Part shown: positions 1 to 64,000 of the stretch, one piece after another | Layout: each line of letters opens with the position of its first letter | Position numbering within the stretch: the stretch's first letter is position 1 | NCBI RefSeq assembly: GCF_017357825.1 | Contig: NZ_CP046072.1 | Span: 868,001-932,000 of the forward strand | Source of the DNA: Sulfurimonas aquatica | GTDB lineage: Bacteria > Campylobacterota > Campylobacteria > Campylobacterales > Sulfurimonadaceae | Direction: 5' to 3' | Length of the DNA stretch: 64,000 nucleotides | The notes under the pieces: model-generated | Told to the model about the DNA's origin: nothing | Seen by the model: the letters and a program-made list of their open reading frames with translations, nothing else | Database searches by the model: none | Position numbers and translations under genes: made by a program

Positions 1-649
1 CTATAACATCTGCTTGTGTATAGCCCGTTATGTTGTAAAAGTTTTGATTTGCAAAAGTAATAAAGCCATCAAGGTCCGTTCTAGTAACTATAAGGTTGTT
101 GTCAATGTTTGATTTATAACTCTCAAGATATGAAATATTGTCACTGAGTCGCTGATATGCATTTTTGTCATTTTCATTTATAAAATACTTTATAAGATAG
201 TATATACCCGACAAGGCAGCAGATATATTTAAAAAGATAAAAACTTCTATAGTACTTTGTGAAACTTTTTGTAGCGGAAGTTGCATCAACCACTGGTCAA
301 TAAAAACTGAAAAAATAACTAGGGCTATAAAGGAGTAGAGCCAGTATATGGATTTTGATTTTTTTTCATGTATAAGGGATGCTATAGGAGCAAAAAAGGC
401 CCATAGAAATATATAACCACTCTGCGCAAATCCCCCAAGAGACCACATTAGAAAAAATGGCAAGAGTAAAATTAAGAACATTTGTGTTTTTTGCATTATA
501 AGAAGGTTTTTATTTTTACTAAAACGCCAAATCGCATAGAGAGATGAAGTTGCATAAGCTAAAGGGATAACTGAAGAGAAATTATGACCTAAAGAGAGGT
601 AGATAACAAACCACACAAGGCAGACAGGACCAATAATAACAGGAACCAT
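1..649 (-). CDS. Membrane-bound PAS-domain sensor protein (partial, continues beyond left edge)
   Basis: The minus strand is open from about position 753 to the window edge. It encodes several hydrophobic segments (for example IIGPVCLVWFVIYLSLG and MFLILLLPFFLMW) and then, near the edge, a PAS-like start: LIVTRTDLDGFITFANQNF followed by YNITGYTQADVI. That is the usual layout of a histidine kinase or GGDEF sensor whose output domain lies outside the window, so the output is unknown. The first in-frame ATG is at 649, with no clear ribosome binding site. The frame stays open about 100 bases further up to a TAA, where AGGTAACGAATT would put a weak Shine-Dalgarno before a rare ATT codon. The true start is undecided. 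Transcribed divergently from the helicase gene. Confidence 0.7.
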   Translation of the reverse strand, partial: MVPVIIGPVCLVWFVIYLSLGHNFSSVIPLAYATSSLYAIWRFSKNKNLLIMQKTQMFLILLLPFFLMWSLGGFAQSGYIFLWAFFAPIASLIHEKKSKSIYWLYSFIALVIFSVFIDQWLMQLPLQKVSQSTIEVFIFLNISAALSGIYYLIKYFINENDKNAYQRLSDNISYLESYKSNIDNNLIVTRTDLDGFITFANQNFYNITGYTQADVI

Positions 650-794
650 TGTAATTGATATTTTTTTTAGTCTAATCTCTTCAGTATCATTGGATTCTAA
701 GCCACTCTGTAAGGTCTTATCTAAATATTTTTTAATTATTTTAAATATAATTCGTTACCTGTTATGTGATATTTTTTTGATTATATCATAGATA

Positions 795-854
795 TATGAA
801 TATATTATGAATAAATTATGAATATATTGTGAATAATGTAAAGAGTGTGAATAA
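795..854 (-). promoter_or_regulatory. Array of five DnaA-box-like 9-mers upstream of the helicase gene
   Basis: Five related 9-mers start at 795, 806, 817, 828 and 846. Read on the minus strand the last two are exact TTATTCACA, the epsilonproteobacterial DnaA-box type. The first three are variants reading ATATTCATA or TTATTCATA. The first four are spaced exactly 11 bp apart, so they lie on one face of the helix. The flanks are very AT-rich. A possible -10 box, TAAAAT at 860-865, lies just downstream, so the array would overlap the -35 region of the helicase promoter. No dnaA or dnaN gene is visible nearby. It could be a DnaA-controlled promoter, a DnaA-titration site or part of an origin. Confidence 0.5.
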
Positions 855-890
855 TATGCTAAAATTACACATATAAATAGAAGGTAGAGA

Positions 891-2180
891 ATGTCATTTG
901 AAAAACTAGGAGTGTTTAAGCCCCTGCTTGATGCTATAAAAGATTTGGGTTATGAGAATCCAACATCTATACAAACAAAGGCAATACCTTATGTCTTAGC
1001 AAAAAAAGATGTTTTTGCTACAGCACAAACAGGAACAGGAAAAACTGCTGCATTTGCACTTCCTCTGCTTCAGCGTTTACGTAAACGCCAAGAGGGTAAG
1101 GGTGTGAGAGCTGTTATACTCTCTCCAACACGAGAACTCTCTATACAGATATATGAAGATATAGAGAAGTATGCTAAAAATATGGACATCAAAACTATGA
1201 TTTTAGTGGGTGGAAAAGATTTAGACGCACAAAGAAACAAGCTTAAAGCGGGTGTTGAGATTGTTATAGCTACTCCTGGAAGATTGATGGAACATATGGA
1301 AACTGGACTTTCTTTAGTAGATGTGGAGACGTTTATACTTGATGAAGCAGATAGAATGCTTGACATGGGTTTTACTAAAGACATTAGAAAGATTCATCCA
1401 CTTTTACCTAAACGCCACCAAACGCTTCTTTTCTCAGCAACATTTAGTGATAAGGTGAGAAAGCTTTCAAAGTTGATACTGACGAAGCCTATGTTTATAG
1501 AGACTGCAAAGAAAAATACAACAGTAGATACTATAAACCAAGTTGCCTACTTAGTGGATAAAGAGAGAAAAGCGGCACTTTTGGCTTACCTCATAGGTTC
1601 AAGAAACTACCCTCAAGTCTTAGTTTTTACGCGAACTAAAAAGAGTGCTGATGAGTTAGTTATAGAGCTTAAAAAAGATGGACTTAAGTGTGGAATCATT
1701 CATGGAGATAAAACAAAGGCAAATCGTCTTAAAACTCTTACTCAGTTTAAAGAGGGGCACTATAAAGTTTTAGTGGCGACGGACATCGCTTCTCGTGGAC
1801 TAGATATTGAGCATCTTCCTTATGTTATAAACTACGAACTTCCATCTATTCCTGAGGATTACGTACATCGCGTTGGACGTACTGGTCGTGCTGGGCGTAA
1901 TGGTGAAGCAATCTCTCTTATAGATATCTATGAGAAGTATGATATGAGAGACATTGAAAAGCTTATAGGTCAAAAAATACCTCAAGATACGGTTGAAGGT
2001 TTTGAGCCGGATCCTACTATTAGAAGAAAAGACGTAGACGAGGTAAAACTCAAAGCTGAACATAAACGTGCCTCAGATAAAAGAGAACGTAAACATAGTA
2101 AAAATAACTCCAACATGCCACAGACAAGAAAACAAGCGATAGCATCAAAGAAAAAAAGAAAAACTACAAAACGCGACTAA
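891..2180 (+). CDS. rhlE: DEAD-box ATP-dependent RNA helicase, RhlE-like
   Basis: A 429-residue cytoplasmic helicase that unwinds structured RNA using ATP. All core motifs are readable: the Q motif around residues 17-31, Walker A AQTGTGKT (45-52), PTREL (79-83), TPGR (128-131), DEAD (151-154), SAT (182-184), VLVATDIASRGLDI (293-306) and HRVGRTGR (326-333). The C-terminus from about residue 385 is a lysine/arginine-rich tail, as in RhlE-type helicases that bind RNA non-specifically. The start is supported by AGAAGG six bases upstream. The stop overlaps the next gene as TAATG, so helicase and pseudouridine synthase are probably co-translated in RNA metabolism. The DnaA-box-like array lies directly upstream. 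The subfamily (RhlE against CsdA/SrmB) is inferred from length and tail only. Confidence 0.93.
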   Translation: MSFEKLGVFKPLLDAIKDLGYENPTSIQTKAIPYVLAKKDVFATAQTGTGKTAAFALPLLQRLRKRQEGKGVRAVILSPTRELSIQIYEDIEKYAKNMDIKTMILVGGKDLDAQRNKLKAGVEIVIATPGRLMEHMETGLSLVDVETFILDEADRMLDMGFTKDIRKIHPLLPKRHQTLLFSATFSDKVRKLSKLILTKPMFIETAKKNTTVDTINQVAYLVDKERKAALLAYLIGSRNYPQVLVFTRTKKSADELVIELKKDGLKCGIIHGDKTKANRLKTLTQFKEGHYKVLVATDIASRGLDIEHLPYVINYELPSIPEDYVHRVGRTGRAGRNGEAISLIDIYEKYDMRDIEKLIGQKIPQDTVEGFEPDPTIRRKDVDEVKLKAEHKRASDKRERKHSKNNSNMPQTRKQAIASKKKRKTTKRD

Positions 2181-2923
2181 TGTTTGAAGACTTCACTCTT
2201 GAGATAATCTACAAAGACGATTATCTCGTCGCAATCAATAAGCCCTCCGGACTTTTGGTCCACAAATCAATGATAGACCGCCATGAAATTTACTATGCTA
2301 TGAAAATACTCCGTGACCAGATTGGGCAGTGGGTATATCCTATTCACAGACTCGATAAACCAACTTCTGGGGTACTTCTCTTTGCTCTAGATAGCGAGAG
2401 CGCAAAGCTAATGAGTGAGCAGTTTAAAAAACATACAATACAAAAAACGTATATTGCAGTAGGTCGTGGATATACACCAATAAAGGGCATTATAGACCAT
2501 GCACTCAAAGAAAAATTAGACAAGATTGCAGATAAAGACATAAGTAAAGAAAAAGAGCCTCAAGAGGCAATCACAGAGTTTAAACTACTTGACACGGTTG
2601 AGATAAACGCCGCAGTGGGCAGATACGATAAAACGAGATACTCATTAGTGGAGTTAAAGCCTAAAACTGGCCGAAAACATCAACTCCGCCGCCATATGAA
2701 ACATATGAATCATCATATTTTAGGCGATACAAAGTATGGAAGAGGAGAGCATAATAAATTTATACGAGAAAGATATAATATGAATAGATTGCTCCTTCAT
2801 GCTATTGGCTTAGATATTTTACATCCATATACACAGGAACCATTATGTTTAAAGGCTTCTTTAGATGAGACATTTAAAAGTATTATTAATGAATTTGGGT
2901 GGAAGTTAGACTATAATAAATAA
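2180..2923 (+). CDS. truC: tRNA pseudouridine(65) synthase TruC
   Basis: A 247-residue RluA-superfamily pseudouridine synthase. It isomerises a uridine in RNA; in Escherichia coli TruC modifies U65 of tRNAs. The catalytic loop HRLDKPTSGVLL is present, with the nucleophilic aspartate at residue 59. The TruC-type signatures NKPSGLLVHKS near the N-terminus and PKTGRKHQLRRHM further on match the E. coli protein closely and separate it from RluA, RluC and RluD. There is no N-terminal S4 domain, as expected. The ATG overlaps the helicase stop by one base and has no Shine-Dalgarno of its own, which suggests translational coupling. PepN follows after 18 bp. Confidence 0.92.
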   Translation: MFEDFTLEIIYKDDYLVAINKPSGLLVHKSMIDRHEIYYAMKILRDQIGQWVYPIHRLDKPTSGVLLFALDSESAKLMSEQFKKHTIQKTYIAVGRGYTPIKGIIDHALKEKLDKIADKDISKEKEPQEAITEFKLLDTVEINAAVGRYDKTRYSLVELKPKTGRKHQLRRHMKHMNHHILGDTKYGRGEHNKFIRERYNMNRLLLHAIGLDILHPYTQEPLCLKASLDETFKSIINEFGWKLDYNK

Positions 2924-2941
2924 AAAAGATAAAGTGATATT

Positions 2942-5500
2942 ATGAGCGAAATAGAAGCAATTTATTTAAAAGATTATAAGAAGCCTGCGTTTAGCATAGA
3001 GAGTGTAAATTTAGAGTTTGATTTGTATGAAGAGTTCGCTATTGTAACAAATATTATGAAGATGAATAAAGTTGATGGGAATGAGAAAACTTTAGAGCTT
3101 CATAGTACTGATTTAGAGTTAGTAGAACTTTATATCAATGATTTAAAACTCAAAGAGAGTCGCTACATTATTTCAAAAGAGTCACTGAGCGTACTTAACG
3201 TACCATCGGAGTTTACTCTCAAAGTAGTCAATAAAATTTACCCACAAAATAATACAGAACTCGAAGGCTTGTATAAGTCAGGTTCGATTTTTTGTACGCA
3301 AAATGAACCGGAGGGTTTTCGTAGCATAACACCATACTTAGACCGTCCTGACGTAATGAGCGTCTTTACCACTACTGTGATAGCAGACAAAGAAAGCTAC
3401 CCAGTACTACTTAGTAATGGAAATAAAGTTGATACAAAAGACAGAGTCGATAAACGCCGTAGCGTTACTTGGCACGACCCTCATCCAAAACCCTCTTATC
3501 TTTTTGCGCTTGTCGCAGGTGATTTAGGAAGTATAACTGATGAGTTCACAACTGCAAGTGGTTCTAATGTAGAGTTAAATATCTACTGTGATAAAGGTAA
3601 TGAGTCAAAGTGTTACCATGCAATGAAGTCGCTTAAAGAGGCAATGCTTTGGGATGAGCAGAAGTATGGTCGCGAGTATGACTTAGATATCTACAACATT
3701 GTCGCGGTAGATAGCTTTAACATGGGGGCAATGGAAAATAAAGGTCTGAACATCTTTAACTCCGCTTATGTTCTCGCAGATGAAGATAGTGCGAGTGACG
3801 CAAACTTTATGGGTATCCAGTCCGTTATAGCGCATGAATACTTTCATAACTGGACAGGAAACCGTATTACCTGTCGTGATTGGTTTCAGCTTACTCTTAA
3901 AGAGGGACTTACGGTGTTTCGTGATCAATGCTTCTCGGCTGATTTAAACTCTGCAGAGGTTCAACGCATAGATGACGTAAAATCTTTAAGAGAACGCCAG
4001 TTTGTAGAAGATGCGTCTCCAACGGCACACCCAATCCAGCCAAAATCATATATATCTATGAATAACTTTTACACCTCTACCGTTTACGAAAAAGGCGCTG
4101 AGGTTATAAGAATGATACATACCCTTTTAGGTGAAGAGAACTACCGTAAAGCTACTGACCTCTATTTTAAAAGTTTTGATGGACAAGCGGTAACTACGGA
4201 TGATTTTTTATGGGCTATGCAAGAGGCAAGTGGAATTGACTTGAGTGCGTTTAAGACTTGGTATCATCAAAGTGGAACTCCAAAACTAAAAGTAGAGGAG
4301 AGTTTTAGTGATGGCGTTTATAAACTTACCCTAACGCAAGTTATTCCAAACGCCGTAGATTCAACTAAACAAAACCCTTATTATTATCCTCTTAAAATGG
4401 GACTTCTTGATGAATCTGGAGAGGAAATCCTCGCACAGACTTTAGTCGTGAGTAAAGAGAGAGAAGAGTTTATTTTCCAAAACCTAAAGAGCAAGCCTAT
4501 TTTATCTATAAACAGAGCTTTTAGTGCACCTATTATCGTAGAACAAAAGAGTGCCGAATATGCATTTTTAATGAAGTATGATAGTGATAGTTTTGTAAAG
4601 TATGAATCAGCGCAAAACTTTGCCGTAGAGACTATAGAGTCCATGATGAGGGGCCAAGAGATAAACAGCTCCTTTGTTGAGGCTTATGGACATCTTCTTG
4701 ATTTAGATATTGACCTCTCGTATAAAGCGCTGCTTTTGGAACTTCCATCAGTCTCAACACTTATGCAACGCCAAGATGAAGTGGATTTTGAACCTATATA
4801 TGAGGCTAAAGAGAAGCTGGCTAAGCATTTAGCTGTGACCTTTGAAGATAAAGTAATGAAACTTTATGTTGATAATCATTTTCCAAATGTCTCGGCAATA
4901 GATAGTCTAAACATGGGTAAACGCTCCCTCAAAAATAGAGCTCTTAAAATACTTGCACCGTTAGAGACTCCAGCTATCGGTAAACTTACACAAGCACAGT
5001 ATAATGAGTCTCTAAGCATGAGCGATAGAGTTGTTGCTCTTGATATTTTAGAGAACACCTTTAGTGATTTTGCACTTGAAGCACTGGGTGATTTTTACTC
5101 CAAATATAAAGATCAAACATTAGTTATGAACAAGTACTTCTCTATACTCTCAGCTTCACATAGAGAGGGTGTCTTAAAAAGGGTTATAGAACTGCAAAAT
5201 GATGAGGTTTATGATGAAAAAGTTCCAAACCTTGTTCGTTCGCTCATAGGGGTGTTTGCAAGAAACTATAAGTACTTCCATGCAAAAGATGCAAGTGGAT
5301 ATAAGTTTGTAGCTGATAAAATTATAGAGATAGATAAAATAAATCCTCAGATGGCTTCAGGCCTAGCAGGTGCATTTAAAATTTATAGTAGAATAAACAC
5401 TCTCAATAAAGAACTGATGAGAGTAGAACTTCAGAGGATATTAAACACTAAAGAGTTGTCAAAAAACTCTTTTGAAATAATTTCTAAAATTCTTAAGTAG
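2942..5500 (+). CDS. pepN: Aminopeptidase N (M1 family zinc metallopeptidase)
   Basis: An 852-residue cytoplasmic aminopeptidase that removes N-terminal residues from peptides during protein turnover. The M1 substrate-binding motif GAMENKGLNIF lies near residue 262. The zinc site HEYFH (residues 298-302), continuing NWTGNRITCRDW, has the second zinc glutamate 19 residues after the last histidine in LKEGL. Length and layout match gammaproteobacterial PepN (about 870 residues) rather than eukaryotic-type M1 enzymes. There is no signal peptide. It probably belongs to the helicase-truC transcription unit, lying 18 bp downstream. A C-terminal helical region of about 300 residues follows the catalytic domain, as in the family. 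Confidence 0.95.
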   Translation: MSEIEAIYLKDYKKPAFSIESVNLEFDLYEEFAIVTNIMKMNKVDGNEKTLELHSTDLELVELYINDLKLKESRYIISKESLSVLNVPSEFTLKVVNKIYPQNNTELEGLYKSGSIFCTQNEPEGFRSITPYLDRPDVMSVFTTTVIADKESYPVLLSNGNKVDTKDRVDKRRSVTWHDPHPKPSYLFALVAGDLGSITDEFTTASGSNVELNIYCDKGNESKCYHAMKSLKEAMLWDEQKYGREYDLDIYNIVAVDSFNMGAMENKGLNIFNSAYVLADEDSASDANFMGIQSVIAHEYFHNWTGNRITCRDWFQLTLKEGLTVFRDQCFSADLNSAEVQRIDDVKSLRERQFVEDASPTAHPIQPKSYISMNNFYTSTVYEKGAEVIRMIHTLLGEENYRKATDLYFKSFDGQAVTTDDFLWAMQEASGIDLSAFKTWYHQSGTPKLKVEESFSDGVYKLTLTQVIPNAVDSTKQNPYYYPLKMGLLDESGEEILAQTLVVSKEREEFIFQNLKSKPILSINRAFSAPIIVEQKSAEYAFLMKYDSDSFVKYESAQNFAVETIESMMRGQEINSSFVEAYGHLLDLDIDLSYKALLLELPSVSTLMQRQDEVDFEPIYEAKEKLAKHLAVTFEDKVMKLYVDNHFPNVSAIDSLNMGKRSLKNRALKILAPLETPAIGKLTQAQYNESLSMSDRVVALDILENTFSDFALEALGDFYSKYKDQTLVMNKYFSILSASHREGVLKRVIELQNDEVYDEKVPNLVRSLIGVFARNYKYFHAKDASGYKFVADKIIEIDKINPQMASGLAGAFKIYSRINTLNKELMRVELQRILNTKELSKNSFEIISKILK

Positions 5501-5527
5501 ATAAAACTAGATAAGAGGGGGACTTGT

Positions 5528-7816
5528 ATGAAGAGTGAAATTCCTGTGTTATTCTCATCTATGGATAAGTTTATAGACTCAAAAGAGGAGATTTTAAAAC
5601 AGTGGCTCGCTTATGAAACGCCAAAAAAGATACTCAAGCTTCACCTTATTGACAAAGAGTTTTTTATCCAAAATTATGCTGGTGGAGTGTTTGATTATTT
5701 TATAGGAGTTATCTCAGGGGAGCTTGAAATTGGTAACTGTCCTATTATGCAAGATCTTTTATCATACCTCAAAAACAGAGAGATTGAAGCTGATGAGCTT
5801 TTTGAGATATGTAGTCATTTTAAGCGTGCTATGGTTGATTTTACATACGATGAGGGGTTTAATTCAAAAAATATTTTTGATGAGATATCCTATATCTTTG
5901 ACAAAAACTTCAGAGGTATCTTAAAGTACTATACAGACACGATTTTTCAAAAACTTATAGATGCAAGACAAGAAGCGTTGAGTGCTTCTCAAGCAAAAGA
6001 GTATTTTCTCTCAAATATGTCTCATGAGATACGTACACCACTAAATGCTATACTTGGATTTGTTCAAGTACTCTTAGATGATGACGTATCAAAAACTCAT
6101 CGAAACTATCTAGATATTATTCACAATAGTGGCCAAAATCTTTTAAGTATTATCAACGATATTTTAGACTTTTCCAAACTTCGTAGTGGAGAATTTACAC
6201 TTGATCCGAAGGTCTTTTCACTTCATGATGAGTTAAGCCATACTATGGAGCTTTTTGTAGCAAGTGCAAATGCTAAAAACATTTCCATCATCTCTTTTAT
6301 AGACCCTCGTATACCCATAGAACTCTATGGAGATGCTCTTAGAGTAAAACAGATTCTTTCAAACTTTTTAAGTAACGCTATAAAATTTACTCCAGAAAAT
6401 GGAATGATTAAAATAGAAGCATCATATACAAGTGGTGTGCTTAACGTCAGTGTTAGTGATAACGGCATAGGAATCCATTCTCAAGATTTACAAACAATAT
6501 TTTCAGCATTTGCACAATCTCAACACTCAGTAGATAGTCGTAGTGATGGAACAGGCTTAGGCCTCTCTATATGTAATCAGCTTGCACAATTAATGGATGC
6601 GGAGGTAGGTGTCGAATCAACATTAGGTAAAGGAAGTACATTTTTTCTAAAAGTACCTATGCAAATACACAATAAACAGAGTAAAGTATTTAAAAAGATA
6701 GAAGAGTTTCAAAAACTTAAAACTGTTTTTTATATAAAAGATAAAAAAATAGGCTACAAGCATGAGTCTTTTATCAAATATGCCAATATATTTAATATGA
6801 ATATTTCAGTAGTAGATAATCTTGATGGGGAGTTTGATTTATGCCTTTTTATTCATGAAGAGAGTAGTGAAGACCTTTTACAAAAAATACTTTTAAGTGA
6901 TAAAAAATTTATAGCTATTATGAGCAAAAAGTATGATCTATATGAAGAAAACTCACACATAAATAGTATCTGCTTTCCTCTATACTGCTCCAAAATTCAT
7001 ACAGCTTTTGAAGAGCTAATAAACCCTGAAGTATACATTCCTTATGCGAAGAAAATATCTCAAAGATATAAGGGACATCTCTTGATTGCTGAAGATAGTG
7101 AAGCGAATCAAGAACTTATGAAAATACTTTTAAGTAAGTATGGTTTGACATATGATATAGCCAATAATGGTCTTGAAGCTCTTGAGTTGTATAAAGCAAA
7201 AAAATATGAGATGATTTTGATGGATGAGCAGATGCCAGTAATGAACGGTAATGAGTCTATAAGAAAAATAATTGAGTATGAGGAGAGTAGAGGCTTGGGA
7301 CATACACCATCCTCTGTACTCACTGCAAATGTACTAAAGGGTGCTAGAGAGCGAAATCTTCTGAGTGGCTTTGATGCTTTTTTAGGTAAACCCATTGTTT
7401 TAAAAGAGTTAGAGAGAGTCTTTTCATCTTATCTTAAAAGTGAAAGTATAAGTGCTCGTCTAGAGCAAAGAGAAGAGAAGCAAGAAGTTAAAATAATTCT
7501 AGGGCTAAATAAAGCGAAACTACAAAAAGAGCTTCTTTTAGAAGAAGATGAACTACTTATGCTTTTAAATCTTTTTTTAGTAAAAATGAAAAAAGTTTTA
7601 GCACAACTTAGTGAGGCTATAGCTGATAAAGATTATAAAAAAATCGGCTTATTATCTCACTCCATAAAGGGATCTAGTAGTAACTTTAGAATAAAGAATT
7701 TACAGGATATTTCGACTGAGATGGAAAAAGCTGCTAAAAAAGATAATAGTAGCTACTTATATGAAAAGAGTTTAAAAGAGATTGTGAGTATCGTTGATAA
7801 AATCAAAATAGTATAA
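5528..7816 (+). CDS. Hybrid sensor histidine kinase with receiver and HPt domains
   Basis: A 762-residue phosphorelay protein without membrane segments, so it probably senses a cytoplasmic signal. An all-helical N-terminal region (about 1-150) is followed by HisKA with MSHEIRTPLNAILGF (phosphorylated His near 166) and an HATPase domain with DNGIGI (near 310) and GTGLGLSI (near 340). Residues of about 395-500 look like a degenerate receiver lacking the acceptor aspartate. A complete receiver follows (AEDSEANQ; acceptor Asp in ILMDEQMP near 563), then a C-terminal HPt domain with HSIKGSSSNF (His near 710). The start follows a strong AGAGGGGG element. The gene converges on a response regulator with one base between the stops. 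That regulator is a plausible partner, but this is not proven. Confidence 0.9.
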   Translation: MKSEIPVLFSSMDKFIDSKEEILKQWLAYETPKKILKLHLIDKEFFIQNYAGGVFDYFIGVISGELEIGNCPIMQDLLSYLKNREIEADELFEICSHFKRAMVDFTYDEGFNSKNIFDEISYIFDKNFRGILKYYTDTIFQKLIDARQEALSASQAKEYFLSNMSHEIRTPLNAILGFVQVLLDDDVSKTHRNYLDIIHNSGQNLLSIINDILDFSKLRSGEFTLDPKVFSLHDELSHTMELFVASANAKNISIISFIDPRIPIELYGDALRVKQILSNFLSNAIKFTPENGMIKIEASYTSGVLNVSVSDNGIGIHSQDLQTIFSAFAQSQHSVDSRSDGTGLGLSICNQLAQLMDAEVGVESTLGKGSTFFLKVPMQIHNKQSKVFKKIEEFQKLKTVFYIKDKKIGYKHESFIKYANIFNMNISVVDNLDGEFDLCLFIHEESSEDLLQKILLSDKKFIAIMSKKYDLYEENSHINSICFPLYCSKIHTAFEELINPEVYIPYAKKISQRYKGHLLIAEDSEANQELMKILLSKYGLTYDIANNGLEALELYKAKKYEMILMDEQMPVMNGNESIRKIIEYEESRGLGHTPSSVLTANVLKGARERNLLSGFDAFLGKPIVLKELERVFSSYLKSESISARLEQREEKQEVKIILGLNKAKLQKELLLEEDELLMLLNLFLVKMKKVLAQLSEAIADKDYKKIGLLSHSIKGSSSNFRIKNLQDISTEMEKAAKKDNSSYLYEKSLKEIVSIVDKIKIV

Positions 7817-7817
7817 A

Positions 7818-8558
7818 TCACTTCTCTATATAATATCCAACGCCCGAAGCACTTTTTATAATGTCAGTTGCTAACTTATTTCTTAAACGCCAAACTAGTG
7901 TCCTTAGACTGTTTTGTGTAGCATCTCCATTTTGCCAAACATAAGTTACAGCCTGCTCAAATGTGATCACTTCATCTAACTTAGCAACTAAAAGTCTTAA
8001 AAAAGCATTCTCTTTTTTTGTAAGTTTTATCTTCTTACCTTTATAGAAAATCTCAAAACCAGAGACAAATATATGGTAACCATCTCCAAATTTTATAATT
8101 TCTTCATCACCTGTTTTTTGATTCTTGAGCATATCTCCAATACTATTATGAGATAAAACAATACTATTTTTTCGATTGTTTTCCATATCATATTTAAACA
8201 GAGCCATTTGAATGGTTGCATGTAGAGAGTTCGGGTCAAATGGTTTTACAATATAGCCGTAAGGTTCAGTTTCTTTGGCTTTTTCAATGACTTCATCATC
8301 ACTATAAGAGGTAAGGTATATAAATGGGATATCGTACTTTTGACGTATGATATTTGCTAAGATGATACCATCATCACTCTCTTGTAGAGATATATCAATG
8401 ATGACAATATCTGGAGTATGAGTAAGAATCTTATTTTCAGCTTGTTCTATATTGTCACAAGCACCAACAACACTATAACCATATTTTTGTAGCGACATGT
8501 TTAAGTTAAGTGATGTTATCTCATCATCTTCAACTATTATAATTTTGTTTTTATTCAT
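7818..8558 (-). CDS. Two-component response regulator with winged-helix output
   Basis: A 246-residue regulator. The receiver domain has the acidic pair in VEDDE, the acceptor aspartate at residue 55 in VIIDISLQE, and the conserved lysine in IVKPFD. The C-terminal DNA-binding domain is of the OmpR/PhoB winged-helix type (LTKKENAFLRLL, then SLRTLVWRLRNKL and GVGYYIEK). About 35 residues containing MLKNQKTGDEEIIKFGDGY link the domains. It is convergent with the hybrid kinase and so is not in one operon with it. The target genes are unknown. There is no good Shine-Dalgarno before the ATG, which lies just downstream of an AT-rich stretch. Confidence 0.9.
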   Translation of the reverse strand: MNKNKIIIVEDDEITSLNLNMSLQKYGYSVVGACDNIEQAENKILTHTPDIVIIDISLQESDDGIILANIIRQKYDIPFIYLTSYSDDEVIEKAKETEPYGYIVKPFDPNSLHATIQMALFKYDMENNRKNSIVLSHNSIGDMLKNQKTGDEEIIKFGDGYHIFVSGFEIFYKGKKIKLTKKENAFLRLLVAKLDEVITFEQAVTYVWQNGDATQNSLRTLVWRLRNKLATDIIKSASGVGYYIEK

Positions 8559-8620
8559 ATGAAATTATTATAATACAATTTGTAATAATTAACAAGAAAA
8601 TTATATATTTTTATAATATT

Positions 8621-9577
8621 TTATTTTAAAAGCTGTAGCTTTGAACTTGATGGGTAAAGTACTTTTCCAGAAGGAACAACAAGCGAAGAGTTTTTCAGGT
8701 GAACATCTTGGTCATCAAAAAAGATATGTGCCTTAAATGATTTAAGAATCTTACTCTTCTCTAAGCCACCAAGAAAAAAAGCTTCATCTACATAAACACC
8801 CCAATGTCTTAATGTTTTTATCACTCTTAGATCAGAGGGTGCGTTTCTTGCAGTAACAATAGCTATACGGATAGGAGAGAACTCCATTTTCATAGGTAGA
8901 CGCTCTTGAAGTTTTGCTAACTTCTTTAAGAAGGAAGCAAAAGGTCCCTCATTCATAGGTATATTTTGAGACTTTTGTTCGTTGTTATGAAAAGCTTCTA
9001 TACCTTCTTCTTTATAGACTAACTCACTACTCTCATCAAAAAGTACAGCATCTCCATCAAAAGCAATCCTTACTTGTTCATCTGAAATATCAGGCTTATA
9101 CTCTGGGGGTATATTTAAAACTGCTGAGGCACAGACACCATTGTCTATGACCTTTTGAGCATCTTCTTCATTAGTAGTTAAAAAAAGATCTACATCAAAC
9201 GCTTCAAGATAATCAGCACTAGATTCCCCTGCAGTAAAGGCAGAGCGAGTGATACTTAGCTCTAACTCTCGAATAGTGTTAAGTACTCTAACACCAGTGT
9301 CAGGAGAGTTCCTTGACATAATGACAACTTCAACAAGTGGTGCCTCTCCCTTTTTTTGATATCGATTTAGATTCAGTAATGCTCTGACAAGTGGATAGCC
9401 TATACCCGTTTCAAGTAATACGTCCTCATGCTTTAGCATAAACGCTCTGTAGATATCTATCGCGGTGTTAGGGTGTCTTTTAAACTCCTCTTTATAGAGG
9501 TTGTCAGCTTCACAAAGATCAAAAAGTGCTGTTGCTGAGATACCTATTACCAGTGTATTTTCTAAATTAAATGCCAA
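8621..9577 (-). CDS. Cytosolic 5'-nucleotidase family protein (NT5C1-like)
   Basis: A 318-residue protein resembling the PF06189 family, which dephosphorylates nucleoside monophosphates. The typical N-terminal pattern NTLVIGISATALFDL, the segment LVEVVIMSRNSPDTGVRV, the acidic IAFDGDAVLFDE and the C-terminal FFDDQDVH fit a HAD-like fold. The start is a TTG at 9577, supported by AAAGGA six bases upstream; no ATG fits as well. There is no signal peptide, so it is predicted to be cytoplasmic and act in nucleotide salvage. Assignment is from recognised family patterns; substrate preference cannot be read from sequence. Confidence 0.82.
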   Translation of the reverse strand: MAFNLENTLVIGISATALFDLCEADNLYKEEFKRHPNTAIDIYRAFMLKHEDVLLETGIGYPLVRALLNLNRYQKKGEAPLVEVVIMSRNSPDTGVRVLNTIRELELSITRSAFTAGESSADYLEAFDVDLFLTTNEEDAQKVIDNGVCASAVLNIPPEYKPDISDEQVRIAFDGDAVLFDESSELVYKEEGIEAFHNNEQKSQNIPMNEGPFASFLKKLAKLQERLPMKMEFSPIRIAIVTARNAPSDLRVIKTLRHWGVYVDEAFFLGGLEKSKILKSFKAHIFFDDQDVHLKNSSLVVPSGKVLYPSSSKLQLLK

Positions 9578-9630
9578 AGTAAATCCTTTTGTAAATTTAT
9601 TATAGTAAAATAATTACATTAAAGGAAAAC

Positions 9631-9876
9631 ATGGCTTATTTTACATACATACTTAAGTGTAGCGATGCAACTCTCTATACTGGAATCACTACAGATATTA
9701 AACGCAGAATTGATGAACATAATAACTCTGACAAGGGTGCAAAATATACAAGGTTGAGACGGCCAGTCGAACTTGTTTATAGTGAAAAGAGTGAAGATAG
9801 AAGTAGTGCCTCTAAACGCGAGTATGCCATAAAAAAGATGTCGCGTTTAAAAAAACTGGAGCTTATAAATGCTTAG
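9631..9876 (+). CDS. GIY-YIG domain protein, UPF0213 (YhbQ-like)
   Basis: An 81-residue single-domain GIY-YIG protein. The fold's signature appears as YFTYILKCSD then LYTGITTDIKRRIDEHN, with the conserved arginine after the second half-motif. Small proteins of this type are related to UvrC and homing-endonuclease catalytic domains and may process DNA, but their cellular role is uncertain. AAAGGA lies four bases before the ATG. The 3' end overlaps the next gene by 8 bp, so the two are probably co-transcribed. Confidence 0.85.
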   Translation: MAYFTYILKCSDATLYTGITTDIKRRIDEHNNSDKGAKYTRLRRPVELVYSEKSEDRSSASKREYAIKKMSRLKKLELINA

Positions 9877-10321
9877 CATATATGTAGATGGAGATGCTTT
9901 TCCAAATCCTCTTAAACCAATACTTTTTCGCTCAATTGAGCGTTTAGGTATAAAAACAGTAGTTGTAGCGAACAAAAAGATAGACATCGGAAAGTCAAAA
10001 AATATCACATATATGATAGTAGACGCTGGAGCAGACGAGGCAGACCACAAGATAGTAGAGATGGTCCAAGAGGGTGACCTAGTTATAACTGCTGACATAC
10101 CACTTGCAGATAGAGTGATAAGTAAGAACGCACATGCGATAGACCATCGTGGAGAGCTTTATAGTGTTGATAACATCAAACAGTATCTTGCAATGAGAAA
10201 TTTAATGGATAAGATTCGTGAGAGTGGAGAGATAACCAAAGGTCCTAAGCCTTTTTCAACTAAAGATGCACATGAGTTTGCAAATCAAATTCATAGGTTT
10301 TTGACAAAACATTTTAAATAA
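9869..10321 (+). CDS. YaiI/YqxD family protein (UPF0178, DUF188)
   Basis: A 150-residue protein of the UPF0178 family, a PIN-like fold thought to be nuclease-related. Family markers are IYVDGDAFPNPLKPIL at the N-terminus, YMIVDAGADEADHKIVEM in the middle and LVITADIPLADRVI, which carry the conserved aspartates. The reaction has not been established for the family. It overlaps the GIY-YIG gene by 8 bp, and a TGGAG seven bases before its ATG lies inside that gene. The 3' end converges on the SprA-type gene with 18 bp between stops. Confidence 0.85.
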   Translation: MLSIYVDGDAFPNPLKPILFRSIERLGIKTVVVANKKIDIGKSKNITYMIVDAGADEADHKIVEMVQEGDLVITADIPLADRVISKNAHAIDHRGELYSVDNIKQYLAMRNLMDKIRESGEITKGPKPFSTKDAHEFANQIHRFLTKHFK

Positions 10322-10339
10322 CTAGAAATATAAAAAAAT

Positions 10340-10969
10340 TTAGGCTGGAATATCTAGTCTAATAGTATTATCATCTTCTTTTTTTTCATTAATATCATTT
10401 AAATTATTTTTATAGGTATCTTGACCTTGTACTTTTTCTAAATCTTCTTTAGCTTTTTGCTGTTGTGCTTTCATCTCCATAACGCGAGCACTCGCCGCAA
10501 CTGCAAAGTCTTGAGAAGATGGTTCACCCGCAGCCATTGCAGAAGCTATCACTTGTCTTGCATTTCTAATAGCCTCTTCAGGAGTGGATGCGGCTGGAGT
10601 AGTTATAGATACTTCTCCACCAATAGCATACATCTTTCCATCAGGACCCTGTTGGTAACTAAAAGAAGCTGCCCCCGTCATTCCACCACCAGCTCCTTGA
10701 TGAGCTGACTCATGTGCTTTAACTTCAGCATCACGAGCTGCTAAATCTTTGACGAGTTTTTTTTCATCTTCGCTAAGCTCATCCACAGATGAAGCAGATC
10801 TTTGTTCTTTTTCTTTTTGGAGTTTTTCTATTTGAGCTTGAGGGCTTTTGTCCTCTCTTTTTCTAAGAGGGTCCTCTTCAACGACAAGCATCTCTTTGTC
10901 GTTAAGTCGAATAGTATAATTTGAACCGATATCGTAAAGTGTACTTAATCCTATCTGCATAATCTCCAT
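10340..10969 (-). CDS. SprA-related putative metalloprotease
   Basis: A 209-residue protein matching the SprA-related family (PF12118-like). The core EVKAHESAHQGAGGGMTGAA contains an HExxH zinc-protease motif (H86, E87, H90), followed by the family's glycine-rich stretch and QQGPDGKMYAIGGEVSI. The N- and C-terminal thirds are charged and low in complexity. Similar proteins are common in Campylobacter and its relatives as putative metalloproteases; activity has not been shown to my knowledge. No signal peptide is obvious. A second ATG nine bases downstream could also serve as start; the first has no better ribosome binding site. Confidence 0.75.
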   Translation of the reverse strand: MEIMQIGLSTLYDIGSNYTIRLNDKEMLVVEEDPLRKREDKSPQAQIEKLQKEKEQRSASSVDELSEDEKKLVKDLAARDAEVKAHESAHQGAGGGMTGAASFSYQQGPDGKMYAIGGEVSITTPAASTPEEAIRNARQVIASAMAAGEPSSQDFAVAASARVMEMKAQQQKAKEDLEKVQGQDTYKNNLNDINEKKEDDNTIRLDIPA

Positions 10970-11021
10970 TATAGCACTTAAACGCTATTATTTCAATAAC
11001 TAATATTATATGGATAAATAA

Positions 11022-11243
11022 ATGGAATTTGAATTAAAAGATGAGTATATAGAACTTTTTAAACTACTCAAAGTTTTAGATTTAGTAGATACAGGTGCTC
11101 AAGCAAAGATGATAGTCTCAGATGGTTATGTTCTTAGAAATGGAGAGGTTGAGTTAAGAAAACGAGCTAAGATAGTCGCCGGTGACCATCTAACAGTAGG
11201 TGGTGATGTAACTATAGACGTAGTTGCCGCTAAAAAATCATAA
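11022..11243 (+). CDS. Small S4-domain RNA-binding protein (YbcJ-like)
   Basis: A 73-residue protein consisting almost only of an S4 RNA-binding domain: LKVLDLVDTGAQAKMIVSDGYVLRNG followed by ELRKRAKIVAGD. E. coli YbcJ is the closest recognised type, and such proteins are thought to bind structured RNA. It stands alone, divergent from the SprA-type gene 52 bp upstream. A rho-independent terminator follows the stop. Confidence 0.85.
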   Translation: MEFELKDEYIELFKLLKVLDLVDTGAQAKMIVSDGYVLRNGEVELRKRAKIVAGDHLTVGGDVTIDVVAAKKS

Positions 11244-11257
11244 ATAGATAGATAAAG

Positions 11258-11303
11258 AATATTTTGACTACTTCTAACTTCTAGTATGTCAAGATATTTT
11301 TTT
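11258..11303 (+). terminator. Rho-independent terminator after the S4 gene
   Basis: AATATTTTGAC (11258-11268) pairs with GTCAAGATATT (11288-11298), eleven pairs with one G-T wobble, and a run of seven T follows. It separates the S4 gene from the DUF302-like gene. Confidence 0.75.
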
Positions 11304-11384
11304 ATTAATTAAATAGTTTCCTTCCACAATCATTTCACAATTACTTCATATACTACCCTTGTAATAAAAATAAAGGATAGCAAA

Positions 11385-12383
11385 ATGAAAACATTTAACA
11401 AAACTTTACTAAGCCTAACAATGATAGGTTTTGGACTTTTTTCAACAAATTTACTAGGTGCCCAAGGGGTTAGATTTACTATAGTTGATGGCGATGTTAG
11501 TCAAAAGTATGCAAAGATGATTAGCACAAGCCTTGAAGATACAGGCTTTGTCTTGTCTGATCCACATGAAAGAATTAATGATGCATATGCAAAAAGATAT
11601 GGTAATCCAGAAGATCCAGATTATGATAAAGATGAGTGGAATGTAAACTTGGATAATCTTGGGTTTTACACTATAGCGCATGATGAGAAGTTAAATAAAC
11701 TACTTAAGGTTGCTCCAGAGCTTGGTGGTTTTTCACCTTTTAATCATCTTATTTATAAGAATAAAAGTGAAAACAAAACATATGTAGGTCATTTAGACCC
11801 AAATACAATGCTTGATATTGTCGGGGTTAAAGATTCTAACGTAAGAGAAGAGTTTGTATCTCTATTTGATCCACTTGATAAATGGATTACTGATGAGTTG
11901 GGTGGTGAAGTAAAAACAACAACATTTGACTCGTTGTCTGCAAAACCAATGATGACATACGAATTTGAATTTGATAGACCAGAGGATATAACAGAGTTTA
12001 CTGCAACATTTCAAGAGGAGTTTGAAGCTGCTTTTGAAGAGAACAAGTACATCATAGCCGGTTTTAAAGACTTCAAAGAGGGGTATGAAGATTTAGAGAT
12101 GGAGTTTGAAGAGTATGATGCTTACTGGGTTTACTCTTTATGTCATTTTACATTCTCATACAACATGTTTAATAAGGGTCGTCCAGATACGGGAGTTTTT
12201 GCACCGTGTTCAATGTATATGTATATCAAAGAGGGAACAAACAAATTAGTGATTGGTATGCCAAAATTATCAAACTGGATTGCTGTAGGCAGTGTAAAAG
12301 ATAGAGCAAAAATTGAGTGGACTAAAAAGATAGACAGCGAAATCATGTCGATTATGAAATCTCTTGGTGCTAGAGAGATTTAA
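11385..12383 (+). CDS. Exported protein with two DUF302-like domains
   Basis: A 332-residue protein with a signal peptide (LLSLTMIGFGLFSTNLLGAQ, cleavage probably after LLGA), so it is expected in the periplasm. The mature part looks like two divergent copies of one fold. The second ends VYSLCHFTFSYNMFNKG, then PDTGVFAPCSMYMYI, which resembles the DUF302 pattern with its conserved cysteines and proline; the first has GFSPFNHLIYKN at the matching place but lacks the cysteines. Function is unknown. The start is supported by AAGGA seven bases upstream. It is monocistronic, bounded by a terminator on each side. The DUF302 assignment is by eye. Confidence 0.6.
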   Translation: MKTFNKTLLSLTMIGFGLFSTNLLGAQGVRFTIVDGDVSQKYAKMISTSLEDTGFVLSDPHERINDAYAKRYGNPEDPDYDKDEWNVNLDNLGFYTIAHDEKLNKLLKVAPELGGFSPFNHLIYKNKSENKTYVGHLDPNTMLDIVGVKDSNVREEFVSLFDPLDKWITDELGGEVKTTTFDSLSAKPMMTYEFEFDRPEDITEFTATFQEEFEAAFEENKYIIAGFKDFKEGYEDLEMEFEEYDAYWVYSLCHFTFSYNMFNKGRPDTGVFAPCSMYMYIKEGTNKLVIGMPKLSNWIAVGSVKDRAKIEWTKKIDSEIMSIMKSLGAREI

Positions 12384-12389
12384 ATTTTA

Positions 12390-12417
12390 AGTGCACCACA
12401 TTAATATGTGGTGCACT
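12390..12417. terminator. Bidirectional hairpin terminator between convergent genes
   Basis: A perfect 12-bp stem with arms AGTGCACCACAT (12390-12401) and ATGTGGTGCACT (12406-12417) and a four-base TAAT loop. It lies between the DUF302-like gene and the convergent repeat lipoprotein gene and can serve both. Confidence 0.8.
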
Positions 12418-12441
12418 ATATAGAGAATATGTTTATTAACC

Positions 12442-14022
12442 TTAAAGTCCTAAAGACTCTAAAGTTTTAAGTGTTAAAGCACCTTGAGATAACTGATTAT
12501 CTTTTTGGTAAGCTTTTATAGCTTTAGTAGTTTCAGGTCCGTAAATACCATCAATGCTTGTAATAGCATACCCTTTTTCTTTTAGTGCAGTTTGAACTTT
12601 AGAAATTACAGCAGGATTTGTGTTTGTTTCACATAAAATTTCTTGCCATCTTAGGTATGAATCTGAAGTTTTTGAAACTTTTTTATATGAACTGTAAACA
12701 GCTGGAATCTCTTTTGTTCTTTCTTGAGCTGGTGTGTCAACAACTCTTGTTTTAACGATTTTACTAATACATGGGATTTCAACTTCTTTTGTAGTTGCTG
12801 GAGTAGCAATTACTTGTCTAGTGATTGTTTTGTAAACAGCTGGAGTTATAACTTCTTTTGTAGAAGCAGGAGTATCAACTACTTGTCTAGTGATTGTTTT
12901 GTAAACAGCAGGAGTTATAACTTCTTTTGTCGTTGCAGGAGTATCAATAACTTGCTTAGTTACTGTTTTATAAATAGCAGGAGTTACAACTGTTTTTGTA
13001 CTCGGAGTAGTTGTAACATCTTTTGTACTAATTGTTTTATATACAGCCGGTGTAATTATTTTTTTAGTATGTGCTGCTACATCTACAACTTTTGTCGTAA
13101 CAGTTTTATATTTTGCAGGTACTTCAACAAGACACATAATCTCACCTGTTGAATCATCCATCTTTTCTATTGCACCATGACCTCTCTTCCATGTTGAATA
13201 TGCATTTGCAACAAGAACCTCTTCTGTTACTGTTTTATAAGTAGCTGGAATAGTAACTAGTTCTGTTTTTTCTTCTGCTACCATTACTTCTTGTGTTGAA
13301 GTCCCATAAGTTGCTGGAATAACTACTAGCTCTGTTTTCTCTTCACTAATAAGTACTTCTGAAGTTACAGTTTTATATGTAGCAGGAATAGCTTTAAGCT
13401 CTCTTTTTTCCTCTGCAACCATTACTTTTTCTGTTTGTGTTTTGTATGTAGCAGGAATAACTTTAAGCTCTCTTTTTTCCTCTGCAACCATTACTTTTTC
13501 TGTTTCATTTTTATATGTAGCAGGTACTGATATGAGCTTAGTACTAGGCTCTCTTATCATTACAGTTTTTTCTACTACTTTATAAGTAGCAGGAATAATT
13601 TCTATCTCTGTTTTAGCTTCTTCTTGTAATCTCTCAACTAAACTCTCTTCGTATACAGCTGGAACAAGAACACGTGCATAACACTCTCCAGTTTTTGCAT
13701 TTGGTGGGATAAGTGCATTTGAAACTGCATTTGCATCTTGTATCTCTGTTGAATGCGTTTGAGCTTCAGTCATGCTAGCTTCCATAGGCTCTCTTGACTC
13801 TAAGTCTTTTATTTTACTATTAGCATTATTGAGCTGACTTGTAGTGCTATTTAACTGATTTGTAGTACTATCAAGTTTTCCTGCTTTCTCGTTTGCTACA
13901 TTTAACTCTTGTGTTAACCTTTGTATCTCTTGATCTTTTTGAACGTCTGTCATAGTAGAACAACCTGAGATCGCTAGAGCGATAGAAGATGCAACTACAG
14001 ATGTTTTTATATATTTATACAT
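12442..14022 (-). CDS. Lipoprotein with PATYK/PAVYK repeats and peptidoglycan-binding domain
   Basis: A 526-residue protein starting with a lipoprotein signal (VASSIALAISGC, lipidated cysteine at 21). A short coiled coil rich in Asn/Gln/Ser follows. Residues of about 105-460 hold about fourteen repeats of roughly 20-23 residues. The first half reads like IPATYKTVTEEVLVAEEKTEL, split here as IPATYKTVT and a charged strand; the second half reads ITPAVYKTITRQV then DTPATTKEV. The two halves are separated by a cysteine- and tryptophan-containing linker. The last 60 residues match a PG_binding_1 domain (KEKGYAITSIDGIYGPETT). It should tether peptidoglycan to a membrane through a rod of repeats. 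AAGGA precedes the ATG. The function is unknown and the repeat family is not one I can name. Confidence 0.75.
   Translation of the reverse strand: MYKYIKTSVVASSIALAISGCSTMTDVQKDQEIQRLTQELNVANEKAGKLDSTTNQLNSTTSQLNNANSKIKDLESREPMEASMTEAQTHSTEIQDANAVSNALIPPNAKTGECYARVLVPAVYEESLVERLQEEAKTEIEIIPATYKVVEKTVMIREPSTKLISVPATYKNETEKVMVAEEKRELKVIPATYKTQTEKVMVAEEKRELKAIPATYKTVTSEVLISEEKTELVVIPATYGTSTQEVMVAEEKTELVTIPATYKTVTEEVLVANAYSTWKRGHGAIEKMDDSTGEIMCLVEVPAKYKTVTTKVVDVAAHTKKIITPAVYKTISTKDVTTTPSTKTVVTPAIYKTVTKQVIDTPATTKEVITPAVYKTITRQVVDTPASTKEVITPAVYKTITRQVIATPATTKEVEIPCISKIVKTRVVDTPAQERTKEIPAVYSSYKKVSKTSDSYLRWQEILCETNTNPAVISKVQTALKEKGYAITSIDGIYGPETTKAIKAYQKDNQLSQGALTLKTLESLGL
12780..13020 (-). repeat. 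Tandem 69-bp coding repeats in the lipoprotein gene
   Basis: Consecutive units of about 69 bp (23 codons) encode PAVYKTITRQV plus DTPATTKEV. Two neighbouring units are nearly identical at the DNA level over ATTGTTTTGTAAACAGC and TTATAACTTCTTTTGT. This indicates recent unit duplication inside the gene and possible copy-number change between strains. Confidence 0.7.
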
Positions 14023-14165
14023 TTGAATCCTTTTTTATTTTGGGAATTGTAACCACAACAAATGAGTTATTAGTGAGTGAATATATATAATTTTTTTTAA
14101 TATAAAAATCACTCTTTACTCATTAATCAATGGTATAGTTCTATTAAATTTATCAAGGAATGAAA

Positions 14166-14648
14166 ATGAAAAAAATATTTATATCTTCGTGTATGGCGAT
14201 GTCTCTTTTTACAGTTGGGGCAAATGCTAAAAATTGTATTATGGTTGAAGAGTTAAATGTAGAGTTTAAAAATGCTTCTACTATATATAGTAATGATACT
14301 GAGAAGAAAGAGGTTCATAATTTTGCTAAATTTATGAAAGAAACAGATGTTTATGCAGTTATTGAAGGTCATACTAACTCTATAGCTAATGCTAAGTATA
14401 ACTACGACCTCTCTACAAAAAGAGCTGTAAAAGTAATGAGTGAACTAGAGGCTTTAGGTGTAGGCAAATCACATGTAAGAGCTATGGGTTTTGGTGAAAC
14501 CACACCTTTATATGACAACAGTACTAAAGATGGAGCAGACAAAAACAGAAGAGTTATTGCTGAGGTATTTAATTCCGCAGAGGAACTTGATGCATATATT
14601 AAATCACAAAAAAGTAGAATTAAAGGTATTGTTTATAAAGAACAATAA
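14166..14648 (+). CDS. Exported OmpA-domain protein
   Basis: A 160-residue protein with a signal peptide (KKIFISSCMAMSLFTVGANA) and one OmpA C-terminal domain: VYAVIEGHTNS, then NYDLSTKRAVKVM and VRAMGFGETTP, ending DGADKNRRVIAEV. The domain binds peptidoglycan non-covalently. No membrane-barrel part is present. I chose the ATG at 14166 over the one at 14160 because AAGGA ends only one base before 14160 but seven bases before 14166. It lies next to the repeat lipoprotein (divergent), which also has a peptidoglycan-binding domain. Its 3' end faces the left boundary of the mobile element. Confidence 0.88.
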   Translation: MKKIFISSCMAMSLFTVGANAKNCIMVEELNVEFKNASTIYSNDTEKKEVHNFAKFMKETDVYAVIEGHTNSIANAKYNYDLSTKRAVKVMSELEALGVGKSHVRAMGFGETTPLYDNSTKDGADKNRRVIAEVFNSAEELDAYIKSQKSRIKGIVYKEQ

Positions 14649-14657
14649 TACCTATAT

Positions 14658-14676
14658 CCCTATTGGATAAATAGGG
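14658..14676. terminator. Hairpin after the OmpA-domain gene
   Basis: CCCTATT (14658-14664) and AATAGGG (14670-14676) form a seven-pair stem around a GGATA loop, nine bases after the OmpA stop. It also overlaps the stop codon of the displaced DUF445 3' end on the minus strand, so it was probably the shared terminator of the two convergent genes before integration. Confidence 0.5.
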
Positions 14677-14719
14677 AGCTCACTAATCCAATAAGTCCAC
14701 CAAAGACTAAACCCCCTAC
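14660..14719 (-). pseudogene. Displaced 3' end of the DUF445 gene (left attachment site)
   Basis: On the minus strand this stretch reads VGGLVFGGLIGLVSSLFIQ then TAG. The intact DUF445 gene at the other end of the element finishes VVWGGVFGGLIGLVSSFFI. About 30 of 42 bases match, with most differences in third codon positions, and the longest exact run is CCACCAAA (14697-14704). This is what integration into the 3' end of a gene leaves: the host's own tail on one side and an element-supplied tail on the other. Joining this tail to the DUF445 body restores a normal gene. Confidence 0.8.
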
Positions 14720-14720
14720 A

Positions 14721-14812
14721 TTTACAATCTTTTACAATCTTCTATAGCTACCTAAATAAGGCATTTATAAGTCTTTCATTATTCTACCAGTATTTACAGT
14801 CTTTTGCAGTAT
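14721..14812 (+). repeat. 10-bp direct repeats inside the left end
   Basis: TTTACAATCT occurs twice in tandem (14721-14740), and a related pair TTTACAGTCT/TTTGCAGTAT lies at 14793-14812. TTTGCAGT recurs near the right end at 31930. Ten-base spacing puts the copies on one helical face. These may be binding sites for the integrase or excisionase. Confidence 0.45.
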
Positions 14813-14830
14813 TATGCTATTATCATCCTA

Positions 14831-14917
14831 TTTGTTGTAAAACTTTGTTGTAAAAAATACTTATAGTAGGTATTTACAAGGGATAAATAATATTACAACA
14901 TTTTATTTGTTGTAAAA
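14831..14917 (+). repeat. TTTGTTGTAAAA repeats at the left end (putative integrase arm sites)
   Basis: Direct copies start at 14831, 14844 and 14906. An inverted partial copy, TTACAACA, lies around 14893-14900 and forms a hairpin with the last direct copy. The first two are 13 bp apart, the same spacing as the pair at the right end. They lie between the attachment core and the integrase gene, where arm-type sites and an integrase promoter operator are expected. Confidence 0.55.
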
Positions 14918-14930
14918 AATAGGTTTTAGC

Positions 14931-15344
14931 ATGAGTTTGAGACAAGAATATCCACACGAAAAAATTTTAGATAGATATATAATGAGTAACAAATTAATTG
15001 GTGAATCTATGCCACATATAACTAAATCACTTAGAGAATATATGAGTATTAAAGATATCGAATTACTAGAGTCTTTACTAGAGACAGTAACAATTTACAG
15101 AGCTACATCTATACTCGAAGCAAAAGGAGATATAAATGATATTGGACAAAGTTGGACACTTGATATAAAAATAACTCAATTCTTTGCTTATAAAAATATT
15201 CATCAAGAAACAGATAGATGTGTAATGACTTCAACAATCAAAAAAGAGTTTATTTTTGCTTATATTGGAGAAAGAGAAGAAAGTGGGTGTGTAGTTAATT
15301 ATACAAAGTTAGAAAATATAAGTTATTCTAAAATAAAGGTTTGA
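14931..15344 (+). CDS. Small protein of unknown function, possibly ADP-ribosyltransferase-like
   Basis: A 137-residue cytoplasmic protein. I do not recognise a named family. The sequence TIYRATS (Arg57), GQSWTLDIKITQFFA (72-86) and AYIGEREES (110-118) has the order and spacing of the R / S-T-x / E-x-E triad of arginine-type ADP-ribosyltransferase folds, but this is pattern reading only. It is the first gene inside the element, in the position where satellites and prophages often carry accessory genes. AGG lies seven bases before its ATG. The integrase starts three bases after its stop, so both are likely on one transcript. Alternatives: a regulator of the integrase, or an unrelated fold. Confidence 0.5.
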   Translation: MSLRQEYPHEKILDRYIMSNKLIGESMPHITKSLREYMSIKDIELLESLLETVTIYRATSILEAKGDINDIGQSWTLDIKITQFFAYKNIHQETDRCVMTSTIKKEFIFAYIGEREESGCVVNYTKLENISYSKIKV

Positions 15345-15347
15345 AAA

Positions 15348-16532
15348 ATGGGTTTTAGAAAGATAAGAGCTAAGAAATATAGTGGAATTTATGAGTATTT
15401 CAAAGACAGTGATAAAGATAAAAAAACTATAGCTTTTTATATTTCATATCGTGACCTTGATAATAAAGTTAAAAAAAATAGATGTGATGCTACAAGCAAA
15501 GAAGATGCTTTACAAATTTTAAATGATAAAAGAACAGAATTAACAAGAGATAGAAACGAAATACAAAAAGATGCTTCACTCCTACACCAAAAAGTAATGA
15601 ATAAAAATTTAACGCTTGAAGATATTTCGAAACTTTATTTTCCTACTAAAACAGCTAAAACAATTAAAATGATTAGTGCAGGGTATTACAGTCATATTAA
15701 TCCTATATTGGGAAAGATAAAAATAACTAAGATTAAAACTACTGATATAAAAAATCTCAGTGATGTACTTAAAGAGAAAAAATCAAGACATGGAACACCA
15801 CTCAATCCAAGAACGGTAAAAAAACAAATTGCTAACTTAAGAGCCTTGTTTAATTGGGCAGTAAAAGAAAACTATGTTGATAAAAACCCTGTTGTTATAA
15901 AAGAAATCATTAAAGTGGATGCCAATGAAGCAGGACGGGTTTTATCAGATGAAGAACTTGAAAAACTATGGAACTTAGATGAGTTTCAACTAAAACCTAG
16001 ATTATTATTGTTTTTAAAAGCTTGTTACCATACAGGAGCTAGACCGTCAGCCGTTATGGACATACAAGTAAAGCATATTAACTTTGATAAAGGAGCGATA
16101 CATATTAGAGCCATGAAGCAAGGAAAACCCTACGATGCTAGAGTAAGTAAAGAGTTATTAGATTTACTTCATGAGTGGATACTAAAACATAACTTAGTAC
16201 ATGATAACTTCATTTTTTTCCCAATGCAGCTATATAAGAGATCTACAACTGACAAAGAACGAAAGTCTATTAAAAATAGTTCAACAAGATACTCAGGTTA
16301 TGCAGAACTACTAAGAAAAATATTTGATAAATACTTTAATCAAAATATAGGAACTTATGATCATGCTTATAGAGTGACTGTTTATACTATGAGGCGAACA
16401 AGTGCAACAAATGTTTATAAAAAATTTGGAATAGTTCATGCAAAAAAGTTTCTAAATCATACCGAGATTAATACCACGATGAAATATCTAAATATTGATG
16501 ATGATATGGAGGTAATTGATTATGGGCTTTAA
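15348..16532 (+). CDS. int: Tyrosine recombinase (site-specific integrase)
   Basis: A 394-residue phage-type integrase that would insert and excise the element at the DUF445 3' end. It has an N-terminal arm-binding region, a SAM-like core-binding domain (about 90-190) and a catalytic domain. Catalytic residues: Arg232 in HTGARPSAV, a lysine in the MKQGK loop (257-260), Arg349 in YTMRRTSAT, His371 in LNHTEIN and the nucleophile Tyr380 in MKYLNI. The position normally holding the first histidine of HxxR is Tyr346 here. AAAGG precedes the ATG. The gene lies about 640 bp from the left core. The next gene overlaps it by 11 bp. Confidence 0.93.
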   Translation: MGFRKIRAKKYSGIYEYFKDSDKDKKTIAFYISYRDLDNKVKKNRCDATSKEDALQILNDKRTELTRDRNEIQKDASLLHQKVMNKNLTLEDISKLYFPTKTAKTIKMISAGYYSHINPILGKIKITKIKTTDIKNLSDVLKEKKSRHGTPLNPRTVKKQIANLRALFNWAVKENYVDKNPVVIKEIIKVDANEAGRVLSDEELEKLWNLDEFQLKPRLLLFLKACYHTGARPSAVMDIQVKHINFDKGAIHIRAMKQGKPYDARVSKELLDLLHEWILKHNLVHDNFIFFPMQLYKRSTTDKERKSIKNSSTRYSGYAELLRKIFDKYFNQNIGTYDHAYRVTVYTMRRTSATNVYKKFGIVHAKKFLNHTEINTTMKYLNIDDDMEVIDYGL

Positions 16533-17307
16533 ATATAACACAGGCACTATTATAAATCAAACGAAAGAATATGAATACCGAATAACAGATAAACATGATG
16601 ATATACTTAAAATATATCTTGGTATTGATGCTCAGGGGTATATTAATGAAGTTTTTGATTATGTAATGGAAAAAGATTTAAGCTTATTAGATAATGAACA
16701 AGATATAAAACTAAAAATAAAAAATTTGGAAAAAAAAATATCAGATATTGATAAAGAAGTAGTTGTTATTAAAACTGCTAAAGTTGGAGATATGACTGAT
16801 GAAGAAGTCGAAGGCGCATTTAAGAGAATAGCTGAACAAGAAGGAGGATTTAGTGGTATGTTTGAATATAATAATCTTTGTTTTGCAAAATATGTGCTTG
16901 AAATGCCAATGCCTAAGTTTATTAAGTATATAAATCTAAGTACAGACATTGCCAAACATGCACAAAGTAACTTTCAAGCTCTAGTATTGTATTACATGAT
17001 AGGAATATTTGATGAACATTATAGTGCTAAAACTTTGATGATTAAATCCAAAAATAAAACAGCAGAAAAAGATTCATTTATAGCATCACTTAATCATCTT
17101 AAAACATTACTTCCTGATTCTATTTTGGACTATGAGTCCGCTATCGATATTATTGATATGAATTTTAAAAATGAAACAGAATATGATAATAAATTTAAAA
17201 GTCGTATTAAGAATAAACTAAAAGAAGCGGGATTTAGTAAAAATAAAATAGATAGGCATATTATGTCTATTTTAGAACAATATATAAAAGTAGGTTCTTT
17301 AAACTAA
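16522..17307 (+). CDS. Hypothetical protein coupled to the integrase gene
   Basis: A 261-residue protein that I do not recognise. I chose the ATG at 16522, because GGAGGT lies eight bases upstream inside the integrase gene; it overlaps the integrase stop by 11 bp. The region around residues 65-90 is a lysine/glutamate-rich coiled coil, and the C-terminus (KSRIKNKLKEAGFSKNKIDR) is basic and helical, which could bind nucleic acid. There are no membrane segments. Tight coupling suggests a job in recombination control, but nothing in the sequence proves it. Confidence 0.65.
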   Translation: MGFKYNTGTIINQTKEYEYRITDKHDDILKIYLGIDAQGYINEVFDYVMEKDLSLLDNEQDIKLKIKNLEKKISDIDKEVVVIKTAKVGDMTDEEVEGAFKRIAEQEGGFSGMFEYNNLCFAKYVLEMPMPKFIKYINLSTDIAKHAQSNFQALVLYYMIGIFDEHYSAKTLMIKSKNKTAEKDSFIASLNHLKTLLPDSILDYESAIDIIDMNFKNETEYDNKFKSRIKNKLKEAGFSKNKIDRHIMSILEQYIKVGSLN

Positions 17308-17493
17308 ATACAATTCTTTTACCCTCCATAACATTACATTCTGTCCTAATATTTAAGAATAGAATGTCTATTCAAACGAATTCAATTCTAGTAAAATTTC
17401 AGCATATTACAACATAGCTTTACTAACTTTAGCATTGGATAGCACATCCTTTTAGTTTAGTCAAATGTATAAATTAAAATATAAGGAATTACT

Positions 17494-17697
17494 ATGACTT
17501 ATGAAGAGTTTTTAGCCATGCTAAGAGACAATTACAATAAGATGCTGCTCACAAAAAAAGAAACAGCAAAAGAGTTAGGTACAAGTGAAGCAACTATTGA
17601 CCGTTTGAGAAAAAATGGACTAATTACATCTAAAAAAGTGCTAGGACAAATAATGTTTTCTATAGATGAAATCGCTCGTTTTTTAACAGTAAGTTAG
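17494..17697 (+). CDS. Excisionase/AlpA-like helix-turn-helix protein
   Basis: A 67-residue DNA-binding protein. The segment LLTKKETAKELGTSEATIDR, then LRKNGLITSKKV and FSIDEIARFL, follows the MerR-type winged HTH used by excisionases (HTH_17) and AlpA-like activators. Such proteins bend attachment-site DNA and direct excision, or activate integrase and satellite genes. AAGGA lies six bases before the ATG. A single gene with long AT-rich flanks, between the integrase unit and the replication/terminase genes, a position typical for a decision regulator. Confidence 0.75.
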   Translation: MTYEEFLAMLRDNYNKMLLTKKETAKELGTSEATIDRLRKNGLITSKKVLGQIMFSIDEIARFLTVS

Positions 17698-17753
17698 TTT
17701 ATATTAGACTTGAACTCTAAAGTAGATATTAAACAATCTTTCTAAAAAAATAT

Positions 17754-17771
17754 AGGAGATGTAAAATGTAA
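17754..17771 (+). other. Shine-Dalgarno followed by a start-stop codon pair (ATGTAA)
   Basis: AGGAG at 17754-17758 is placed seven bases before ATG (17766-17768), which is followed at once by TAA. An equally well spaced case lies at 28313-28329. A minimal open frame like this could be a ribosome-holding minigene or the remains of a decayed gene start. No coding region follows in any frame for about 170 bp. Confidence 0.4.
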
Positions 17772-17940
17772 AAATAATCCTTATTAAATGAGATTAAGAA
17801 GAGAATATTTCTGTGTAGTTACTGAAATTCTACTCTATTAACTCATACAAGTCAATACAACAATGGTTTTTATTCATTATGAATAATCAAAAAAAATAGA
17901 CACATTCTCGATGTCTATTTTTAAGCATAAAGGAAAAATT

Positions 17941-18654
17941 ATGAGAATACAAACTGATAGTATTATTTTTCAACTTCAACATGAAAATGAAGGATCGTTA
18001 CTAATTGCTGAAAGGCTAGCATCACATATGAAATGGAAACTTGAAATTTTAAAATCAATCCCTGTCCGGCCAATAAAAAAGCATAAAGAACTATGGAAAA
18101 AAACCTTTGGGCGAGATATACCTAAAAGTGCTTCTTTTATAGCTATTTTAGAAACATCTAGTGGTATAAAAATTATATTAATTAAATATGGAAATTCTAA
18201 GTTCCTACAAATAGAATTTCATGGTCTTGATGGCCTTACAAAAGATATATATTCTCGTAGTGATAATGCAGTATTATTAAATTCAACGTTAAAAGAATTT
18301 ATTAAATTATGGAATGAGCCTGTAAGGTTAATGCGTTTAGATAGAAGTGTAAACATAGCTGGCCAAAAATGGGAAGATTATACTAATAGTAGACAGCATA
18401 GAAAATTATGTCGTAAACGTAAGCCTGAGTTATTTAAAACAACAACAATATTTTATCAGAATAAAAAAAGAAGATACATTAAAGTACTTGCCTATGATAA
18501 GCAACAGTGTAATGGTCTTGATTATGCTGTTACTCGTATTGAATGTAGATTTTTAGCTCAATACTGGAATAACTTGTCTGGTGAAATATCAAATGTGATT
18601 GATATAGCTATTAAAAAAGCAGATTTGTATATAGAAGAAAAACTATTATATTAA
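17941..18654 (+). CDS. Possible replication initiator (Rep_trans/RstA-like)
   Basis: A 237-residue protein. The ATG at 17941 is preferred to that at 17911 because AAAGGA lies six bases upstream of it. The C-terminal half carries VRLMRLDRSVNI, then TTIFYQNKKRRYIKVLAYDK and YAVTRIECRF. This resembles the D / Y-x-K / R-x-E-x-R series of Rep_trans and filamentous-phage RstA-type initiators, in which a tyrosine nicks the origin. Similarity is weak and read by eye, so a different DNA-binding role is possible. It is followed by about 185 bp without a gene and then the terminase genes. Confidence 0.5.
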   Translation: MRIQTDSIIFQLQHENEGSLLIAERLASHMKWKLEILKSIPVRPIKKHKELWKKTFGRDIPKSASFIAILETSSGIKIILIKYGNSKFLQIEFHGLDGLTKDIYSRSDNAVLLNSTLKEFIKLWNEPVRLMRLDRSVNIAGQKWEDYTNSRQHRKLCRKRKPELFKTTTIFYQNKKRRYIKVLAYDKQQCNGLDYAVTRIECRFLAQYWNNLSGEISNVIDIAIKKADLYIEEKLLY

Positions 18655-18839
18655 GTGTATGTAAAAAGTATTCTATATTAAACACCTACAAAGTATGTTT
18701 AGATGGCGATTGGAGGAGGATGAAAAAGTGTACATGAGATTTAAGTAAAACAGTATTTTAGAGAAAGATGTTAATTTGATAATCAACATAGTCACACAGT
18801 AATGAAGATGATGAAAAATATAGGTATAGGGTAGGTAAC

Positions 18840-19214
18840 ATGTCAAAGCAAGTAACTGAAAAACAACAAAAGTTCTGTGAAGAATTTATGCTTACAAGAA
18901 ATCTTACAAAGTCTGCTCTAGGTGCAGGATACTCTAATACTTTCGCACTTAAAAAATCATATCAACTTATGAATGACCAGAAGATACTTAAGAGGATTGA
19001 AGAGTTGGAAAAAGAGTATTTCACCAACCACTTTAAAACACTTGGTATTAAAGCTGTTGAAGAGTTGATGGTAATCATAAACAGTGGTACTTCAAGTGAG
19101 AAACTTCGTGCCATTGAAATTGCCTTAAAGCTCAATGGTTTTACTCAAGGTATTTCCATAGAAGCCAATACGAATGATATATCTATAAAAGTGAAGTTGC
19201 CAGATGGAATATGA
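18840..19214 (+). CDS. terS: Phage terminase small subunit
   Basis: A 124-residue protein matching the Terminase_2 family. The N-terminus VTEKQQKFCEEFML, then TKSALGAGYS, forms the DNA-binding HTH, and KLRAIEIALKLNG lies in the oligomerisation part. In phages it recognises the packaging site and hands DNA to the large subunit. The stop overlaps the large-subunit gene by 11 bp. In a satellite such a gene would redirect a helper phage's heads to package the element. Confidence 0.85.
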   Translation: MSKQVTEKQQKFCEEFMLTRNLTKSALGAGYSNTFALKKSYQLMNDQKILKRIEELEKEYFTNHFKTLGIKAVEELMVIINSGTSSEKLRAIEIALKLNGFTQGISIEANTNDISIKVKLPDGI

Positions 19215-20460
19215 TATAGATTTATCTAGTGCTAGTGATTTTATGAATAAAAAAGCATATGATATGCTTCATATTTTGGCATCTAGATACATCATTAGTT
19301 ATGGTGGTGCAGGCTCAGGTAAAAGCTATGGAATTACACAATATATTTTGATTATGATCTTAACTTTAGAAGGGCATAGATTTTTAATAGCAAGAAAATA
19401 TGCAACATCTCTGAAACGTTCAGTCTTTCAACTCTTTTTAGATTTAATTTTAGAATGGGGACTATCAGATCTTTTTAAAACCAATCTTACTGATATGACA
19501 ATCACTTGTCTCAATGGTAATAAGATAATGTTTGTCGGCCTAGATGACGTGGAGAAGCTGAAGTCAATAGCAGGTGTTACAGGCATATGGATTGAAGAAG
19601 CCACAGAAGTTACAGTAGAAGATTTTATGCAACTTGATCTTCGTCTTAGAGGTAATACTAAACATCATCTGCAGATTTTACTTTCATTCAATCCTACTTC
19701 ATCTAGATCATGGCTTAAAAAGAGATTCTTTGATAAAAAAGATGATAATGTTCATATTATCCATACTACATATAAAGACAACAAGTTTATTGATGAGCAC
19801 TACAAACAGACACTTGAAAATTTAATAAATCAAGATGATAACTTTCATAAAATCTATGCCTTAGGTAAATGGGGTACCCTGAAAGGACGTATATTTGAAG
19901 AGTATAAGACAATTGATATATTGCCAGAAGATTATCAATTACGTAAGTATGGTTTAGATTTTGGATTTAATGCTCCGATGGCTCTCATTGAGATACGAGA
20001 AGACAATAATAACCTTTATCTATATGAGTGTTACTACAGAACAAAGACTACAACTGATGAGTTAATACAGTATATGAAACAAGAAGGTATATCAACCCGT
20101 GATTCTATTTATTGTGATAGTGCTGAACCTGACCGTATAGAGACGCTTAAAAATGCTGGGTTTAATGCAATAGCAGCAAAGAAGAATGTAAGAGCTGGTA
20201 TTGATGCTGTTAAGTCTAAAAGTCTACATGTATCTAAACAAAGTACTAATCTAATAAAAGAATTTGATAACTATAGCTGGAAAGAAGATAAGGATGGCAA
20301 TAGCTTAGAAGAACCAGTTAAGTTCAATGACCATCTTATGGATGCATTGAGGTATGCTGTATTTACTACAGAGAGACACGCTCGTCAAATTATTGTTAGT
20401 CCAAGAAGAAAGACACGCTTTGCAGGATATGGAGACTATAGTGGATTTAAAGGATTTTAA
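19204..20460 (+). CDS. terL: Phage terminase large subunit (PBSX type)
   Basis: A 418-residue packaging motor. The ATPase part has Walker A SYGGAGSGKS near residue 37 and Walker B GIWIEEATE. The nuclease part has LDFGFNAPMAL, CDSAEPDRIETL and the terminal FNDHLMDALRYAV, which carry the RNase H-like acidic residues. Length and all key motifs are intact, so it appears functional. It overlaps the small subunit. A portal gene normally comes next, but only about 560 bp without a convincing gene follow. Confidence 0.92.
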   Translation: MEYDIDLSSASDFMNKKAYDMLHILASRYIISYGGAGSGKSYGITQYILIMILTLEGHRFLIARKYATSLKRSVFQLFLDLILEWGLSDLFKTNLTDMTITCLNGNKIMFVGLDDVEKLKSIAGVTGIWIEEATEVTVEDFMQLDLRLRGNTKHHLQILLSFNPTSSRSWLKKRFFDKKDDNVHIIHTTYKDNKFIDEHYKQTLENLINQDDNFHKIYALGKWGTLKGRIFEEYKTIDILPEDYQLRKYGLDFGFNAPMALIEIREDNNNLYLYECYYRTKTTTDELIQYMKQEGISTRDSIYCDSAEPDRIETLKNAGFNAIAAKKNVRAGIDAVKSKSLHVSKQSTNLIKEFDNYSWKEDKDGNSLEEPVKFNDHLMDALRYAVFTTERHARQIIVSPRRKTRFAGYGDYSGFKGF

Positions 20461-21024
20461 ATTAGCCATCTTATACACAATTAAATACATAGGCAAAACA
20501 ATACAATAATATTAGGACTATTAAATAATGCTAGAGTTAAGTTAGAGCATTGCAGATGATATTGTCACCGGCAGACCTAAAATAGGCATCCAAGATTATT
20601 GTTAAGTCCTGTTTTTGGATTTATCTCACATAGTCCAAAAGATACCTGTCCATTTTAGGTCCGCTAGTAACACTCAGATAGAAGTATTTGAATGTGTACT
20701 AAATGGATACATGAAAGAACCCACTAAAGAGAATAGAAGTTTAAACGATACAGTCAAGTTGTTAAGAGGCGAGTGCATGTATGCAATAATAAGGTATACA
20801 AGAAGCAGATAGAGAATATATATGGTCATTTTAATATCGTATTATGTAACTAAATATAATATTAAATAAAATTATAATACTTAAAAGAACTAATTACATT
20901 ATTTTAAGTTTATGATTTGTTTTAAAAAGATAATATATGTTAATTGAAGTAATAATGTTATTTCTGCTAATAGTTTAAAATAAAGGATAAACCATGAAAA
21001 TATCAAAAGTATTAAGTAGCGATA
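20461..21024 (+). other. Gap with possible decayed coding remnants after terL
   Basis: No convincing intact gene. Short frames occur, for example one reading IADDIVTGRPKIGIQDYC before a stop (around 20550-20605), and a 65-codon TTG frame at 20615-20812 without a ribosome binding site. Both could be debris of a portal or other head gene. The last 200 bp are very AT-rich. At 20984-21015, AAAGGA is followed by a six-codon frame (MKYQKY, stop) just before the next gene. Confidence 0.35.
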
Positions 21025-21339
21025 ATGAGTAAAAAATTAATTACAATAATATCTATATTTATTCTTTCAATAGTATTTCTATCTCAGATTACTTTGTTTG
21101 TTATTCAACCAATGGGAGCAATACCAAAGGGCAAAACATTGGTAATATGGAAATTAAACAAGACTAATTTTATAGATAGTGCAGATGCAATGTGTGTAAG
21201 AGAAACTGGCAGTTTAAATATATTATGTAGAGGTATGATGATGTCCGCAGTAATAAGTAAAAGTTCTGTACTTATGAAATTACCTTATAGTAGCTCACTA
21301 TATAGCATATCAACAGGTGGAAAGGAGTATAGCAGGTAA
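21025..21339 (+). CDS. Small membrane-anchored protein of unknown function
   Basis: A 104-residue protein with one N-terminal hydrophobic helix (LITIISIFILSIVFLSQITLFVI), then a polar part with two cysteines (AMCVRETGSLNILCRG). The helix may anchor the rest outside the cytoplasm. No family is recognised. It has no ribosome binding site of its own; a tiny six-codon frame with a good one ends ten bases upstream, so translation may depend on that. Its stop overlaps the next ATG (TAATG). Confidence 0.5.
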   Translation: MSKKLITIISIFILSIVFLSQITLFVIQPMGAIPKGKTLVIWKLNKTNFIDSADAMCVRETGSLNILCRGMMMSAVISKSSVLMKLPYSSSLYSISTGGKEYSR

Positions 21340-21617
21340 TGGAAATAATTTTTTATGGAATGATATTAGGAGTAATACCAGCAATGATAGCTCAATCTAA
21401 AGGTCGTTCTTTTTTACTATGGTGGTTTTATGGAGCAATGATTTTTATAATAGCACTCCCCCATTCACTACTTATATCTAAAGACCAAAAATCAATAGAT
21501 GAGCAGTCATTATCAGAAGGTATGAAAAAGTGTCCTTATTGTGCTGAACTTATTAGAAAAGAAGCAACTATATGTAGATATTGTCAAAAAGAACAAACAA
21601 CTAAAGAGGAAATATAA
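21339..21617 (+). CDS. Membrane protein with C-terminal zinc ribbon
   Basis: A 92-residue protein with two hydrophobic segments (IIFYGMILGVIPAMIA and LLWWFYGAMIFIIALP) followed by a zinc-ribbon motif, KKCPYCAELIRKEATICRYC (CxxC-x11-CxxC). Small proteins of this layout are common in prophages and islands; their roles are unknown. Translationally coupled to the genes on both sides (TAATG before, TAA followed directly by ATG after), so it belongs to a small membrane-protein operon. Confidence 0.65.
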   Translation: MEIIFYGMILGVIPAMIAQSKGRSFLLWWFYGAMIFIIALPHSLLISKDQKSIDEQSLSEGMKKCPYCAELIRKEATICRYCQKEQTTKEEI

Positions 21618-22005
21618 ATGAAAAACAGATTCTTAATATTAGCATTAGTAGTACCAATGTTATTAATAGCAGGAAATGCTAAGGATAGAAATAGACAATA
21701 ATGAAAAGTATAATTCGACAGGCTCCTCTTATGTTGATTATGAAGAGATTAGTTCACTAATAAAAGGATTGAAATATATTGAGTCTATTACAAAAAATCC
21801 CACAAAACTTAAGAATTATGAAGCAATATATAAAACAAATGGTGAACTTGAGATAACAAATTTCAATTCCAGTAGTGGAAACTTAGTTGCAGTTCAAGCA
21901 GGTAGATATAGTGGTAAATCTATATATCTAGAATTAAGTCAAGTCAAAGAGTTAAAAGCAATTCTTAGTGAAGCATATACAAAAATAAAATCAATGAAAA
22001 AATAA
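21618..22005 (+). pseudogene. Exported protein gene with an apparent frameshift
   Basis: AGAGGA lies seven bases before an ATG at 21618 that encodes a clean signal peptide (MKNRFLILALVVPMLLIAG) but runs into TAA at 21699-21701. A frame shifted relative to it, open from 21676 to 22005, encodes 109 residues (for example STGSSYVDYEEISSLIKGLKY split over two strands, and YSGKSIYLELSQVKEL). That frame has no ribosome binding site of its own. The simplest reading is one secreted protein of about 125 residues broken by a small indel near 21680-21700. A sequencing error would look the same. No family is recognised. Confidence 0.5.
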
Positions 22006-22093
22006 ACGTGTTTCATGGAAACATCATAATTTAGATTGTTTATGTAAGAATAAATTAGTAATAAAATGTAAATAACTTAGAAAAGGTTCTTTT

Positions 22094-22487
22094 GTGTTGA
22101 AAATTAGTAAGGTCGAATTAGTTATATTCTTAATTTCGTTGGTTGTGACTACAATTTTTTATTTTAGTAATCAGAATATGGCTTCTTTTCTTATTATTCC
22201 TCTTGCATTTGTTGCTACATGGATTTATATGATGCCAACAGTAATAGCTGAAAAGAGAGCATCCAAGCCTTTTTCTTATAGGAGTGCTGAATTTTTTATT
22301 AGGATTTACACTTTTAGTATGGGTAGCTTGTTTTATATGGGCTTCTACAAATAGAAATGAGGAATCGAATAATTCAATAAGAATAAATATTGCAGAAGAA
22401 ATTGAAAAATTAGATGTATTAAGAAAAAAAGGATTACTAACGGATGAAGAATTTAAGCAACAGAAATTGAAAATATTAAACTCTTAA
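22094..22487 (+). pseudogene. Superinfection-immunity-type membrane protein with SHOCT domain, frameshifted
   Basis: The 5' frame (GTG at 22094, AAAAGG seven bases before) encodes two hydrophobic helices and PTVIAEKRASKPF. The other frame then continues LIGVLNFLLGFTLLVWVACF and, after a linker, a SHOCT-like end (EEIEKLDVLRKKGLLTDEEF). Together these fit the superinfection-immunity membrane family (PF14373-like), whose phage T4 member Imm blocks DNA injection. Removing one T from the five-T run at 22270-22274 joins the frames. So it is a one-base frameshift: mutation, slippage control or sequencing error. Confidence 0.65.
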
Positions 22488-22816
22488 TAGCCTCTTTAAG
22501 CTTCTAAAATAAAAGTCAAGAGAACTTGCATTATGTTAACCACTAAATCCCTATAAAAGCCACTTTAAGGTTTAAATTTCAATAATTAGTATTCTATGTG
22601 TTATTCTTAAGAGGGTAAAAAAGGATAAAACCCTAAATATAGGGATTTGCTACTTTAAGAAATAAAGTTTTTGTGAGTTTAAGTTTTACTGCTCCTTTAT
22701 GGACTTTACTTCCATACATTGTAGCTCAAAATTAATATTAACCTTTTATATTAAAAAAGCTATTTGTAAGTAAATATGTAATACTGTTATATAAAATTAA
22801 CTTACAATGGACAAAC
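22488..22816. other. Gene-free stretch with an inverted repeat
   Basis: No coding frame is convincing. AAATCCCTATA (22545-22555) recurs inverted as TATAGGGATTT (22638-22648), and the local hairpin CCCTA-AATA-TAGGG lies at 22631-22644. Both copies are followed on the plus strand by a C(C/T)ACTTTAAG sequence. It may form a structured RNA or be a regulator site. Confidence 0.35.
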
Positions 22817-23497
22817 ATGATATACAAGAAACTAAATTTTATAATACCTGTAGTAATAGCATCAGGATTAATGTTGTCTGGGTGTAACTCAGGACCAAAA
22901 CCTACATTAGTGCATATACCTTCATTGAAAACTATATCAAAAGCTGAGATTGGACAGAATATGTTTGAAAGTATTTATGCTGTTTATAAGCATGAAAATG
23001 AGGTGAAATTCTTAGATAACATAGACAAAAGTAAATATACATATGATAGTGATAGATATACATTTTATATGAAAAAAATAGATAATCAATGTGTAATGAT
23101 TAGAGAGAATGGTCGTACCCATCTATATGATAAAAATTGTGATGGTGTATTTACTCATGGAAATAATGATTTATTTAGTGATGGAAAACTTGATAAGGAA
23201 GTGAGATATACAACTGTTCCAGCTAAACCTAGTAGTATACTACCAAGTTCATGGAAATATGATGTCTTGTATCAAGGTAAAATTGAAAACAAGCTGAACA
23301 TAACATTTCGTGAATACTATTACTCACCTACAGTTCGTAATTTTATGATACGAGATTCGTTTACACAAAATATACAGTATGAACTTAATGAAAATGGTAA
23401 GGCAATGATTGGTTTTAAAGGCTTGAGAATCAAAGTACTAAAAGCAACAAATTTGGATATTGAATATCAAGTAATTAAAGATTATGACAAGATATAG
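22817..23497 (+). CDS. Putative lipoprotein of unknown function
   Basis: A 226-residue protein with a lipoprotein signal ending LMLSGC (lipidated Cys near residue 23). The mature part is charged and probably mostly beta, with NQCVMIRENGRTHLYDKNCD giving a possible disulfide pair. No family is recognised. The next lipoprotein gene starts ten bases after its stop, so the pair are co-transcribed. Codon use is as AT-rich as the rest of the element. Confidence 0.6.
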   Translation: MIYKKLNFIIPVVIASGLMLSGCNSGPKPTLVHIPSLKTISKAEIGQNMFESIYAVYKHENEVKFLDNIDKSKYTYDSDRYTFYMKKIDNQCVMIRENGRTHLYDKNCDGVFTHGNNDLFSDGKLDKEVRYTTVPAKPSSILPSSWKYDVLYQGKIENKLNITFREYYYSPTVRNFMIRDSFTQNIQYELNENGKAMIGFKGLRIKVLKATNLDIEYQVIKDYDKI

Positions 23498-23507
23498 AAG
23501 GAAGATT

Positions 23508-24089
23508 ATGACAAAGTTATTATTAATAGCCTTACTAATGGTCAGTTTATTACTTACTGCTTGTGGTGGTGGAGATTCTACTACTGGTACAAATACTTCA
23601 GACTATCTGATAGTAGCTGGGAATACTAAAGGTTTTGAAATGAAATCAAATGGTAAAGTTTTATCAGGTGGTACAGGTTGCATTAGTGCTAGGATATATG
23701 ATAGTAATGCTAATAGCCTTGCTCTAAGTAATAAAGTCGTAGACCTCACTCCAGGAACATATACTGCTGTATTTACTTCAAGGAGTAGTACATCACCAAA
23801 TTCAATTGGTGCATTATATACAACTGAATCTACTTTTCAGGTTCCAGCTGTAATTTATAATAACCTTTATTCAATCACTGCAGGTACTACACAACTATAC
23901 AAACTTACCATATCACAAACTACATCTTTTGCAATGAGTAGAACACAAACAGCTTCAAGTTTATATGATGAAAATTTAAACTACATCACCACTTCAGATA
24001 CATTTACATTAAATACAGGAACTTATTATTTATTAGCATATTCAATTAACTGTGGCGTTGCAGGTAGTTTCAATATGGCTGAACTTTAA
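23508..24089 (+). CDS. Putative secreted lipoprotein, Ser/Thr-rich
   Basis: A 193-residue protein. The ATG at 23508 is chosen because AGAAGGA lies just upstream and it opens a textbook lipoprotein signal (LLIALLMVSLLLTACGGG); an earlier frame start at 23484 lacks both. The mature part is rich in Ser, Thr and Gly with repeated LYxL and TxxTFT-like strands, suggesting a beta-sandwich. No family is recognised. It is the second gene of a lipoprotein pair. Confidence 0.6.
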   Translation: MTKLLLIALLMVSLLLTACGGGDSTTGTNTSDYLIVAGNTKGFEMKSNGKVLSGGTGCISARIYDSNANSLALSNKVVDLTPGTYTAVFTSRSSTSPNSIGALYTTESTFQVPAVIYNNLYSITAGTTQLYKLTISQTTSFAMSRTQTASSLYDENLNYITTSDTFTLNTGTYYLLAYSINCGVAGSFNMAEL

Positions 24090-24169
24090 CATCTAAATAC
24101 ATGAGATAGTTACAAGGCTAGAGAAGATAAAGGCTCAAAAAGAGTACCAAGTAACCAAGGGATAATGAA

Positions 24170-25195
24170 ATGATATTAGATGGTCTATATCTATATAGAT
24201 ATGCTAACAGTGATAGAATTGAATTAAATGGGATTCACAGTAAAGAATCAATTATTGAACTGATGGTAGACGAATGGATTTACTATATGGAATGTCATAA
24301 ATGCGGTAAATCAGACTATTGTAAATACACGGAACCACATAATGTTAACCCTGATAAAAAAGCTGAAATTAAATGTGGAGTTGCAAAAGATTTTATTACT
24401 AATTATATAAATAACACTTTTGATAGTATCGAAGATTTAGAGATTGAACAAAAGCAAGCTTATTTAGATACAGCTTATTACTTATCTCAATATGTACAAA
24501 GTGCAGAAATAGGTATTGGTACTTTGATAAATGAAGATTATTTAAGTGTATGGGGAGAGTTTGCACCTGCACTGTATGGTTTTACTAAAGAGCCATTAGA
24601 TTATTTAAACAAAGCTCATAAAGAAATGAAGCATGTAGGAATGTTTAGAAGTAAAAAGAGTTTGATATTAGTTGAAGGCTATAGTGAAAATATTTTTGTA
24701 GATAATTTTTCTGACATCAAGGTAGTGAATTATGAAGGAGAAGGTAGAATAAGATACGACAAGATAGAATTTTTAGTGCAAGAATATCAAGAAGATGGTT
24801 ACGAAGTTTATTTACAATCTGATATGGATGGAAAACCACATAATGACAAAGTAAACAAAATAATTAATGGAGGATTAATAAAAGAAGAAAATATATTTCA
24901 ATTTAAACACGACTTTGAATCCTCCATTCCAGCAAAACTTTTTTATACAATACTAATAGATAACGAATTGATTAGTGATACATTTGAAAACTTTGAAGAA
25001 GGTATAGATTTACAACGAGGTATAGTTCATTATGTTGAGACGAAATATGATATTAGTATTAATAAAAGAATGATAGCAACTGAAGTTAGTTTAGCAATAC
25101 ATAAATATTCTAGAAGAAGAAACCTATATCAAGATGAAAGGTTTTTAGATACTGAAATAGGAAAGTTTTGGAATTTTATAAGGAAAGTAAACTAA
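24170..25195 (+). CDS. Stand-alone TOPRIM-domain protein, OLD-nuclease-like
   Basis: A 341-residue protein. The first 160 residues are helical with four cysteines (42, 45, 51, 69) that could bind zinc or an iron-sulfur centre. From 163 the pattern KSLILVEGYSENIFVDNF gives the catalytic glutamate (Glu169) of an OLD-type TOPRIM. SDMDG (Asp218, Asp220) gives the metal-binding DxD, and KHDFESSIP gives the downstream acidic strand. OLD-family TOPRIMs are nucleases usually fused to an ABC-type ATPase; no such ATPase is present here. AAGG lies nine bases before the ATG. A thermonuclease gene begins directly after its stop, and a PD-(D/E)XK-like gene follows that. Confidence 0.65.
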   Translation: MILDGLYLYRYANSDRIELNGIHSKESIIELMVDEWIYYMECHKCGKSDYCKYTEPHNVNPDKKAEIKCGVAKDFITNYINNTFDSIEDLEIEQKQAYLDTAYYLSQYVQSAEIGIGTLINEDYLSVWGEFAPALYGFTKEPLDYLNKAHKEMKHVGMFRSKKSLILVEGYSENIFVDNFSDIKVVNYEGEGRIRYDKIEFLVQEYQEDGYEVYLQSDMDGKPHNDKVNKIINGGLIKEENIFQFKHDFESSIPAKLFYTILIDNELISDTFENFEEGIDLQRGIVHYVETKYDISINKRMIATEVSLAIHKYSRRRNLYQDERFLDTEIGKFWNFIRKVN

Positions 25196-25687
25196 GTGAA
25201 ATTATTACTACCTATTCTAATCTCAGTCAGTCTGAATGCAGATATAGGGGTACTAAAAAAAGTAGTTGATGGTGATACTCTTAACTTCACAAATGATAAA
25301 TGCAGACTACTTTATATTGACACTCCTGAAAGTAAGAGAAACAAGAAAGCTAAGCTAGATACAAAGCAATGTAAAAACTTTACATTAGATACTATGGTTA
25401 GAATAGGCAAGCAATCAACAGAACATGCTCAAACACTTGTTGAGGTTGGTAAGTCATATAAGTATGAAGTGATTGGTAAAGATAGGTATAATCGTTCTCT
25501 ATGTGTTGTATACACTCCCATAGGTATATTTAACGAGTTGATGGTTAGAGATGGTTATGCAATGCCTTATGAGAGCTATATGCCAAGTAAACTAAAAAGT
25601 AAATACCACAAATTATCTAGAGAGGCTAAGCGACTTAATCGTGGACTATGGAAGTCTTATGATATTGATTGTATAGGTAAATATTGA
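25196..25687 (+). CDS. Thermonuclease (SNase-like) family protein
   Basis: A 163-residue nuclease with a short signal peptide (KLLLPILISVSLNA), so it probably acts in the periplasm or outside. Staphylococcal-nuclease features are all present: VVDGDTL, CRLLYIDTPES with the catalytic Arg37 and Glu45, and KDRYNRSL with Arg100. The start codon is GTG immediately after the TOPRIM stop. Similar SNase proteins are common on plasmids and islands, where they may degrade incoming DNA. Confidence 0.85.
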   Translation: MKLLLPILISVSLNADIGVLKKVVDGDTLNFTNDKCRLLYIDTPESKRNKKAKLDTKQCKNFTLDTMVRIGKQSTEHAQTLVEVGKSYKYEVIGKDRYNRSLCVVYTPIGIFNELMVRDGYAMPYESYMPSKLKSKYHKLSREAKRLNRGLWKSYDIDCIGKY

Positions 25688-25690
25688 TTA

Positions 25691-27142
25691 ATGAAAAGAA
25701 TACCATACAAAAAACTTCAAAAGTATAATAGAATAAGAAAAAATACATATTCAAAACTACTTCGTAAATATTCTGTTAGACAATGGTTGACTTGTATACG
25801 ACAGATAAATATAAAAATGTATAACTATGAAATTTATGACCAAAATAGTAGACTTAAATATAAGCCAGAGTTCCTAACTGTTAATGCAGACATGGCGATT
25901 AGGGTGGCGAAAGATAATAACAATGATTTTGAACTTCCAGTACCTGGACAATGTGATTGGCTTACTAGCACAGAAATTAATCTAAGTGATGGTCCAAAAA
26001 GTTTAATTAAACTATTTGGGGTTGGTGGCATATCATTAATGGCGGTATGGCAAAACAGGCTTCTGTACAATCAATCAAATATGCTTGCTAGAATGCATGT
26101 CCTATATAAAAACTATGATAGCCAAGTTGTATCTGCTATAGGTATATCAATTAAAGATATTTATGTAATATTATTAGCTCTTTCAGTTGTATATCAAAAG
26201 AAAAAGAAGATTTATTTAAAAAAAGATGCTCTTATCCATCCTGAAATAGAAAGCCTAAGTAAAGATAAAATAATAAAATTTTTAGCTTATTTTTCAAGAA
26301 CATCAGTTCAGTATAAAGCAGAGGCAAAACAAGAGAAAATATATGAAAACAGCTTTGGTAAGTTCAAGTATCTTATTAGATATCCAATTATAGAGCTAGA
26401 GGAAGATTTATATATAGTCCCCGTCTTTGAACAACTCCTTGATACTCTATCTAATAACTTGTATTTTTTATTATTGGAACATTTTCACAATATTAGTAAA
26501 AAGTCATCAAAGAAGTTTCTTGATAATTTTGGCAATATCTTAGAAAAATATGTTTTAGATTTGGCAGGAGATGTATTTGAAGCAAAAAATATAATTAGAG
26601 CCGACGATATTGTACCAAATGCTAATGAATTAAGATGTGAAGTTGTAGCATATGATAATAATAAGGCATTAGCTATAGAAGTTAAAAAAATGAACTTTAA
26701 ACGAGATGCTATAATTGATATAGATAAAATTCATATTGATGATGTGTTAGAAAAACACTTAGTAAAAGCTTTCAAGCAAATTGAGAATACACTGAATTAT
26801 GTAGATAAAGAAGTGCAGTACGGAATTATTGTAGTTCCTGATATTATGTTGAGTCTCTCAAGTATGATTGATTATATGAAGGTTCGCTTTAAAGGCACAG
26901 CAAAGTTTGATGATGGAATATTTATCTGTACATTATCATGGTATGAAGCTTTAATGGCTAATAAAGTCGACATTGTTTTTGATATATTAAATAAAGCCTT
27001 TGAGCGAGAGTTTCATGAAGGCAATGATATTATAATGGTAATGGATGATATGAAACAAAAAGGGTATAACATAAAAACACTCAATGAGAATTTAACAAAC
27101 AGCACTTTAGATATATTAAAAACAATTGAAAAGAAATATTAA
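25691..27142 (+). CDS. Large hypothetical protein with a PD-(D/E)XK-like nuclease motif
   Basis: A 483-residue cytoplasmic protein that I cannot place in a named family. The C-terminal third has GNILEKYVLDLAGDVF (Glu285), then CEVVAYDNNKALAIEVKK with Glu317, Glu330 and Lys332. That order matches a PD-(D/E)XK nuclease core, as in NERD and Mrr-like proteins. The N-terminal two thirds are helical and could recognise a target. The start lies three bases after the thermonuclease stop, so three nuclease-like genes run together. Restriction or another anti-phage role is a reasonable guess but unproven. Confidence 0.55.
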   Translation: MKRIPYKKLQKYNRIRKNTYSKLLRKYSVRQWLTCIRQINIKMYNYEIYDQNSRLKYKPEFLTVNADMAIRVAKDNNNDFELPVPGQCDWLTSTEINLSDGPKSLIKLFGVGGISLMAVWQNRLLYNQSNMLARMHVLYKNYDSQVVSAIGISIKDIYVILLALSVVYQKKKKIYLKKDALIHPEIESLSKDKIIKFLAYFSRTSVQYKAEAKQEKIYENSFGKFKYLIRYPIIELEEDLYIVPVFEQLLDTLSNNLYFLLLEHFHNISKKSSKKFLDNFGNILEKYVLDLAGDVFEAKNIIRADDIVPNANELRCEVVAYDNNKALAIEVKKMNFKRDAIIDIDKIHIDDVLEKHLVKAFKQIENTLNYVDKEVQYGIIVVPDIMLSLSSMIDYMKVRFKGTAKFDDGIFICTLSWYEALMANKVDIVFDILNKAFEREFHEGNDIIMVMDDMKQKGYNIKTLNENLTNSTLDILKTIEKKY

Positions 27143-27181
27143 GAGGAGCATCTCTCTATAGCTTAGTATATTTTTTAGCAC

Positions 27182-27493
27182 TTGTTCCCTGTAGTAGGTG
27201 AGTTAAATGCATATAGAAAGAACTTTAGATTTGATTTTGAAGAAGCGAGTGGTGGTCAATATGGTGAATGCAAGTTCGATGTTCTCTTTAAAGATAAAAG
27301 AGCTAGAGTAAAAGAAGAGCTTAGCGGTGTGATTGCAAGAGACTATCTATACTTCAACAAACAATATAAAATGAAACTCTCAAATCAAGAACTAAAGAAG
27401 TATCAAGCTTTGAATCACCAGTATCTTCTAAGATTATGCATTATTTACTGGAATGATAAAAAAAGTGGTGCTTTTAAAATATATTATGTATAA
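27182..27493 (+). CDS. Short open frame, probably a remnant
   Basis: A 103-codon frame opening with TTG right after an in-frame stop, without a ribosome binding site. The sequence contains ECKFDVLFKDKRARVKEEL and YNLF-free basic helices, and ends in IYYV. No family is recognised. A GAGGAG element about 30 bases upstream has no start at a suitable distance in this frame. It may be the 3' part of a decayed gene. Confidence 0.3.
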   Translation: MFPVVGELNAYRKNFRFDFEEASGGQYGECKFDVLFKDKRARVKEELSGVIARDYLYFNKQYKMKLSNQELKKYQALNHQYLLRLCIIYWNDKKSGAFKIYYV

Positions 27494-27525
27494 TTTAGAA
27501 AATTTAATGGATACAGGTATTAATA

Positions 27526-28269
27526 ATGAAATTTTTAGTTTTTTCTTTATGTCTTTTATTTCTTACTGGTTGTTTTGACAATCCAATAAAAAAAGCTGCT
27601 GAAGCTTTAAAAGTTGGTGATGTATCAAAAGCTTTTACTCTATATAAGATTGCAGCTGAAGATGGTAGTTCTAATGCACAATACGAGTTAGGGCTTATGT
27701 ATGAGAAAGGTTTACTAGGAACACCAGATTATCAAAATGCTTTTAAATGGTTTGAGCAATCTGCCAAACAGCAAGACCCTCGCGGAGAGTTCAAACTAGC
27801 TTATTATTATGAAGGTGGCATGGGAATACCAAAAAATTATAAAAAGGCAATAAAATGGTACACTCTCTCAGCAAATAAAAATTATTCCTTCGCAATATAT
27901 AATTTAGGAGTAGCTTATTATGAGGGCAGATTAATCAAGCAGGACATGCTGAAAGCACTAGATTTATGGAAGCAAGCTGCTATGTTAGGAGATGCATCTT
28001 CTCAATTTAATATTGGAGTACTGTATTCAGAGGGCAAAGTAGTCGCGAAAAGTTATAAGGAAGCAGCTGAGTGGTATAGGCTAGCAGCAGAGAAAAATTA
28101 TACTCAGGCTCAGATGAATCTAGGTTACTTGTATGATGAAGGTTTAGGAGTTCAAAAAAATAAAATTACAGCTTATAACTTATATATTAAAGCAGCAGAA
28201 AAAGGTCATCAAGGTGCTCAAAATAATTTAAACATATTATGTCGAGAAAGTTCTTGGGCATGCAAATAA
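27526..28269 (+). CDS. Sel1-repeat lipoprotein
   Basis: A 247-residue protein with a lipoprotein signal (LVFSLCLLFLTGC) and about six Sel1-like repeats of 36 residues: AQYELGLMYEKGLLG, AIYNLGVAYYEGRL, SQFNIGVLYSEGKV, AQMNLGYLYDEGLGV. Sel1 repeats are helical hairpins for protein-protein contacts. Two cysteines at the C-terminus (ILCRESSWACK) may pair, as in secreted Helicobacter Hcp-type proteins. AGG lies eight bases before the ATG. It is the last plus-strand gene before the minus-strand defence-like operon. Confidence 0.85.
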   Translation: MKFLVFSLCLLFLTGCFDNPIKKAAEALKVGDVSKAFTLYKIAAEDGSSNAQYELGLMYEKGLLGTPDYQNAFKWFEQSAKQQDPRGEFKLAYYYEGGMGIPKNYKKAIKWYTLSANKNYSFAIYNLGVAYYEGRLIKQDMLKALDLWKQAAMLGDASSQFNIGVLYSEGKVVAKSYKEAAEWYRLAAEKNYTQAQMNLGYLYDEGLGVQKNKITAYNLYIKAAEKGHQGAQNNLNILCRESSWACK

Positions 28270-28356
28270 CAAATCAAATAATTAATCAGTATACTATAAT
28301 CTTCAAAACTAAAAGGTATTAATATGTAAAAAATAGTTCTTACATTGTGATGATTT

Positions 28357-29079
28357 TCATTTATATATAATTTCTTTTAATTTATCAATATTAATAGGTG
28401 GATTTTCTTTATGAAGCATTGCATGACAATTTGGGCATACTGGTCGAAGGTCCTTTATTGGGTTTAATCTGTATTCTTTTCCAATCTCAGAAATAGGTCT
28501 TATATGATGGACATGTATAAAACCTGTTCCAATAGCACCATATGTATCTTCAAAGTTAAACAAGCATACTTGGCATTTTAAGCCATAGTATTCAATACAT
28601 TTTTCTCTTGCACTGGAGTCTCTTTCATAACGATTTACTGTAGTTTCTTTTTTTGCACCTTCGTAGTGAATTTCAGTTTCATCTATATCATCTGGGTAAA
28701 TAATAGTTGCCTGACGATTTAGCATATTGGTGTACTTATGAACTATTTGTCTACTCTTATGCATATTGGTTGGAGATTTTTTTTCATAGTACTCGATATT
28801 TAACATTACAGATTGGAGTGCATTTTTAAGTATGCTTTCACCAAAGTCCTTTAAAAAGTTTTCAAAAAAATATTCCAAAGTTTCGGCATTATTTGTTCTG
28901 GCATAATGACGACCTTCATACATACATTTAAAGTTATAAATTATATCTGATGCAGAACCTCTATTCATACCAAGTTTTTCCGCTTCAATTAATGCATTTT
29001 TTTTACTAGTTTGATTAAAGTATACACTTTTGGCAAGTTCATAAATATATGTAATTTCTTTTATTGTAATTCTTGGCAT
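28357..29079 (-). CDS. HNH endonuclease
   Basis: A 240-residue protein with a C-terminal HNH domain: CQVCLFNFED, FIHVHHIRPIS, then LRPVCPNCHAMLH. This gives the two zinc CxxC pairs and the catalytic His-His-His/Asn arrangement of McrA-like enzymes. The N-terminal 130 residues are helical and basic and may recognise DNA. Its ribosome binding site (GAGG, seven bases before ATG) lies inside the upstream 27-codon peptide frame, which ends two bases before the ATG. It is therefore the last gene of a four-gene coupled unit. Confidence 0.85.
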   Translation of the reverse strand: MPRITIKEITYIYELAKSVYFNQTSKKNALIEAEKLGMNRGSASDIIYNFKCMYEGRHYARTNNAETLEYFFENFLKDFGESILKNALQSVMLNIEYYEKKSPTNMHKSRQIVHKYTNMLNRQATIIYPDDIDETEIHYEGAKKETTVNRYERDSSAREKCIEYYGLKCQVCLFNFEDTYGAIGTGFIHVHHIRPISEIGKEYRLNPIKDLRPVCPNCHAMLHKENPPINIDKLKEIIYK

Positions 29080-29081
29080 GA

Positions 29082-29165
29082 CTAATCCTCTTTTAATTTT
29101 TCAATTAAATTATACCTAGCTAGTAGTAATGCTACAAGTGATAGGAATATTAATAGTAATTTCAT
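29082..29165 (-). CDS. 27-residue single-pass membrane peptide
   Basis: A frame of 27 codons, starting in a classic ATGA overlap with the stop of the DUF2075 gene and ending two bases before the HNH start. It encodes MKLLLIFLSLVALLLA followed by an eleven-residue charged tail. AGAAGG lies eleven bases before the ATG. The fully hydrophobic helix and the exact fit between two coupled genes argue that it is real, although it is too short for standard gene callers. Possible roles are a membrane-acting effector or toxin, or an anchor for a partner protein; none can be read from the sequence. Confidence 0.6.
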   Translation of the reverse strand: MKLLLIFLSLVALLLARYNLIEKLKED

Positions 29166-30832
29166 ATGTTTATATACCTTCTAAAGTATGCTTCAAGCTT
29201 TTTATCGTAGCAATATACATATGTTCCCTTAATAGCTCTATACATTATAGTTTTATATATATTGATAATGTAGTCGTGAAGTTGACTCTCATTGATACTA
29301 GCTTTACCATTTCTATCGTGGTAATTCTCTTTAATAACTTCTATTTGCTTAGTAGTTTCATTGTATGTAATCTCACTACCAAATATAATTCCTGAATAGT
29401 TTAAGTCATATCCTTGTGTTGTATGTATACAACCCATTTCTGTAATGTCATTAACAGAATTAATCCAATCTTCTAGTTTTCTATTCCAATAAAGGTCTAT
29501 GCCGTCAATAGTTACATCTGGTTGAGTACTTTCTTTTGAAACCCACTTCCACGAATAACCAGATATTATCCTAGTAAGACCATGCTCTTTCTCTTTTTCT
29601 TGCAAGGAGTCTAGCATAAATTTCATAGATGAAAATAACTTAAGTTCATAGTGAGGTGCATCCCACTTTACTAACTCTGATGTATTGTTTGTAAGTAGTT
29701 TATCAACAAATTCTATATAGTCACCACCACCTTCAACTCTCAACTGAGATTTTAATACAAGTACATTTGCTTGCTGTTTTATAGCATCAAATTTCTTTTT
29801 CTCTATATCCGAAGGTTTAATGGATTGCTTAGCATCATAGAAGAACAATTGATTATCACTTGATAACATTATCCAGTCTAATTCTGTACCTTCATACTTA
29901 TCAAGATTAAAATGCTTATTTGTTTTATCAAACTCTCCGTACCCAGTGATGTTCTTTCTTCTTTTTAATCGGTGTGACTCATCAACAACAAGTAAATCAT
30001 AATGAGCCTTCTTAACTTCATTGGGTCCAATAACCATACTAGGTGTTAGTCCATGTATACTTTTAAAAACTTTCTTGAGAGTCTTTCTAAGTGGTGTCAT
30101 AGGAACAACTAAAGCTATATTTAACACCTTCTTCCCGATTTTTACTTTTACTCTTTGGGCTAATTCAATAAGAGAATTAACTTCTAAGTCACTTTCTTCA
30201 TCTTCATCGACTTCACTCAATAAAAGCTTGATTAGATAAACAGCTAGTATTGTTTTTCCAGTACCAGCACTACCTTGTATGAATGTTGTATTTGTAATTT
30301 CAGGTGAGAGTAAAGTGTATAAATAACTCTTTAGAGATGTAAACTGGTCATCAGAGAGACTTTTATATGGAGAATATTTAAATAAATCAGAGTTTTGAAT
30401 ATCTAGAAGGTCATGTTTTACAAGGTTCTCGAACTGAAGGTTTTTCCATATATCTTTAAATGTATTTTCGTATTTCTCTTTTTGATAATACTGATGATTT
30501 ACTATTCCATCATTTCCGTTAAGAAGTTTATAGTGACCATCTCCAAGCATGTTCTGAATAAGGTTGGACTCTATGTCTAGTACAGATGATTTATTAAAGT
30601 AATGGCTAAATATAATCTTGATATTTTTTAGTTTCTTTTTTTCTGGATGAGCTAAATGTTGCTTGAGCCGATTAATTATATTAGTTGTTTCACCAATGTA
30701 AGCTTGTTTATCTTTTTCACTATAAATTATATACACTGTAGGAAAATTATAATACGTAGGTGCTTTATCAAGAATATTATAAGAAGCAGTGTGGTCAAAT
30801 ATAAAGTCTCTAGTTATGCACTCAAATGACAT
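29162..30832 (-). CDS. GIY-YIG domain fused to DUF2075 ATPase/helicase
   Basis: A 556-residue fusion. The N-terminus has a GIY-YIG nuclease pattern (PTVYIIYSEK, AYIGETTNIINRLKQHL, with Arg55). From about 165 follows a DUF2075-type P-loop ATPase: Walker A FIQGSAGTGKT (Lys193), Walker B LLVVDESHRLKRR (Asp284, Glu285), and C-terminal helicase-like motifs including CIHTTQGYDLNYSG and TIMYRAIKGTYVY. Such a protein could move along and cut nucleic acid. DUF2075 proteins often sit near defence genes. The ATG overlaps the MazG-like stop (TAATG). The TGA overlaps the small peptide's ATG. Confidence 0.85.
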   Translation of the reverse strand: MSFECITRDFIFDHTASYNILDKAPTYYNFPTVYIIYSEKDKQAYIGETTNIINRLKQHLAHPEKKKLKNIKIIFSHYFNKSSVLDIESNLIQNMLGDGHYKLLNGNDGIVNHQYYQKEKYENTFKDIWKNLQFENLVKHDLLDIQNSDLFKYSPYKSLSDDQFTSLKSYLYTLLSPEITNTTFIQGSAGTGKTILAVYLIKLLLSEVDEDEESDLEVNSLIELAQRVKVKIGKKVLNIALVVPMTPLRKTLKKVFKSIHGLTPSMVIGPNEVKKAHYDLLVVDESHRLKRRKNITGYGEFDKTNKHFNLDKYEGTELDWIMLSSDNQLFFYDAKQSIKPSDIEKKKFDAIKQQANVLVLKSQLRVEGGGDYIEFVDKLLTNNTSELVKWDAPHYELKLFSSMKFMLDSLQEKEKEHGLTRIISGYSWKWVSKESTQPDVTIDGIDLYWNRKLEDWINSVNDITEMGCIHTTQGYDLNYSGIIFGSEITYNETTKQIEVIKENYHDRNGKASINESQLHDYIINIYKTIMYRAIKGTYVYCYDKKLEAYFRRYINI

Positions 30833-31176
30833 TAAATATCCGTATACTTTTTAAATGAGCCTTTCACCTTATCAATAGGGTATTTCTCTTCATTCTTTTT
30901 CATCTTTTCGATAATTGCTTCTTCTAAGTCTATATCTAGCTTAGTGCATAGTTTCAATAAGTAAATGGCAATATCTGCTACCTCTTCTTTAGCATGTTGT
31001 TTTGTACCTGAAGGTAAATTATTAGATTGTTCTTCAGTTAACCATTGAAATATTTCGTTTAGTTCACCTACTTCTCCAGTTAGAGCCATTACAATATTTT
31101 TTGGTGAGTGGTATTTATTCCAATCTCGTTGTATTGAAAACTGTTCAATTTTATAATTAATCTTTTTTATATCCAT
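30832..31176 (-). CDS. MazG-like nucleotide pyrophosphohydrolase (dCTPase-like)
   Basis: A 114-residue all-helical protein of the MazG/RS21-C6 type, which hydrolyses (d)NTPs to monophosphates. Metal-binding residues are in LTGEVGELNE (Glu35, Glu38) and HAKEEVADIAIYLL (Glu64/65, Asp68). W44, in FQWLTEEQ, also fits the family. First gene of the four-gene minus-strand unit; AAAAGG lies about ten bases before the ATG. Coupled to a GIY-YIG/DUF2075 ATPase, it may lower nucleotide pools during phage infection or remove modified phage nucleotides. A house-cleaning role is the alternative. Confidence 0.85.
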   Translation of the reverse strand: MDIKKINYKIEQFSIQRDWNKYHSPKNIVMALTGEVGELNEIFQWLTEEQSNNLPSGTKQHAKEEVADIAIYLLKLCTKLDIDLEEAIIEKMKKNEEKYPIDKVKGSFKKYTDI

Positions 31177-31258
31177 GTAATAATAACCTTTTATAATGAT
31201 ATATGTTTAAATATTATAACTAAACTAAATCTTCTCAATATATCAATTTATTAGATAA

Positions 31259-31795
31259 ATGAAAACTAGTGTAATATACAATGAAAAGGCTATAACTTTG
31301 TTAATAAAGAAAAAGATTGAAGAATATACTTCTTGTAAGCAACTAATTGAGGAGCATTTGGAGAAATTAGAAAACCATAAATTAATGTCATGTAAATTAG
31401 AAGATGTTCCAAGTAGTTCACATAATTATATTTATGCTGACGGTACTTTTAATATAATGAAAGTGAGGTCTATTGTTGGTGTCGGGGAAAAAACTTGGAT
31501 GCAAGCATTAAATGACATTTTACCCCAAGGTCACAACTTTTCATCTGAATACAATTGTAGTGGAAAAAGAGATGGAAAAAATCCGTTTAGTTTAGCTTAT
31601 TTTAATGCTTCTATAGAAAATAAATCTGAACTAGGTCAAGGTAATGAGACTGATAGGGAATGGGCAGTTGTTGAAATAGATGGTAGGATTCATGTTAGAA
31701 ATGGAAAGCATAGAACAATCATTGCTCGAGCACTATATTGCTTAGGAATGATAAACTCAGAGATACCAGTCAATAAATTATGTAAAATAAGTTAG
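31259..31795 (+). CDS. Protein with a ParB-like GxHR motif
   Basis: A 178-residue protein, divergent from the MazG-like gene. Near the C-terminus WAVVEIDGRIHVRNGKHRTI, then IARALYCLG, resembles the dGxHR core of the ParB/sulfiredoxin fold (also seen in DGQHR proteins such as DndB). That fold binds CTP or ATP in ParB and acts as a nuclease in others. The N-terminus is helical. No Shine-Dalgarno precedes the ATG, so the start is uncertain. It is the last gene before the right end of the element. Confidence 0.5.
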   Translation: MKTSVIYNEKAITLLIKKKIEEYTSCKQLIEEHLEKLENHKLMSCKLEDVPSSSHNYIYADGTFNIMKVRSIVGVGEKTWMQALNDILPQGHNFSSEYNCSGKRDGKNPFSLAYFNASIENKSELGQGNETDREWAVVEIDGRIHVRNGKHRTIIARALYCLGMINSEIPVNKLCKIS

Positions 31796-31893
31796 TTTAT
31801 TGAGTTATAACAGTACATACCATCACCAGCATTCGTCTTAGTCTCTTTAGTACCATTGCCTATCATTTCATCTATCTTTTGTGTATTTTATGA

Positions 31894-31921
31894 TTATGTA
31901 AAAAGAATTCTTTTTACATAA
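31894..31921. repeat. Perfect 28-bp palindrome near the right end
   Basis: TTATGTAAAAAGAA is followed directly by its exact reverse complement, with no loop, centred on an EcoRI-type GAATTC. It lies 100 bp after the last gene and about 140 bp from the right attachment core. Without a loop it fits a dimeric protein operator better than a terminator, although an RNA hairpin ending in T/A runs is possible. Confidence 0.6.
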
Positions 31922-31967
31922 GTGAATATTTTGCAGTTTTTGTCAATATTTAGCATATTTAGAGTGA

Positions 31968-31992
31968 TTTGTTGTAAAAATATGTTGTAAAA
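31968..31992 (+). repeat. TTTGTTGTAAAA-type repeats at the right end (putative integrase arm sites)
   Basis: TTTGTTGTAAAA at 31968-31979 and TATGTTGTAAAA at 31981-31992 are 13 bp apart, in the same orientation and at the same spacing as the pair at 14831 and 14844 inside the left end. TTTGCAGT at 31930 also has a left-end counterpart. These lie about 70-130 bp inside the right core. Confidence 0.55.
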
Positions 31993-32029
31993 TTAAATAA
32001 GTAATCTCTTTGTGCTACCTATTATAGGG

Positions 32030-32740
32030 CTATATGAAAAATGAACTAACAAGCCCAATTAGCCCACCAAAAACTCCACCCCAAACGACTAGCCACTCTA
32101 GATGTTCTTTTATGAGTTTTTGGAGAATCTCTTTTACGAGTTGTGGCGTTAGCTCGTTTAGTCTCGTGTCTATGACACTCTCAATCGACTTTAACATATC
32201 ATCATTAAGTGATGAACTTTGCATATGAGTAGCTAATGTCGCGTTAAATGCTTGCGAGTTTACTATCTTTATTACTGCAGCTTTCATCTTTAGTGAAAAT
32301 GGCTCTCGAAGATTATCTAGTGCTGCTTCTCCTCCAAACATACCGAGCATTCCACCAAATGATGACTCCATTACCGTTTTACTTAGTGCATCAAATGCAG
32401 GTGTGAAATCTGTCTCTTCTATGATAGGCTCTAGGTTTATTTTTTTCTCTTCATCTTCAAAAAAACTCTCTAACTGCTCTCGTGTAAAAAATTCACTCAT
32501 CATTAGGTTTTTTATAGCCTCTTTGAAAGCCTCGAAACGCGAGGGAATGACGCCCGAGCCATAAAGAAAAGGAACTTTTTCAAATAGCATATGAACAGCA
32601 AGTTGGTTTGTAAGGGCTCCAGAGAGTGCAAAAAGACCGCTAAAGAGTAGGGCGGAGTGTAGTTCCAAAAGAAGATATGAGAGTGCGATTAGTGCTACTG
32701 CTATGAGGTTAGTTATTAAACTTTTATTTATTTTCAACAT
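32030..32740 (-). CDS. DUF445 family membrane protein (integration target)
   Basis: A 236-residue protein with hydrophobic segments at both ends (LIAVALIALSYLLLELHSAL; LVVWGGVFGGLIGLVSSFF) and an acidic helical middle. The N-terminal GLFALSGALTNQLAVHMLFEKVPFLYG (shown in two parts: SGALTNQLAVHMLF and EKVPFLYGSG) is typical of DUF445, a family of uncharacterised inner-membrane proteins. Its last 14 or so codons were probably supplied by the integrated element, since the native 3' end is found 17.4 kb away at 14660. The encoded tail is conserved, so the protein should still work. Confidence 0.85.
   Translation of the reverse strand: MLKINKSLITNLIAVALIALSYLLLELHSALLFSGLFALSGALTNQLAVHMLFEKVPFLYGSGVIPSRFEAFKEAIKNLMMSEFFTREQLESFFEDEEKKINLEPIIEETDFTPAFDALSKTVMESSFGGMLGMFGGEAALDNLREPFSLKMKAAVIKIVNSQAFNATLATHMQSSSLNDDMLKSIESVIDTRLNELTPQLVKEILQKLIKEHLEWLVVWGGVFGGLIGLVSSFFI
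32064..32071. other. Right attachment core (CCACCAAA)
   Basis: The longest run identical between the DUF445 3' end here and its displaced copy at the left boundary. Strand exchange is most likely in or next to this octamer. The flanking identity is imperfect, so the crossover could be a few bases to either side. Confidence 0.6.
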
Positions 32741-32803
32741 TTTTCCTATTGGGCATATTTAATAGTAATTATACAAACTGAGTGAATCTAGAGCTAATAA
32801 ATG

Positions 32804-33493
32804 TTAAAGCTCTATTTTATATCCAACGCCAAAAACATTTTTTATAGTTCCCTCGGGAAGCTTCCTTCTTAAACCTTTGATAAGAGTTTTAAGAGCATCG
32901 CCTCTAGGTTCATCTGAGTCATACCATAACTCATAAATTATATCATCTGAGCTAAATATTTTGTTTATATTTGAAAATAGTAGACTTAAAAGTTCTATCT
33001 CTTTTCTTGTTAAAGTATCTACTACATCTTGATGCATCAACTGTTTGTTTTCTTGGTCCCAGTAGTATGAATCTTTCATTTTTATTATTGTGTTTGAAGT
33101 AATCGAAAAGTTATGTATCTCTTCTTGTGCCAACTCTATGGCACTTTTTAAGTCCGAGCGAGAAACAGGTTTAACAAGATATTTTGTCAGCTTTAACTCA
33201 CTCGCATTTAGAAGTGTTTCGACATCAGAGTTGGCAGTTAACATGATAGCTCTTGTTGTGTGATCACTCTCTCGTATCTTTTGAAGAAATTCAATCCCGC
33301 TCATCCCCGGTAGATTTATATCTATAATTAAAATTGTAGGATGCTTTGTTTTATAAATTCTAAGTGCATCTTGTGCATCTTTAGCCTCATAGATGGTATC
33401 AAAAAAACGTTTTAAATACTCTACATAGTTACGTCTTACTTCAGTTTCATCTTCTACATATAGAAGTTTATACATTGACTTTTTCTTTTCCAT
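32804..33493 (-). CDS. Response regulator with winged-helix output
   Basis: A 229-residue regulator taken from the ATG at 33493. Its AGGA overlaps the kinase stop five bases upstream; a longer frame from 33529 would overlap the kinase gene. The receiver has VEDETEVR, the acceptor Asp58 in LIIDINLPG and lysine in LVKPVS. The output domain is OmpR-like (LTRKEIELLSLLF, LKTLIKGLRRKL, GVGYKIEL). It pairs with the kinase directly upstream in a two-gene operon. Targets are not visible. Confidence 0.88.
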   Translation of the reverse strand: MEKKKSMYKLLYVEDETEVRRNYVEYLKRFFDTIYEAKDAQDALRIYKTKHPTILIIDINLPGMSGIEFLQKIRESDHTTRAIMLTANSDVETLLNASELKLTKYLVKPVSRSDLKSAIELAQEEIHNFSITSNTIIKMKDSYYWDQENKQLMHQDVVDTLTRKEIELLSLLFSNINKIFSSDDIIYELWYDSDEPRGDALKTLIKGLRRKLPEGTIKNVFGVGYKIEL

Positions 33494-33498
33494 TCTTC

Positions 33499-34215
33499 CT
33501 ACTCTTTTGGTAGTGCTATATAAAAACAACTACCATCATTTTGATTTTTAACATTCAAGGAGCCATCTAGGCGTTCATTTAGGATTTTTTTTGCCATATA
33601 GAGTCCTAATCCGGTCCCTTGCGACTTATGCTTCGTTGTATAATAAGGCTCAAAAATCTTACTCATAACACTTTTAGTAATACCACCAGCATTATCACAA
33701 ATAGCAATGAGATATTCACTTTCATTTTCAGTAAGTTCAAGCTCTATTTTTGCATTATAAGTGTTTCTGTTAAGTAGGGCATCTTTAGCATTGTTTAATA
33801 GTACAATTATTATCTGTTTTAATTCACCATGATAACATTCATGTTGAGCATCTATCATTAAGTTAGCCTTGAGTGTGATAGATTTCTCTTGTAGACCAGG
33901 CTTGAACATCTCTATTGCATCTTGTAGGGTTTCATTGAGGTTAGCTTTTGTTTTAAGAGTGTTTTGTGCAAAATAACCTCTGAAATCATCTATGGTATTT
34001 GACATGTATTTTGTAAGTGCTTCTATCTCTAAAAGTTTCTCTTCAATCAATGGTTCATTAATACCTTTATCATAAAGTATTTTATCTATCATACTTACTG
34101 AAGAGTTGATTTGAGAGAGTGGTTGTCTCCACTGATGTGCGATATTATCCATCATTGATTTGAGTGAATCTAACTTCTCAGCATCTATTTTTTCTCTTTG
34201 AATTTCATCAAACAT
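33499..34215 (-). CDS. Cytoplasmic histidine kinase without sensor domain
   Basis: A 238-residue kinase consisting of a dimerisation/phosphoacceptor domain (AHQWRQPLSQI, His27) and an HATPase domain (NNAKDALL, CDNAGGI, GTGLGLYMAKK). No membrane helix or PAS domain precedes the histidine, so the signal must come through a partner protein or another kinase. The AHQWRQPL type is common in Campylobacterota. It is co-transcribed with the response regulator, with a five-base gap. Confidence 0.88.
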   Translation of the reverse strand: MFDEIQREKIDAEKLDSLKSMMDNIAHQWRQPLSQINSSVSMIDKILYDKGINEPLIEEKLLEIEALTKYMSNTIDDFRGYFAQNTLKTKANLNETLQDAIEMFKPGLQEKSITLKANLMIDAQHECYHGELKQIIIVLLNNAKDALLNRNTYNAKIELELTENESEYLIAICDNAGGITKSVMSKIFEPYYTTKHKSQGTGLGLYMAKKILNERLDGSLNVKNQNDGSCFYIALPKE

Positions 34216-34359
34216 TACAAACTAAAACCTCATATTTTATAAAACTATAAGTATATTATAGCAAATATTATAAAAAATCCACTCAATATTTATAAGTATA
34301 GTGTATACTACAAATATATAAAATCAGATGAAATTTAATCTGCTATTAAAAGGGTAAAT

Positions 34360-34938
34360 ATGAGTAAAGAAGCAAACACAAAACCAGATAATGACATTTC
34401 ACAATTAGGGAATGTTGACCAGATAAGAGAGATACTTTTTGGTTCTCAGTCACGTGAACTAAAAGAAAAATTTGATAAAATTGAAGAGTCTATCAAGCTA
34501 ATGCATGATGAAATGCGTAAAAAACTAGAGCAAAATCAGCTTGACTTTAACTCTAAAATAGATGCAGAAATAGATGGTATATCTAGAAAAATTAAAAATA
34601 TGCTTTCAAAGCAACACGATGAATTCTCAGATGTTAGAGAGAGCGCGCTTAAGCAGGAAAAACGACTACAAACTTCTCTTGAAAATTTAGAAGAGGAACT
34701 TAACGCTAAACGCGAACAAGTTCAAAAACAACAAAATGAAAACAACTCTACACTTCGAAATCAAATGGATACTCTTAAAGATGAACTTATTGAAGTGTTA
34801 AACAGTAAAGTTTCTGAACTAGGAGAAGTGAAACTATCTCGTGATGATGCAGCTGAAATTATGATGGAAGCGGCTATGGCGATGAAAGGAACACAGATAA
34901 ATCAACAACTTTCAATGGCACAGATAGATACGAAATAG
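34360..34938 (+). CDS. Coiled-coil protein of the GTPase/OmpA operon
   Basis: A 192-residue soluble protein, mostly a long coiled coil (about 25-155). The start of the coil, VDQIREILFGSQSRELKEKF, is a motif I recall from coiled-coil proteins encoded beside OmpA proteins and Rab-like GTPases in other phyla; this is from memory. AAAGGG lies five bases before the ATG. The OmpA/roadblock gene starts six bases after its stop. Likely a structural or adaptor partner of the GTPase. Confidence 0.7.
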   Translation: MSKEANTKPDNDISQLGNVDQIREILFGSQSRELKEKFDKIEESIKLMHDEMRKKLEQNQLDFNSKIDAEIDGISRKIKNMLSKQHDEFSDVRESALKQEKRLQTSLENLEEELNAKREQVQKQQNENNSTLRNQMDTLKDELIEVLNSKVSELGEVKLSRDDAAEIMMEAAMAMKGTQINQQLSMAQIDTK

Positions 34939-34944
34939 TATACA

Positions 34945-36594
34945 ATGAAAGAAAATGAAGAGACTATATCTCAAGATAAGGCTTTAGAGGAAGCTCTTAA
35001 GCCAATAGTTAACTCTCTTATTGATAAAAATTATGAGACATCTCAAGATAAAATAGCATCTCAAATGGCACCTCTTATTGGTAGTGCTATTCGTGAGCAG
35101 ATAAGATCTCAAAAAGATGATGTAGTTGATGCCCTCTATCCTGTTTTAGGTAATATGATAAGTCGTTATGTGACTAAGACTTTAGAAGAGTTGTTAGAGA
35201 ACATAAATAAGCAGGTTCAAGAAGGTCTCTCCTTTGAAGCTCTTAAGCGAAAAGTACAGGCTAAGATTCAAGGTGTGAGTGAAACTGAGTTACTATTTTC
35301 ACAAAGTTCAACTTCTAATATTCAAGCCATACTTTTAATAGACAAAGAGACAGGTATAGTACTTGCACATGCCGAAAACCCTAACCATGCAGTAAGTGAA
35401 CCTGAAATGTTAGCCTCTATGATGACGGCTATTAGAAGCTTCGTTAATGATTGGGTAGAGCAGAGTGATACTCATCAAGAGCTCGGTGAGATAGATTATG
35501 GCGGTAACAAAATAATTCTTGAAGCAAGTGGCTATAGTTACCTCGCAGTTATTGTAAAAGGGGCGGCAAGTAAAACTACCTATGACATGATTAGGGGTAC
35601 ACTTGAGAAAGTCGTATTGGAGTATGGTGAAGAGATAAAAGCATTTAATGGAGACCTAGAGAGTTTTTCTAACCTTGAAGTTACTAGGGAGTTAGCTAAA
35701 GTCTTAGATACTAAGCAGGTAGAAGAAGAGCCAAAAGAAGCTAAAAAAATTCATCCACTTATATTTATATTGCCGATTCTTTTATTGATTTGGATAGCTT
35801 ATGCTATGTACAATAACTATCAAAATGATGCATTGCAAAGCCAAGCAAATGAACTACTCTATAAAACGCCACAACTTACATCTTTTCGAATAAATGCAAA
35901 CCTAAAAGATGAGCAATTTACCCTGAGTGGAGAAGTTCCATTCTCTTACCATAAGCAACTAGCTCAAAAACTTTTAACTGGCATAGATGGAATACAAGAA
36001 GTAAAAAATAATATAATTGTCACTTCTGGACTTAAAGACCCAATGCAAATTAGTGCTAATATAAACTATCTATTATCTGGACTTAATACTCAAGAGGGGA
36101 TAAACATTGATTATTATTACGACTATGACAATGTCACACTCATTGGTAATGTTTGGAGTAGTAACTATAAAGATAAAGTTTTAAATGCCATACAAAAGAT
36201 AGATGCACAGATGAGCATAAAAGATGAAATTAAAGTTGTTCCACCAAAATTAGATAAGAGTATTTACTTTGATAAAGGCTCATCAAGCCTTACAAAAGAA
36301 GCTCATACATCTTTAATAGAGATAATAATACTTTTAGAAAAGTTAAAGGGTGATGGTTTGATAACAATTACATCTTATAGTGACTTGATTGGTTCAGTAA
36401 AACGTAACCGTGAGCTCTCTGAACAAAGAACTAGAAATATACTGAACTATCTTCAAGAAGAGGGAAAACTTAAAAATGAGTTTCTTCTTATAAATAAAGA
36501 GACCCCGCCAGAGGGAGTTGATCCAAGTGTGGATCCAGAGAAGGCGAGATGTGTCATAATCTCGTATAAAAAGGGAATAAATGATAGCATATAA
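34945..36594 (+). CDS. Inner-membrane protein with roadblock-like, BON-like and OmpA domains
   Basis: A 549-residue protein. Residues 60-120 (VVDALYPVLGNMISRYV, LSFEALKRKVQAKIQGVSE) form a conserved basic helical region. Residues 121-240 (AILLIDKETGIVLAHA; YLAVIVKGA) look like a roadblock/LC7-type domain, the usual partner of MglA-like GTPases. One membrane helix follows (HPLIFILPILLLIWIAYAMY, 270-289), then a BON-like domain (305-360) and a C-terminal OmpA domain (SIYFDKGSSSL; RNRELSEQRTRNIL). So the GTPase-binding part is cytoplasmic and the OmpA part reaches peptidoglycan. It overlaps the GTPase gene by 14 bp. Confidence 0.75.
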   Translation: MKENEETISQDKALEEALKPIVNSLIDKNYETSQDKIASQMAPLIGSAIREQIRSQKDDVVDALYPVLGNMISRYVTKTLEELLENINKQVQEGLSFEALKRKVQAKIQGVSETELLFSQSSTSNIQAILLIDKETGIVLAHAENPNHAVSEPEMLASMMTAIRSFVNDWVEQSDTHQELGEIDYGGNKIILEASGYSYLAVIVKGAASKTTYDMIRGTLEKVVLEYGEEIKAFNGDLESFSNLEVTRELAKVLDTKQVEEEPKEAKKIHPLIFILPILLLIWIAYAMYNNYQNDALQSQANELLYKTPQLTSFRINANLKDEQFTLSGEVPFSYHKQLAQKLLTGIDGIQEVKNNIIVTSGLKDPMQISANINYLLSGLNTQEGINIDYYYDYDNVTLIGNVWSSNYKDKVLNAIQKIDAQMSIKDEIKVVPPKLDKSIYFDKGSSSLTKEAHTSLIEIIILLEKLKGDGLITITSYSDLIGSVKRNRELSEQRTRNILNYLQEEGKLKNEFLLINKETPPEGVDPSVDPEKARCVIISYKKGINDSI

Positions 36595-37081
36595 AGTAGT
36601 TATGGTTGGAGACTTTGGTGTTGGTAAAACAAGCTTGGTCCGCCGTATTGTAGATAATAGCTTTAGTGATGAGTATCTCAGCACAATTGGCGTTTCAATA
36701 TCAAAAAAAAATTTAGATAATGCAACTCTAATGCTATGGGATATTGAAGGACATACAGAGTTTAAACCAATATTTAAACAGTATTTACTGGGTTCTAAAG
36801 GCTTTATAATAGTCGCAGATATTACTCGTGAAAATACTATAGAATCTATAAAAAGGCATATAGAACTCTGTCACTCCATTATGCCTGGTTCACCAATCTG
36901 TGTGGCCCTTAACAAGTGTGATATGAAACATGATGTGTCTGAGGAAAATAGACAAGAGTTAAAAAAACTTAGTGAAACTATTGTTGATATCTACTTTACT
37001 TCTGCTAAAAATGGGGACTCTGTTTTAGAAATATTTACTGCATTAAATGATAGTATAGCCACACAAATAAAGAAAAGATAA
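36581..37081 (+). CDS. Ras/Rab-like small GTPase
   Basis: A 166-residue small GTPase. G1 is GDFGVGKT (10-17), G2 Thr35 in LSTIGVS, G3 DIEGH (54-58), G4 NKCD (111-114) and G5 SAK (141-143). In G3 the Ras catalytic glutamine position is histidine and the preceding residues read IEG instead of TAG, so hydrolysis may be slow or depend on a partner. Its ATG overlaps the OmpA/roadblock gene, and its stop overlaps the diguanylate cyclase gene (TAATG), so all are co-translated. It probably acts as a switch between the envelope protein and downstream output. Confidence 0.9.
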   Translation: MIAYKVVMVGDFGVGKTSLVRRIVDNSFSDEYLSTIGVSISKKNLDNATLMLWDIEGHTEFKPIFKQYLLGSKGFIIVADITRENTIESIKRHIELCHSIMPGSPICVALNKCDMKHDVSEENRQELKKLSETIVDIYFTSAKNGDSVLEIFTALNDSIATQIKKR

Positions 37082-38304
37082 TGGAGATGATTACTAAGCT
37101 CATTTGTGAGAAAAATAAAATATCTTATGTGGTTTTTGACAAAAAATTCCTTATAAAAGATTTTAACTCTTCACTTGAGCTTATAGTAGATGAACCAGAT
37201 AATTTAAAGCAAGCAACAGATATACGAGAGGTTATGTGGGAGTTTGTTGGTTTAGAAAACCGCATGGAAGAACTCTATAGTGGGCTTGAGAGTGTTATCC
37301 ATTTTCCGATGATAAAAAAAGATGAGAACTATTATGACCTTGATGTTGAAACATATATCAATGAAGAGAATGAAAGAGTTTTTATCGCTTATCTTATACA
37401 AAAACCTAAAGAGTCTCTTGGTTATATAAATATGATAAAAGAGATAAATAGACGAACACTTATCTTAGAGAGTGATGATAAAAAAAATCAAGAAGAACAC
37501 TATAATCTTATTAATAAAAAATTACTTAGTTTTAATGTTGATATGGATGGGATCATAACACTTAGCAATGATGCATTTTCTTATTTTTTTGACCTCTCAA
37601 GTGATCAAATTTTAGGAAAGCATTTCTCCTACTTTTTTAAAGCAAGAGATCTCACCTTACATGGAAACACAAGTATTATTTTTAATGCAATTAACCAAAA
37701 AGAGGAGATTATCTCTTTTCATGCTAATATTATTCCCTTAGCAAAAGAGGGGATAACTTATGAAAATATCATTATCTGTCAAGATGTAACTTATCTTAAG
37801 CGCATAGAAAAAGAGTTAGTGTTCGCCGCAAGTCACGATAGTCTCACAGGACTTGCAAACCGTTCTCAACTTTTAAAAAAAATGGATAGATCAATTACTA
37901 AACGAAATGGAGTTTTAGGTAATTTTTCGATCTGTTGTATTGATTTAGATAAATTTAAGCCAGTTAATGACAACTATGGACACCATGCAGGAGATATGTT
38001 ACTCAAGCATATTGCAAAAGTACTTACAGATTTCGTACGTAAAAAAGATATGGTTGCGCGTATAGGTGGTGATGAATTTGTTATATTTTTTGATTCTTTA
38101 AGTGAAAAAAAATCTCTTTGTAAAATGATAGAAAGAATAGAAGAACTTCCATCTAAAAAACCTTTTATATACAGTGAAGAAGATATTATTGAGTTTTCTT
38201 TTAGTTTAGGTGTTGCCTCATTTCCTAGAGATGCTAAGGACTCTCAGACACTTTTAAATGTTGCTGATAAAGCTATGTATATGTCAAAGAAGAGTGAGCA
38301 TTAA
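37081..38304 (+). CDS. Diguanylate cyclase (PAS-GGDEF)
   Basis: A 407-residue cytoplasmic enzyme making cyclic di-GMP. The N-terminal region has a PAS-like segment (VDMDGIITLSNDAFSYFF) and the C-terminus a GGDEF domain with the intact active site RIGGDEFVIFF (near 327-333) and an RKKD inhibitory site five residues before it. No EAL domain is present. Its start overlaps the GTPase stop. Together the unit suggests that the GTPase/roadblock state controls c-di-GMP, but the link is only genetic. Confidence 0.9.
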   Translation: MEMITKLICEKNKISYVVFDKKFLIKDFNSSLELIVDEPDNLKQATDIREVMWEFVGLENRMEELYSGLESVIHFPMIKKDENYYDLDVETYINEENERVFIAYLIQKPKESLGYINMIKEINRRTLILESDDKKNQEEHYNLINKKLLSFNVDMDGIITLSNDAFSYFFDLSSDQILGKHFSYFFKARDLTLHGNTSIIFNAINQKEEIISFHANIIPLAKEGITYENIIICQDVTYLKRIEKELVFAASHDSLTGLANRSQLLKKMDRSITKRNGVLGNFSICCIDLDKFKPVNDNYGHHAGDMLLKHIAKVLTDFVRKKDMVARIGGDEFVIFFDSLSEKKSLCKMIERIEELPSKKPFIYSEEDIIEFSFSLGVASFPRDAKDSQTLLNVADKAMYMSKKSEH

Positions 38305-38326
38305 AAAGTATGATGTATAATACTTT

Positions 38327-41300
38327 ATGATTAAATATATACAATACTTTATAGAAAACACAAGACTTAACTATGCTGTTCTAGTTTTTTTAGCATACTT
38401 AGGCATACAAGCTTACATAGATATTCCCAAAGAGATATTTCCCAATGTTGAACTTGACAAAATAAGTGTTAGAGGTACTTATGCAGGTGCTAGTGCATCA
38501 AACATGGAAAAAATGGCTGTTCGAGAGATCGAAGATGGAGTCAGTAATATAAGTGGTATAGATAAAACGGAGACTACTATAGCTCCAGGTGCATTTACTA
38601 TGACACTTACTCTCAATGAAAATGCAAATAAAATAAATATTTTAAATAATGTCAAAGATGCAATTGCCCTAACAAAACAGTATCTCCCCTCAGATATGAA
38701 CGAGCCAACGGCCACCATTATAGACAGAAACAGGCCCCTTGTAAAACTCTCAGTTTCATCTAAAAATCTTTCACGTGGAGAACTCACTGAAGTTGCCAAA
38801 GAGATAAAATCTAAAATTTCCAAGATAAAAGAGATAAGCGATGTGACAATTAGAGGGGACTCTGACCAAGAAGTTTCCATAAAGATAAACTCCCAAGCCA
38901 TAATAGCCTATGGGATAAATCCTGCAAGTGTGATAAGCGCTATCTCAAACCTCTCATATATTTTCCCAATAGGAAATATAGAACAAAAGGGCAACTTCGC
39001 ATTTATCTCCACGGTTAATGGCAAGGCAGATGTTTTAGCATGGCAAGAGAGTATACTAAACATTGAGTCTAAGTACATACGTCTTGGAGACATTGCAAAA
39101 GTTGAGATAATATATCCACAAACAACAACGCTCTCCTCTTTTAATAATAACGCGACATTAACGCTAGTCATCTCTAAAAGTGAAAAAGGAAACTCTCTAG
39201 AGCTCTCTAAAGAGCTTAAAAATTATGTTGAAAAAATATCTAAAAATTATGAGGATGTGAATTTTAACTTTTACGAAGATAGCTCAAAGCCAATTAAAAA
39301 TCGTTTAGATACTGTTATATCAAACTTAATGTTTGGGCTTATTCTTGTTTTCTTAGCACTCTTTATATTAATAAATCTTCGTATAGCATTTATCGTTTCG
39401 CTGGGTATTCCATTCTCATTTATTATAGGCTTGCTCTTTATCTATCACATGGGCTACTCTATAAACATAGTCTCGCTTTTAGGAGCACTGATCGTCATAG
39501 GAATAGTCGTTGATGATGCTATTGTTGTTGGTGAAAATATCCAACGCCATATTGACGAGGGTATGGAGATTAAAGAGGCATCTATAGTTGGTGTTAAGGA
39601 GATGATGCTACCCGTATCACTTGCAACTATTACCACCGCAGCTGCATTTTTACCGATGTTTCTAATGCAAGGTGAGATTGCACTCTTTTTGATTTTGGTG
39701 CCTATAGTGGTCGTTATGATACTTTTAGGCTCACTTATCGAGAGTTTTTTCTTCTTGCCACTTCATGCAAGAGAACTTTTAAAAAAGAGTAACAACCTTG
39801 TTGATTGGAAAGGTTTTCAAAATTTTTATATGAGGGTTTTAGCTTTTCATATACACTATAAAAAAACATTCTTACTTACATTTTTAGTTATTATCCCTAT
39901 AGTGACAGTTTTTACTGCAAAGTCTATGAAGTTCCAGTTTTTTCCAAATTTTGATGGAAACAATCTTTATGTGAGTGCAAAACTTGATATAAACACTCCT
40001 ATAGAAGAGACTTTTTTAATAGCAAAAGAGATAGAAGCAGAGCTAATGAAGCATGCTGAAGAGTTCTCTTTAAAGTCGACGTCTTCGACTACTGGTTATA
40101 GACGAAGTCTTTCAGGTGAGACAGAGTTTAACAACAATGTTTTTTACATAACTATGGAGCTTTATGATAAGCAAGAAGAGAATTTTATAAATGCATATAT
40201 TAACCCTCTACTCAATTTTAGTTTCGACTTTGATAACCCTGAAAAAATACGTGAAAAAAAGACGTTTGAGCTCTCTCCTCGAGCTAGAGAAATAGTAGAG
40301 CCCTTTAGAGAGAAGTACAAGATGCTCGAGCTTGGCGTTATGGAAGATAAACCAGGGCTTATAAGAAGCGATATACAAGTAAACCTCTCTGGAGCAGATG
40401 ATGAACTTTTAGAGAGAAGTATAAAAAAACTAGAAAATGAGATATCACAAATTGAGGGAATATCTAACTTTAGTGACAATATTAAGTATGGAAAATTAGA
40501 ATACAAAATAGAGATAAATAATTATGGTGAGAGTTTAGGGCTTAGTGAAGCTTCCATCTCTAAAGTACTGAGTGATTATTTCTTAGAACGCAGACAATCC
40601 ACAACTTTTAATGTCAATGGCATCATGGAGATAAAAACGCAAGACTTAGCTAAGGATGAAACGCAGACATTTCTTGATTTTAACATTGCAGTTGGTGATG
40701 GTAGATATGTCAGACTGAGTGATGTTGCAAATATAAAAGAGATACGAGACTATGAAAAGATAGATAAACTCAATGGAAATATTGTAAAAACAGTCTATGC
40801 AAACGTAGATAAAAGAAAAATAACTCCTGATGAAATTTTAGAAATTTTAGAACCTACGTTTACAGAGATATCAGCTTTAGGCATAGAAGTAAACCTACTT
40901 GGCGAAAAAGAGAAAAATAAACAACTAGCAGGCGACATGAAAAAGAGTGTGATTTTGGCAATATTTTTGATATTTATAACGCTACTTTTAATCTTTTCAA
41001 AAATTAAATACGTTTTAATGGTTATGAGCGTGATACCACTTTCCATTCTTGGAGCACTTCTTGGGCATAAACTTCTAGGTATGCCACTTACTATGCCTTC
41101 TATAATCGGGATATTAGGATTGGCTGGCGTTGTAATAAATGATGGAATAATAATGCTCGATTTTCTTCATGGAACACATAAAAGTGAAGAGTTTTTTACT
41201 AGAGCAAAGCATAGACTTCGTCCAATTTTAATCACTTCTATCACAACATTTTTGGGACTGTTTACTCTTATTTTTTATGCTAGTGGACAAGCTGTAATTC

Positions 41301-41428
41301 TTCAACCAATTGCAATCTCTATAGGCTTTGGTTTGGTATGGGGAACATTATTAAATCTTATCTATTTACCGACTCTCTACGCCATGGTAAATGGGATAAA
41401 AAATTACAAGCCTTTAAGAGTAGGTTAA
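38327..41428 (+). CDS. RND-family efflux transporter (AcrB-like)
   Basis: A 1033-residue inner-membrane pump of the HAE/heavy-metal superfamily with two sets of membrane helices around two periplasmic loops. Typical parts are IKYIQYFIENTRLNYAVL at the start, IVVDDAIVVGENIQRHI (the proton-relay Asp pair in TM4) and GILGLAGVVINDGIIMLDF in the second half. No membrane-fusion partner or outer-membrane channel gene is adjacent, which is unusual for this class. Substrate is unknown. It lies 22 bp after the diguanylate cyclase gene and may be read through from it. Confidence 0.9.
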   Translation: MIKYIQYFIENTRLNYAVLVFLAYLGIQAYIDIPKEIFPNVELDKISVRGTYAGASASNMEKMAVREIEDGVSNISGIDKTETTIAPGAFTMTLTLNENANKINILNNVKDAIALTKQYLPSDMNEPTATIIDRNRPLVKLSVSSKNLSRGELTEVAKEIKSKISKIKEISDVTIRGDSDQEVSIKINSQAIIAYGINPASVISAISNLSYIFPIGNIEQKGNFAFISTVNGKADVLAWQESILNIESKYIRLGDIAKVEIIYPQTTTLSSFNNNATLTLVISKSEKGNSLELSKELKNYVEKISKNYEDVNFNFYEDSSKPIKNRLDTVISNLMFGLILVFLALFILINLRIAFIVSLGIPFSFIIGLLFIYHMGYSINIVSLLGALIVIGIVVDDAIVVGENIQRHIDEGMEIKEASIVGVKEMMLPVSLATITTAAAFLPMFLMQGEIALFLILVPIVVVMILLGSLIESFFFLPLHARELLKKSNNLVDWKGFQNFYMRVLAFHIHYKKTFLLTFLVIIPIVTVFTAKSMKFQFFPNFDGNNLYVSAKLDINTPIEETFLIAKEIEAELMKHAEEFSLKSTSSTTGYRRSLSGETEFNNNVFYITMELYDKQEENFINAYINPLLNFSFDFDNPEKIREKKTFELSPRAREIVEPFREKYKMLELGVMEDKPGLIRSDIQVNLSGADDELLERSIKKLENEISQIEGISNFSDNIKYGKLEYKIEINNYGESLGLSEASISKVLSDYFLERRQSTTFNVNGIMEIKTQDLAKDETQTFLDFNIAVGDGRYVRLSDVANIKEIRDYEKIDKLNGNIVKTVYANVDKRKITPDEILEILEPTFTEISALGIEVNLLGEKEKNKQLAGDMKKSVILAIFLIFITLLLIFSKIKYVLMVMSVIPLSILGALLGHKLLGMPLTMPSIIGILGLAGVVINDGIIMLDFLHGTHKSEEFFTRAKHRLRPILITSITTFLGLFTLIFYASGQAVILQPIAISIGFGLVWGTLLNLIYLPTLYAMVNGIKNYKPLRVG

Positions 41429-41476
41429 ATAACTTTCCCCTATTATGGTGTAATCTAAAATACTGGAGAGTTATTA

Positions 41477-42409
41477 ATGTTTTATAGTGTGAAAAAGACC
41501 TATTTACTTTTTTTACTTTTACTTTCATCAATTTTTATAATGAGTGGATGCGCTAAAAGTCAGATTTTGTTAAATACCTATGTTGGTCCCAAGAAACCCA
41601 AAGAAGTTACTCAAATGCTTGACAATAGTGACTCATCGTCTGGATACTTAGAAATAGAACTGGTGCATACTATTTTAAGTGCAGATGGAATTATCTCTGA
41701 TAAGTCATTTGAAAGTAAACTTCTCTCGAGTCTTAAAAAGTTTATCACCCAAACAAACTTTATCTCTGTGAGTGAAGTTGAAGACAACAGTAATATGTCA
41801 CTTGATATGAGAGTTTTAGTCTTTAACTATAAAGAGAGTACAAACAGTATTGATGGACTTATCGGTGTTGAATTTAACATTCGTAAAGATGGAACCGTTT
41901 TTTATACACAAAACTATAAACATAACATTAAACGCTACTCAAAAGCTGGAAAACAAGGACTCCCATCAAAAGGTGAACTATTCTCAGAGGCAGCGGATTA
42001 TCTCGCTAAAAAACTTATAAAAGATATCTCTCCAATGCAAACGCGTAAACTTGTCGAGCTAATGCCACTTCCATCTTCTTTAGAGTATACGATAGCGTAT
42101 GCAAAGAGGCAAAACTTTGAGGGTGCTATAAAGGGGATGAAAACGTATCAAGGAGAAAAAACTGCTGAGTACTATTTCAATTTTGGCGTTTATTGTGAGG
42201 CTTTAGCTTCCCAAACAGACGACTTAGCACTGCTTACAAAGGCAAACGAGTATTACGAAAAGGCGATGGAGCTTAGTCAAGGGGATAATGAGATTATAAT
42301 CAAAGGCAAAGCAAAGTTTGATAAGTACTATAAGATAATCCAAAAAGTTGCTGATCAAAAAGCTAAAAATGCTGAAAAAGATAATAACAGCATGTTCCAA
42401 ATATTATAA
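41477..42409 (+). CDS. Envelope lipoprotein with TPR-like C-terminus
   Basis: A 310-residue protein with a lipoprotein signal (LLSSIFIMSGC). Residues 50-190 form a mixed alpha/beta region (LEIELVHTILSADGIISD, GLIGVEFNIRKDGTVFYT) typical of periplasmic lipoproteins that bind other secretory proteins. The C-terminus (SSLEYTIAYAKRQNFEGAI; YYFNFGVYCEAL; YYEKAMELSQ) looks like TPR helices. No family name is recognised. GGAG lies eight bases before the ATG. First of three adjacent envelope genes. Confidence 0.7.
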   Translation: MFYSVKKTYLLFLLLLSSIFIMSGCAKSQILLNTYVGPKKPKEVTQMLDNSDSSSGYLEIELVHTILSADGIISDKSFESKLLSSLKKFITQTNFISVSEVEDNSNMSLDMRVLVFNYKESTNSIDGLIGVEFNIRKDGTVFYTQNYKHNIKRYSKAGKQGLPSKGELFSEAADYLAKKLIKDISPMQTRKLVELMPLPSSLEYTIAYAKRQNFEGAIKGMKTYQGEKTAEYYFNFGVYCEALASQTDDLALLTKANEYYEKAMELSQGDNEIIIKGKAKFDKYYKIIQKVADQKAKNAEKDNNSMFQIL

Positions 42410-42421
42410 ACAAGGTAATAG

Positions 42422-43681
42422 ATGTTCAAAGAGTTTAAAAATAAATCATATAAATTAGCACTTATAACAGTACTTGCTATCTCACCATTGTCACTACAAG
42501 CTACATCAAGTGGTGGAATTATTGAGGGTTCATCTGAATCATCTAGTGCTGCTATAGAAGATCCTAGTTTTGAAAAGCAGATAGTAAGAATAAATGTAGG
42601 TATAAATCTAATACGAATAAATACAGATATCCTAGAAACTATGCCGGTGTCTGCAGATACAACTTGGGTTGATGAGATCATCTCCCCGATGGATTATAAT
42701 GCTGTCAATAATTTAGAAGACGTAAAAAATGATGTATATTACTCAACTGTAAATATTACTAACCTTATTCAAGGCAAATATCTTAACATTAGAATGAGCC
42801 CTTTAGAGGCTAGACTCTATTGGGAAGCATCTATTCTTTATAAAAATGCTAGAAACAATAATCCTGATTATAAATTACCAAGTATGAATCAGTTCCCAGA
42901 TATCACTGATACAAAATCATATACATCATTTAATGAAGATGAAAAAGTTGCAATTATCAATGTAGAAGCTACTAGCTCAAACCTGTATAATAATGTAGAG
43001 GCTGCTGTGATTTCATTACTCCCTGAGGATTTACAAGAGAGTGTAAGTTCTGCTAAAGCTGAGTATGATGTTTCAAAAGAGGAACTAGATGTAGCAAAAT
43101 CAAATATTGAAAATATAAAAGCATGGCTAGATGACGATGCAAATAGCGACAGTGATGAGCGAGCTGAAAAAGAGGAAGAGTTAGAAGTGAGTAAAGCTTT
43201 TGAAGATGAAAAATCATTGGCATTTGATGAAAAGCAGAGTATCTACTTTGAACTTTTAGCAAGTGGAGCTGAAGCGATAGAGTCTAATTTTGATGAATCA
43301 AAGGTTCCTTTAGCACAAAAACTTGAGCATCTTTTAGATGCGGTTGATAATAATGCCATTGGCGCACTTAGTATGTTTGCAGCCGCATTCACAGGTATGG
43401 GAAGAGGCTATGGCGTTATAGATGATGAAGTTAAAGCTATGGCAATAGCTCAAGGTTTGACAACACTTATAGGAAATCAAAAAGAGTTTATCATACAAAG
43501 AGCTACTAGAATGGGAATTGGGACACTATTTGCCATACCAAATATAGGTATAGGTAGTTATTATGCTTCAGCCCAACTAAACAAAATTGGAAAATACCAA
43601 GATGTTGTAAACGCTGTTTTAGAGGCGGCAGAAGTTGCTGAAGAAATTGCTGAAGAGACTACTAAAGGAGCTGCTGAATAA
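42422..43681 (+). CDS. Exported protein of unknown function
   Basis: A 419-residue protein with a signal peptide (LALITVLAISPLSLQAT). The middle (about 195-285) is a charged coiled coil. It is followed by glycine- and alanine-rich hydrophobic stretches (GALSMFAAAFTGMGRGYG; RMGIGTLFAIPNIGIGSYY) that could insert in a membrane or form an oligomer. No family is recognised. AAGG lies six bases before the ATG and the stop overlaps the LPP20-type gene (TAATG), so it works in the same unit. Confidence 0.65.
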   Translation: MFKEFKNKSYKLALITVLAISPLSLQATSSGGIIEGSSESSSAAIEDPSFEKQIVRINVGINLIRINTDILETMPVSADTTWVDEIISPMDYNAVNNLEDVKNDVYYSTVNITNLIQGKYLNIRMSPLEARLYWEASILYKNARNNNPDYKLPSMNQFPDITDTKSYTSFNEDEKVAIINVEATSSNLYNNVEAAVISLLPEDLQESVSSAKAEYDVSKEELDVAKSNIENIKAWLDDDANSDSDERAEKEEELEVSKAFEDEKSLAFDEKQSIYFELLASGAEAIESNFDESKVPLAQKLEHLLDAVDNNAIGALSMFAAAFTGMGRGYGVIDDEVKAMAIAQGLTTLIGNQKEFIIQRATRMGIGTLFAIPNIGIGSYYASAQLNKIGKYQDVVNAVLEAAEVAEEIAEETTKGAAE

Positions 43682-44703
43682 TGAAAATATTTTTAAAGAT
43701 GATTTTTTTAACTTCACTTACTACCCTGTTTATAGGGTGTGGTGGAGCTACTGGACCAACACCATCGGCACTTCCACAATGGTATCTAAATCCGCCTCAG
43801 TCAAATCAGAGTTTTTACTATGGTGTGGGAGAGGGATCTTCTAAAGATGCTGCAAAAGCCAATGCTTTAGCACAAATAGGTGGAACTATCGCAGTAAACA
43901 TCTCTTCTGAATTGGACATGAAGACAGAAGTACATAACGATGAGTATAGTGAAAATGTCAAGACTCAGACTAAAGCATCTGTTGAGAAGATAAAGTTCAC
44001 AGGTGTTAATGTTATTGAAAATGCATATATAGCTGGGAAATACTACAGCTATCTTAATGTAGATAGAGCAGTTCTTTTTGATGCTCAAGAGAGTGCTATG
44101 AAAGTTGATTATGCAAATATTAAATCTTTGTATAAAACTTCAAAAGAGGGCAATATATTTGAGTTAATCAAAAATAGAGATAAAATAGAGTCGAAAATAT
44201 CAACGCTAATGTCAAAGTTTCCGATTTTAAAAGCGATTAATTCAGGATTTAACGAATCTGTTTACTCAAGTGAACTCTCTAAGATAAAAGAAGATTTAAG
44301 AAACTCTCCTAGCCGCGCTATGGTCTATGTGAGTCATGAAAATTCAAAAGAGTTAGCTGAAGTTCTTAAAAATCATATCTCTACATATGGAATGACTCTC
44401 GTTGATACGCCTCGCAGCGCAAATGAGCAAAAGAATCTTCTTAAAGTAAACGTGAGTAGAGTAGCGCAAGAAAAAAACGTTAAAATGTCCGATCCAAGAC
44501 TCATAGGCGCTAGTTTTGCCGACGTTACCGTCACGTTAACAACAAGAAATAGTACAAATAACATAATCGCTCAAAATAGAGTAAACATTATCAATATCTC
44601 AAAAGATGGATATGCAGCGGCTGTTGTTAAAACAGCAAAGTTTGAAAGAGAGATTCAAAAAAGAGGTATATTAAATATACTCTTAGAAAATGCGGCTAAG
44701 TAG
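43681..44703 (+). CDS. LPP20-family lipoprotein
   Basis: A 340-residue protein with a lipoprotein signal ending TLFIGCGG. Residues 30-140 (PQWYLNPPQSNQSFYYGVGE, GSSKDAAKANALAQIGGTI, ISSELD) match the LPP20 pattern of Helicobacter outer-membrane lipoproteins. A second alpha/beta domain follows (RAMVYVSHENSKELAEVL; RVNIINISKDGYAAAVV). Coupled to the upstream exported protein through TAATG. Together with the preceding lipoprotein it suggests an outer-membrane assembly of unknown purpose. Confidence 0.82.
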   Translation: MKIFLKMIFLTSLTTLFIGCGGATGPTPSALPQWYLNPPQSNQSFYYGVGEGSSKDAAKANALAQIGGTIAVNISSELDMKTEVHNDEYSENVKTQTKASVEKIKFTGVNVIENAYIAGKYYSYLNVDRAVLFDAQESAMKVDYANIKSLYKTSKEGNIFELIKNRDKIESKISTLMSKFPILKAINSGFNESVYSSELSKIKEDLRNSPSRAMVYVSHENSKELAEVLKNHISTYGMTLVDTPRSANEQKNLLKVNVSRVAQEKNVKMSDPRLIGASFADVTVTLTTRNSTNNIIAQNRVNIINISKDGYAAAVVKTAKFEREIQKRGILNILLENAAK

Positions 44704-44716
44704 CTAAACTTAATAT

Positions 44717-46507
44717 ATGAGAGATAGTTTTTATAAACTTTTTATACTACTATCTCTTATCCTCCTCACTCCTCTTTACTCCTTTGAATCATTAGAGTTA
44801 CAGAAGCTTGCACAGGAGTCTTACTGGAGTAAACTACTCCATTTTAATGAAGTCAGTAGTATTAATAGTAGAGATTTTTTTCTATCAACAGATAAAGAGA
44901 TAACTCCCTATGGTGAACTCACCTCTACCCTTGAAGCATTTAGAGCAGACCCCGCATTGATATGTAAGTATCCAGCACGTTACAAGTGGTTAAACTCAAA
45001 ACTCAAATTAAATATTAAGCATAGTAAATGTGAAAAACTAGATATGTTTTTGGCTCATAAGTTTGAGAAAATAAGTATGGTTTTTACATCTGAGAGATAT
45101 AACTCTTCCGCATCTGTATTTGGACATACATTTTTAAAGCTAAGCGGGAGAGAGAACTCTTTTGTCATTGACTATACTGCTAAGGTACCTGATAATGTTA
45201 ATGGCCTCTCATATGCATATAACGGCATATTTGGTGGGTACAAAAGTAGCTATAAATTCTCTTCATTTATGTTAAAAGAGTATGAGTATACAAATGAAGA
45301 GTTTCGCGATTTAATCACATTTGATTTAAACTTTTCAAAAGATGAGATAGAAAATATTATGCTACATCTCTATGAAGTACTTGAAACTAGACAGGATTAC
45401 TATTTTTTAAGTAGAAATTGTAGTTCAGAGCTTATCAAACTCTTAGATTTAGGTAGGGAGGAACTCTCTCTCTCAAAAGAGTTGGCTCTAGTAACTTTGC
45501 CCATAGAAGTTGTGTATATACTTGAGAAAAATAACTACATAAATAAAATCTCCATTACACCCTCAAAAATCAGACTTTTTAATTCTTTAACATCAACTCT
45601 AAGTAAAAAAGAGACAGAGCTTTTAAAAAAGATAGTTACAAAAGAGATAGGAGTGCATTACTTAAGAGATACTAAGGAGATATCAGATGTTCAAAAAAAG
45701 AAAATAGTATCTGCGGGAATCTCCTATATAGAGATAGACTCTTTGAGTGATGACTTTGATAAGAGTTTAGTCTATCCTCTGATGAAACTTATAAAACTTC
45801 AAGAAGTCTATGGCTACGAACTAGCTTTAAATGATGAAGTACTTAGTGAGATACCTATTTCAAATAAGTATCACCAACTTAGGCTGGGAGGAGTAGCAGG
45901 AGATATTCAAGATAGCTATGTAAATTTAGATTATAGATATCTCTATAGGCATAGGTTTGATCTACTTGATAGTGTTGAAAAACATGGAAGTGTAGAGTTT
46001 TTAGATTTATCATTGAGAGTTAAAAACAAAGAGTTAGAACTAAATTATCTTACTTTCTTTAACCTAGAGTCATTGCCAATATCCACAGACTACTTTTTTA
46101 CTCCTACAAAGACAGTACAGATAGGCCTTAAACGAGTGTTTTATGATGAGAATATCTATAGTTATTTTAATTACTCTTTAGGCTATAGAAGAGAGTTGGC
46201 AAAAAATTTAACATATCATTTAAGTGCTAAAGTTGGGCTCTATTATTATGATAAACCATCTGCTATGGCTCAGGCTGGTGCATATCTCGAGTACAATAAT
46301 ATAGAAGATTTTAACCTTCAGCTTGCTTATGAAAGTAGCTGTTTTTATAATGCAGTAGATGAATATAAATACATGAAAACAGAGCGATTTTTAATAAAAA
46401 CAAATATTGCTATTTTGGATAATTATAGGATTAACTTATTTATATCACATGAACGTGATATAGAGATTTACAATAGATTTGGTATTAAATATAGTTTAAA
46501 TTTTTAA
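44717..46507 (+). CDS. DUF4105 family envelope protein
   Basis: A 596-residue protein with a signal peptide (LFILLSLILLTPLYSFES). The central part matches DUF4105, a putative papain-like peptidase family: SASVFGHTFLKLSG with the conserved His and YFLSRNCSSELIKLL with the conserved Cys. The C-terminal 200 residues (LRLGGVAGDIQDSYVNLDYR, LNYLTFFNLESL, INLFISHERDIEIYNRF) are alternating beta strands like a small outer-membrane barrel. It is probably surface- or periplasm-exposed; the substrate is unknown. No ribosome binding site is evident at this ATG. Confidence 0.8.
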   Translation: MRDSFYKLFILLSLILLTPLYSFESLELQKLAQESYWSKLLHFNEVSSINSRDFFLSTDKEITPYGELTSTLEAFRADPALICKYPARYKWLNSKLKLNIKHSKCEKLDMFLAHKFEKISMVFTSERYNSSASVFGHTFLKLSGRENSFVIDYTAKVPDNVNGLSYAYNGIFGGYKSSYKFSSFMLKEYEYTNEEFRDLITFDLNFSKDEIENIMLHLYEVLETRQDYYFLSRNCSSELIKLLDLGREELSLSKELALVTLPIEVVYILEKNNYINKISITPSKIRLFNSLTSTLSKKETELLKKIVTKEIGVHYLRDTKEISDVQKKKIVSAGISYIEIDSLSDDFDKSLVYPLMKLIKLQEVYGYELALNDEVLSEIPISNKYHQLRLGGVAGDIQDSYVNLDYRYLYRHRFDLLDSVEKHGSVEFLDLSLRVKNKELELNYLTFFNLESLPISTDYFFTPTKTVQIGLKRVFYDENIYSYFNYSLGYRRELAKNLTYHLSAKVGLYYYDKPSAMAQAGAYLEYNNIEDFNLQLAYESSCFYNAVDEYKYMKTERFLIKTNIAILDNYRINLFISHERDIEIYNRFGIKYSLNF

Positions 46508-46573
46508 TTTAGGTTTAATATCTAATTAATTTAACAAGAGTTATAATTTGTTATATTACTTTAAGGAATGACA

Positions 46574-47443
46574 ATGAAAAGAATATCTTTAAGTTTAATC
46601 GCTTTAGCTCCATTTTTAATGGCTGCAGAGCAATATGTAAGTCCACATGATGGTGAAGTGCAAACAGTAATTACGAATCAAGCGGTTGTAAATGAAGTTC
46701 TTAGTACTCCTACGACTGTAGAAGCAGCGGAAAATGTCAAAATAGCTAATACTGGTAGTGTTGGTGCTCAAGTTGTGTTTTCTAACAAGATTAATATTGT
46801 AAATATTCCTTTGGCATACTCTATCACTGATAGTATTGCAGTAGATGTTGCAGTTCCTTTTGTTCAAAATAGTGTTAATGAGAAGAGTGGTATTGGAGAT
46901 GTCTCAGTTGCACTTAGTTACAACTTTAGTAATGTAATCGATACAATAGGATTAAACACTACTAGCTTACGTTATAAGTCGACATCAGGTGGAGATGCCC
47001 TCGATGGCCTTGGTTCAGGTGCAAGTGCATTTACTCTTTCTCATGCTATAGTCAAGAGTATGGGTTCAATACTTTTACATGGATCGCTTTTATATACTTT
47101 AAATAGTGAAAATGATATTCAGGCGAGATATGGAGATGCATATAATGTCATGATAGGTGAGTCTCATTCATGTCTTTTAACGGACTACTTGACCACTACA
47201 ACTAAGTTGACATATTTTCATAATGACGAATCTACTTTTGGTGGAAATGGAAGAAATGATGAGTTAACTACTGCTGATTTTTATTTAGAATTTAGTAGCG
47301 CAAAAATTTTAAGCTCTATTCCTTTAGCGATAGGGGTTAAAATACCTGTAATATATGAAGCCGGTACAGCAACCACAAACGGCTTTAGTCCTGATGCAGG
47401 GAACTCAGTTATGGCTTATTTCAGTGCTTCAAAAGCGTTTTAA
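46574..47443 (+). CDS. Outer-membrane beta-barrel protein (phenol MetA-like)
   Basis: A 289-residue protein with a signal peptide (RISLSLIALAPFLMAAE). The rest is alternating strands with IGDVSVALSYNF and AIGVKIPVIYEAGT, ending in ASKAF with the terminal phenylalanine typical of barrels. The pattern fits the MetA-pathway/transporter family PF13557. The ATG at 46574 is preferred to 46568 because AAGGA lies seven bases before it and only one base before the other. A strong hairpin follows. Substrate unknown. Confidence 0.75.
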   Translation: MKRISLSLIALAPFLMAAEQYVSPHDGEVQTVITNQAVVNEVLSTPTTVEAAENVKIANTGSVGAQVVFSNKINIVNIPLAYSITDSIAVDVAVPFVQNSVNEKSGIGDVSVALSYNFSNVIDTIGLNTTSLRYKSTSGGDALDGLGSGASAFTLSHAIVKSMGSILLHGSLLYTLNSENDIQARYGDAYNVMIGESHSCLLTDYLTTTTKLTYFHNDESTFGGNGRNDELTTADFYLEFSSAKILSSIPLAIGVKIPVIYEAGTATTNGFSPDAGNSVMAYFSASKAF

Positions 47444-47453
47444 AAAGAGCTTT

Positions 47454-47477
47454 CTTAGTGTGCATTAGCACACTAAG
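47454..47477. terminator. Hairpin terminator between convergent genes
   Basis: CTTAGTGTGC (47454-47463) and GCACACTAAG (47468-47477) form a perfect ten-pair stem with an ATTA loop just after the barrel gene. There is no long T-run, but it can work in both directions between the barrel gene and the minus-strand rhodanese unit. Confidence 0.65.
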
Positions 47478-47493
47478 AGTATAAAAATCCACT

Positions 47494-47610
47494 CTAGTAA
47501 AACATCAAATATAAAGCTCCCCAGAGGAGAAATATGAAAATTCCTAAAATAGTAAAAGTTATTGAAAGTCTTACAAAAAGATAGAGAAGAAACTTTAAAA
47601 AAGGTGGCAC
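47494..47610 (-). CDS. Small hydrophobic membrane protein (38 residues)
   Basis: A minus-strand frame beginning with GTG ten bases after the rhodanese stop and ending with TAG. It encodes a basic N-terminus (PPFLKFLLYLFVRLS) and a strongly hydrophobic helix (ITFTILGIFIFLLWGALYL). The composition is convincingly membrane-like and the opposite strand has no coding alternative, but there is no clear Shine-Dalgarno. It may be co-transcribed with the rhodanese gene. Function unknown. Confidence 0.4.
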   Translation of the reverse strand: MPPFLKFLLYLFVRLSITFTILGIFIFLLWGALYLMFY

Positions 47611-47620
47611 TATTTATATT

Positions 47621-48016
47621 CTATTTGTAAGGAACTGTTTTTATCTTCAGTTCCTTCGTAGCATACTCAATGCCACCAAGTAGATTAATAACATTATATT
47701 TCATTTCATTAGAGAGAAAGTCTGCAACTATAGCTGTTCTACTCCCAACATGACAAATAAGAGCAAATGTTTTTGATGTATCTATTTTTGTATTTAGAAC
47801 ATGCAAAAAACCCTCAACATCATAGTTACCCTTTTCATTAAAAAACATGATTGGAATAGAACCCTCAATCAGCCCCATCTCTTTCCACTCACCGGGTGTT
47901 CTTATGTCAACAATTTTTATACCTGAGTCAATCATCTCTTGAGATATGTAACTGTTTTTTATCTCTGCAAAAAGAGAGATACTAAAGAGTATAAGTAGTA
48001 AAACAATTTTTTGCAT
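47621..48016 (-). CDS. Periplasmic rhodanese-like protein
   Basis: A 131-residue protein with a signal peptide (KIVLLLILFSISLFA) and one rhodanese domain: IVDIRTPGEWKEMG, then the active-site loop LICHVGSRTAIV with catalytic cysteine and VINLLGGIEYA. Rhodaneses carry sulfane sulfur on that cysteine, which fits a sulfur-oxidising lifestyle. The ATG at 48016 is chosen over 48085 because GGAG lies six bases upstream and the signal peptide then starts properly. Divergent from the following plus-strand gene. Confidence 0.88.
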   Translation of the reverse strand: MQKIVLLLILFSISLFAEIKNSYISQEMIDSGIKIVDIRTPGEWKEMGLIEGSIPIMFFNEKGNYDVEGFLHVLNTKIDTSKTFALICHVGSRTAIVADFLSNEMKYNVINLLGGIEYATKELKIKTVPYK

Positions 48017-48072
48017 AGGATTCTCCAAAATAAATTGTATAATTATATCTATAAAAGCTAAACAGGATAGAA

Positions 48073-48444
48073 ATGGCAGCCTCACAAAAAGCGATAGACA
48101 ACTCTAATAGACTACGTTACATAAGAGCACTGGAGCGTTTTCATAAAGGAATGGTTTCTTACCTTATGAATACTCCTGAGTTAACACATAAGGGACTTAA
48201 TAAAAAGATAGAAAATAGCCTTAAACTACTTAAACGCACTCAAGAGATGGACCTTTATAAGGGTGAGTTAAAAGATCTTCAAATGCTTGTAAAAAAGATG
48301 ATTAGCTATAAAGATTCTGAGGAAGACATAGAAAACATCAAAGAAGAGCTCTTACACAGCTCAAACCAACTTGATAAGAGTAAAAACGCTAAACGCTACA
48401 AAAAAGATAAACACTCGGGCTCTATGTTAGATGAGTGGGAGTAG
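48073..48444 (+). CDS. Conserved hypothetical helical protein
   Basis: A 123-residue soluble, strongly basic and helical protein (SNRLRYIRALERFHKGMVSY; KNAKRYKKDKHSGS at the C-terminus). No family is recognised. AGGA lies five bases before the ATG. It contains three copies of the flank-enriched motif AAACGC (48233, 48366 and 48373 approximately). Monocistronic, converging on the outer-membrane protein gene 17 bp away. Confidence 0.6.
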   Translation: MAASQKAIDNSNRLRYIRALERFHKGMVSYLMNTPELTHKGLNKKIENSLKLLKRTQEMDLYKGELKDLQMLVKKMISYKDSEEDIENIKEELLHSSNQLDKSKNAKRYKKDKHSGSMLDEWE

Positions 48445-48461
48445 AGAGTCAAAGACTCTCA

Positions 48462-49928
48462 TTAAAAACTAAAAGTAATATCCATAAAGAGTCTGTCATT
48501 ATTACTATTGGCTTGCATTATCTCTCTATCACCACCAATATAATCAACAATACCCGCATTTGCTACAACACCATCCATTAAATCATACTCAGCCCAAACT
48601 CTAGCAAAGCCACCTTTTTGCCAAGATGAGCCAAACATACTTACTAAGGCAGTTGCGTTTAACGTATCATTTAAAAAGCTTTTTGTAGCTCTTAGGGCAG
48701 TCTGTATCTCATCTTCATCTACAAAGTCAGGAACACCACCCATCTGAGTCTCATACTCGAAAATATGTCTGTTGGCTATCTCAAGAGATAAAACAGTGTC
48801 TTTAACTCCCATATAGTCAAATCCTACTAATAGATCAGCTCTATCTTTTTCATCCGCCGTTGAGTTATATCGCACACCATTTATAAACGCGACTTCGGAT
48901 TTAAGTAACCAACTTCCACTTGCTATATTTATTGCACTTCCAAGCATATTTATCTTACTTACAACTCTTTTAACACTACTAAGCGGAGTGCTTGGTGATG
49001 GGATTTTGTCAAAATGCCATTTTTGATCTAAAACATTTGCCCCATAAAAAGAGAGGTCCCATCCTGAAAAGACACCATTAGCTCCAAGGGCATACTGAAG
49101 ATTATCAAGCGAATGTTCAGGTTGGACTAACTCTATAAATGGATTTGGAGCGCTACTAAATATATCTAATGCTGGAAAAAACTCACCATTGGGAGTTGCT
49201 TCTAGCATAATTCTACTCTCAGCTATGAGCATAGTAGAAAAGTTCCAATCTTCGTGATAATAATCAAGTTTAGCCATAGTTGTGCTAAGGCGTAAGTCTT
49301 CAATATCAGTCAGACCTGGAAGACGATTATCAAGAGGGTTTATAACATCAGTGATACGGATACTATCAGATTTTCCCCATACAACTATTTGACGACCAAT
49401 TTTTAAGTCTATATCTCTAGTGATACTTCCTTGAGCATATATATCATCGATTCTAAGTTGGGTTTGGTAGGCATCTAGAACATTTTTAGCATAGTTTTTA
49501 TCACTATGAATATCATAAATGAGATCATAAAATGCATCGCCACTCGCACGAAGTTTCCATTTTTTTGATAGTTTATAGTCTGCTTGTAGATACAGAGCAG
49601 TTTGTGCTTGATTAAATCCACTATAGTCTATACCACTAACGGTGTGTCTTTGGTATCCATAGGATGATTTAAACGCTACATTACCACTAAGTGATAGCTT
49701 ACTTGGCTCTTCTTGAAGCTCTTGGACTTCTTCTTCATTTGTGTAATCAGACTCTTCATCAAAACCATCAAGTTCACTCTCCTCTTCAAATCCAGAGATA
49801 TCATCACTTGATATATCTTCATCAGTAGAAAAACCACTCAAGTCATCATCTATGCTCTCATTTGCTTGTATTTGTGTAGAGCAAAGTAGAGTTATGAGAA
49901 AAAGTGAAAGAAGTGATTTTTTTAGCAT
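48462..49928 (-). CDS. Outer-membrane barrel protein of the MMPL-LolA cluster (DUF1302-like)
   Basis: A 488-residue protein with a signal peptide (SLLSLFLITLLCSTQIQA), a very acidic N-terminal stretch of Asp/Glu/Ser (about 22-75), then beta strands to a C-terminal FMDITFSF ending in Phe. It resembles DUF1302-type porin-like proteins (LKIGRQIVVWGKSDSIRITD is characteristic). It starts four bases after the LolA-like stop. With the LolA-like protein and the RND exporter it would complete a path from inner to outer membrane. The cargo, possibly a lipid or hydrophobic compound, is unknown. Confidence 0.72.
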   Translation of the reverse strand: MLKKSLLSLFLITLLCSTQIQANESIDDDLSGFSTDEDISSDDISGFEEESELDGFDEESDYTNEEEVQELQEEPSKLSLSGNVAFKSSYGYQRHTVSGIDYSGFNQAQTALYLQADYKLSKKWKLRASGDAFYDLIYDIHSDKNYAKNVLDAYQTQLRIDDIYAQGSITRDIDLKIGRQIVVWGKSDSIRITDVINPLDNRLPGLTDIEDLRLSTTMAKLDYYHEDWNFSTMLIAESRIMLEATPNGEFFPALDIFSSAPNPFIELVQPEHSLDNLQYALGANGVFSGWDLSFYGANVLDQKWHFDKIPSPSTPLSSVKRVVSKINMLGSAINIASGSWLLKSEVAFINGVRYNSTADEKDRADLLVGFDYMGVKDTVLSLEIANRHIFEYETQMGGVPDFVDEDEIQTALRATKSFLNDTLNATALVSMFGSSWQKGGFARVWAEYDLMDGVVANAGIVDYIGGDREIMQANSNNDRLFMDITFSF

Positions 49929-49932
49929 CTTC

Positions 49933-50715
49933 TTAGAGACCTTTCTCTAGCGATCTTGTAGTAAAAAGCGACTCATCTAAGTTCTGATTGTACTTAATGT
50001 CTGAGAATTCAAATGTAGTTTTATGAAGAGTTTTTTTACCCTTTTTAGTTGTCATTTGCATCTGTGTAGCAGTCCAAATGCCATCAATCTTCTCTAAACC
50101 CTTTACCATCATATACTTGAGCTTGTTCCCAGCTTTTATATAGTTAAGTGCTTGGATGATTACAAAGTTGTCTTGTCTTATAAACACTATAGACTTTGTA
50201 TAACCCGTCTCTTCTATAGTCTTCTCAGACTTTGGCGTTACAAGCATTTGCCATGTTTTATGCCCTTTGATAGTTGGCTCTTTCATAATCTTATAAGTAT
50301 AGTCTTGAACATTTCTTGAGGTCATATCTGAGTAAGTAAAATCACTTCCCATAAATGAGGAGCTCTTGTCACTTGAAGCGATGCGTTTTACTTTTTGAAG
50401 CTCTGGAAGGTAGAGCCACTGGTCATCATCAGCATTTGAATCCTCATAGTCATAAGTTAAAAAAGCTGTGTTTGCTACATCAGCAGGGGAGAGGAAGAAC
50501 ATCAACTTTAGTTTGTCTTCCCCCTTATCTTTAGTAAATGTTTGAAGATCTCTTACTCTTGTGTTTCCACTCTTATCTGTCATAATCATTTTCATTTTAG
50601 ATGTTGAGTTGTCTCCATCATCTCTATCATGAACTTTTTGCGCTATCTCCTCTGCAGTAATTGCTAAAAGCGAACTCAGTGTTAAACTTGCTATGAGTAG
50701 TGTTTTTAAAATCAT
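49933..50715 (-). CDS. Outer membrane lipoprotein-sorting (LolA-like) periplasmic protein
   Basis: A 260-residue protein with a signal peptide (KTLLIASLTLSSLLAITA) and a LolA/LolB-like fold: VHDRDDGDNSTSKMKMIM, LQTFTKDKGEDKLKLMFFL, WLYLPELQKVKRIASSDKS and SFMGSDFTYSDMTSRN. Proteins of this family accompany MMPL-type RND exporters and are thought to carry hydrophobic molecules across the periplasm. Its ATG overlaps the exporter stop by one base (TAATG). Confidence 0.85.
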   Translation of the reverse strand: MILKTLLIASLTLSSLLAITAEEIAQKVHDRDDGDNSTSKMKMIMTDKSGNTRVRDLQTFTKDKGEDKLKLMFFLSPADVANTAFLTYDYEDSNADDDQWLYLPELQKVKRIASSDKSSSFMGSDFTYSDMTSRNVQDYTYKIMKEPTIKGHKTWQMLVTPKSEKTIEETGYTKSIVFIRQDNFVIIQALNYIKAGNKLKYMMVKGLEKIDGIWTATQMQMTTKKGKKTLHKTTFEFSDIKYNQNLDESLFTTRSLEKGL

Positions 50716-53096
50716 TATTTATCCTTTGTTATAAGTGTAAGTAGGGCAGGCCCTAATATAATGTTAGAAAATAGAGCGATAGTTATCGCTCCACCTGCTA
50801 AGATACCGAAGTTTATAAGGTTGTTAAGGGATGCAAACATATAAACATAAAATCCTAGTGAAAGTACTATAGAAGTCGCTACAAGTGCACGACCAGTTCC
50901 TAGCATTGTGTTTTCAACTGACTCTTTTACATGAAGTCCACGATGATGGTATTTTGCGAAGTTATGAAAAAAGTGAACAGTATCATCAACACTTAGTCCT
51001 ATTACTATGGCACCAACAAGCATAGTAAACATATCTAGAGGCATGTTTACCATTGACATAAAGCCTATAGTCATGATGATAGGAAGTACATTTGGAATCA
51101 TACTAATTAGTCCAATTTTAACACTTCCAAGAAGTATAACCATCATAATGGCAATGAGTATAAACGCCACTACATAACTCACAGCCATAGAACTCATAGC
51201 TGCTGAGAGCGTTCTTTGAAAAAGTGGTACCATACCTGTAACAGTAACTTCAACGCTATCTCCTAACTCAGACTCAAGAAGGTTTGTGAGTTTGTCACTT
51301 ATCTCAGCATACTCTCCCGCTTCCATCCATGGAAGTTTAAATGTAAGACGAGCTTTTGAAAAACTACTATCTACTAAGTCTTCTAAGTCATCACTTCCAC
51401 TGTTTTCAAAAAGTAAAAACTCTTGAGGTATAAGAGCATCATTGTCTGTTATGGCATAGTACTCCTCTTGATTTGCATGAAGTGCACGGTGAATCTCTTT
51501 AAGAACTTCTGCAACACTCCATCCTTTTCCAACAAAGTGCTTGTCAGTTTTGAGCTCTTGTGCTTCTTGAACGAGTCTATCTATTTTCTTTAAAAGATCA
51601 GAGTTATAAAGTCCATTCTCCTTTTTTGTATCTAGGATTACTTCCATAGTTACAGAACCACGAAGTGCATGGTCAACTTTTGCCGTTGAGAGTTTAACTG
51701 GTGAGTCATCTGGCTGCCAGCTTAGTGGGTCATGTTTGAACTCAACTGTTGATGCAAAATATACCCAAACTACAATGATAACGACACTACTTATAACAAT
51801 CTTTTTTGCATGAAAAAAACTAAAATCTGCTATTGCTATTAAAATAGCATCCATCTTTTGAGACTTCTCTATCTGTTTTGCTTTTGCTGGTTTGATTGGT
51901 AGAGTAGCTAATATAGCAGGTAGTAATACTATAGTGTTAACAAGGGCTATCATAACACCAGCTGCTGCAAATATACCCAAGTCAGCAATAGGTGCTATAG
52001 AAGCAGTTGAAAATGATAAAAGACCAGCAGCCGTTGTAAGTGAAGTCATTATGATAGCTAGGCCTGAGTGACCAAGTGAGTAGCTTATTGCTTTGTTTTT
52101 ATCCCCATTTGCATTTAGATGCTTAAAAAACATTGCAAGTAGGTGAACAACAGCACCTATACCAACTGCAAGTAAAAATGATGGAAGTATCTGCGTTGGT
52201 ATAGTGATAGGAGTTCCAACAAGTGCCATAGTACCTACAGTTGTCAGAAGTGAGATAACAACTATAAATATAGGAAGTATAACCGCACTAATTCTACGAA
52301 ATACTACAAAAAGAAAAACCATCATCATAAGGAGTACTAGTTTTACAAACTTTTGCATATCTTTTTGAACAGATTGTTTGTTATAGTCATTCACTGCGAG
52401 TGAACCTGCTATAAAAACATTGAAGTTCTCAGATTTAAACTCTTTGGCAATTTTATCCGCAGCTCTTACCATTTCACTCTTGGATGGATCAGTTAAAAAC
52501 TCTAACTCTACATTGCTTGAGTCTTCACCAAAGCCTTCAAGCTCATTATTTCCTTTTGTAGCTTCATATGCACTAGGTTCTAAAATGATAGTAGTGAAAG
52601 TATGTGCTTCGTTAAAAAGAAGATTCTTATACATAGCGTTATTAAGAGCTATTTTTTTTATGGCTTGGAGCTCTTGCTCATTTTGTGGAAAATTCTCTAG
52701 AAGGTCTTCTACTATGAGTCTATCACCTTGACCTCTAGTGTTTCTTGCGTTTACTAAAGAGGTGATGTCATTTAGGTGTGGTACACTGTTTTGAAGTTCA
52801 TTGTGCAGAGATTGTAGTTTTTTGAGTACTTCTAAGTCAAACACATTTTTAGTCTCAACTACAACCATAATCTTTTCATCTTGACCAAACTGCTCTTTAA
52901 ACTTTTCATACTTGACTAACGCAGGGTCATTAGCATGTAAAAAGCCTTCAGTAGATGTATCGATAGTAATCTTAGGAATGTTTGATATTACTAACATACT
53001 TAGCAGTATCATAAGAAGGATGATTTTTTTTGGATGTTGGGTGATTTTCTCACCCATTTTTTCAAGTCTGTTTTCGCTCTTTGTTCGCCAGTTCAT
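50715..53096 (-). CDS. RND-superfamily exporter (MMPL type)
   Basis: A 793-residue inner-membrane transporter with two halves, each with one periplasmic loop and a cluster of six helices. Typical signatures are IGAVVHLLAMFFKHLNANG and VGAIVIGLSVDDTVHFFHNF, the latter with the proton-relay aspartates. This single-chain MMPL type moves lipids or other hydrophobic compounds rather than drugs. AAGGTG lies before the ATG. First gene of the exporter/LolA-like/barrel operon. Confidence 0.9.
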   Translation of the reverse strand: MNWRTKSENRLEKMGEKITQHPKKIILLMILLSMLVISNIPKITIDTSTEGFLHANDPALVKYEKFKEQFGQDEKIMVVVETKNVFDLEVLKKLQSLHNELQNSVPHLNDITSLVNARNTRGQGDRLIVEDLLENFPQNEQELQAIKKIALNNAMYKNLLFNEAHTFTTIILEPSAYEATKGNNELEGFGEDSSNVELEFLTDPSKSEMVRAADKIAKEFKSENFNVFIAGSLAVNDYNKQSVQKDMQKFVKLVLLMMMVFLFVVFRRISAVILPIFIVVISLLTTVGTMALVGTPITIPTQILPSFLLAVGIGAVVHLLAMFFKHLNANGDKNKAISYSLGHSGLAIIMTSLTTAAGLLSFSTASIAPIADLGIFAAAGVMIALVNTIVLLPAILATLPIKPAKAKQIEKSQKMDAILIAIADFSFFHAKKIVISSVVIIVVWVYFASTVEFKHDPLSWQPDDSPVKLSTAKVDHALRGSVTMEVILDTKKENGLYNSDLLKKIDRLVQEAQELKTDKHFVGKGWSVAEVLKEIHRALHANQEEYYAITDNDALIPQEFLLFENSGSDDLEDLVDSSFSKARLTFKLPWMEAGEYAEISDKLTNLLESELGDSVEVTVTGMVPLFQRTLSAAMSSMAVSYVVAFILIAIMMVILLGSVKIGLISMIPNVLPIIMTIGFMSMVNMPLDMFTMLVGAIVIGLSVDDTVHFFHNFAKYHHRGLHVKESVENTMLGTGRALVATSIVLSLGFYVYMFASLNNLINFGILAGGAITIALFSNIILGPALLTLITKDK

Positions 53097-53152
53097 ATAC
53101 TCACCTTGGTATTAAATTATTATAATAATACAAGATTTGTATTAGTCAAACG

Positions 53153-55069
53153 TTAAGCACTCTCTTCACTTGATTCTTTTAACATTTTATCTAAAAGAAC
53201 AAATAGCTCTTCAGACGCGTTTTCCATATTTTCAAAGTTACTTAAAATTTCATCTGTATTATTTAAAACGTTCTCTCTCATATTTTCTTTCTCAAGATAA
53301 GCTACGTTTTTGTTTGCATTTTTATGCACTACGTCATGAGGAAGAGCAACTTGTGAGTATGTTCTAGTATTTTGGAATCTACGTTTACCCTCTCCACTAT
53401 ACCAAACGCCTAGATTACACTCATGTGAGCTTAACTCTTTAAGTATCTTTTTCATTGACATCATAGAGTTGTAAGCACGAGACTTGTAAAGTATATGGTC
53501 TATTTTTGCAAGAACGATAAAGATACTGTTCTCCATGTGGTAAGAGTAGTCCACTATTTTTGTAGAACTTTCACTTAACTCAACAAGTGTTCCTTCAAAG
53601 TTTTCTATCTTCTTAGTTGACTCATCAACTGTTTCTTTCATACTCTCAGAGCTTGTTTGTATCTCGCTCATACCCTGTTGGAGTGATTTGATAGAGACTG
53701 AGATCTCACTTGTTGCCTTATGTGTTCTCTCTGCAAGTTTTCTTACTTCATCAGCAACAACGGCAAAACCACGACCATGCTCACCTGCACGTGCCGCTTC
53801 AATAGCAGCATTAAGCGCGAGGAGGTTTGTTTGATCAGCGATGTCAGTAATAAGTTCAATAACTGAAGTAATACTATTTGTCTGAGATGCTAACTCTTCG
53901 ATATTCATATTATTTGCACTTACTTGCTCATTAAGTGTATGAAGTTCGCTAACAGCCTCATTGATATTATTTCTTGAGTCATTTGCTAAATCAGCTGCTG
54001 ATTTTGTTTGATTTGTAACCTCTTTAAGGCTAGTAATATTCTCTTTTATCTCTGTTTGTATCATCGTTAATGATTCTGAAACATTTACACTTTTGACACT
54101 CAGTTTAGAGTTAAATGAATCTTGTTGTGTTTTTGCATGCTGCTCTTTCATGAAGTCTATACTTTTTGAAACATTATCAATAGCTTTAACAAACTCGCCA
54201 TCCATACCTGCAGATGAAATTTGATGGGTAAATACACCTTTTGATGCATCCGTAATTGTTGTGTTTATCTCTTCTATTAAGTTTTCAACATGTTCAAGGA
54301 GTTTACTTAAGTTTGCACCCATAACGCCAAGCTCTGTGTCATCACTATGTGAGTCATCACATTTTTGTGAAAAATCACCTTTTTCAGAGTGACTTATAAG
54401 AGTTGTAAATCTTGCTATACCCTTAACAATTGATTTTCTAATAAGTGTAGCTACTACAAGAACTAAAGAACCAACAAGTATTCCTGAGAGTAAAACTAGA
54501 TATTTGTAAAATGCAATTTCAAACTCTAAATCTTGTGATGAACTAGCTAGCTGCTCCTCTTTGATCTTTACAAGTTTCTTAAAAGACGTACGAGACGCGT
54601 TTGCGTATGGCGTTAATTCAAGCTTATATTGAGCATACACTTTTGAAGTATCATTTTTTATCTCATCTTCAGATAAGTTTTCCATCATTTCAAGAGAGTT
54701 GTTTAAAAATAGTAATGTTGAAGACTCCGCCTCTTTTACTAAGTCAAGGGAGTCATCTTCTGCCATAAGTGTTTCTATAGAGTTAAAATGAGCTTCTATC
54801 TCTTCAATCGTATCTTTAAGTTTACTTATTCCTTTGTCATAATCTCCACCGAGCATAATGTCTCTGGTTGTTCTACTAACATAGTTTAAGTTTTTCTCAA
54901 TCTTTAAAGTACTAAGACCCGCTGACATTGAACTACTGCGTAGATGTTTATACTCTATTTCAATTTGAGTCATCGCACCAAATACAAAGATAGTGGCACC
55001 AAAGATAGAAAAAGAGGCCATGATGATGAGGTAATTCATCTTTTTTTGAATACTCATTTTGTCAAACAT
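53153..55069 (-). CDS. Methyl-accepting chemotaxis protein with CZB domain
   Basis: A 638-residue chemoreceptor. It has a first membrane helix ([20 protein letters not shown]), a periplasmic helical ligand domain, a second helix ([20 protein letters not shown]), HAMP, and the conserved signalling tip [20 protein letters not shown]. The C-terminus is a chemoreceptor zinc-binding domain ([33 protein letters not shown]) with its His/Cys ligands. In other bacteria CZB domains sense zinc or hypochlorite. AAAGGA precedes the ATG. Monogenic, between the exporter operon and nuo. Confidence 0.93.
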
Positions 55070-55202
55070 ATAAATCCTTTAAAGTCTAATATTTAATCTG
55101 AGGTTTATATTAGCATAATGATTTTGGATATGATATAAATTTTAATAAATTATTAAATATTTCTACTGATTCTAGCTAACTAAACAACAAATAGGAATAA
55201 TT

Positions 55203-56690
55203 TTAACTCAAAGACAATATAGCACTCCTCGCAATGTCTATAAAACCATCGGCACCAGGAACAAAAGGAATCAAAGACGTACCAATCCCACCCCAAATCA
55301 CTAGTAGAGCCATTATGACAATTATTATTGTACTAATATCTATGGGAAACTTTTTTTGTGGGCTCTTTGATGGATAGAAATACATCATAGCAATGAGTTT
55401 AAAGTAGTAGTAAACAGAGATAAACGCGGTAAGGATTCCTAGGCCTGTGAGAAAAAACTGACCAGATTCTATAGCAGAGGTAAATATATAGAACTTTCCT
55501 AAAAAGCCTATGGTAGATGGAAATCCAGCAAGGCTCAGCATAAAGATACTCATCATTAGAGCTATATATGGGCGTTGCTGAGCAAAACCTTTGAAGTCTT
55601 CATAACTCATCTGTTTTCTACTTTTTGAAGCGATAAAACTCAAAACTCCAAAAGAACCAACAGCACTTATGAAGTAAGCGATGAGATAAAACATAATGGA
55701 TGAGGCTGCAAACTGAGAGTCAAGACCTATAGATGATAAACCAATAAGTAGATATCCACTATGGACTATGGATGAGCCGGCAAGCATTCTTTTTACTAGC
55801 GTTTGACTGATCGCCAGCCATGAGCCACCAATAAGCGTTAGTATGGTAAGAACTTGGAGTATCTCTGTCCAAAAACCATTAATGGAAGCAAAGTTAACTA
55901 TGTATAAACGTAGGGCTATGGCAAAGATGGCTATTTTAAAAGTAGACGCCATAAACATAGTAATAGGATAGGGAGCACCATGATAGACGTCAACTATCCA
56001 TGAGTGAAAAGGAACAGCTCCAATTTTAAACATTATGGTTACCATAATAAATGTTGCGCCAACAACGAGTAGAGTCATATCTTCCATATTTGAGCTGTTT
56101 ACATAGAGTGATATATCATCAAGTGTAGTTGAGCCTACTGCGGCATATATGAGAGCAGTTCCTAAAATGAAAAATGCTCCCGTCATGGAACCTAGAACCA
56201 TGTACTTCATCATAGCCTCAGAACTTATCCCTTTGTTTTTATGAAAACCAACGAGAGTGTAGACACTCAGTGAAGCAATCTCTAGGGCTATAAACGCACT
56301 AAGAAGTTCATGTGCATGAGAGAGCATCATCATTCCAAAAACGCTAAAGAGAATGAGCGCAAAGTACTCTCCACTAAAGTATGTACGAGATTTGAAGTAG
56401 TCATTGTTTACGAGAAGGGTAAAAATAGCGCCTGCTGTAAACATCATGTCAAATATGCTAGCAAAATCATCAAGTATAAACGTATGCCCAAAGATATCTT
56501 CAAAAAGGTAAGTAGTGGTGTAGTTTGAGAGCGTTAAGTACTCCGTTATAAATGAGATACTTAAAAAGAATACGGCTATAAGATTAAAAGTATGAAGCGA
56601 TATCTTAGTAGAGTTACTTAAAAGCATAAGAACAAACGCACCGATTACAACACTCATCATAGGGAGTGCAAAGTATAACTGCTCAATCAT
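55203..56690 (-). CDS. nuoN: NADH-quinone oxidoreductase subunit N
   Basis: A 495-residue antiporter-like proton-pumping subunit of complex I with about 14 membrane helices. Family features include the glutamate of TM5 in LSAFIALEIASLSVY, the lysine helix GAVPFHSWIVDVYHGAP and PSTIGFLGKFYIF. Last gene of the nuo operon; its ATG overlaps the nuoM stop by four bases. Confidence 0.96.
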   Translation of the reverse strand: MIEQLYFALPMMSVVIGAFVLMLLSNSTKISLHTFNLIAVFFLSISFITEYLTLSNYTTTYLFEDIFGHTFILDDFASIFDMMFTAGAIFTLLVNNDYFKSRTYFSGEYFALILFSVFGMMMLSHAHELLSAFIALEIASLSVYTLVGFHKNKGISSEAMMKYMVLGSMTGAFFILGTALIYAAVGSTTLDDISLYVNSSNMEDMTLLVVGATFIMVTIMFKIGAVPFHSWIVDVYHGAPYPITMFMASTFKIAIFAIALRLYIVNFASINGFWTEILQVLTILTLIGGSWLAISQTLVKRMLAGSSIVHSGYLLIGLSSIGLDSQFAASSIMFYLIAYFISAVGSFGVLSFIASKSRKQMSYEDFKGFAQQRPYIALMMSIFMLSLAGFPSTIGFLGKFYIFTSAIESGQFFLTGLGILTAFISVYYYFKLIAMMYFYPSKSPQKKFPIDISTIIIVIMALLVIWGGIGTSLIPFVPGADGFIDIARSAILSLS

Positions 56691-58165
56691 TGTAGTCCTT
56701 TTGTCGCAGATAAAACCGCTTCTAAACTAGAAAGGAGTTGTGGCTCAAATGAGCTAATAAAAAGAGATGGAGCGATACCAGTCACTAGAAGTAAAACCAT
56801 AAGTGGAAAAAGTAAGAGCAGCTCTTTAATATCTAAGTCTTTAAAGTCTGTCTCGTTATTTGGAGTGCCAAAGAGTGTTCTTTGAAGCATCCAAAAGATA
56901 TATATCATCGCCGATAACATTGTTAAAGCTGTAAATACTCCCACCCAGATATTATATTTAAATGCACCAATAATTATGAGCAGTTCCGCTACAAAACCAC
57001 CAGTCCCAGGAAGACCGGCTATACTCAGTGCAAAAAAAGCAAAGAAAAAAGTAAAAAGAGGAGCCTTTGAAGCTATGCCTCCAAGCTCTTTTATATTTAC
57101 AGTTTTAAATCTTTTGTATGTAAGACCTATCATGATAAAAATACCAGCAGATGCTAACGCATGTGTCGCTATAAAATATAGAGTACCACTCCAAGCATAC
57201 TCATTTGTTAAAAAGAGACCTAATGCAATGAGTGAGAGATGCGACCCCGAAGAGTATGCAAACATCCTACGAAGATTGTCCTCTGTAATAGCTCTTATAG
57301 CATAGTATAAAAGTCCTACAAGTGCTTGTGCTATGATAATTTTTGCATAGTAAATAAGAGTGGTATCAAAAAGAGAAAACCCAAAACGCCAGATTCCATA
57401 TATGCCTAGTTTTGCCATGATTGATGACATGATAACAACAGCAGGAGTAGGTGCTGAACCATAAGCTGGAGCCATCCATGTATGAAAGCCAACAAGTGGG
57501 ATTTTTATAGCAAACGCGAGTAGAAAACCCGCTGCAAGAATTATGGAAGTTTTTGCGTTAAAATCAATTTTCATTAAGTCAACTAGTGCAAAACTCCAAA
57601 TTCCAGTCGTCTCAAAGTGCATATATCCAATATAAAGGATTGAAAAAAGCATACTCATCGAACCTAAAATAGTAATGAGTAAAATCTTCATCGAGTTGTA
57701 CTGATGCATACCGTTTCCATACTTACCAATCATAATGAAAATCGGTAGAAGCATAGTCTCCCAAAAGAGATAAAAAAGAATCAAGTCAAGTGATAAAACC
57801 GCTCCACTAACGCCAGTTTGAAGGAGCATCATGTTGTACCAGTACCCTTTTCTATCCTCTTTTAATATGTAGAGATATAAGGGAGGCATAAGAATGGTAA
57901 TCAGTAGTAAAATTACTAAAGAGAGATAATCAAGGCCAAGGTAGTAGGATATACCACTATTTTTAATCCAAGGAAGATTTATTACAAATTGCATACCCCC
58001 ATTTGGGTCAAACTCATAGCCAAGGTATAGGACAAGTATAAGCGTGCCAAGTGAAGAGAGAATAGCTCCAATCTTAAGTGTTTCGAGTGATGCTCTAAAT
58101 ACTCCGAGCATAATTGCCATAAAAAGTGGAAGAAAAATTATCTGAGTGAGGATACTTGACATCAT
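56687..58165 (-). CDS. nuoM: NADH-quinone oxidoreductase subunit M
   Basis: A 492-residue proton-pumping membrane subunit of complex I. LFYLFWETMLLPIFIMIG carries the conserved TM5 glutamate, FAIKIPLVGFHTWMAPAYG the TM7 lysine region, and LPGTGGFVAELLII the late conserved segment. ATGA-type overlaps link it to nuoL upstream and nuoN downstream. Confidence 0.97.
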   Translation of the reverse strand: MMSSILTQIIFLPLFMAIMLGVFRASLETLKIGAILSSLGTLILVLYLGYEFDPNGGMQFVINLPWIKNSGISYYLGLDYLSLVILLLITILMPPLYLYILKEDRKGYWYNMMLLQTGVSGAVLSLDLILFYLFWETMLLPIFIMIGKYGNGMHQYNSMKILLITILGSMSMLFSILYIGYMHFETTGIWSFALVDLMKIDFNAKTSIILAAGFLLAFAIKIPLVGFHTWMAPAYGSAPTPAVVIMSSIMAKLGIYGIWRFGFSLFDTTLIYYAKIIIAQALVGLLYYAIRAITEDNLRRMFAYSSGSHLSLIALGLFLTNEYAWSGTLYFIATHALASAGIFIMIGLTYKRFKTVNIKELGGIASKAPLFTFFFAFFALSIAGLPGTGGFVAELLIIIGAFKYNIWVGVFTALTMLSAMIYIFWMLQRTLFGTPNNETDFKDLDIKELLLLFPLMVLLLVTGIAPSLFISSFEPQLLSSLEAVLSATKGLQ

Positions 58166-60039
58166 AATTTCACTCCTAGTTTATAGATCATATAGAGGGA
58201 CATAGCAGAGATGCCAACTAAAACATATAGAGCATAATAACGCACCTTTCCATTTTGAAGTTGCTCAAAAAGGTAGGCTGCTTTATGGTACCCGCTTACA
58301 CTCAAGTTTATTGCGCCATCAAAGATTTTTGGATCGAGAGTTTGCGCTATAAAACTACTTAAGAGTAAAAGAGGTCTTACAAATATAAATGTATATATTT
58401 CATCAATGTAAAACTTGTTTATGATGAGTTTTCTTACTCTGTTATCAGGAAGTGTCTCTTTAGCATTTGTTGCAAACATCTTATAGGCTAAGAGCATTCC
58501 ACAAAAAGCTAAGAGTACATTGAGTGCTCCGAGCATATACTCTACTTCATGAGTTATATGAAGCTCTATGTCTGGAAGCACTAAGAAGTTGTTAAACAAA
58601 GATGAGCCACCATAGGCCTCATTAAGACCTAGAAAGCCAACGGTAGTGCTTCCAAACGCCAAGACAACTAGTGGCAGAGTCATCGATGATGAGACATTTT
58701 GAAGTTCATGTTTATGCTCGCTCTTTGCATGAAAAACACTAAAGAGCAGTCTAAACATATAAAACGCCGTTAGAGCCGCAGTAAGTGAGCCCATAACCCA
58801 TAAAAGATAGTTTTCTGAAGCAAACGCCATCACTAAAATGGCATCTTTAGAGAAAAAACCTGCAAATGGAGGGATACCACTAATGGCAAGTGTCGCTATA
58901 AACATAGTAATGTAAATAACTCTCAAATCCTTTTTAAGCCCACCCATTTTAAAGATGTTCTGCTCATGATGTAGAGCTATTATGACGGCTCCCGCTCCCA
59001 TAAAAAGAAGAGCTTTAAAAAAAGCGTGAGTGAAAACATGAAAGATTCCACTACTATAAGCGCCTAGACCTACGGCTATAAACATATAGCCGAGTTGGCT
59101 CATAGTAGAGTAGGCGAGTATCTTTTTTATGTCACTTTGATATGAAGCGAGTATGGCCGCAAAAAGTGCTGAAAAAGCTCCTATATAGGCTATGAAAAGT
59201 CCAATATCAGGTATTTCACTGTAGATAAAACTGTATCTACTAACCATGTAAACGCCAGCTGTTACCATAGTAGCTGCATGAATAAGGGCAGAGACTGGAG
59301 TTGGTCCAGCCATAGCATCTGGTAACCAGACATACAGAGGAATTTGCGCTGATTTTCCCATAGCTCCAACAAAAAGTAAAAAACCTATGAGGCTAAGTCT
59401 CTCATTATCTATGAGCTGTATATTTGCTTTAATAGTATCAAAGGTAAAGCCACTCCCCTCAAGAGAGATAAAAAGAAGTGAAATACCTATGATAAAACCA
59501 AAATCTCCAACGCGGTTGAGTATAAAAGCCTTATTTGCCGCCGTTACGTTTGAAGACTCTTGGTGGTAAAAACCTATAAGAAGGTAAGATGAAAGACCAA
59601 CAAGCTCCCAACCTATAAACATCATGATAGGATTATCAGCTAAAACTAAGAGAAGCATACTCCCCATAAAAAGGTTAAAGTAGGCAAAAAACTTTCCATA
59701 TCCCTCATCACCTCTCATATATCCAGCCGCATAGATATGTATGAGTGTACCTATAAATGTTATAAAAGATATCATGATAACAGAGAGTCTATCAGCCATA
59801 AACGCGATAGAGATATTTAATTCTCCTATATGAAGCCATTCAAAGAGTGTTGAGTGGATAGTGGGTACACCATTTATAAGCTCAAAAAGAGTAAAAAGAG
59901 ATAAGAGTGTGATGAAAACGGGAGATGCTATACCAATGAGAGTATATATAAAAGTGTTCTCTTTTTTTGTATTTAAAAGATAAATAATAGTCAAAATAAG
60001 AGCTGAGATAAATGGCGTTATTACGATGAGGTTTAGCAT
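58162..60039 (-). CDS. nuoL: NADH-quinone oxidoreductase subunit L
   Basis: A 625-residue proton-pumping subunit of complex I with the long lateral helix at the C-terminus (KFYIDEIYTFIFVRPL region). Key segments are MFIGWELVGLSSYLLIGFY with the TM5 glutamate, SAQIPLYVWLPDAMAGPTP and HAATMVTAGVYMVSR. It starts directly after the nuoK stop (TAGATG). Confidence 0.97.
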   Translation of the reverse strand: MLNLIVITPFISALILTIIYLLNTKKENTFIYTLIGIASPVFITLLSLFTLFELINGVPTIHSTLFEWLHIGELNISIAFMADRLSVIMISFITFIGTLIHIYAAGYMRGDEGYGKFFAYFNLFMGSMLLLVLADNPIMMFIGWELVGLSSYLLIGFYHQESSNVTAANKAFILNRVGDFGFIIGISLLFISLEGSGFTFDTIKANIQLIDNERLSLIGFLLFVGAMGKSAQIPLYVWLPDAMAGPTPVSALIHAATMVTAGVYMVSRYSFIYSEIPDIGLFIAYIGAFSALFAAILASYQSDIKKILAYSTMSQLGYMFIAVGLGAYSSGIFHVFTHAFFKALLFMGAGAVIIALHHEQNIFKMGGLKKDLRVIYITMFIATLAISGIPPFAGFFSKDAILVMAFASENYLLWVMGSLTAALTAFYMFRLLFSVFHAKSEHKHELQNVSSSMTLPLVVLAFGSTTVGFLGLNEAYGGSSLFNNFLVLPDIELHITHEVEYMLGALNVLLAFCGMLLAYKMFATNAKETLPDNRVRKLIINKFYIDEIYTFIFVRPLLLLSSFIAQTLDPKIFDGAINLSVSGYHKAAYLFEQLQNGKVRYYALYVLVGISAMSLYMIYKLGVKL

Positions 60040-60345
60040 CTATTTCACCTTACTTAGTTTTTTATAATGATCACTATCTAAAGTTCTACTCTGTCTGTAT
60101 AGATGTGTAATCATTGCTAAAAAGAGAGCCGCTTCAGCGGCAATGACTGCTATAAGAAGTAGTGCCATAACTGAGCCATTTGCATCGCCTAAAAGTTTTG
60201 AGAGCGTTGCTAAAAGTAAATTTACCGAACTTAGCATTAGCTCTATGGACATATAAATAACAAATAGATTTCGTCTACTGATAATTCCAACGAGTCCTAT
60301 GCTAAATAGTATGGAGACTAAAAGAAAAAACATATTTGGAGTCAT
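60040..60345 (-). CDS. nuoK: NADH-quinone oxidoreductase subunit K
   Basis: A 101-residue three-helix subunit of complex I. LFVIYMSIELMLSSVNLLL contains the conserved membrane glutamate, and AVIAAEAALFLAMI the second one. Overlaps nuoJ by four bases. Confidence 0.97.
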   Translation of the reverse strand: MTPNMFFLLVSILFSIGLVGIISRRNLFVIYMSIELMLSSVNLLLATLSKLLGDANGSVMALLLIAVIAAEAALFLAMITHLYRQSRTLDSDHYKKLSKVK

Positions 60346-60854
60346 GATTTGTCTCCTTTATAGACTACTTTATCTCTAGCGATGATTATTGCTCCGAGCA
60401 TAGCTGCCAAAAGGAGTATGGAAACTATCTCAAAAGGAAGGACCCACTCACTAAAAAGAAGCTTTCCTATGAGTTTAGAATCTATAGAGTCCCCCTTTGT
60501 AAAGTAATCAGGAAGAGTTGATAAAACTTTGTAGAGTAAAAGAGTAAAAGGAAGCACTAAAAGAGAAGTGAAAAATACCCATTTAAACTTGTTTGGCTCA
60601 TCAGGGAGTGCTTCTTCTTTTGCGTTTACCGTAAGAATGGTTAGCATACTAAGAACTACTACTCCACCAACGGCTACCATGATTTGGGAGATCGCTAAAA
60701 ATCTACTATCAAGTAGAGCGAAGAGTCCTCCAAGAGCTATCATGGCGAGTAAAAAACCAAAAGCACTAAAGAGGGTCTGCTTATTGAGTATCATAGCAAG
60801 TGCACCACCTATCATAAAGAGGGCTAATATGGAAAATATACTAATCTCTAGCAC
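60342..60854 (-). CDS. nuoJ: NADH-quinone oxidoreductase subunit J
   Basis: A 170-residue membrane subunit of complex I with five predicted helices. FALLDSRFLAISQIMVAVGG and VVLSMLTILTV match the conserved TM3 region that forms the pi-bulge helix. It lies 39 bases after nuoI, the only real gap inside the operon seen here, and overlaps nuoK. Confidence 0.94.
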   Translation of the reverse strand: MLEISIFSILALFMIGGALAMILNKQTLFSAFGFLLAMIALGGLFALLDSRFLAISQIMVAVGGVVVLSMLTILTVNAKEEALPDEPNKFKWVFFTSLLVLPFTLLLYKVLSTLPDYFTKGDSIDSKLIGKLLFSEWVLPFEIVSILLLAAMLGAIIIARDKVVYKGDKS

Positions 60855-60893
60855 AAGTGAACTCCATAAAATCGGATATGAAAAAGCATGTTA

Positions 60894-61418
60894 TTAGTCT
60901 CTGGCACATGAACAGACCTCCCCAAAAGCTCCCTTGTTTGCCAAGAGTTGCTCCTTGTCTAGTACAAAGTCCTCGCGTTTATTTCCAGTTAAAGAAAATA
61001 TACCCGTATCCATTCGAATGGCATCACAAGGACAAGCCTCAACGCAGTAACCACAAAAAATACACTCAAGAGTATCTATTGAAAAGCTCTTTGGCATCTT
61101 CTCATCATGTCCATCTTCTCTCTCCTGCGCTTCTATAAACATACAGTTTGATGGACAGGCAGTCGCACACATAAAACAAGCAACACAGGCGATGCTATCA
61201 TCTGGGCGGTGAGTGAGTCTATGAAGTCCACGGTATCTATCTGTTATATCTTGAGGTTGCTCCTCTGGATATCTTAGAACATCCACTGCGTTTATATCTG
61301 AGAGGTTCTTAAAAAAGTGTTTGAAGGTGATTTTCATCCCATCATATATAGCAGGAAGATAGAGTTTATCTCTAACACTACTACTGGCACGTTGTACTAC
61401 TTTTACATTTTGACTCAT
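60894..61418 (-). CDS. nuoI: NADH-quinone oxidoreductase subunit I
   Basis: A 174-residue peripheral-arm subunit that carries two [4Fe-4S] clusters (N6a, N6b). Both motifs are complete: CVACFMCATACPSNC and CIFCGYCVEACPCDA. The N-terminal helix anchors it to the membrane (KITFKHFFKNL). Its ATG overlaps the nuoH stop by four bases. Confidence 0.97.
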   Translation of the reverse strand: MSQNVKVVQRASSSVRDKLYLPAIYDGMKITFKHFFKNLSDINAVDVLRYPEEQPQDITDRYRGLHRLTHRPDDSIACVACFMCATACPSNCMFIEAQEREDGHDEKMPKSFSIDTLECIFCGYCVEACPCDAIRMDTGIFSLTGNKREDFVLDKEQLLANKGAFGEVCSCARD

Positions 61419-62710
61419 AAGGAGACTCCCACAACTACTAGAGCTGTTACAAAGATGTTTAAAAGAGCTAGTGGCAGAAGATAGTACCAGCCCAATTTTT
61501 GAACTTGGTCATAACGAAACCTTGGCAAAGTCCAGCGAATAAGAATAAAGAACATATTAAAAATCATCAATTTTACTACAAAGGTAGCTATCTGAATAAC
61601 TGTAACATATATAGACTGTGCTAAAAGATTTTCACTAAAAAAAGCGAGATAGAGTAAAATAAACTCAATGGCAATAGTCATCACTATAAATGCAATAGTG
61701 AAAAATTTTGTCTCAAACTCTCTTCCCTTGTCTTGTGCCATGCCAGGGCGGACTCTGTTGTTTTTTTGCATCCATTTTATAAACAAAGTAACAACTATAG
61801 GTGCCGCTATCATGACACAAATAGCGAGGGTAGTGAAGTTGTCAAGCATCATCTGCGTTGAGATGTATGGAAGCTGATAACCGCCAAATATCATGGTGAT
61901 TATGACCGCACTTGCTGTGTTCATCGCGATGTACTCCGCCATAAAATACATAGCAAACTTCATAGCACTGTACTCTGTCATAAAGCCTGCGACTATCTCA
62001 CTCTCTCCTTCAGCCACTGTAAAAGGGTTACGATTAGTTTCGGCAAAAAGAGTTATAATGAGTATGATAGAGGCTATAGGTTGCATAAATATCCCCCATG
62101 CTGGTAAAAATCCAAAGAGTAACTCACTTTGAGAAGTAACCATGGCGTTAAAGTCTACCGTGTCATATGTAATGATAAACGCGAGTATACTCAGACCTAA
62201 AGGCAACTCATAACTCACCACCATAGAAGCAGCACGAGCCGCTCCTAAAAGGGAGTATTTGTTATGAGAGAGCCATCCTCCAAAGATAACGCCAATAACG
62301 CCAATAGAGCTCACTGCTAAGTACCAAAATACACCAAAGTCTATAGGTAGAGGTTGGACTCTTAAGTGCTCATCGCCAATGATGAGTGTATCTGCAAAAG
62401 GAATGACCATAAACGCCAAGAGTGCTGCTACAAATGTGATGATGGGAGCGAGCATAAAGAGCCATTTTCCACTTTTTATATGCGATGGGTAGTACTCCTC
62501 TTTTAGAACGAGTTTTACCACATCTGCAAAAGATTGCACCACTCCACCAAGACGAAAGCCAAAAATGTTGGTTCTGTTAGGTCCGAGTCTATCTTGAACG
62601 AGTCCTGCAGTTCTGCGTTCTAACCACACTAGGACAGGTATGGTCATAAGGGCTAAAAGAGTCCCAAGAGCAAAAGAGGAAATGGCTACTATTATGGAAG
62701 CTGTACTCAT
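61415..62710 (-). CDS. nuoH: NADH-quinone oxidoreductase subunit H
   Basis: A 431-residue membrane subunit forming the quinone-binding cavity. Typical segments are WLERRTAGLVQDRLGPNRT near the N-terminus, NRNPFTVAEGESEIVAGFM in the middle and RWTLPRFRYDQVQKLGWYYL near the end. I place the start at 62710, where the ATG overlaps the nuoG stop as ATGA and AGAGAGG lies eight bases upstream; a frame from 62731 is possible but less likely. The length exceeds the usual 325-350 because of an extra helix region around 270-340. Confidence 0.95.
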   Translation of the reverse strand: MSTASIIVAISSFALGTLLALMTIPVLVWLERRTAGLVQDRLGPNRTNIFGFRLGGVVQSFADVVKLVLKEEYYPSHIKSGKWLFMLAPIITFVAALLAFMVIPFADTLIIGDEHLRVQPLPIDFGVFWYLAVSSIGVIGVIFGGWLSHNKYSLLGAARAASMVVSYELPLGLSILAFIITYDTVDFNAMVTSQSELLFGFLPAWGIFMQPIASIILIITLFAETNRNPFTVAEGESEIVAGFMTEYSAMKFAMYFMAEYIAMNTASAVIITMIFGGYQLPYISTQMMLDNFTTLAICVMIAAPIVVTLFIKWMQKNNRVRPGMAQDKGREFETKFFTIAFIVMTIAIEFILLYLAFFSENLLAQSIYVTVIQIATFVVKLMIFNMFFILIRWTLPRFRYDQVQKLGWYYLLPLALLNIFVTALVVVGVSL

Positions 62711-64000
62711 ACTTTTAGCCTCTCTAACCACTCTAGGATTTTAGGCATTGGAGTGTTTTTGCGTACCGCTTGTTGTGAGTACTGCGTTATGCCATCTTCA
62801 TTTGTTAGAGTTCCTGCATTTTCACTATATGCCGCTATAGGCAGAGTAAGTGCGGAGTGTTCGCGTTTATGCGTTAAAAAGTTTATGTTTGAGCTTGCGT
62901 TAAAGTTTTGTGGGTGGTTAAAGTTTATGATGAGACTTGAAGTTTTTGGCTCATTTGTATCTATCTGTAGCGTCTCAATGCTCTTATAGTTAGCTCCGCG
63001 TTTAGAAGACTTCAGCATATCATCGCCAAAACTTTCATCTTCATATATAGCTAGTGGAGAGTGAACTCTCGCATTTATAGTTTTTGCAAAAAGAAGTATA
63101 GCTTCCATCTCTTCTGTATATAGATTTGCATCTATTACTATTGAGATACTATCTTTACTATTTTCTATCAACTGTATGGCATTTTGAAGGGCTTTGTCTT
63201 CATCTATCACTTCACCATTACGAGTAGCTGATTCTTGACGGTTCTCTTGAAGTTCTTTATAACTAAGTCGTCCCTCATCACAGATGAAAAATCCGTTAAC
63301 GGCATCGTTTCTTCTTGGGCGAAATCTATAGACTACATCATCTTTATACTTTTGTTTGTTATGGTCTATGTGGATATTACACCCTTTCGCACACCCTTGA
63401 CAGATGGCAGGAGTAGTCTCTAAAAACCAGACGCGTTGTGCAAATCTAAAGTCTTTAGAGGTAAGCGCTCCAACAGGACATAAATCCACGACATTCATGG
63501 CATAAGGGTTTGATAGTGGACGACCAGGCATTGTTGTGACTTTTGCATCATCACCACGACCGACTATTCCTAGCTCATGTGTTCCTGTTATCTTATCTGT
63601 AAAGCGTGTACACCTAGCGCATAAAACACAACGCTCTTGATCAAGCATAACATTTGCGCCAAGGTCTACGGCTTTAGCGTGTTTGACCTTCTCTTGGATT
63701 GTGACTTTTGTACTGTGTAGGCCATAGTCCATATAGAACTCTTGGAGTGAACACTCTCCCGCTTGGTCACAAATAGGACAATCAACAGGATGATTTATAA
63801 GTTCAAGTTCTAAGATGTCCGTTCTTACCTTACAAATCTCAGGAGTGTTAGAGAAGACTTCCATCTCTTTTTTTATGAGTGTATCACAGGCAATTTGTGG
63901 ACGCTTTTGCCCTTTAATGCCAACCATGCACATTCTACAGTTCCCATCAGCTCCAAGAGATTCATGGTAGCAAAAGTAAGGAACTTTAACTCCCTCTTTT
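62707..64000 (-). CDS. nuoG: NADH-quinone oxidoreductase subunit G (partial, short form)
   Basis: The frame runs to the right window edge, so the first 30 or so residues are missing; 431 residues are visible. The N-terminal [2Fe-2S] site (VPYFCYHESLGADGNCRMC) is followed by the His-Cys3 site (CPICDQAGECSL), the [4Fe-4S] sites CVLCARCTRF and CPVGALTS, and CQGCAKGCNIHID with a fourth Cys in FFICDEGRL, which fits cluster N7. The molybdopterin-oxidoreductase-like part is then very short. The whole protein would be about 460 residues, against about 900 in E. coli. The end overlaps nuoH. Confidence 0.93.
   Translation of the reverse strand, partial: KEGVKVPYFCYHESLGADGNCRMCMVGIKGQKRPQIACDTLIKKEMEVFSNTPEICKVRTDILELELINHPVDCPICDQAGECSLQEFYMDYGLHSTKVTIQEKVKHAKAVDLGANVMLDQERCVLCARCTRFTDKITGTHELGIVGRGDDAKVTTMPGRPLSNPYAMNVVDLCPVGALTSKDFRFAQRVWFLETTPAICQGCAKGCNIHIDHNKQKYKDDVVYRFRPRRNDAVNGFFICDEGRLSYKELQENRQESATRNGEVIDEDKALQNAIQLIENSKDSISIVIDANLYTEEMEAILLFAKTINARVHSPLAIYEDESFGDDMLKSSKRGANYKSIETLQIDTNEPKTSSLIINFNHPQNFNASSNINFLTHKREHSALTLPIAAYSENAGTLTNEDGITQYSQQAVRKNTPMPKILEWLERLKV

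Follow-up and report, generated by a model that had tools for sequence, protein, structure and literature searches.

A candidate phage satellite of Sulfurimonas aquatica with both terminase subunits and no head genes

A ∼17.4-kb element integrated in the chromosome of Sulfurimonas aquatica is probably a phage satellite that would fill heads made by a helper phage using its own small and large terminase subunits (TerS and TerL). It occupies about positions 14,650–32,080 (14.65–32.08 kb) of the window, the 64,000-nucleotide stretch of contig NZ_CP046072.1 analyzed here. As phage satellites in general do, it integrates, is bordered by att sites and has too few genes to build a virion. A preliminary description of this DNA had proposed a satellite-like gene set devoid of virion genes; the gene content, the borders, a second complete element of the same design and a clade of related TerL proteins all favor that proposal.

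Results

Borders and gene content

The element lies at the 3′ end of a DUF445 gene (32030–32740, minus strand), and a copy of this gene end is found at each border (Table 1). The local alignment of 14649–14715 with 32016–32082 scores 50, compared with a mean of 24 and a maximum of 44 for shuffled sequences. Integrases that replace the end of their target gene typically leave two such copies. Both borders also carry TTTGTTGTAAAA motifs. With one mismatch allowed, the motif has 11 matches in the window, where 2.06 are expected, and within the window exact copies are confined to the two ends of the element; those at the left end are probably integrase arm sites. In three relatives (G410, G416 and G427), the left-flank genes lie only ∼0.3–1.2 kb from the DUF445 gene. 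Further genes (11385–14648) also stand between the left flank and DUF445 in the window, so these relatives show neighboring flanks and not the exact empty site. The duplicated DUF445 end, the motif clusters at both ends and the close flanks in relatives bear out the 17.4-kb extent given in the preliminary description. The genes that it had named within 15348–20460 also hold up, with the integrase, the AlpA-like helix-turn-helix (HTH) protein, TerS and TerL all intact by domain matches.

Table 1. Features of the integrated element, in window coordinates
Feature	Position	Strand	Basis
attL region: displaced, diverged DUF445 3′ end, reads VGGLVFGGLIGLVSSLFIQ* as protein	14649–14715	−	local alignment
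Three exact TTTGTTGTAAAA motifs, left end	14831–14917 (starts 14831, 14844, 14906)	+	motif scan
gp1, function unassigned	14931–15344	+	PHROG 4776, E 7e-12
Tyrosine integrase	15348–16532	+	PF00589 E 2.8e-16; phrog_1 E 2.9e-43
gp3, ORF overlapping integrase end	16516–17307 (TTG) or from 16522 (ATG)	+	ORF call
AlpA/excisionase-like HTH regulator	17494–17697	+	HTH_17 E 1.1e-7; phrog_66 E 8.8e-9
Rep, probable rolling-circle replication initiator	17911–18654	+	family alignment and predicted structure
TerS	18840–19214	+	Terminase_2 E 8.6e-13
TerL (Terminase_3, PBSX type)	19204–20460	+	Terminase_3 E 4.2e-53
Small accessory genes	21025–22487	+	phrog_37309, phrog_8436
Imm_superinfect-like gene split over two frames	22094–22487 (22094/22284)	+	ORF and domain scan
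Two lipoprotein-like genes, 341-aa gene, SNase-like nuclease	22817–25687	+	domain scans
GapS1-like antiphage protein	25691–27142	+	NF047931 E 1e-15, below curated cut-off
Endonuclease I fragment-like gene and Sel1-repeat lipoprotein	27182–28269	+	domain scans
HNH nuclease	28357–29079	−	PF01844 E 2.1e-9
GIY-YIG and Schlafen-group-3 helicase gene, MazG-like gene	29162–31176	−	PADLOC PDC-S14 E 1.2e-10
178-aa gene, no family	31259–31795	+	ORF call
Two TTTGTTGTAAAA-type motifs (one exact, one near copy), right end	31968–31992 (starts 31968, 31981)	+	motif scan
attR region: functional DUF445 3′ end, element-supplied, reads VWGGVFGGLIGLVSSFFI* as protein	32016–32082	−	local alignment

The left half includes an ORF, gp3, that is missing from the earlier gene list and that overlaps the end of the integrase gene by 17 nt from its TTG start, or by 11 nt from the ATG at 16522. 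Relatives also have an ORF at this position after the integrase, usually with a 4-nt overlap. BLAST and hhalign detect no homology between gp3 and these genes, most of which have no detectable homology even to one another, and a single-sequence search of IMG/VR with gp3 gives no match.

The right half appears from its domain matches to hold defence-like cargo, a point not made in the preliminary description, and this fits the tendency of satellites to carry anti-phage genes. Some decay is present here: the 565 bp after TerL (20460–21025) are nearly empty, and the Imm_superinfect-like gene looks frameshifted, its split probably reflecting either a frameshift or a sequencing error.

Absence of structural genes

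Scanning the element's proteins against Pfam and PHROG (Pfam and PADLOC only for the last three genes) reveals no family of portal, protease, capsid, tail or lysis proteins. In a tblastn comparison with the window element, the 717 proteins that relatives encode in the 9 kb following TerL gave zero matches, and they likewise gave zero in the second complete element described below. As controls, six ordinary prophages whose TerLs are more distant gave 15–38 matches each. Capsid or portal genes among the hypothetical proteins, or a closely related full-length prophage, would both have spoken against the earlier proposal. Neither came to light: the scans and tblastn detect no capsid, portal or remnant of one, and the nearest TerL relatives belong to other Sulfurimonas elements, including a complete one that has no capsid gene. 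A Pfam search of the window's own genome, which covered HK97-type capsids only, found none; a resident helper of that type is therefore not apparent.

Rep is a predicted rolling-circle initiator

As a single sequence, Rep has no match in Pfam, PHROG, IMG/VR or phage or plasmid records. An alignment of 23 family members, in which Y195 and K197 are invariant, yielded a confident AlphaFold2 model (pLDDT 83) whose best matches among solved structures are plasmid rolling-circle initiators (Foldseek E 4.6e-6; VIA Z 10.0). RepDE and a Geobacillus initiator score Z 10.0 and 9.3, with the next unrelated structures at 8.0, and one family member has a weak Phage_CRI match. Rep, which the preliminary description called a possible replication initiator, probably has the rolling-circle-initiator fold and would start replication of that type.

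A Rep-marked family with varied packaging genes

The Rep profile has strong full-length matches in 16 of 135 Sulfurimonas genomes (∼12%), not counting the window's own, and the single-sequence search adds matches elsewhere in Campylobacterales. A typical locus consists of an integrase, an overlapping ORF, an AlpA-like HTH gene, one or two small genes and Rep. Most of these elements have short direct repeats at their borders, commonly beside a tRNA, tmRNA or rpsU gene, and the repeats delimit elements of 4–13 kb, most of them 4–8 kb. The preliminary description included neither this larger integrative family nor its cf-PICI-like members.

What follows Rep differs among members. Several have a TerS-like gene (phrog_309 or phrog_51), and others have nothing recognizable. 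In L274, an IMG/VR contig and the one viral contig found with Rep profile A7 (profile A3, built from a closer set, has no match in the viral search), Rep is followed by connector, head closure, capsid, HNH, TerS, TerL, portal and protease genes. L137, a contig of a Sulfurimonas metagenome-assembled genome (MAG), matches this layout in its gene sizes and has a capsid 74% identical to that of L274. Both are cf-PICI-like elements on the same Rep backbone. The family therefore includes members with no packaging genes, with TerS only, with TerS and TerL, and with a complete cf-PICI-type head module. Packaging type changes 12 times on the Rep tree, compared with 13.1 times when labels are shuffled; with the two values so similar, the modules appear to have been exchanged. 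The window Rep itself forms a very long branch on this tree, and its placement is unsure.

The layout of the window element is known from only one other complete element, from Sulfurimonas sp. SAG-AH-194-C20 (G491; loci L146 and L239). This 14.5-kb element is bounded by 29-bp att repeats, adjoins a tRNA-Glu gene and encodes, in order, an integrase, an overlapping gene, AlpA, a 107-aa and a 183-aa protein, TerS and TerL, followed by defence genes (cytosine methylase, AIPR, DUF4420, Z1 and HATPase). It has no detectable Rep of the window family. A Sulfurimonas MAG contig (L140; WFPU01000234.1) carries an HTH gene, a small gene, Rep, TerS and TerL in this order, and ends 54 bp after TerL.

Other loci have features of their own. 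The window's own genome contains a second small integrative element (L142; G000:C1:2548001-2564000, ∼7013–11646) with an integrase, a 236-aa gene, an HTH gene, a 226-aa gene and a 316-aa Rep-like protein, the last a weak match to the Rep profile (E 4e-7); a transposase-like gene adjoins it. Beside a 4.1-kb element of the Rep family in G230 lies a DnaG-like primase (L099, 11378–14146) whose zinc-binding region appears to be interrupted by an intein. At two loci (L093, 12334–15480; L096, 3613–5943), the genes after Rep encode large proteins with matches to phrog_13543, a group of very large phage proteins (1879 positions).

The terminase is conserved in capsid-less elements

TerL belongs to the PBSX/Terminase_3 family (TIGR01547/PF04466), with a match to NCBIfam TIGR01547 above the cut-off. 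It has a Walker A motif (GGAGSGKS), an acidic Walker B, an SFNPTS coupling motif and nuclease acidic positions at D252, D305 and D376. These three acidic residues are invariant in comparison with two distant relatives, in only one of which a Walker A glycine is replaced by serine. The nearest TerLs, 51–54% identical, come from two other Sulfurimonas genomes (L140 and L146), and the window TerS is 37–44% identical to those of L140, L139 and L146. In a tree of 60 TerLs, the window, L140 and L146 proteins form one clade (support 100/96), separate from phage TerLs. Divergence within this clade is 0.28 at codon position 2 and 0.59 at position 3, with no stops, whereas neutral change of the TerL frame nearly always introduces them. 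By these measures the clade is under purifying selection. Clade membership, position-2 conservation and the absence of stops together argue that the function of the motor is what has preserved it in elements that lack a capsid. Judging from two complete elements and one cut contig, the capsid-less state may be as old as the clade.

In nearly all listed relatives whose contig continues past TerL, a portal-sized protein is encoded directly after it. Two viral contigs (L023 and L024) have a TerL 42% identical to that of the window and no portal-sized gene next to it; these may be additional motor-only elements or phages whose genes are ordered differently. A stop-broken TerL, up to 70% identical in parts, lies between a TerS-like gene and ParA/ParB genes at another locus (L085, G004:C96, 2632–3904), which is possibly a decayed phage-plasmid.

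Discussion

Known satellites differ in what they bring to packaging: PICIs bring TerS or some other redirecting factor, PICMIs bring none of these, and cf-PICIs encode both subunits with a whole head (PMC10803314, PMC11389934, PMC10690885). The window element resembles PICIs, including SaPIs and the Gram-negative types, in its integrase, AlpA-type regulator, replication gene, TerS, att sites at a gene 3′ end and lack of a full structural set. PICIs are described with TerS or without terminase (PMC10690885); here, in contrast, an intact TerL follows TerS, and the replication protein is probably of the rolling-circle type. With cf-PICIs the element shares both terminase subunits and the Rep backbone on which L274 and L137 carry a head module. 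Unlike them, and unlike L274, it has no portal, protease, capsid or connectors, and its TerS and TerL come from other families. The order integrase, overlapping gene, alpA, replication gene is that of the PICMIs of Vibrionaceae, which most Rep-family relatives also match in small size. The agreement between gp3 and the PICMI gene iolg is positional, with no sequence homology found. The element differs from PICMIs in having TerS and TerL, which these lack (PMC10803314), in giving no DUF3987/DUF5906 primase match and in using a DUF445 gene instead of fis as its site. The nearest named TerLs, 46–52% identical, belong to PBSX-type phages (Helicobacter pullorum prophages BK070134-138 and Thermoanaerobacterium phage THSA-485A), but these are 32–42 kb long and, in the two records examined, have a large portal-sized gene after TerL.

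For induction, mode of replication, docking and transfer, we infer a course of events in which the integrase would insert the element at the DUF445 3′ end and restore the end of that gene, and AlpA would probably trigger excision, as it does in PICMI (PMC10803314). Rep would start rolling-circle replication of the excised circle, which could give concatemers as the packaging substrate. TerS made by the satellite would pick satellite DNA, and the TerS-TerL motor would dock on the portal of the helper's empty heads and fill them. The net effect would be to divert helper heads, none of which the satellite encodes. Since TerL and its own portal normally form a fitted pair, a motor that comes without a portal has to match a foreign one, and this weighs against the satellite reading. 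Also against it count the single other complete element with this layout, the very long branch of the window Rep, the lack of a detectable Rep of this family in the G491 element and the signs of decay after TerL.

Both the near-empty stretch after TerL with its frameshifted-looking small gene and the PBSX-type ancestry of TerL would suit a deletion remnant of an ordinary prophage that has lost its head, tail and lysis genes. We consider this unlikely, and the capsid-less clade already refutes it in large part: TerL followed by cargo also occurs in an independent complete element, the three TerLs form a clade and are conserved as proteins, the backbone is common to many capsid-less elements and no trace of structural genes is found. 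An origin from a cf-PICI by loss of the head genes, with the terminase retained, is favored by the complete head module that accompanies the same Rep backbone in L274 and L137, yet we regard it as very unlikely. The cf-PICI TerL and TerS belong to phrog_9 and phrog_83, whereas those of the window belong to phrog_3717/phrog_2 and are phrog_51-like, respectively; the cf-PICI terminase follows connector, capsid and HNH genes, whereas the window's stands directly after Rep. Given the different TerL families, we dropped the idea of TerL as a head-module leftover.

The main remaining rival to docking is interference instead of self-packaging. Here, TerS-TerL of a satellite or defence island would disturb the packaging of the helper, for example by competing for the portal or cutting helper concatemers, and the element's own transfer would depend on the helper terminase. 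Known satellites do disturb phage packaging (PMC11389934), and both complete elements carry defence-like cargo. However, TerS is kept, and many relatives have it without TerL, as do PICIs, in which it redirects packaging; both enzymatic halves of TerL are also conserved, and we judge interference improbable.

Returning to the self-packaging satellite, we found no headless satellite with both subunits in the satellite papers cited above, and a literature search found no satellite papers on Sulfurimonas or other Campylobacterales. Judged from sequence, the element appears to combine a PICI/PICMI-like backbone with a terminase-only packaging module, and the Rep-marked family appears previously unnamed; we claim no priority. 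We lean slightly towards a broader proposal, a satellite lineage of Campylobacterota in which the motor has been kept headless over deep divergence, TerL docks on a foreign portal and packaging modules are exchanged on one backbone.

Known satellites either redirect the helper's motor, with TerS or similar factors, or bring a whole head, as cf-PICIs do. If our reading is true, a motor-only satellite would be intermediate between these strategies and would show whether a TerL works on a portal with which it shares no evolution. The Rep family itself may serve as a natural one-backbone series in which to study the gain and loss of packaging modules.

Follow-up and report, generated by a model that had tools for sequence, protein, structure and literature searches.

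TOPRIM domains of the OLD family carry their acidic residues in the order E / DxD / DxE, and nucleases of the PD-(D/E)XK superfamily share the motif E ... D/E ... (D/E)-x-K ... Q. The anti-phage protein GAPS1 was reportedly described from Gamma-Mobile-Trio elements by Mahata et al. in 2024. GAPS1 is among the subjects of PMC12774648 and PMC12908700, and GAPS2 of PMC12935923. OLD proteins have an ABC ATPase at the N-terminus, as outlined in PMC10568477. AriB of the PARIS system is presented in PMC12409363 as a separate TOPRIM protein that is held and released by the ABC ATPase AriA, and Retron-Eco2 is presented in PMC12405507 as an RT-TOPRIM fusion. The initial annotation of the locus described here started from the premise that fusion to an ABC ATPase is the normal state of such a TOPRIM, which was somewhat overstated in view of AriB and Retron-Eco2 as these sources outline them.

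We analyzed three contiguous genes with nuclease signatures, P1, P2 and P3, which lie on the same strand at positions 24170-27142 of the window, a stretch of 64,000 nucleotides from Sulfurimonas aquatica. This run and its spacings had been recorded before and the coordinates proved exact: P1 starts with ATG at 24170 and its stop ends at 25195; P2 starts with GTG at 25196, leaving a gap of zero, and ends at 25687; P3 starts with ATG at 25691, three bases 3' of P2, and ends at 27142. Since they abut on one strand, the three genes are probably co-transcribed. The features of the locus and of the element that carries it are as follows.

14660..14720, minus strand: approximate left border, where the 3' end of the target gene (32030-32740) is duplicated, from the translation GGLVFGGLIGLVSSLFIQ* alongside GGVFGGLIGLVSSFFI*
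15348..16532, plus strand: tyrosine integrase of the element carrying P1-P3 (gene call, NCBIfam)
24170..25195, plus strand: P1, TOPRIM protein of 341 aa with an N-terminal Cys/His cluster and no ATPase domain (motif conservation, profiles, model)
24293..24376, plus strand: P1 residues 42-69, with C42, H43, C45, C51, H57 and C69, a putative metal (zinc) site (invariant in 5/5 aligned members)
24659..24922, plus strand: P1 residues 164-251, TOPRIM core with E169, D218, D220, D248 and E250 (alignment, profile, weak fold model)
25196..25687, plus strand: P2, SNase/thermonuclease of 163 aa with a signal-like hydrophobic N-terminus (PF00565, 2sns alignment, hydropathy)
25691..27142, plus strand: P3, GapS1-like protein of 483 aa (NF047931, profile-profile comparison)
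26531..26779, plus strand: P3 residues 281-363, PD-(D/E)XK core with G281, E285, E317, E330-x-K332 and Q363 (alignments)
27182..27493, plus strand: Endonuclease I remnant directly 3' of P3 (PF04231, E 1.9e-8)
31967..31992, plus strand: 26-nt direct repeat close to the right border, paired with 14830-14855 (92%; repeat comparison)

We consider it probable, at roughly 0.6, that P1, P2 and P3 are neighbouring cargo of an integrative element of ~17 kb, and that P1 and P3 each serve as a one-gene defence effector independent of the other.

Sequence comparison relates P3 distantly to the anti-phage protein GapS1. P3 matched the antiphage_GapS1 model NF047931 with an E value of 1.1e-15 and 57.4 bits; as the curated cut-off of 320 was not reached, we name it GapS1-like rather than GapS1. 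The model matched 3/3 members of the P3 alignment A2, window included. Comparison of A2 with three GapS1 reference proteins (A5) by hhalign revealed similarity over 393 columns, most of the protein (prob 92.8, E 4e-7), and a control comparison of the unrelated alignments A1 and A2 gave a prob of 0.1. The two proteins share the same acidic and Lys catalytic positions and, in some loci, an integrase neighbour, with a GapS1-type gene immediately 3' of the integrase in three loci (L023, annotated; L028 and L060, by eye). In contrast, P3 is 17% identical to the Klebsiella member, scores 57 bits against 320, and has E-x-K at 330-332 where GapS1 has D-x-K. A trigger or substrate unlike that of GapS1 is therefore possible, given the score far below the cut-off, the weak BLASTP match to Klebsiella GapS1 (E 0.004) and the lack of a P3 match in PADLOC, Pfam and PHROGs.

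We also examined an 11-protein alignment that set P3 beside ten proteins sharing 13-51% identity with it (broken copies L010 and L011 left out). Ten of the 483 P3 positions were invariant, including G281, E285, K332 and Q363. Acidic residues filled every row in columns 285, 317, 330 and 419 alone, and Lys did so in column 332 alone; the superfamily motif was present at columns 285, 317, 330, 332 and 363 in 11/11 proteins. The alignment thus backs the PD-(D/E)XK-like core, with the pair E330/K332, that the initial annotation had assigned to this 483-residue protein. It also singles out the catalytic residues, and proteins of this kind widen the anti-phage family to distant Campylobacterota relatives with an E-x-K variant of the active site. 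A single-sequence model of P3 (pLDDT 32.9) was discarded as unusable. P3 was found in 5/397 phylum genomes and 6/228 family genomes (own genome counted); it had no match among viral contigs, phages or plasmids, nor did its profile in the PDB. The GapS1 genes stood alone in the loci examined, and one GapS1-type gene was close to an AbiEii gene (L019). By analogy, P3 would stay inactive in the cytoplasm until its N-terminal part sensed a phage product; once triggered, the PD-(D/E)XK site would cut nucleic acid and infection would be halted in that cell.

P1 was aligned with four relatives at 30-51% identity (a broken copy in L069 was left out). E169-G170, D218-x-D220-G221 and D248-x-E250 were invariant, and the E / DxD / DxE motif of the TOPRIM superfamily was thus present in 5/5 members. 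Only 11 of the 59 acidic residues of P1 were invariant, and the random chance that all five named positions would fall among these eleven is about 1e-4. The P1 family profile matched the solved small TOPRIM proteins 2i5r (E 0.018) and 2fcj (E 0.022) weakly and in the right place; such values are not significant alone, since thymidylate kinase came up at E 0.031. The P1 model was poor (mean pLDDT 45.5), with a TOPRIM-like order of strands and helices across 164-244. VIA-align of this weak model identified 2fcj, 2i5r, topoisomerase I and the RNase M5 TOPRIM at Z 4.6-6.1, interspersed with unrelated folds of the same or higher Z. A Foldseek search with the same low-confidence model gave manxA chains as the top PDB matches (E 0.009, TM 0.2), a likeness that we do not believe, and TOPRIM 2fcj came sixth (E 0.15).

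P1 is the new part of this locus, a rare family in which no Pfam or NCBIfam model scored above its cut-off. The TOPRIM had been described as lacking an ATPase of its own, and no ATPase family of Pfam or NCBIfam was matched in its 341 residues at E up to 1. The order of its acidic motifs is that of the OLD-family nucleases (P2 OLD, GajA and Retron-Eco8 OLD); unlike these, P1 has no fused ABC ATPase domain, and we rejected it as an OLD protein after hhalign against one OLD-like protein gave a non-significant prob of 0.4. Like AriB (DUF4435), P1 is a putative TOPRIM effector on its own polypeptide. However, AriB is outlined as having its ATPase AriA, whereas no ATPase partner appears to be conserved beside P1 in the loci examined. 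Identity with DUF4435/AriB was likewise rejected (no DUF4435 match in P1 or elsewhere in this genome; hhalign prob 0.5). The Walker A pattern was found in 0 ORFs in the flanks (at most 8 kb) of the five other P1 places, a count that misses the variant P-loop of the DUF2326 gene adjoining P1 in L002. In the window the pattern was present in TerL and a Schlafen-type gene, 3.7 and 4.0 kb away, and in two small ORFs. The proteins 2fcj and 2i5r and RNase M5 resemble P1 as TOPRIM proteins without an ATPase, with a weak fold match and, for 2fcj and 2i5r, a weak profile match, but P1 has an additional ~160 N-terminal residues containing the Cys/His cluster and ~90 C-terminal residues. MADS Mad4 (PADLOC mad4, 110 positions) was matched by 4/5 P1-family members (best E 2.9e-5); the P1 of the window reached only E 0.0069, over residues 162-233, as its sole PADLOC match, and no other MADS model was matched by the window proteins scanned.

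All four Cys and two of the nine His of P1 were invariant in the five aligned members, and these six residues all lie within residues 42-69; the remaining seven His were not invariant. Both the TOPRIM acids and the six Cys/His residues stayed invariant down to 30% identity, and the cluster probably binds metal, likely zinc. The P1 relative in L003 gave a sub-threshold match to PF01873 (E 3.8e-5, 24 bits against a cut-off of 27). The N-terminus had been described as a helical one with four cysteines; the cysteines stand, but the weak model places helix at 71-153, outside the cluster. Control of a nuclease without ATP hydrolysis could naturally be tested in a TOPRIM family of this kind, in which a metal-like cluster is conserved and a constant ATPase partner seems to be lacking. 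Most likely P1 would be a second, independent one-gene effector, for which we infer nuclease activity and triggering by phage. The metal-binding cluster and the helical middle may position or sense the target, and the TOPRIM site (E169, D218, D220, D248, E250) would cut nucleic acid using two metal ions and no ATPase partner. We tentatively suggest, as a possible if doubtful extension, that P1 is the founder of a new one-gene defence, a solitary TOPRIM nuclease with no ABC ATPase that is switched by the Cys/His metal cluster as an infection sensor.

P1 was found in 2/397 phylum genomes and 2/228 family genomes (own genome counted). A scan of genome contigs with P1, with a reach of close relatives only, reduced 51 pattern matches to two loci. 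Neither the single sequence nor the family profile matched viral contigs; the L003 relative used as the query matched no phage, and its sole plasmid matches apart from itself were on two plasmids of Arcobacter. Defence-type genes near some P1 relatives included AbiGi (L004) and SMEK, DUF2326 (PADLOC PDC-M68B), PDC-S31 and HEPN_Toprim_N (L002), and Fic adjoins the broken copy in L069. The relative in L003 lies amid metabolic and transposase genes, which counts against a defence reading. PADLOC matched 6/10 hand-picked neighbour genes of P1/P3 relatives in a first set and 0/10 in a second. No P1-like protein was identified by title or abstract among the papers retrieved for a zinc/TOPRIM one-gene antiphage protein, which is not proof of absence. 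It is unlikely that P1 lies outside defence, whether as an RNase M5-like TOPRIM enzyme of RNA processing or regulation or as the toxin of a toxin-antitoxin locus with an unrecognised antitoxin. RNase M5 TOPRIM domains do occur in the VIA-align rows of the weak model (Z 5.2-5.7), but a housekeeping enzyme fits poorly with the patchy spread given above, the plasmid and island locations and the decay of P1 in genome G543. Small TA-like genes seen by eye near the relatives in L004 and L006, together with a DUF4160 gene immediately 3' of P1 in L006, would fit a toxin; however, no small partner gene recurred among the loci read.

P2 is common and is an ordinary member of the staphylococcal nuclease family, with no notable difference (PF00565, E 7.6e-17, 62.2 bits against a cut-off of 21). 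Its residues align with D, R, D, E and R of staphylococcal nuclease 2sns, which we take to be catalytic. Hydropathy revealed a signal-like N-terminus, and P2 is probably exported; the secreted thermonuclease abutting P1 of the initial annotation thus holds up, with export as a prediction. Once exported, such an SNase would work beyond the cytoplasm, where free or incoming DNA is its probable target. The Endonuclease I remnant covers positions 100-181 of the 235 in the PF04231 profile, shares 70% identity over residues 1-81 with a Sulfurimonas paralvinellae plasmid endonuclease and is probably a truncated gene. P2 and the former Endonuclease I could instead be exported DNases that block natural transformation so that the element is kept, with P1 and P3 guarding against rival phages, a reading that we regard as quite improbable. 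The apparent truncation argues against it, as does the difference between the SNase family and the Endonuclease I family, to which Campylobacter dns presumably belongs. The closeness of the Endonuclease I remnant to P2, itself probably exported, is consistent with it, and a similar proposal has been made for DNases encoded by integrated elements of Campylobacter. There, dns-bearing prophages are associated with extracellular DNase activity and non-transformability in the account of PMC10893306.

The initial annotation had taken the three genes as one anti-DNA module. In our analysis P2 or P3 was present at 0/5 other P1 places, and P1 or P2 at 0/9 other P3 places, with an HMM check on part of them and short flanks at some (about 1.7 and 1.3 kb in L005; 3.1 kb in L062 and 4.8 kb in L065 in all). 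P1 and P3 occurred together only in this genome among the 397 phylum and 228 family genomes searched. The three genes are thus not co-conserved, and we rejected the module for lack of co-occurrence. That they form one module, co-expressed and jointly attacking incoming DNA, is very improbable: the shared strand, the spacing of zero and three bases, the nuclease signatures in all three genes, the absence of a plus-strand terminator in 20400-28400 (from a promoter/terminator scan at chance level overall) and the probable co-transcription are compatible with joint use here, but the partners are missing elsewhere, P3 groups with stand-alone GapS1, P2 seems to be exported and thus to act in another compartment, and the P2 relatives of L053 and L054 lie in transfer regions of plasmids, with neither P1 nor P3 present. 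With P2 as the query, 151 family genomes yielded (E up to 1e-20), besides its own genome, two relatives at 60% and 38% identity; the corresponding search with TerL also yielded two, at 29% identity.

Within the window (positions 868001-932000 of a 2.85 Mb genome, probably of Campylobacterota to judge by its relatives), the three adjoining genes P1, P2 and P3 sit exactly at the coordinates given by the initial annotation, which had described them as together looking like a second anti-DNA module, led by a TOPRIM protein lacking an ATPase. The features discussed here are as follows.

24170-25195, + strand: P1, predicted TOPRIM protein, 341 aa
25196-25687, + strand: P2, SNase, 163 aa; its GTG start abuts the P1 stop
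25691-27142, + strand: P3, GapS1-like protein, 483 aa
27182-27493: Endonuclease I remnant just downstream of P3, covering profile positions 100-181 of 235
14660-14720 and 31930-32090: border regions of the predicted integrative element

Analysis of co-occurrence did not bear out a single module. P1 was found in two and P3 in five genomes of the phylum sample (397 genomes, S. aquatica included), and in two and six, respectively, of the family genomes searched (228, S. aquatica included); only the S. aquatica genome itself carried both. Partner searches by tblastn (1e-5) revealed neither P2 nor P3 around any of five other P1 places (L002, L003, L004, L005/L006, treated as one contig, and L069), and neither P1 nor P2 around any of nine other P3 places (L019-L022, L062, L065-L068); these searches covered short flanks in L005, L062 and L065, and missed the diverged P3 of L068 itself. 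Two of the four other phylum copies of P3, the GapS1-like genes of L021 and L022 (genomes G057 and G377), contain stop codons, and a P1-family gene in the same-genus genome G543 is broken into three pieces (L069:1456-2414) beside a Fic gene. Both genes are therefore gained and lost in the manner of defence cargo.

The sole family match of P3 was to the NCBIfam GapS1 model (57.4 bits, E = 1.1e-15), with nothing found in Pfam, PADLOC or PHROGs, and this match was common to all three members of the P3-family alignment. As a yardstick for GapS1 we used gp49 of Klebsiella prophage ST437-OXA245phi4.1, which scores 393 bits against the model, over the cut-off; a passage of a structure-based survey places a GAPS1-like gene in this prophage (PMC12774648). 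Two gp49 relatives (49% and 28% identity) joined the reference set by kinship to gp49 and not by their own GapS1 score. Profile-profile comparison of the P3 family with these references gave a probability of 92.8 (E = 4e-7, 393 columns) versus 0.1 for an unrelated control pair; pairwise BLASTP of P3 against the yardstick reached E = 0.004 at best. Judged by these profile matches, P3 is newly recognised as a distant relative of an established defence protein. When eight GapS1-like and three reference proteins were aligned, leaving out two broken copies, just 10 of the 483 P3 positions were invariant, including G281, E285, K332 and Q363. Columns 317 and 330 are acidic throughout (Glu in the eight GapS1-like proteins, Asp in the three references) and column 332 is the only all-Lys column. 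The E330/K332 pair named in the initial annotation is preserved, as acidic residue and Lys, in all 11 aligned proteins. The conserved columns read as a putative PD-(D/E)XK site that includes this pair. The initial observation of the three genes is correct, and the residues that it named were well chosen.

GAPS1 is a single-protein system, which fits the gene layouts observed. In L060/L065 the GapS1-like gene lies directly 3' of an integrase-like gene (by eye), and Klebsiella prophages likewise have an integrase followed by a GapS1-type gene (annotated in L023, by eye in L028). AbiEii is close to the GapS1-like gene of L019, and that of L020 has DUF4238, an integrase-like gene and a gene with a sub-threshold HipA-like match in the same stretch. 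Protection of Klebsiella from many phages by GAPS1 is described in a passage of one report (PMC12908700). The Klebsiella prophage in L023 also has a gene (26579-27655) with a weak GapS4b match (E = 6.8e-6, below cut-off).

P1 matched no Pfam or NCBIfam family over cut-off. Its relatives come from plasmids, two of Arcobacter (48%; one of them was examined as a locus) and one of Pseudoalteromonas (30%), and from MAGs, one of the Arcobacteraceae and a contig of one of the Campylobacteraceae (51% each). When P1 was aligned with four relatives, 63 positions of 341 were invariant, among them E169, G170, D218, D220, G221, D248 and E250. The family profile matched two small solved TOPRIM proteins weakly but in the correct place (E = 0.018 and 0.022); a thymidylate kinase came soon after (E = 0.031). 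PADLOC mad4 was matched by four of five family members (best E = 2.9e-5) and OLD-like_TOPRIM by three of five (E = 0.071 or worse). In the low-confidence model, the order of strands and helices over residues 164-244 is right for TOPRIM. VIA-align of this model retrieved TOPRIM-containing structures (2fcj, 2i5r, 2gai, 6ozw, 6z2b, 6tg6, 1cy8 and others; Z 4.6-6.1) but also unrelated alpha/beta folds (Z up to 7.1). Because of the motif order, the weak profile match, the mad4 and OLD-like_TOPRIM matches and the model taken together, P1 is very likely a TOPRIM protein.

Exactly 6 of the 13 Cys/His residues of P1 are invariant, all within residues 42-69 and including all four Cys. This pattern, together with sub-threshold matches of one family member to the IF2B/IF5 domain (E = 3.8e-5) and IF-2 beta models (E = 0.0014), suggests a putative zinc site. 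Neighbours of P1 kin include AbiGi (L004), SMEK, DUF2326 and HEPN_Toprim_N (L002) and the Fic gene of L069; a PADLOC scan of hand-picked neighbours of P1 and P3 kin found no model for 4 of 10 genes in one set and for 10 of 10 in another. The Walker A pattern was found in no ORF of the examined flanks at the five other P1 places, but it missed the variant P-loop of the DUF2326 gene that L002 has ~250 bp upstream of its P1 gene. A P-loop gene therefore adjoins P1 in at least one of the five places, and the remaining four showed none. Of the three genes it is P1 that merits further study, as a small, mobile, uncharacterised family of predicted TOPRIM proteins with a conserved metal-like cluster and without a constant ATPase.

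P2, judged by its match to PF00565 (62.2 bits), is an ordinary SNase. Its N-terminus is hydrophobic, and its alignment with staphylococcal nuclease takes in the DGDT, RLLxxDTPE and DxYxR segments, where its catalytic residues would lie. In L014 a protein bearing a lipoprotein-like signal has a C-terminal part that is 60% identical to P2, and two Campylobacterota plasmids carry relatives (46-48%) within their transfer regions. P2 matches were present in 2703 plasmid records, counted over plasmids in general, and P2 is therefore a common mobile-element nuclease.

The 3' end of the conserved gene 32030-32740 (present in 85 of 100 genus genomes, E up to 1e-40) recurs as a copy at ~14660-14720. Together with a 26-nt direct repeat (14830-14855 with 31967-31992) and an integrase at 15348, this copy marks a predicted integrative element of ~17 kb whose insertion site is the 3' end of that gene. 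Both terminase genes, small and large, lie within it (18840-20460), and no capsid protein was found among ten proteins scanned against PHROGs, a set that covered part of the element's ORFs; we propose that it may be a satellite or prophage remnant. The Endonuclease I gene, probably truncated, shares 70% identity across 81 residues with an endonuclease from a Sulfurimonas paralvinellae plasmid. One study describes DNase genes on integrated elements of Campylobacter, with carriage of dns accompanying extracellular DNase and non-transformability (PMC10893306). By analogy, a DNase or anti-transformation role for P2 and the lost endonuclease is plausible. The element also encodes a fusion of GIY-YIG with a Schlafen group 3 helicase (29162-31176; PF09848, E = 6.8e-58), the GIY-YIG part of which matches PADLOC PDC-S14, adjoining a small gene that weakly matches nucleoside triphosphate pyrophosphohydrolase; the two are perhaps another defence locus.
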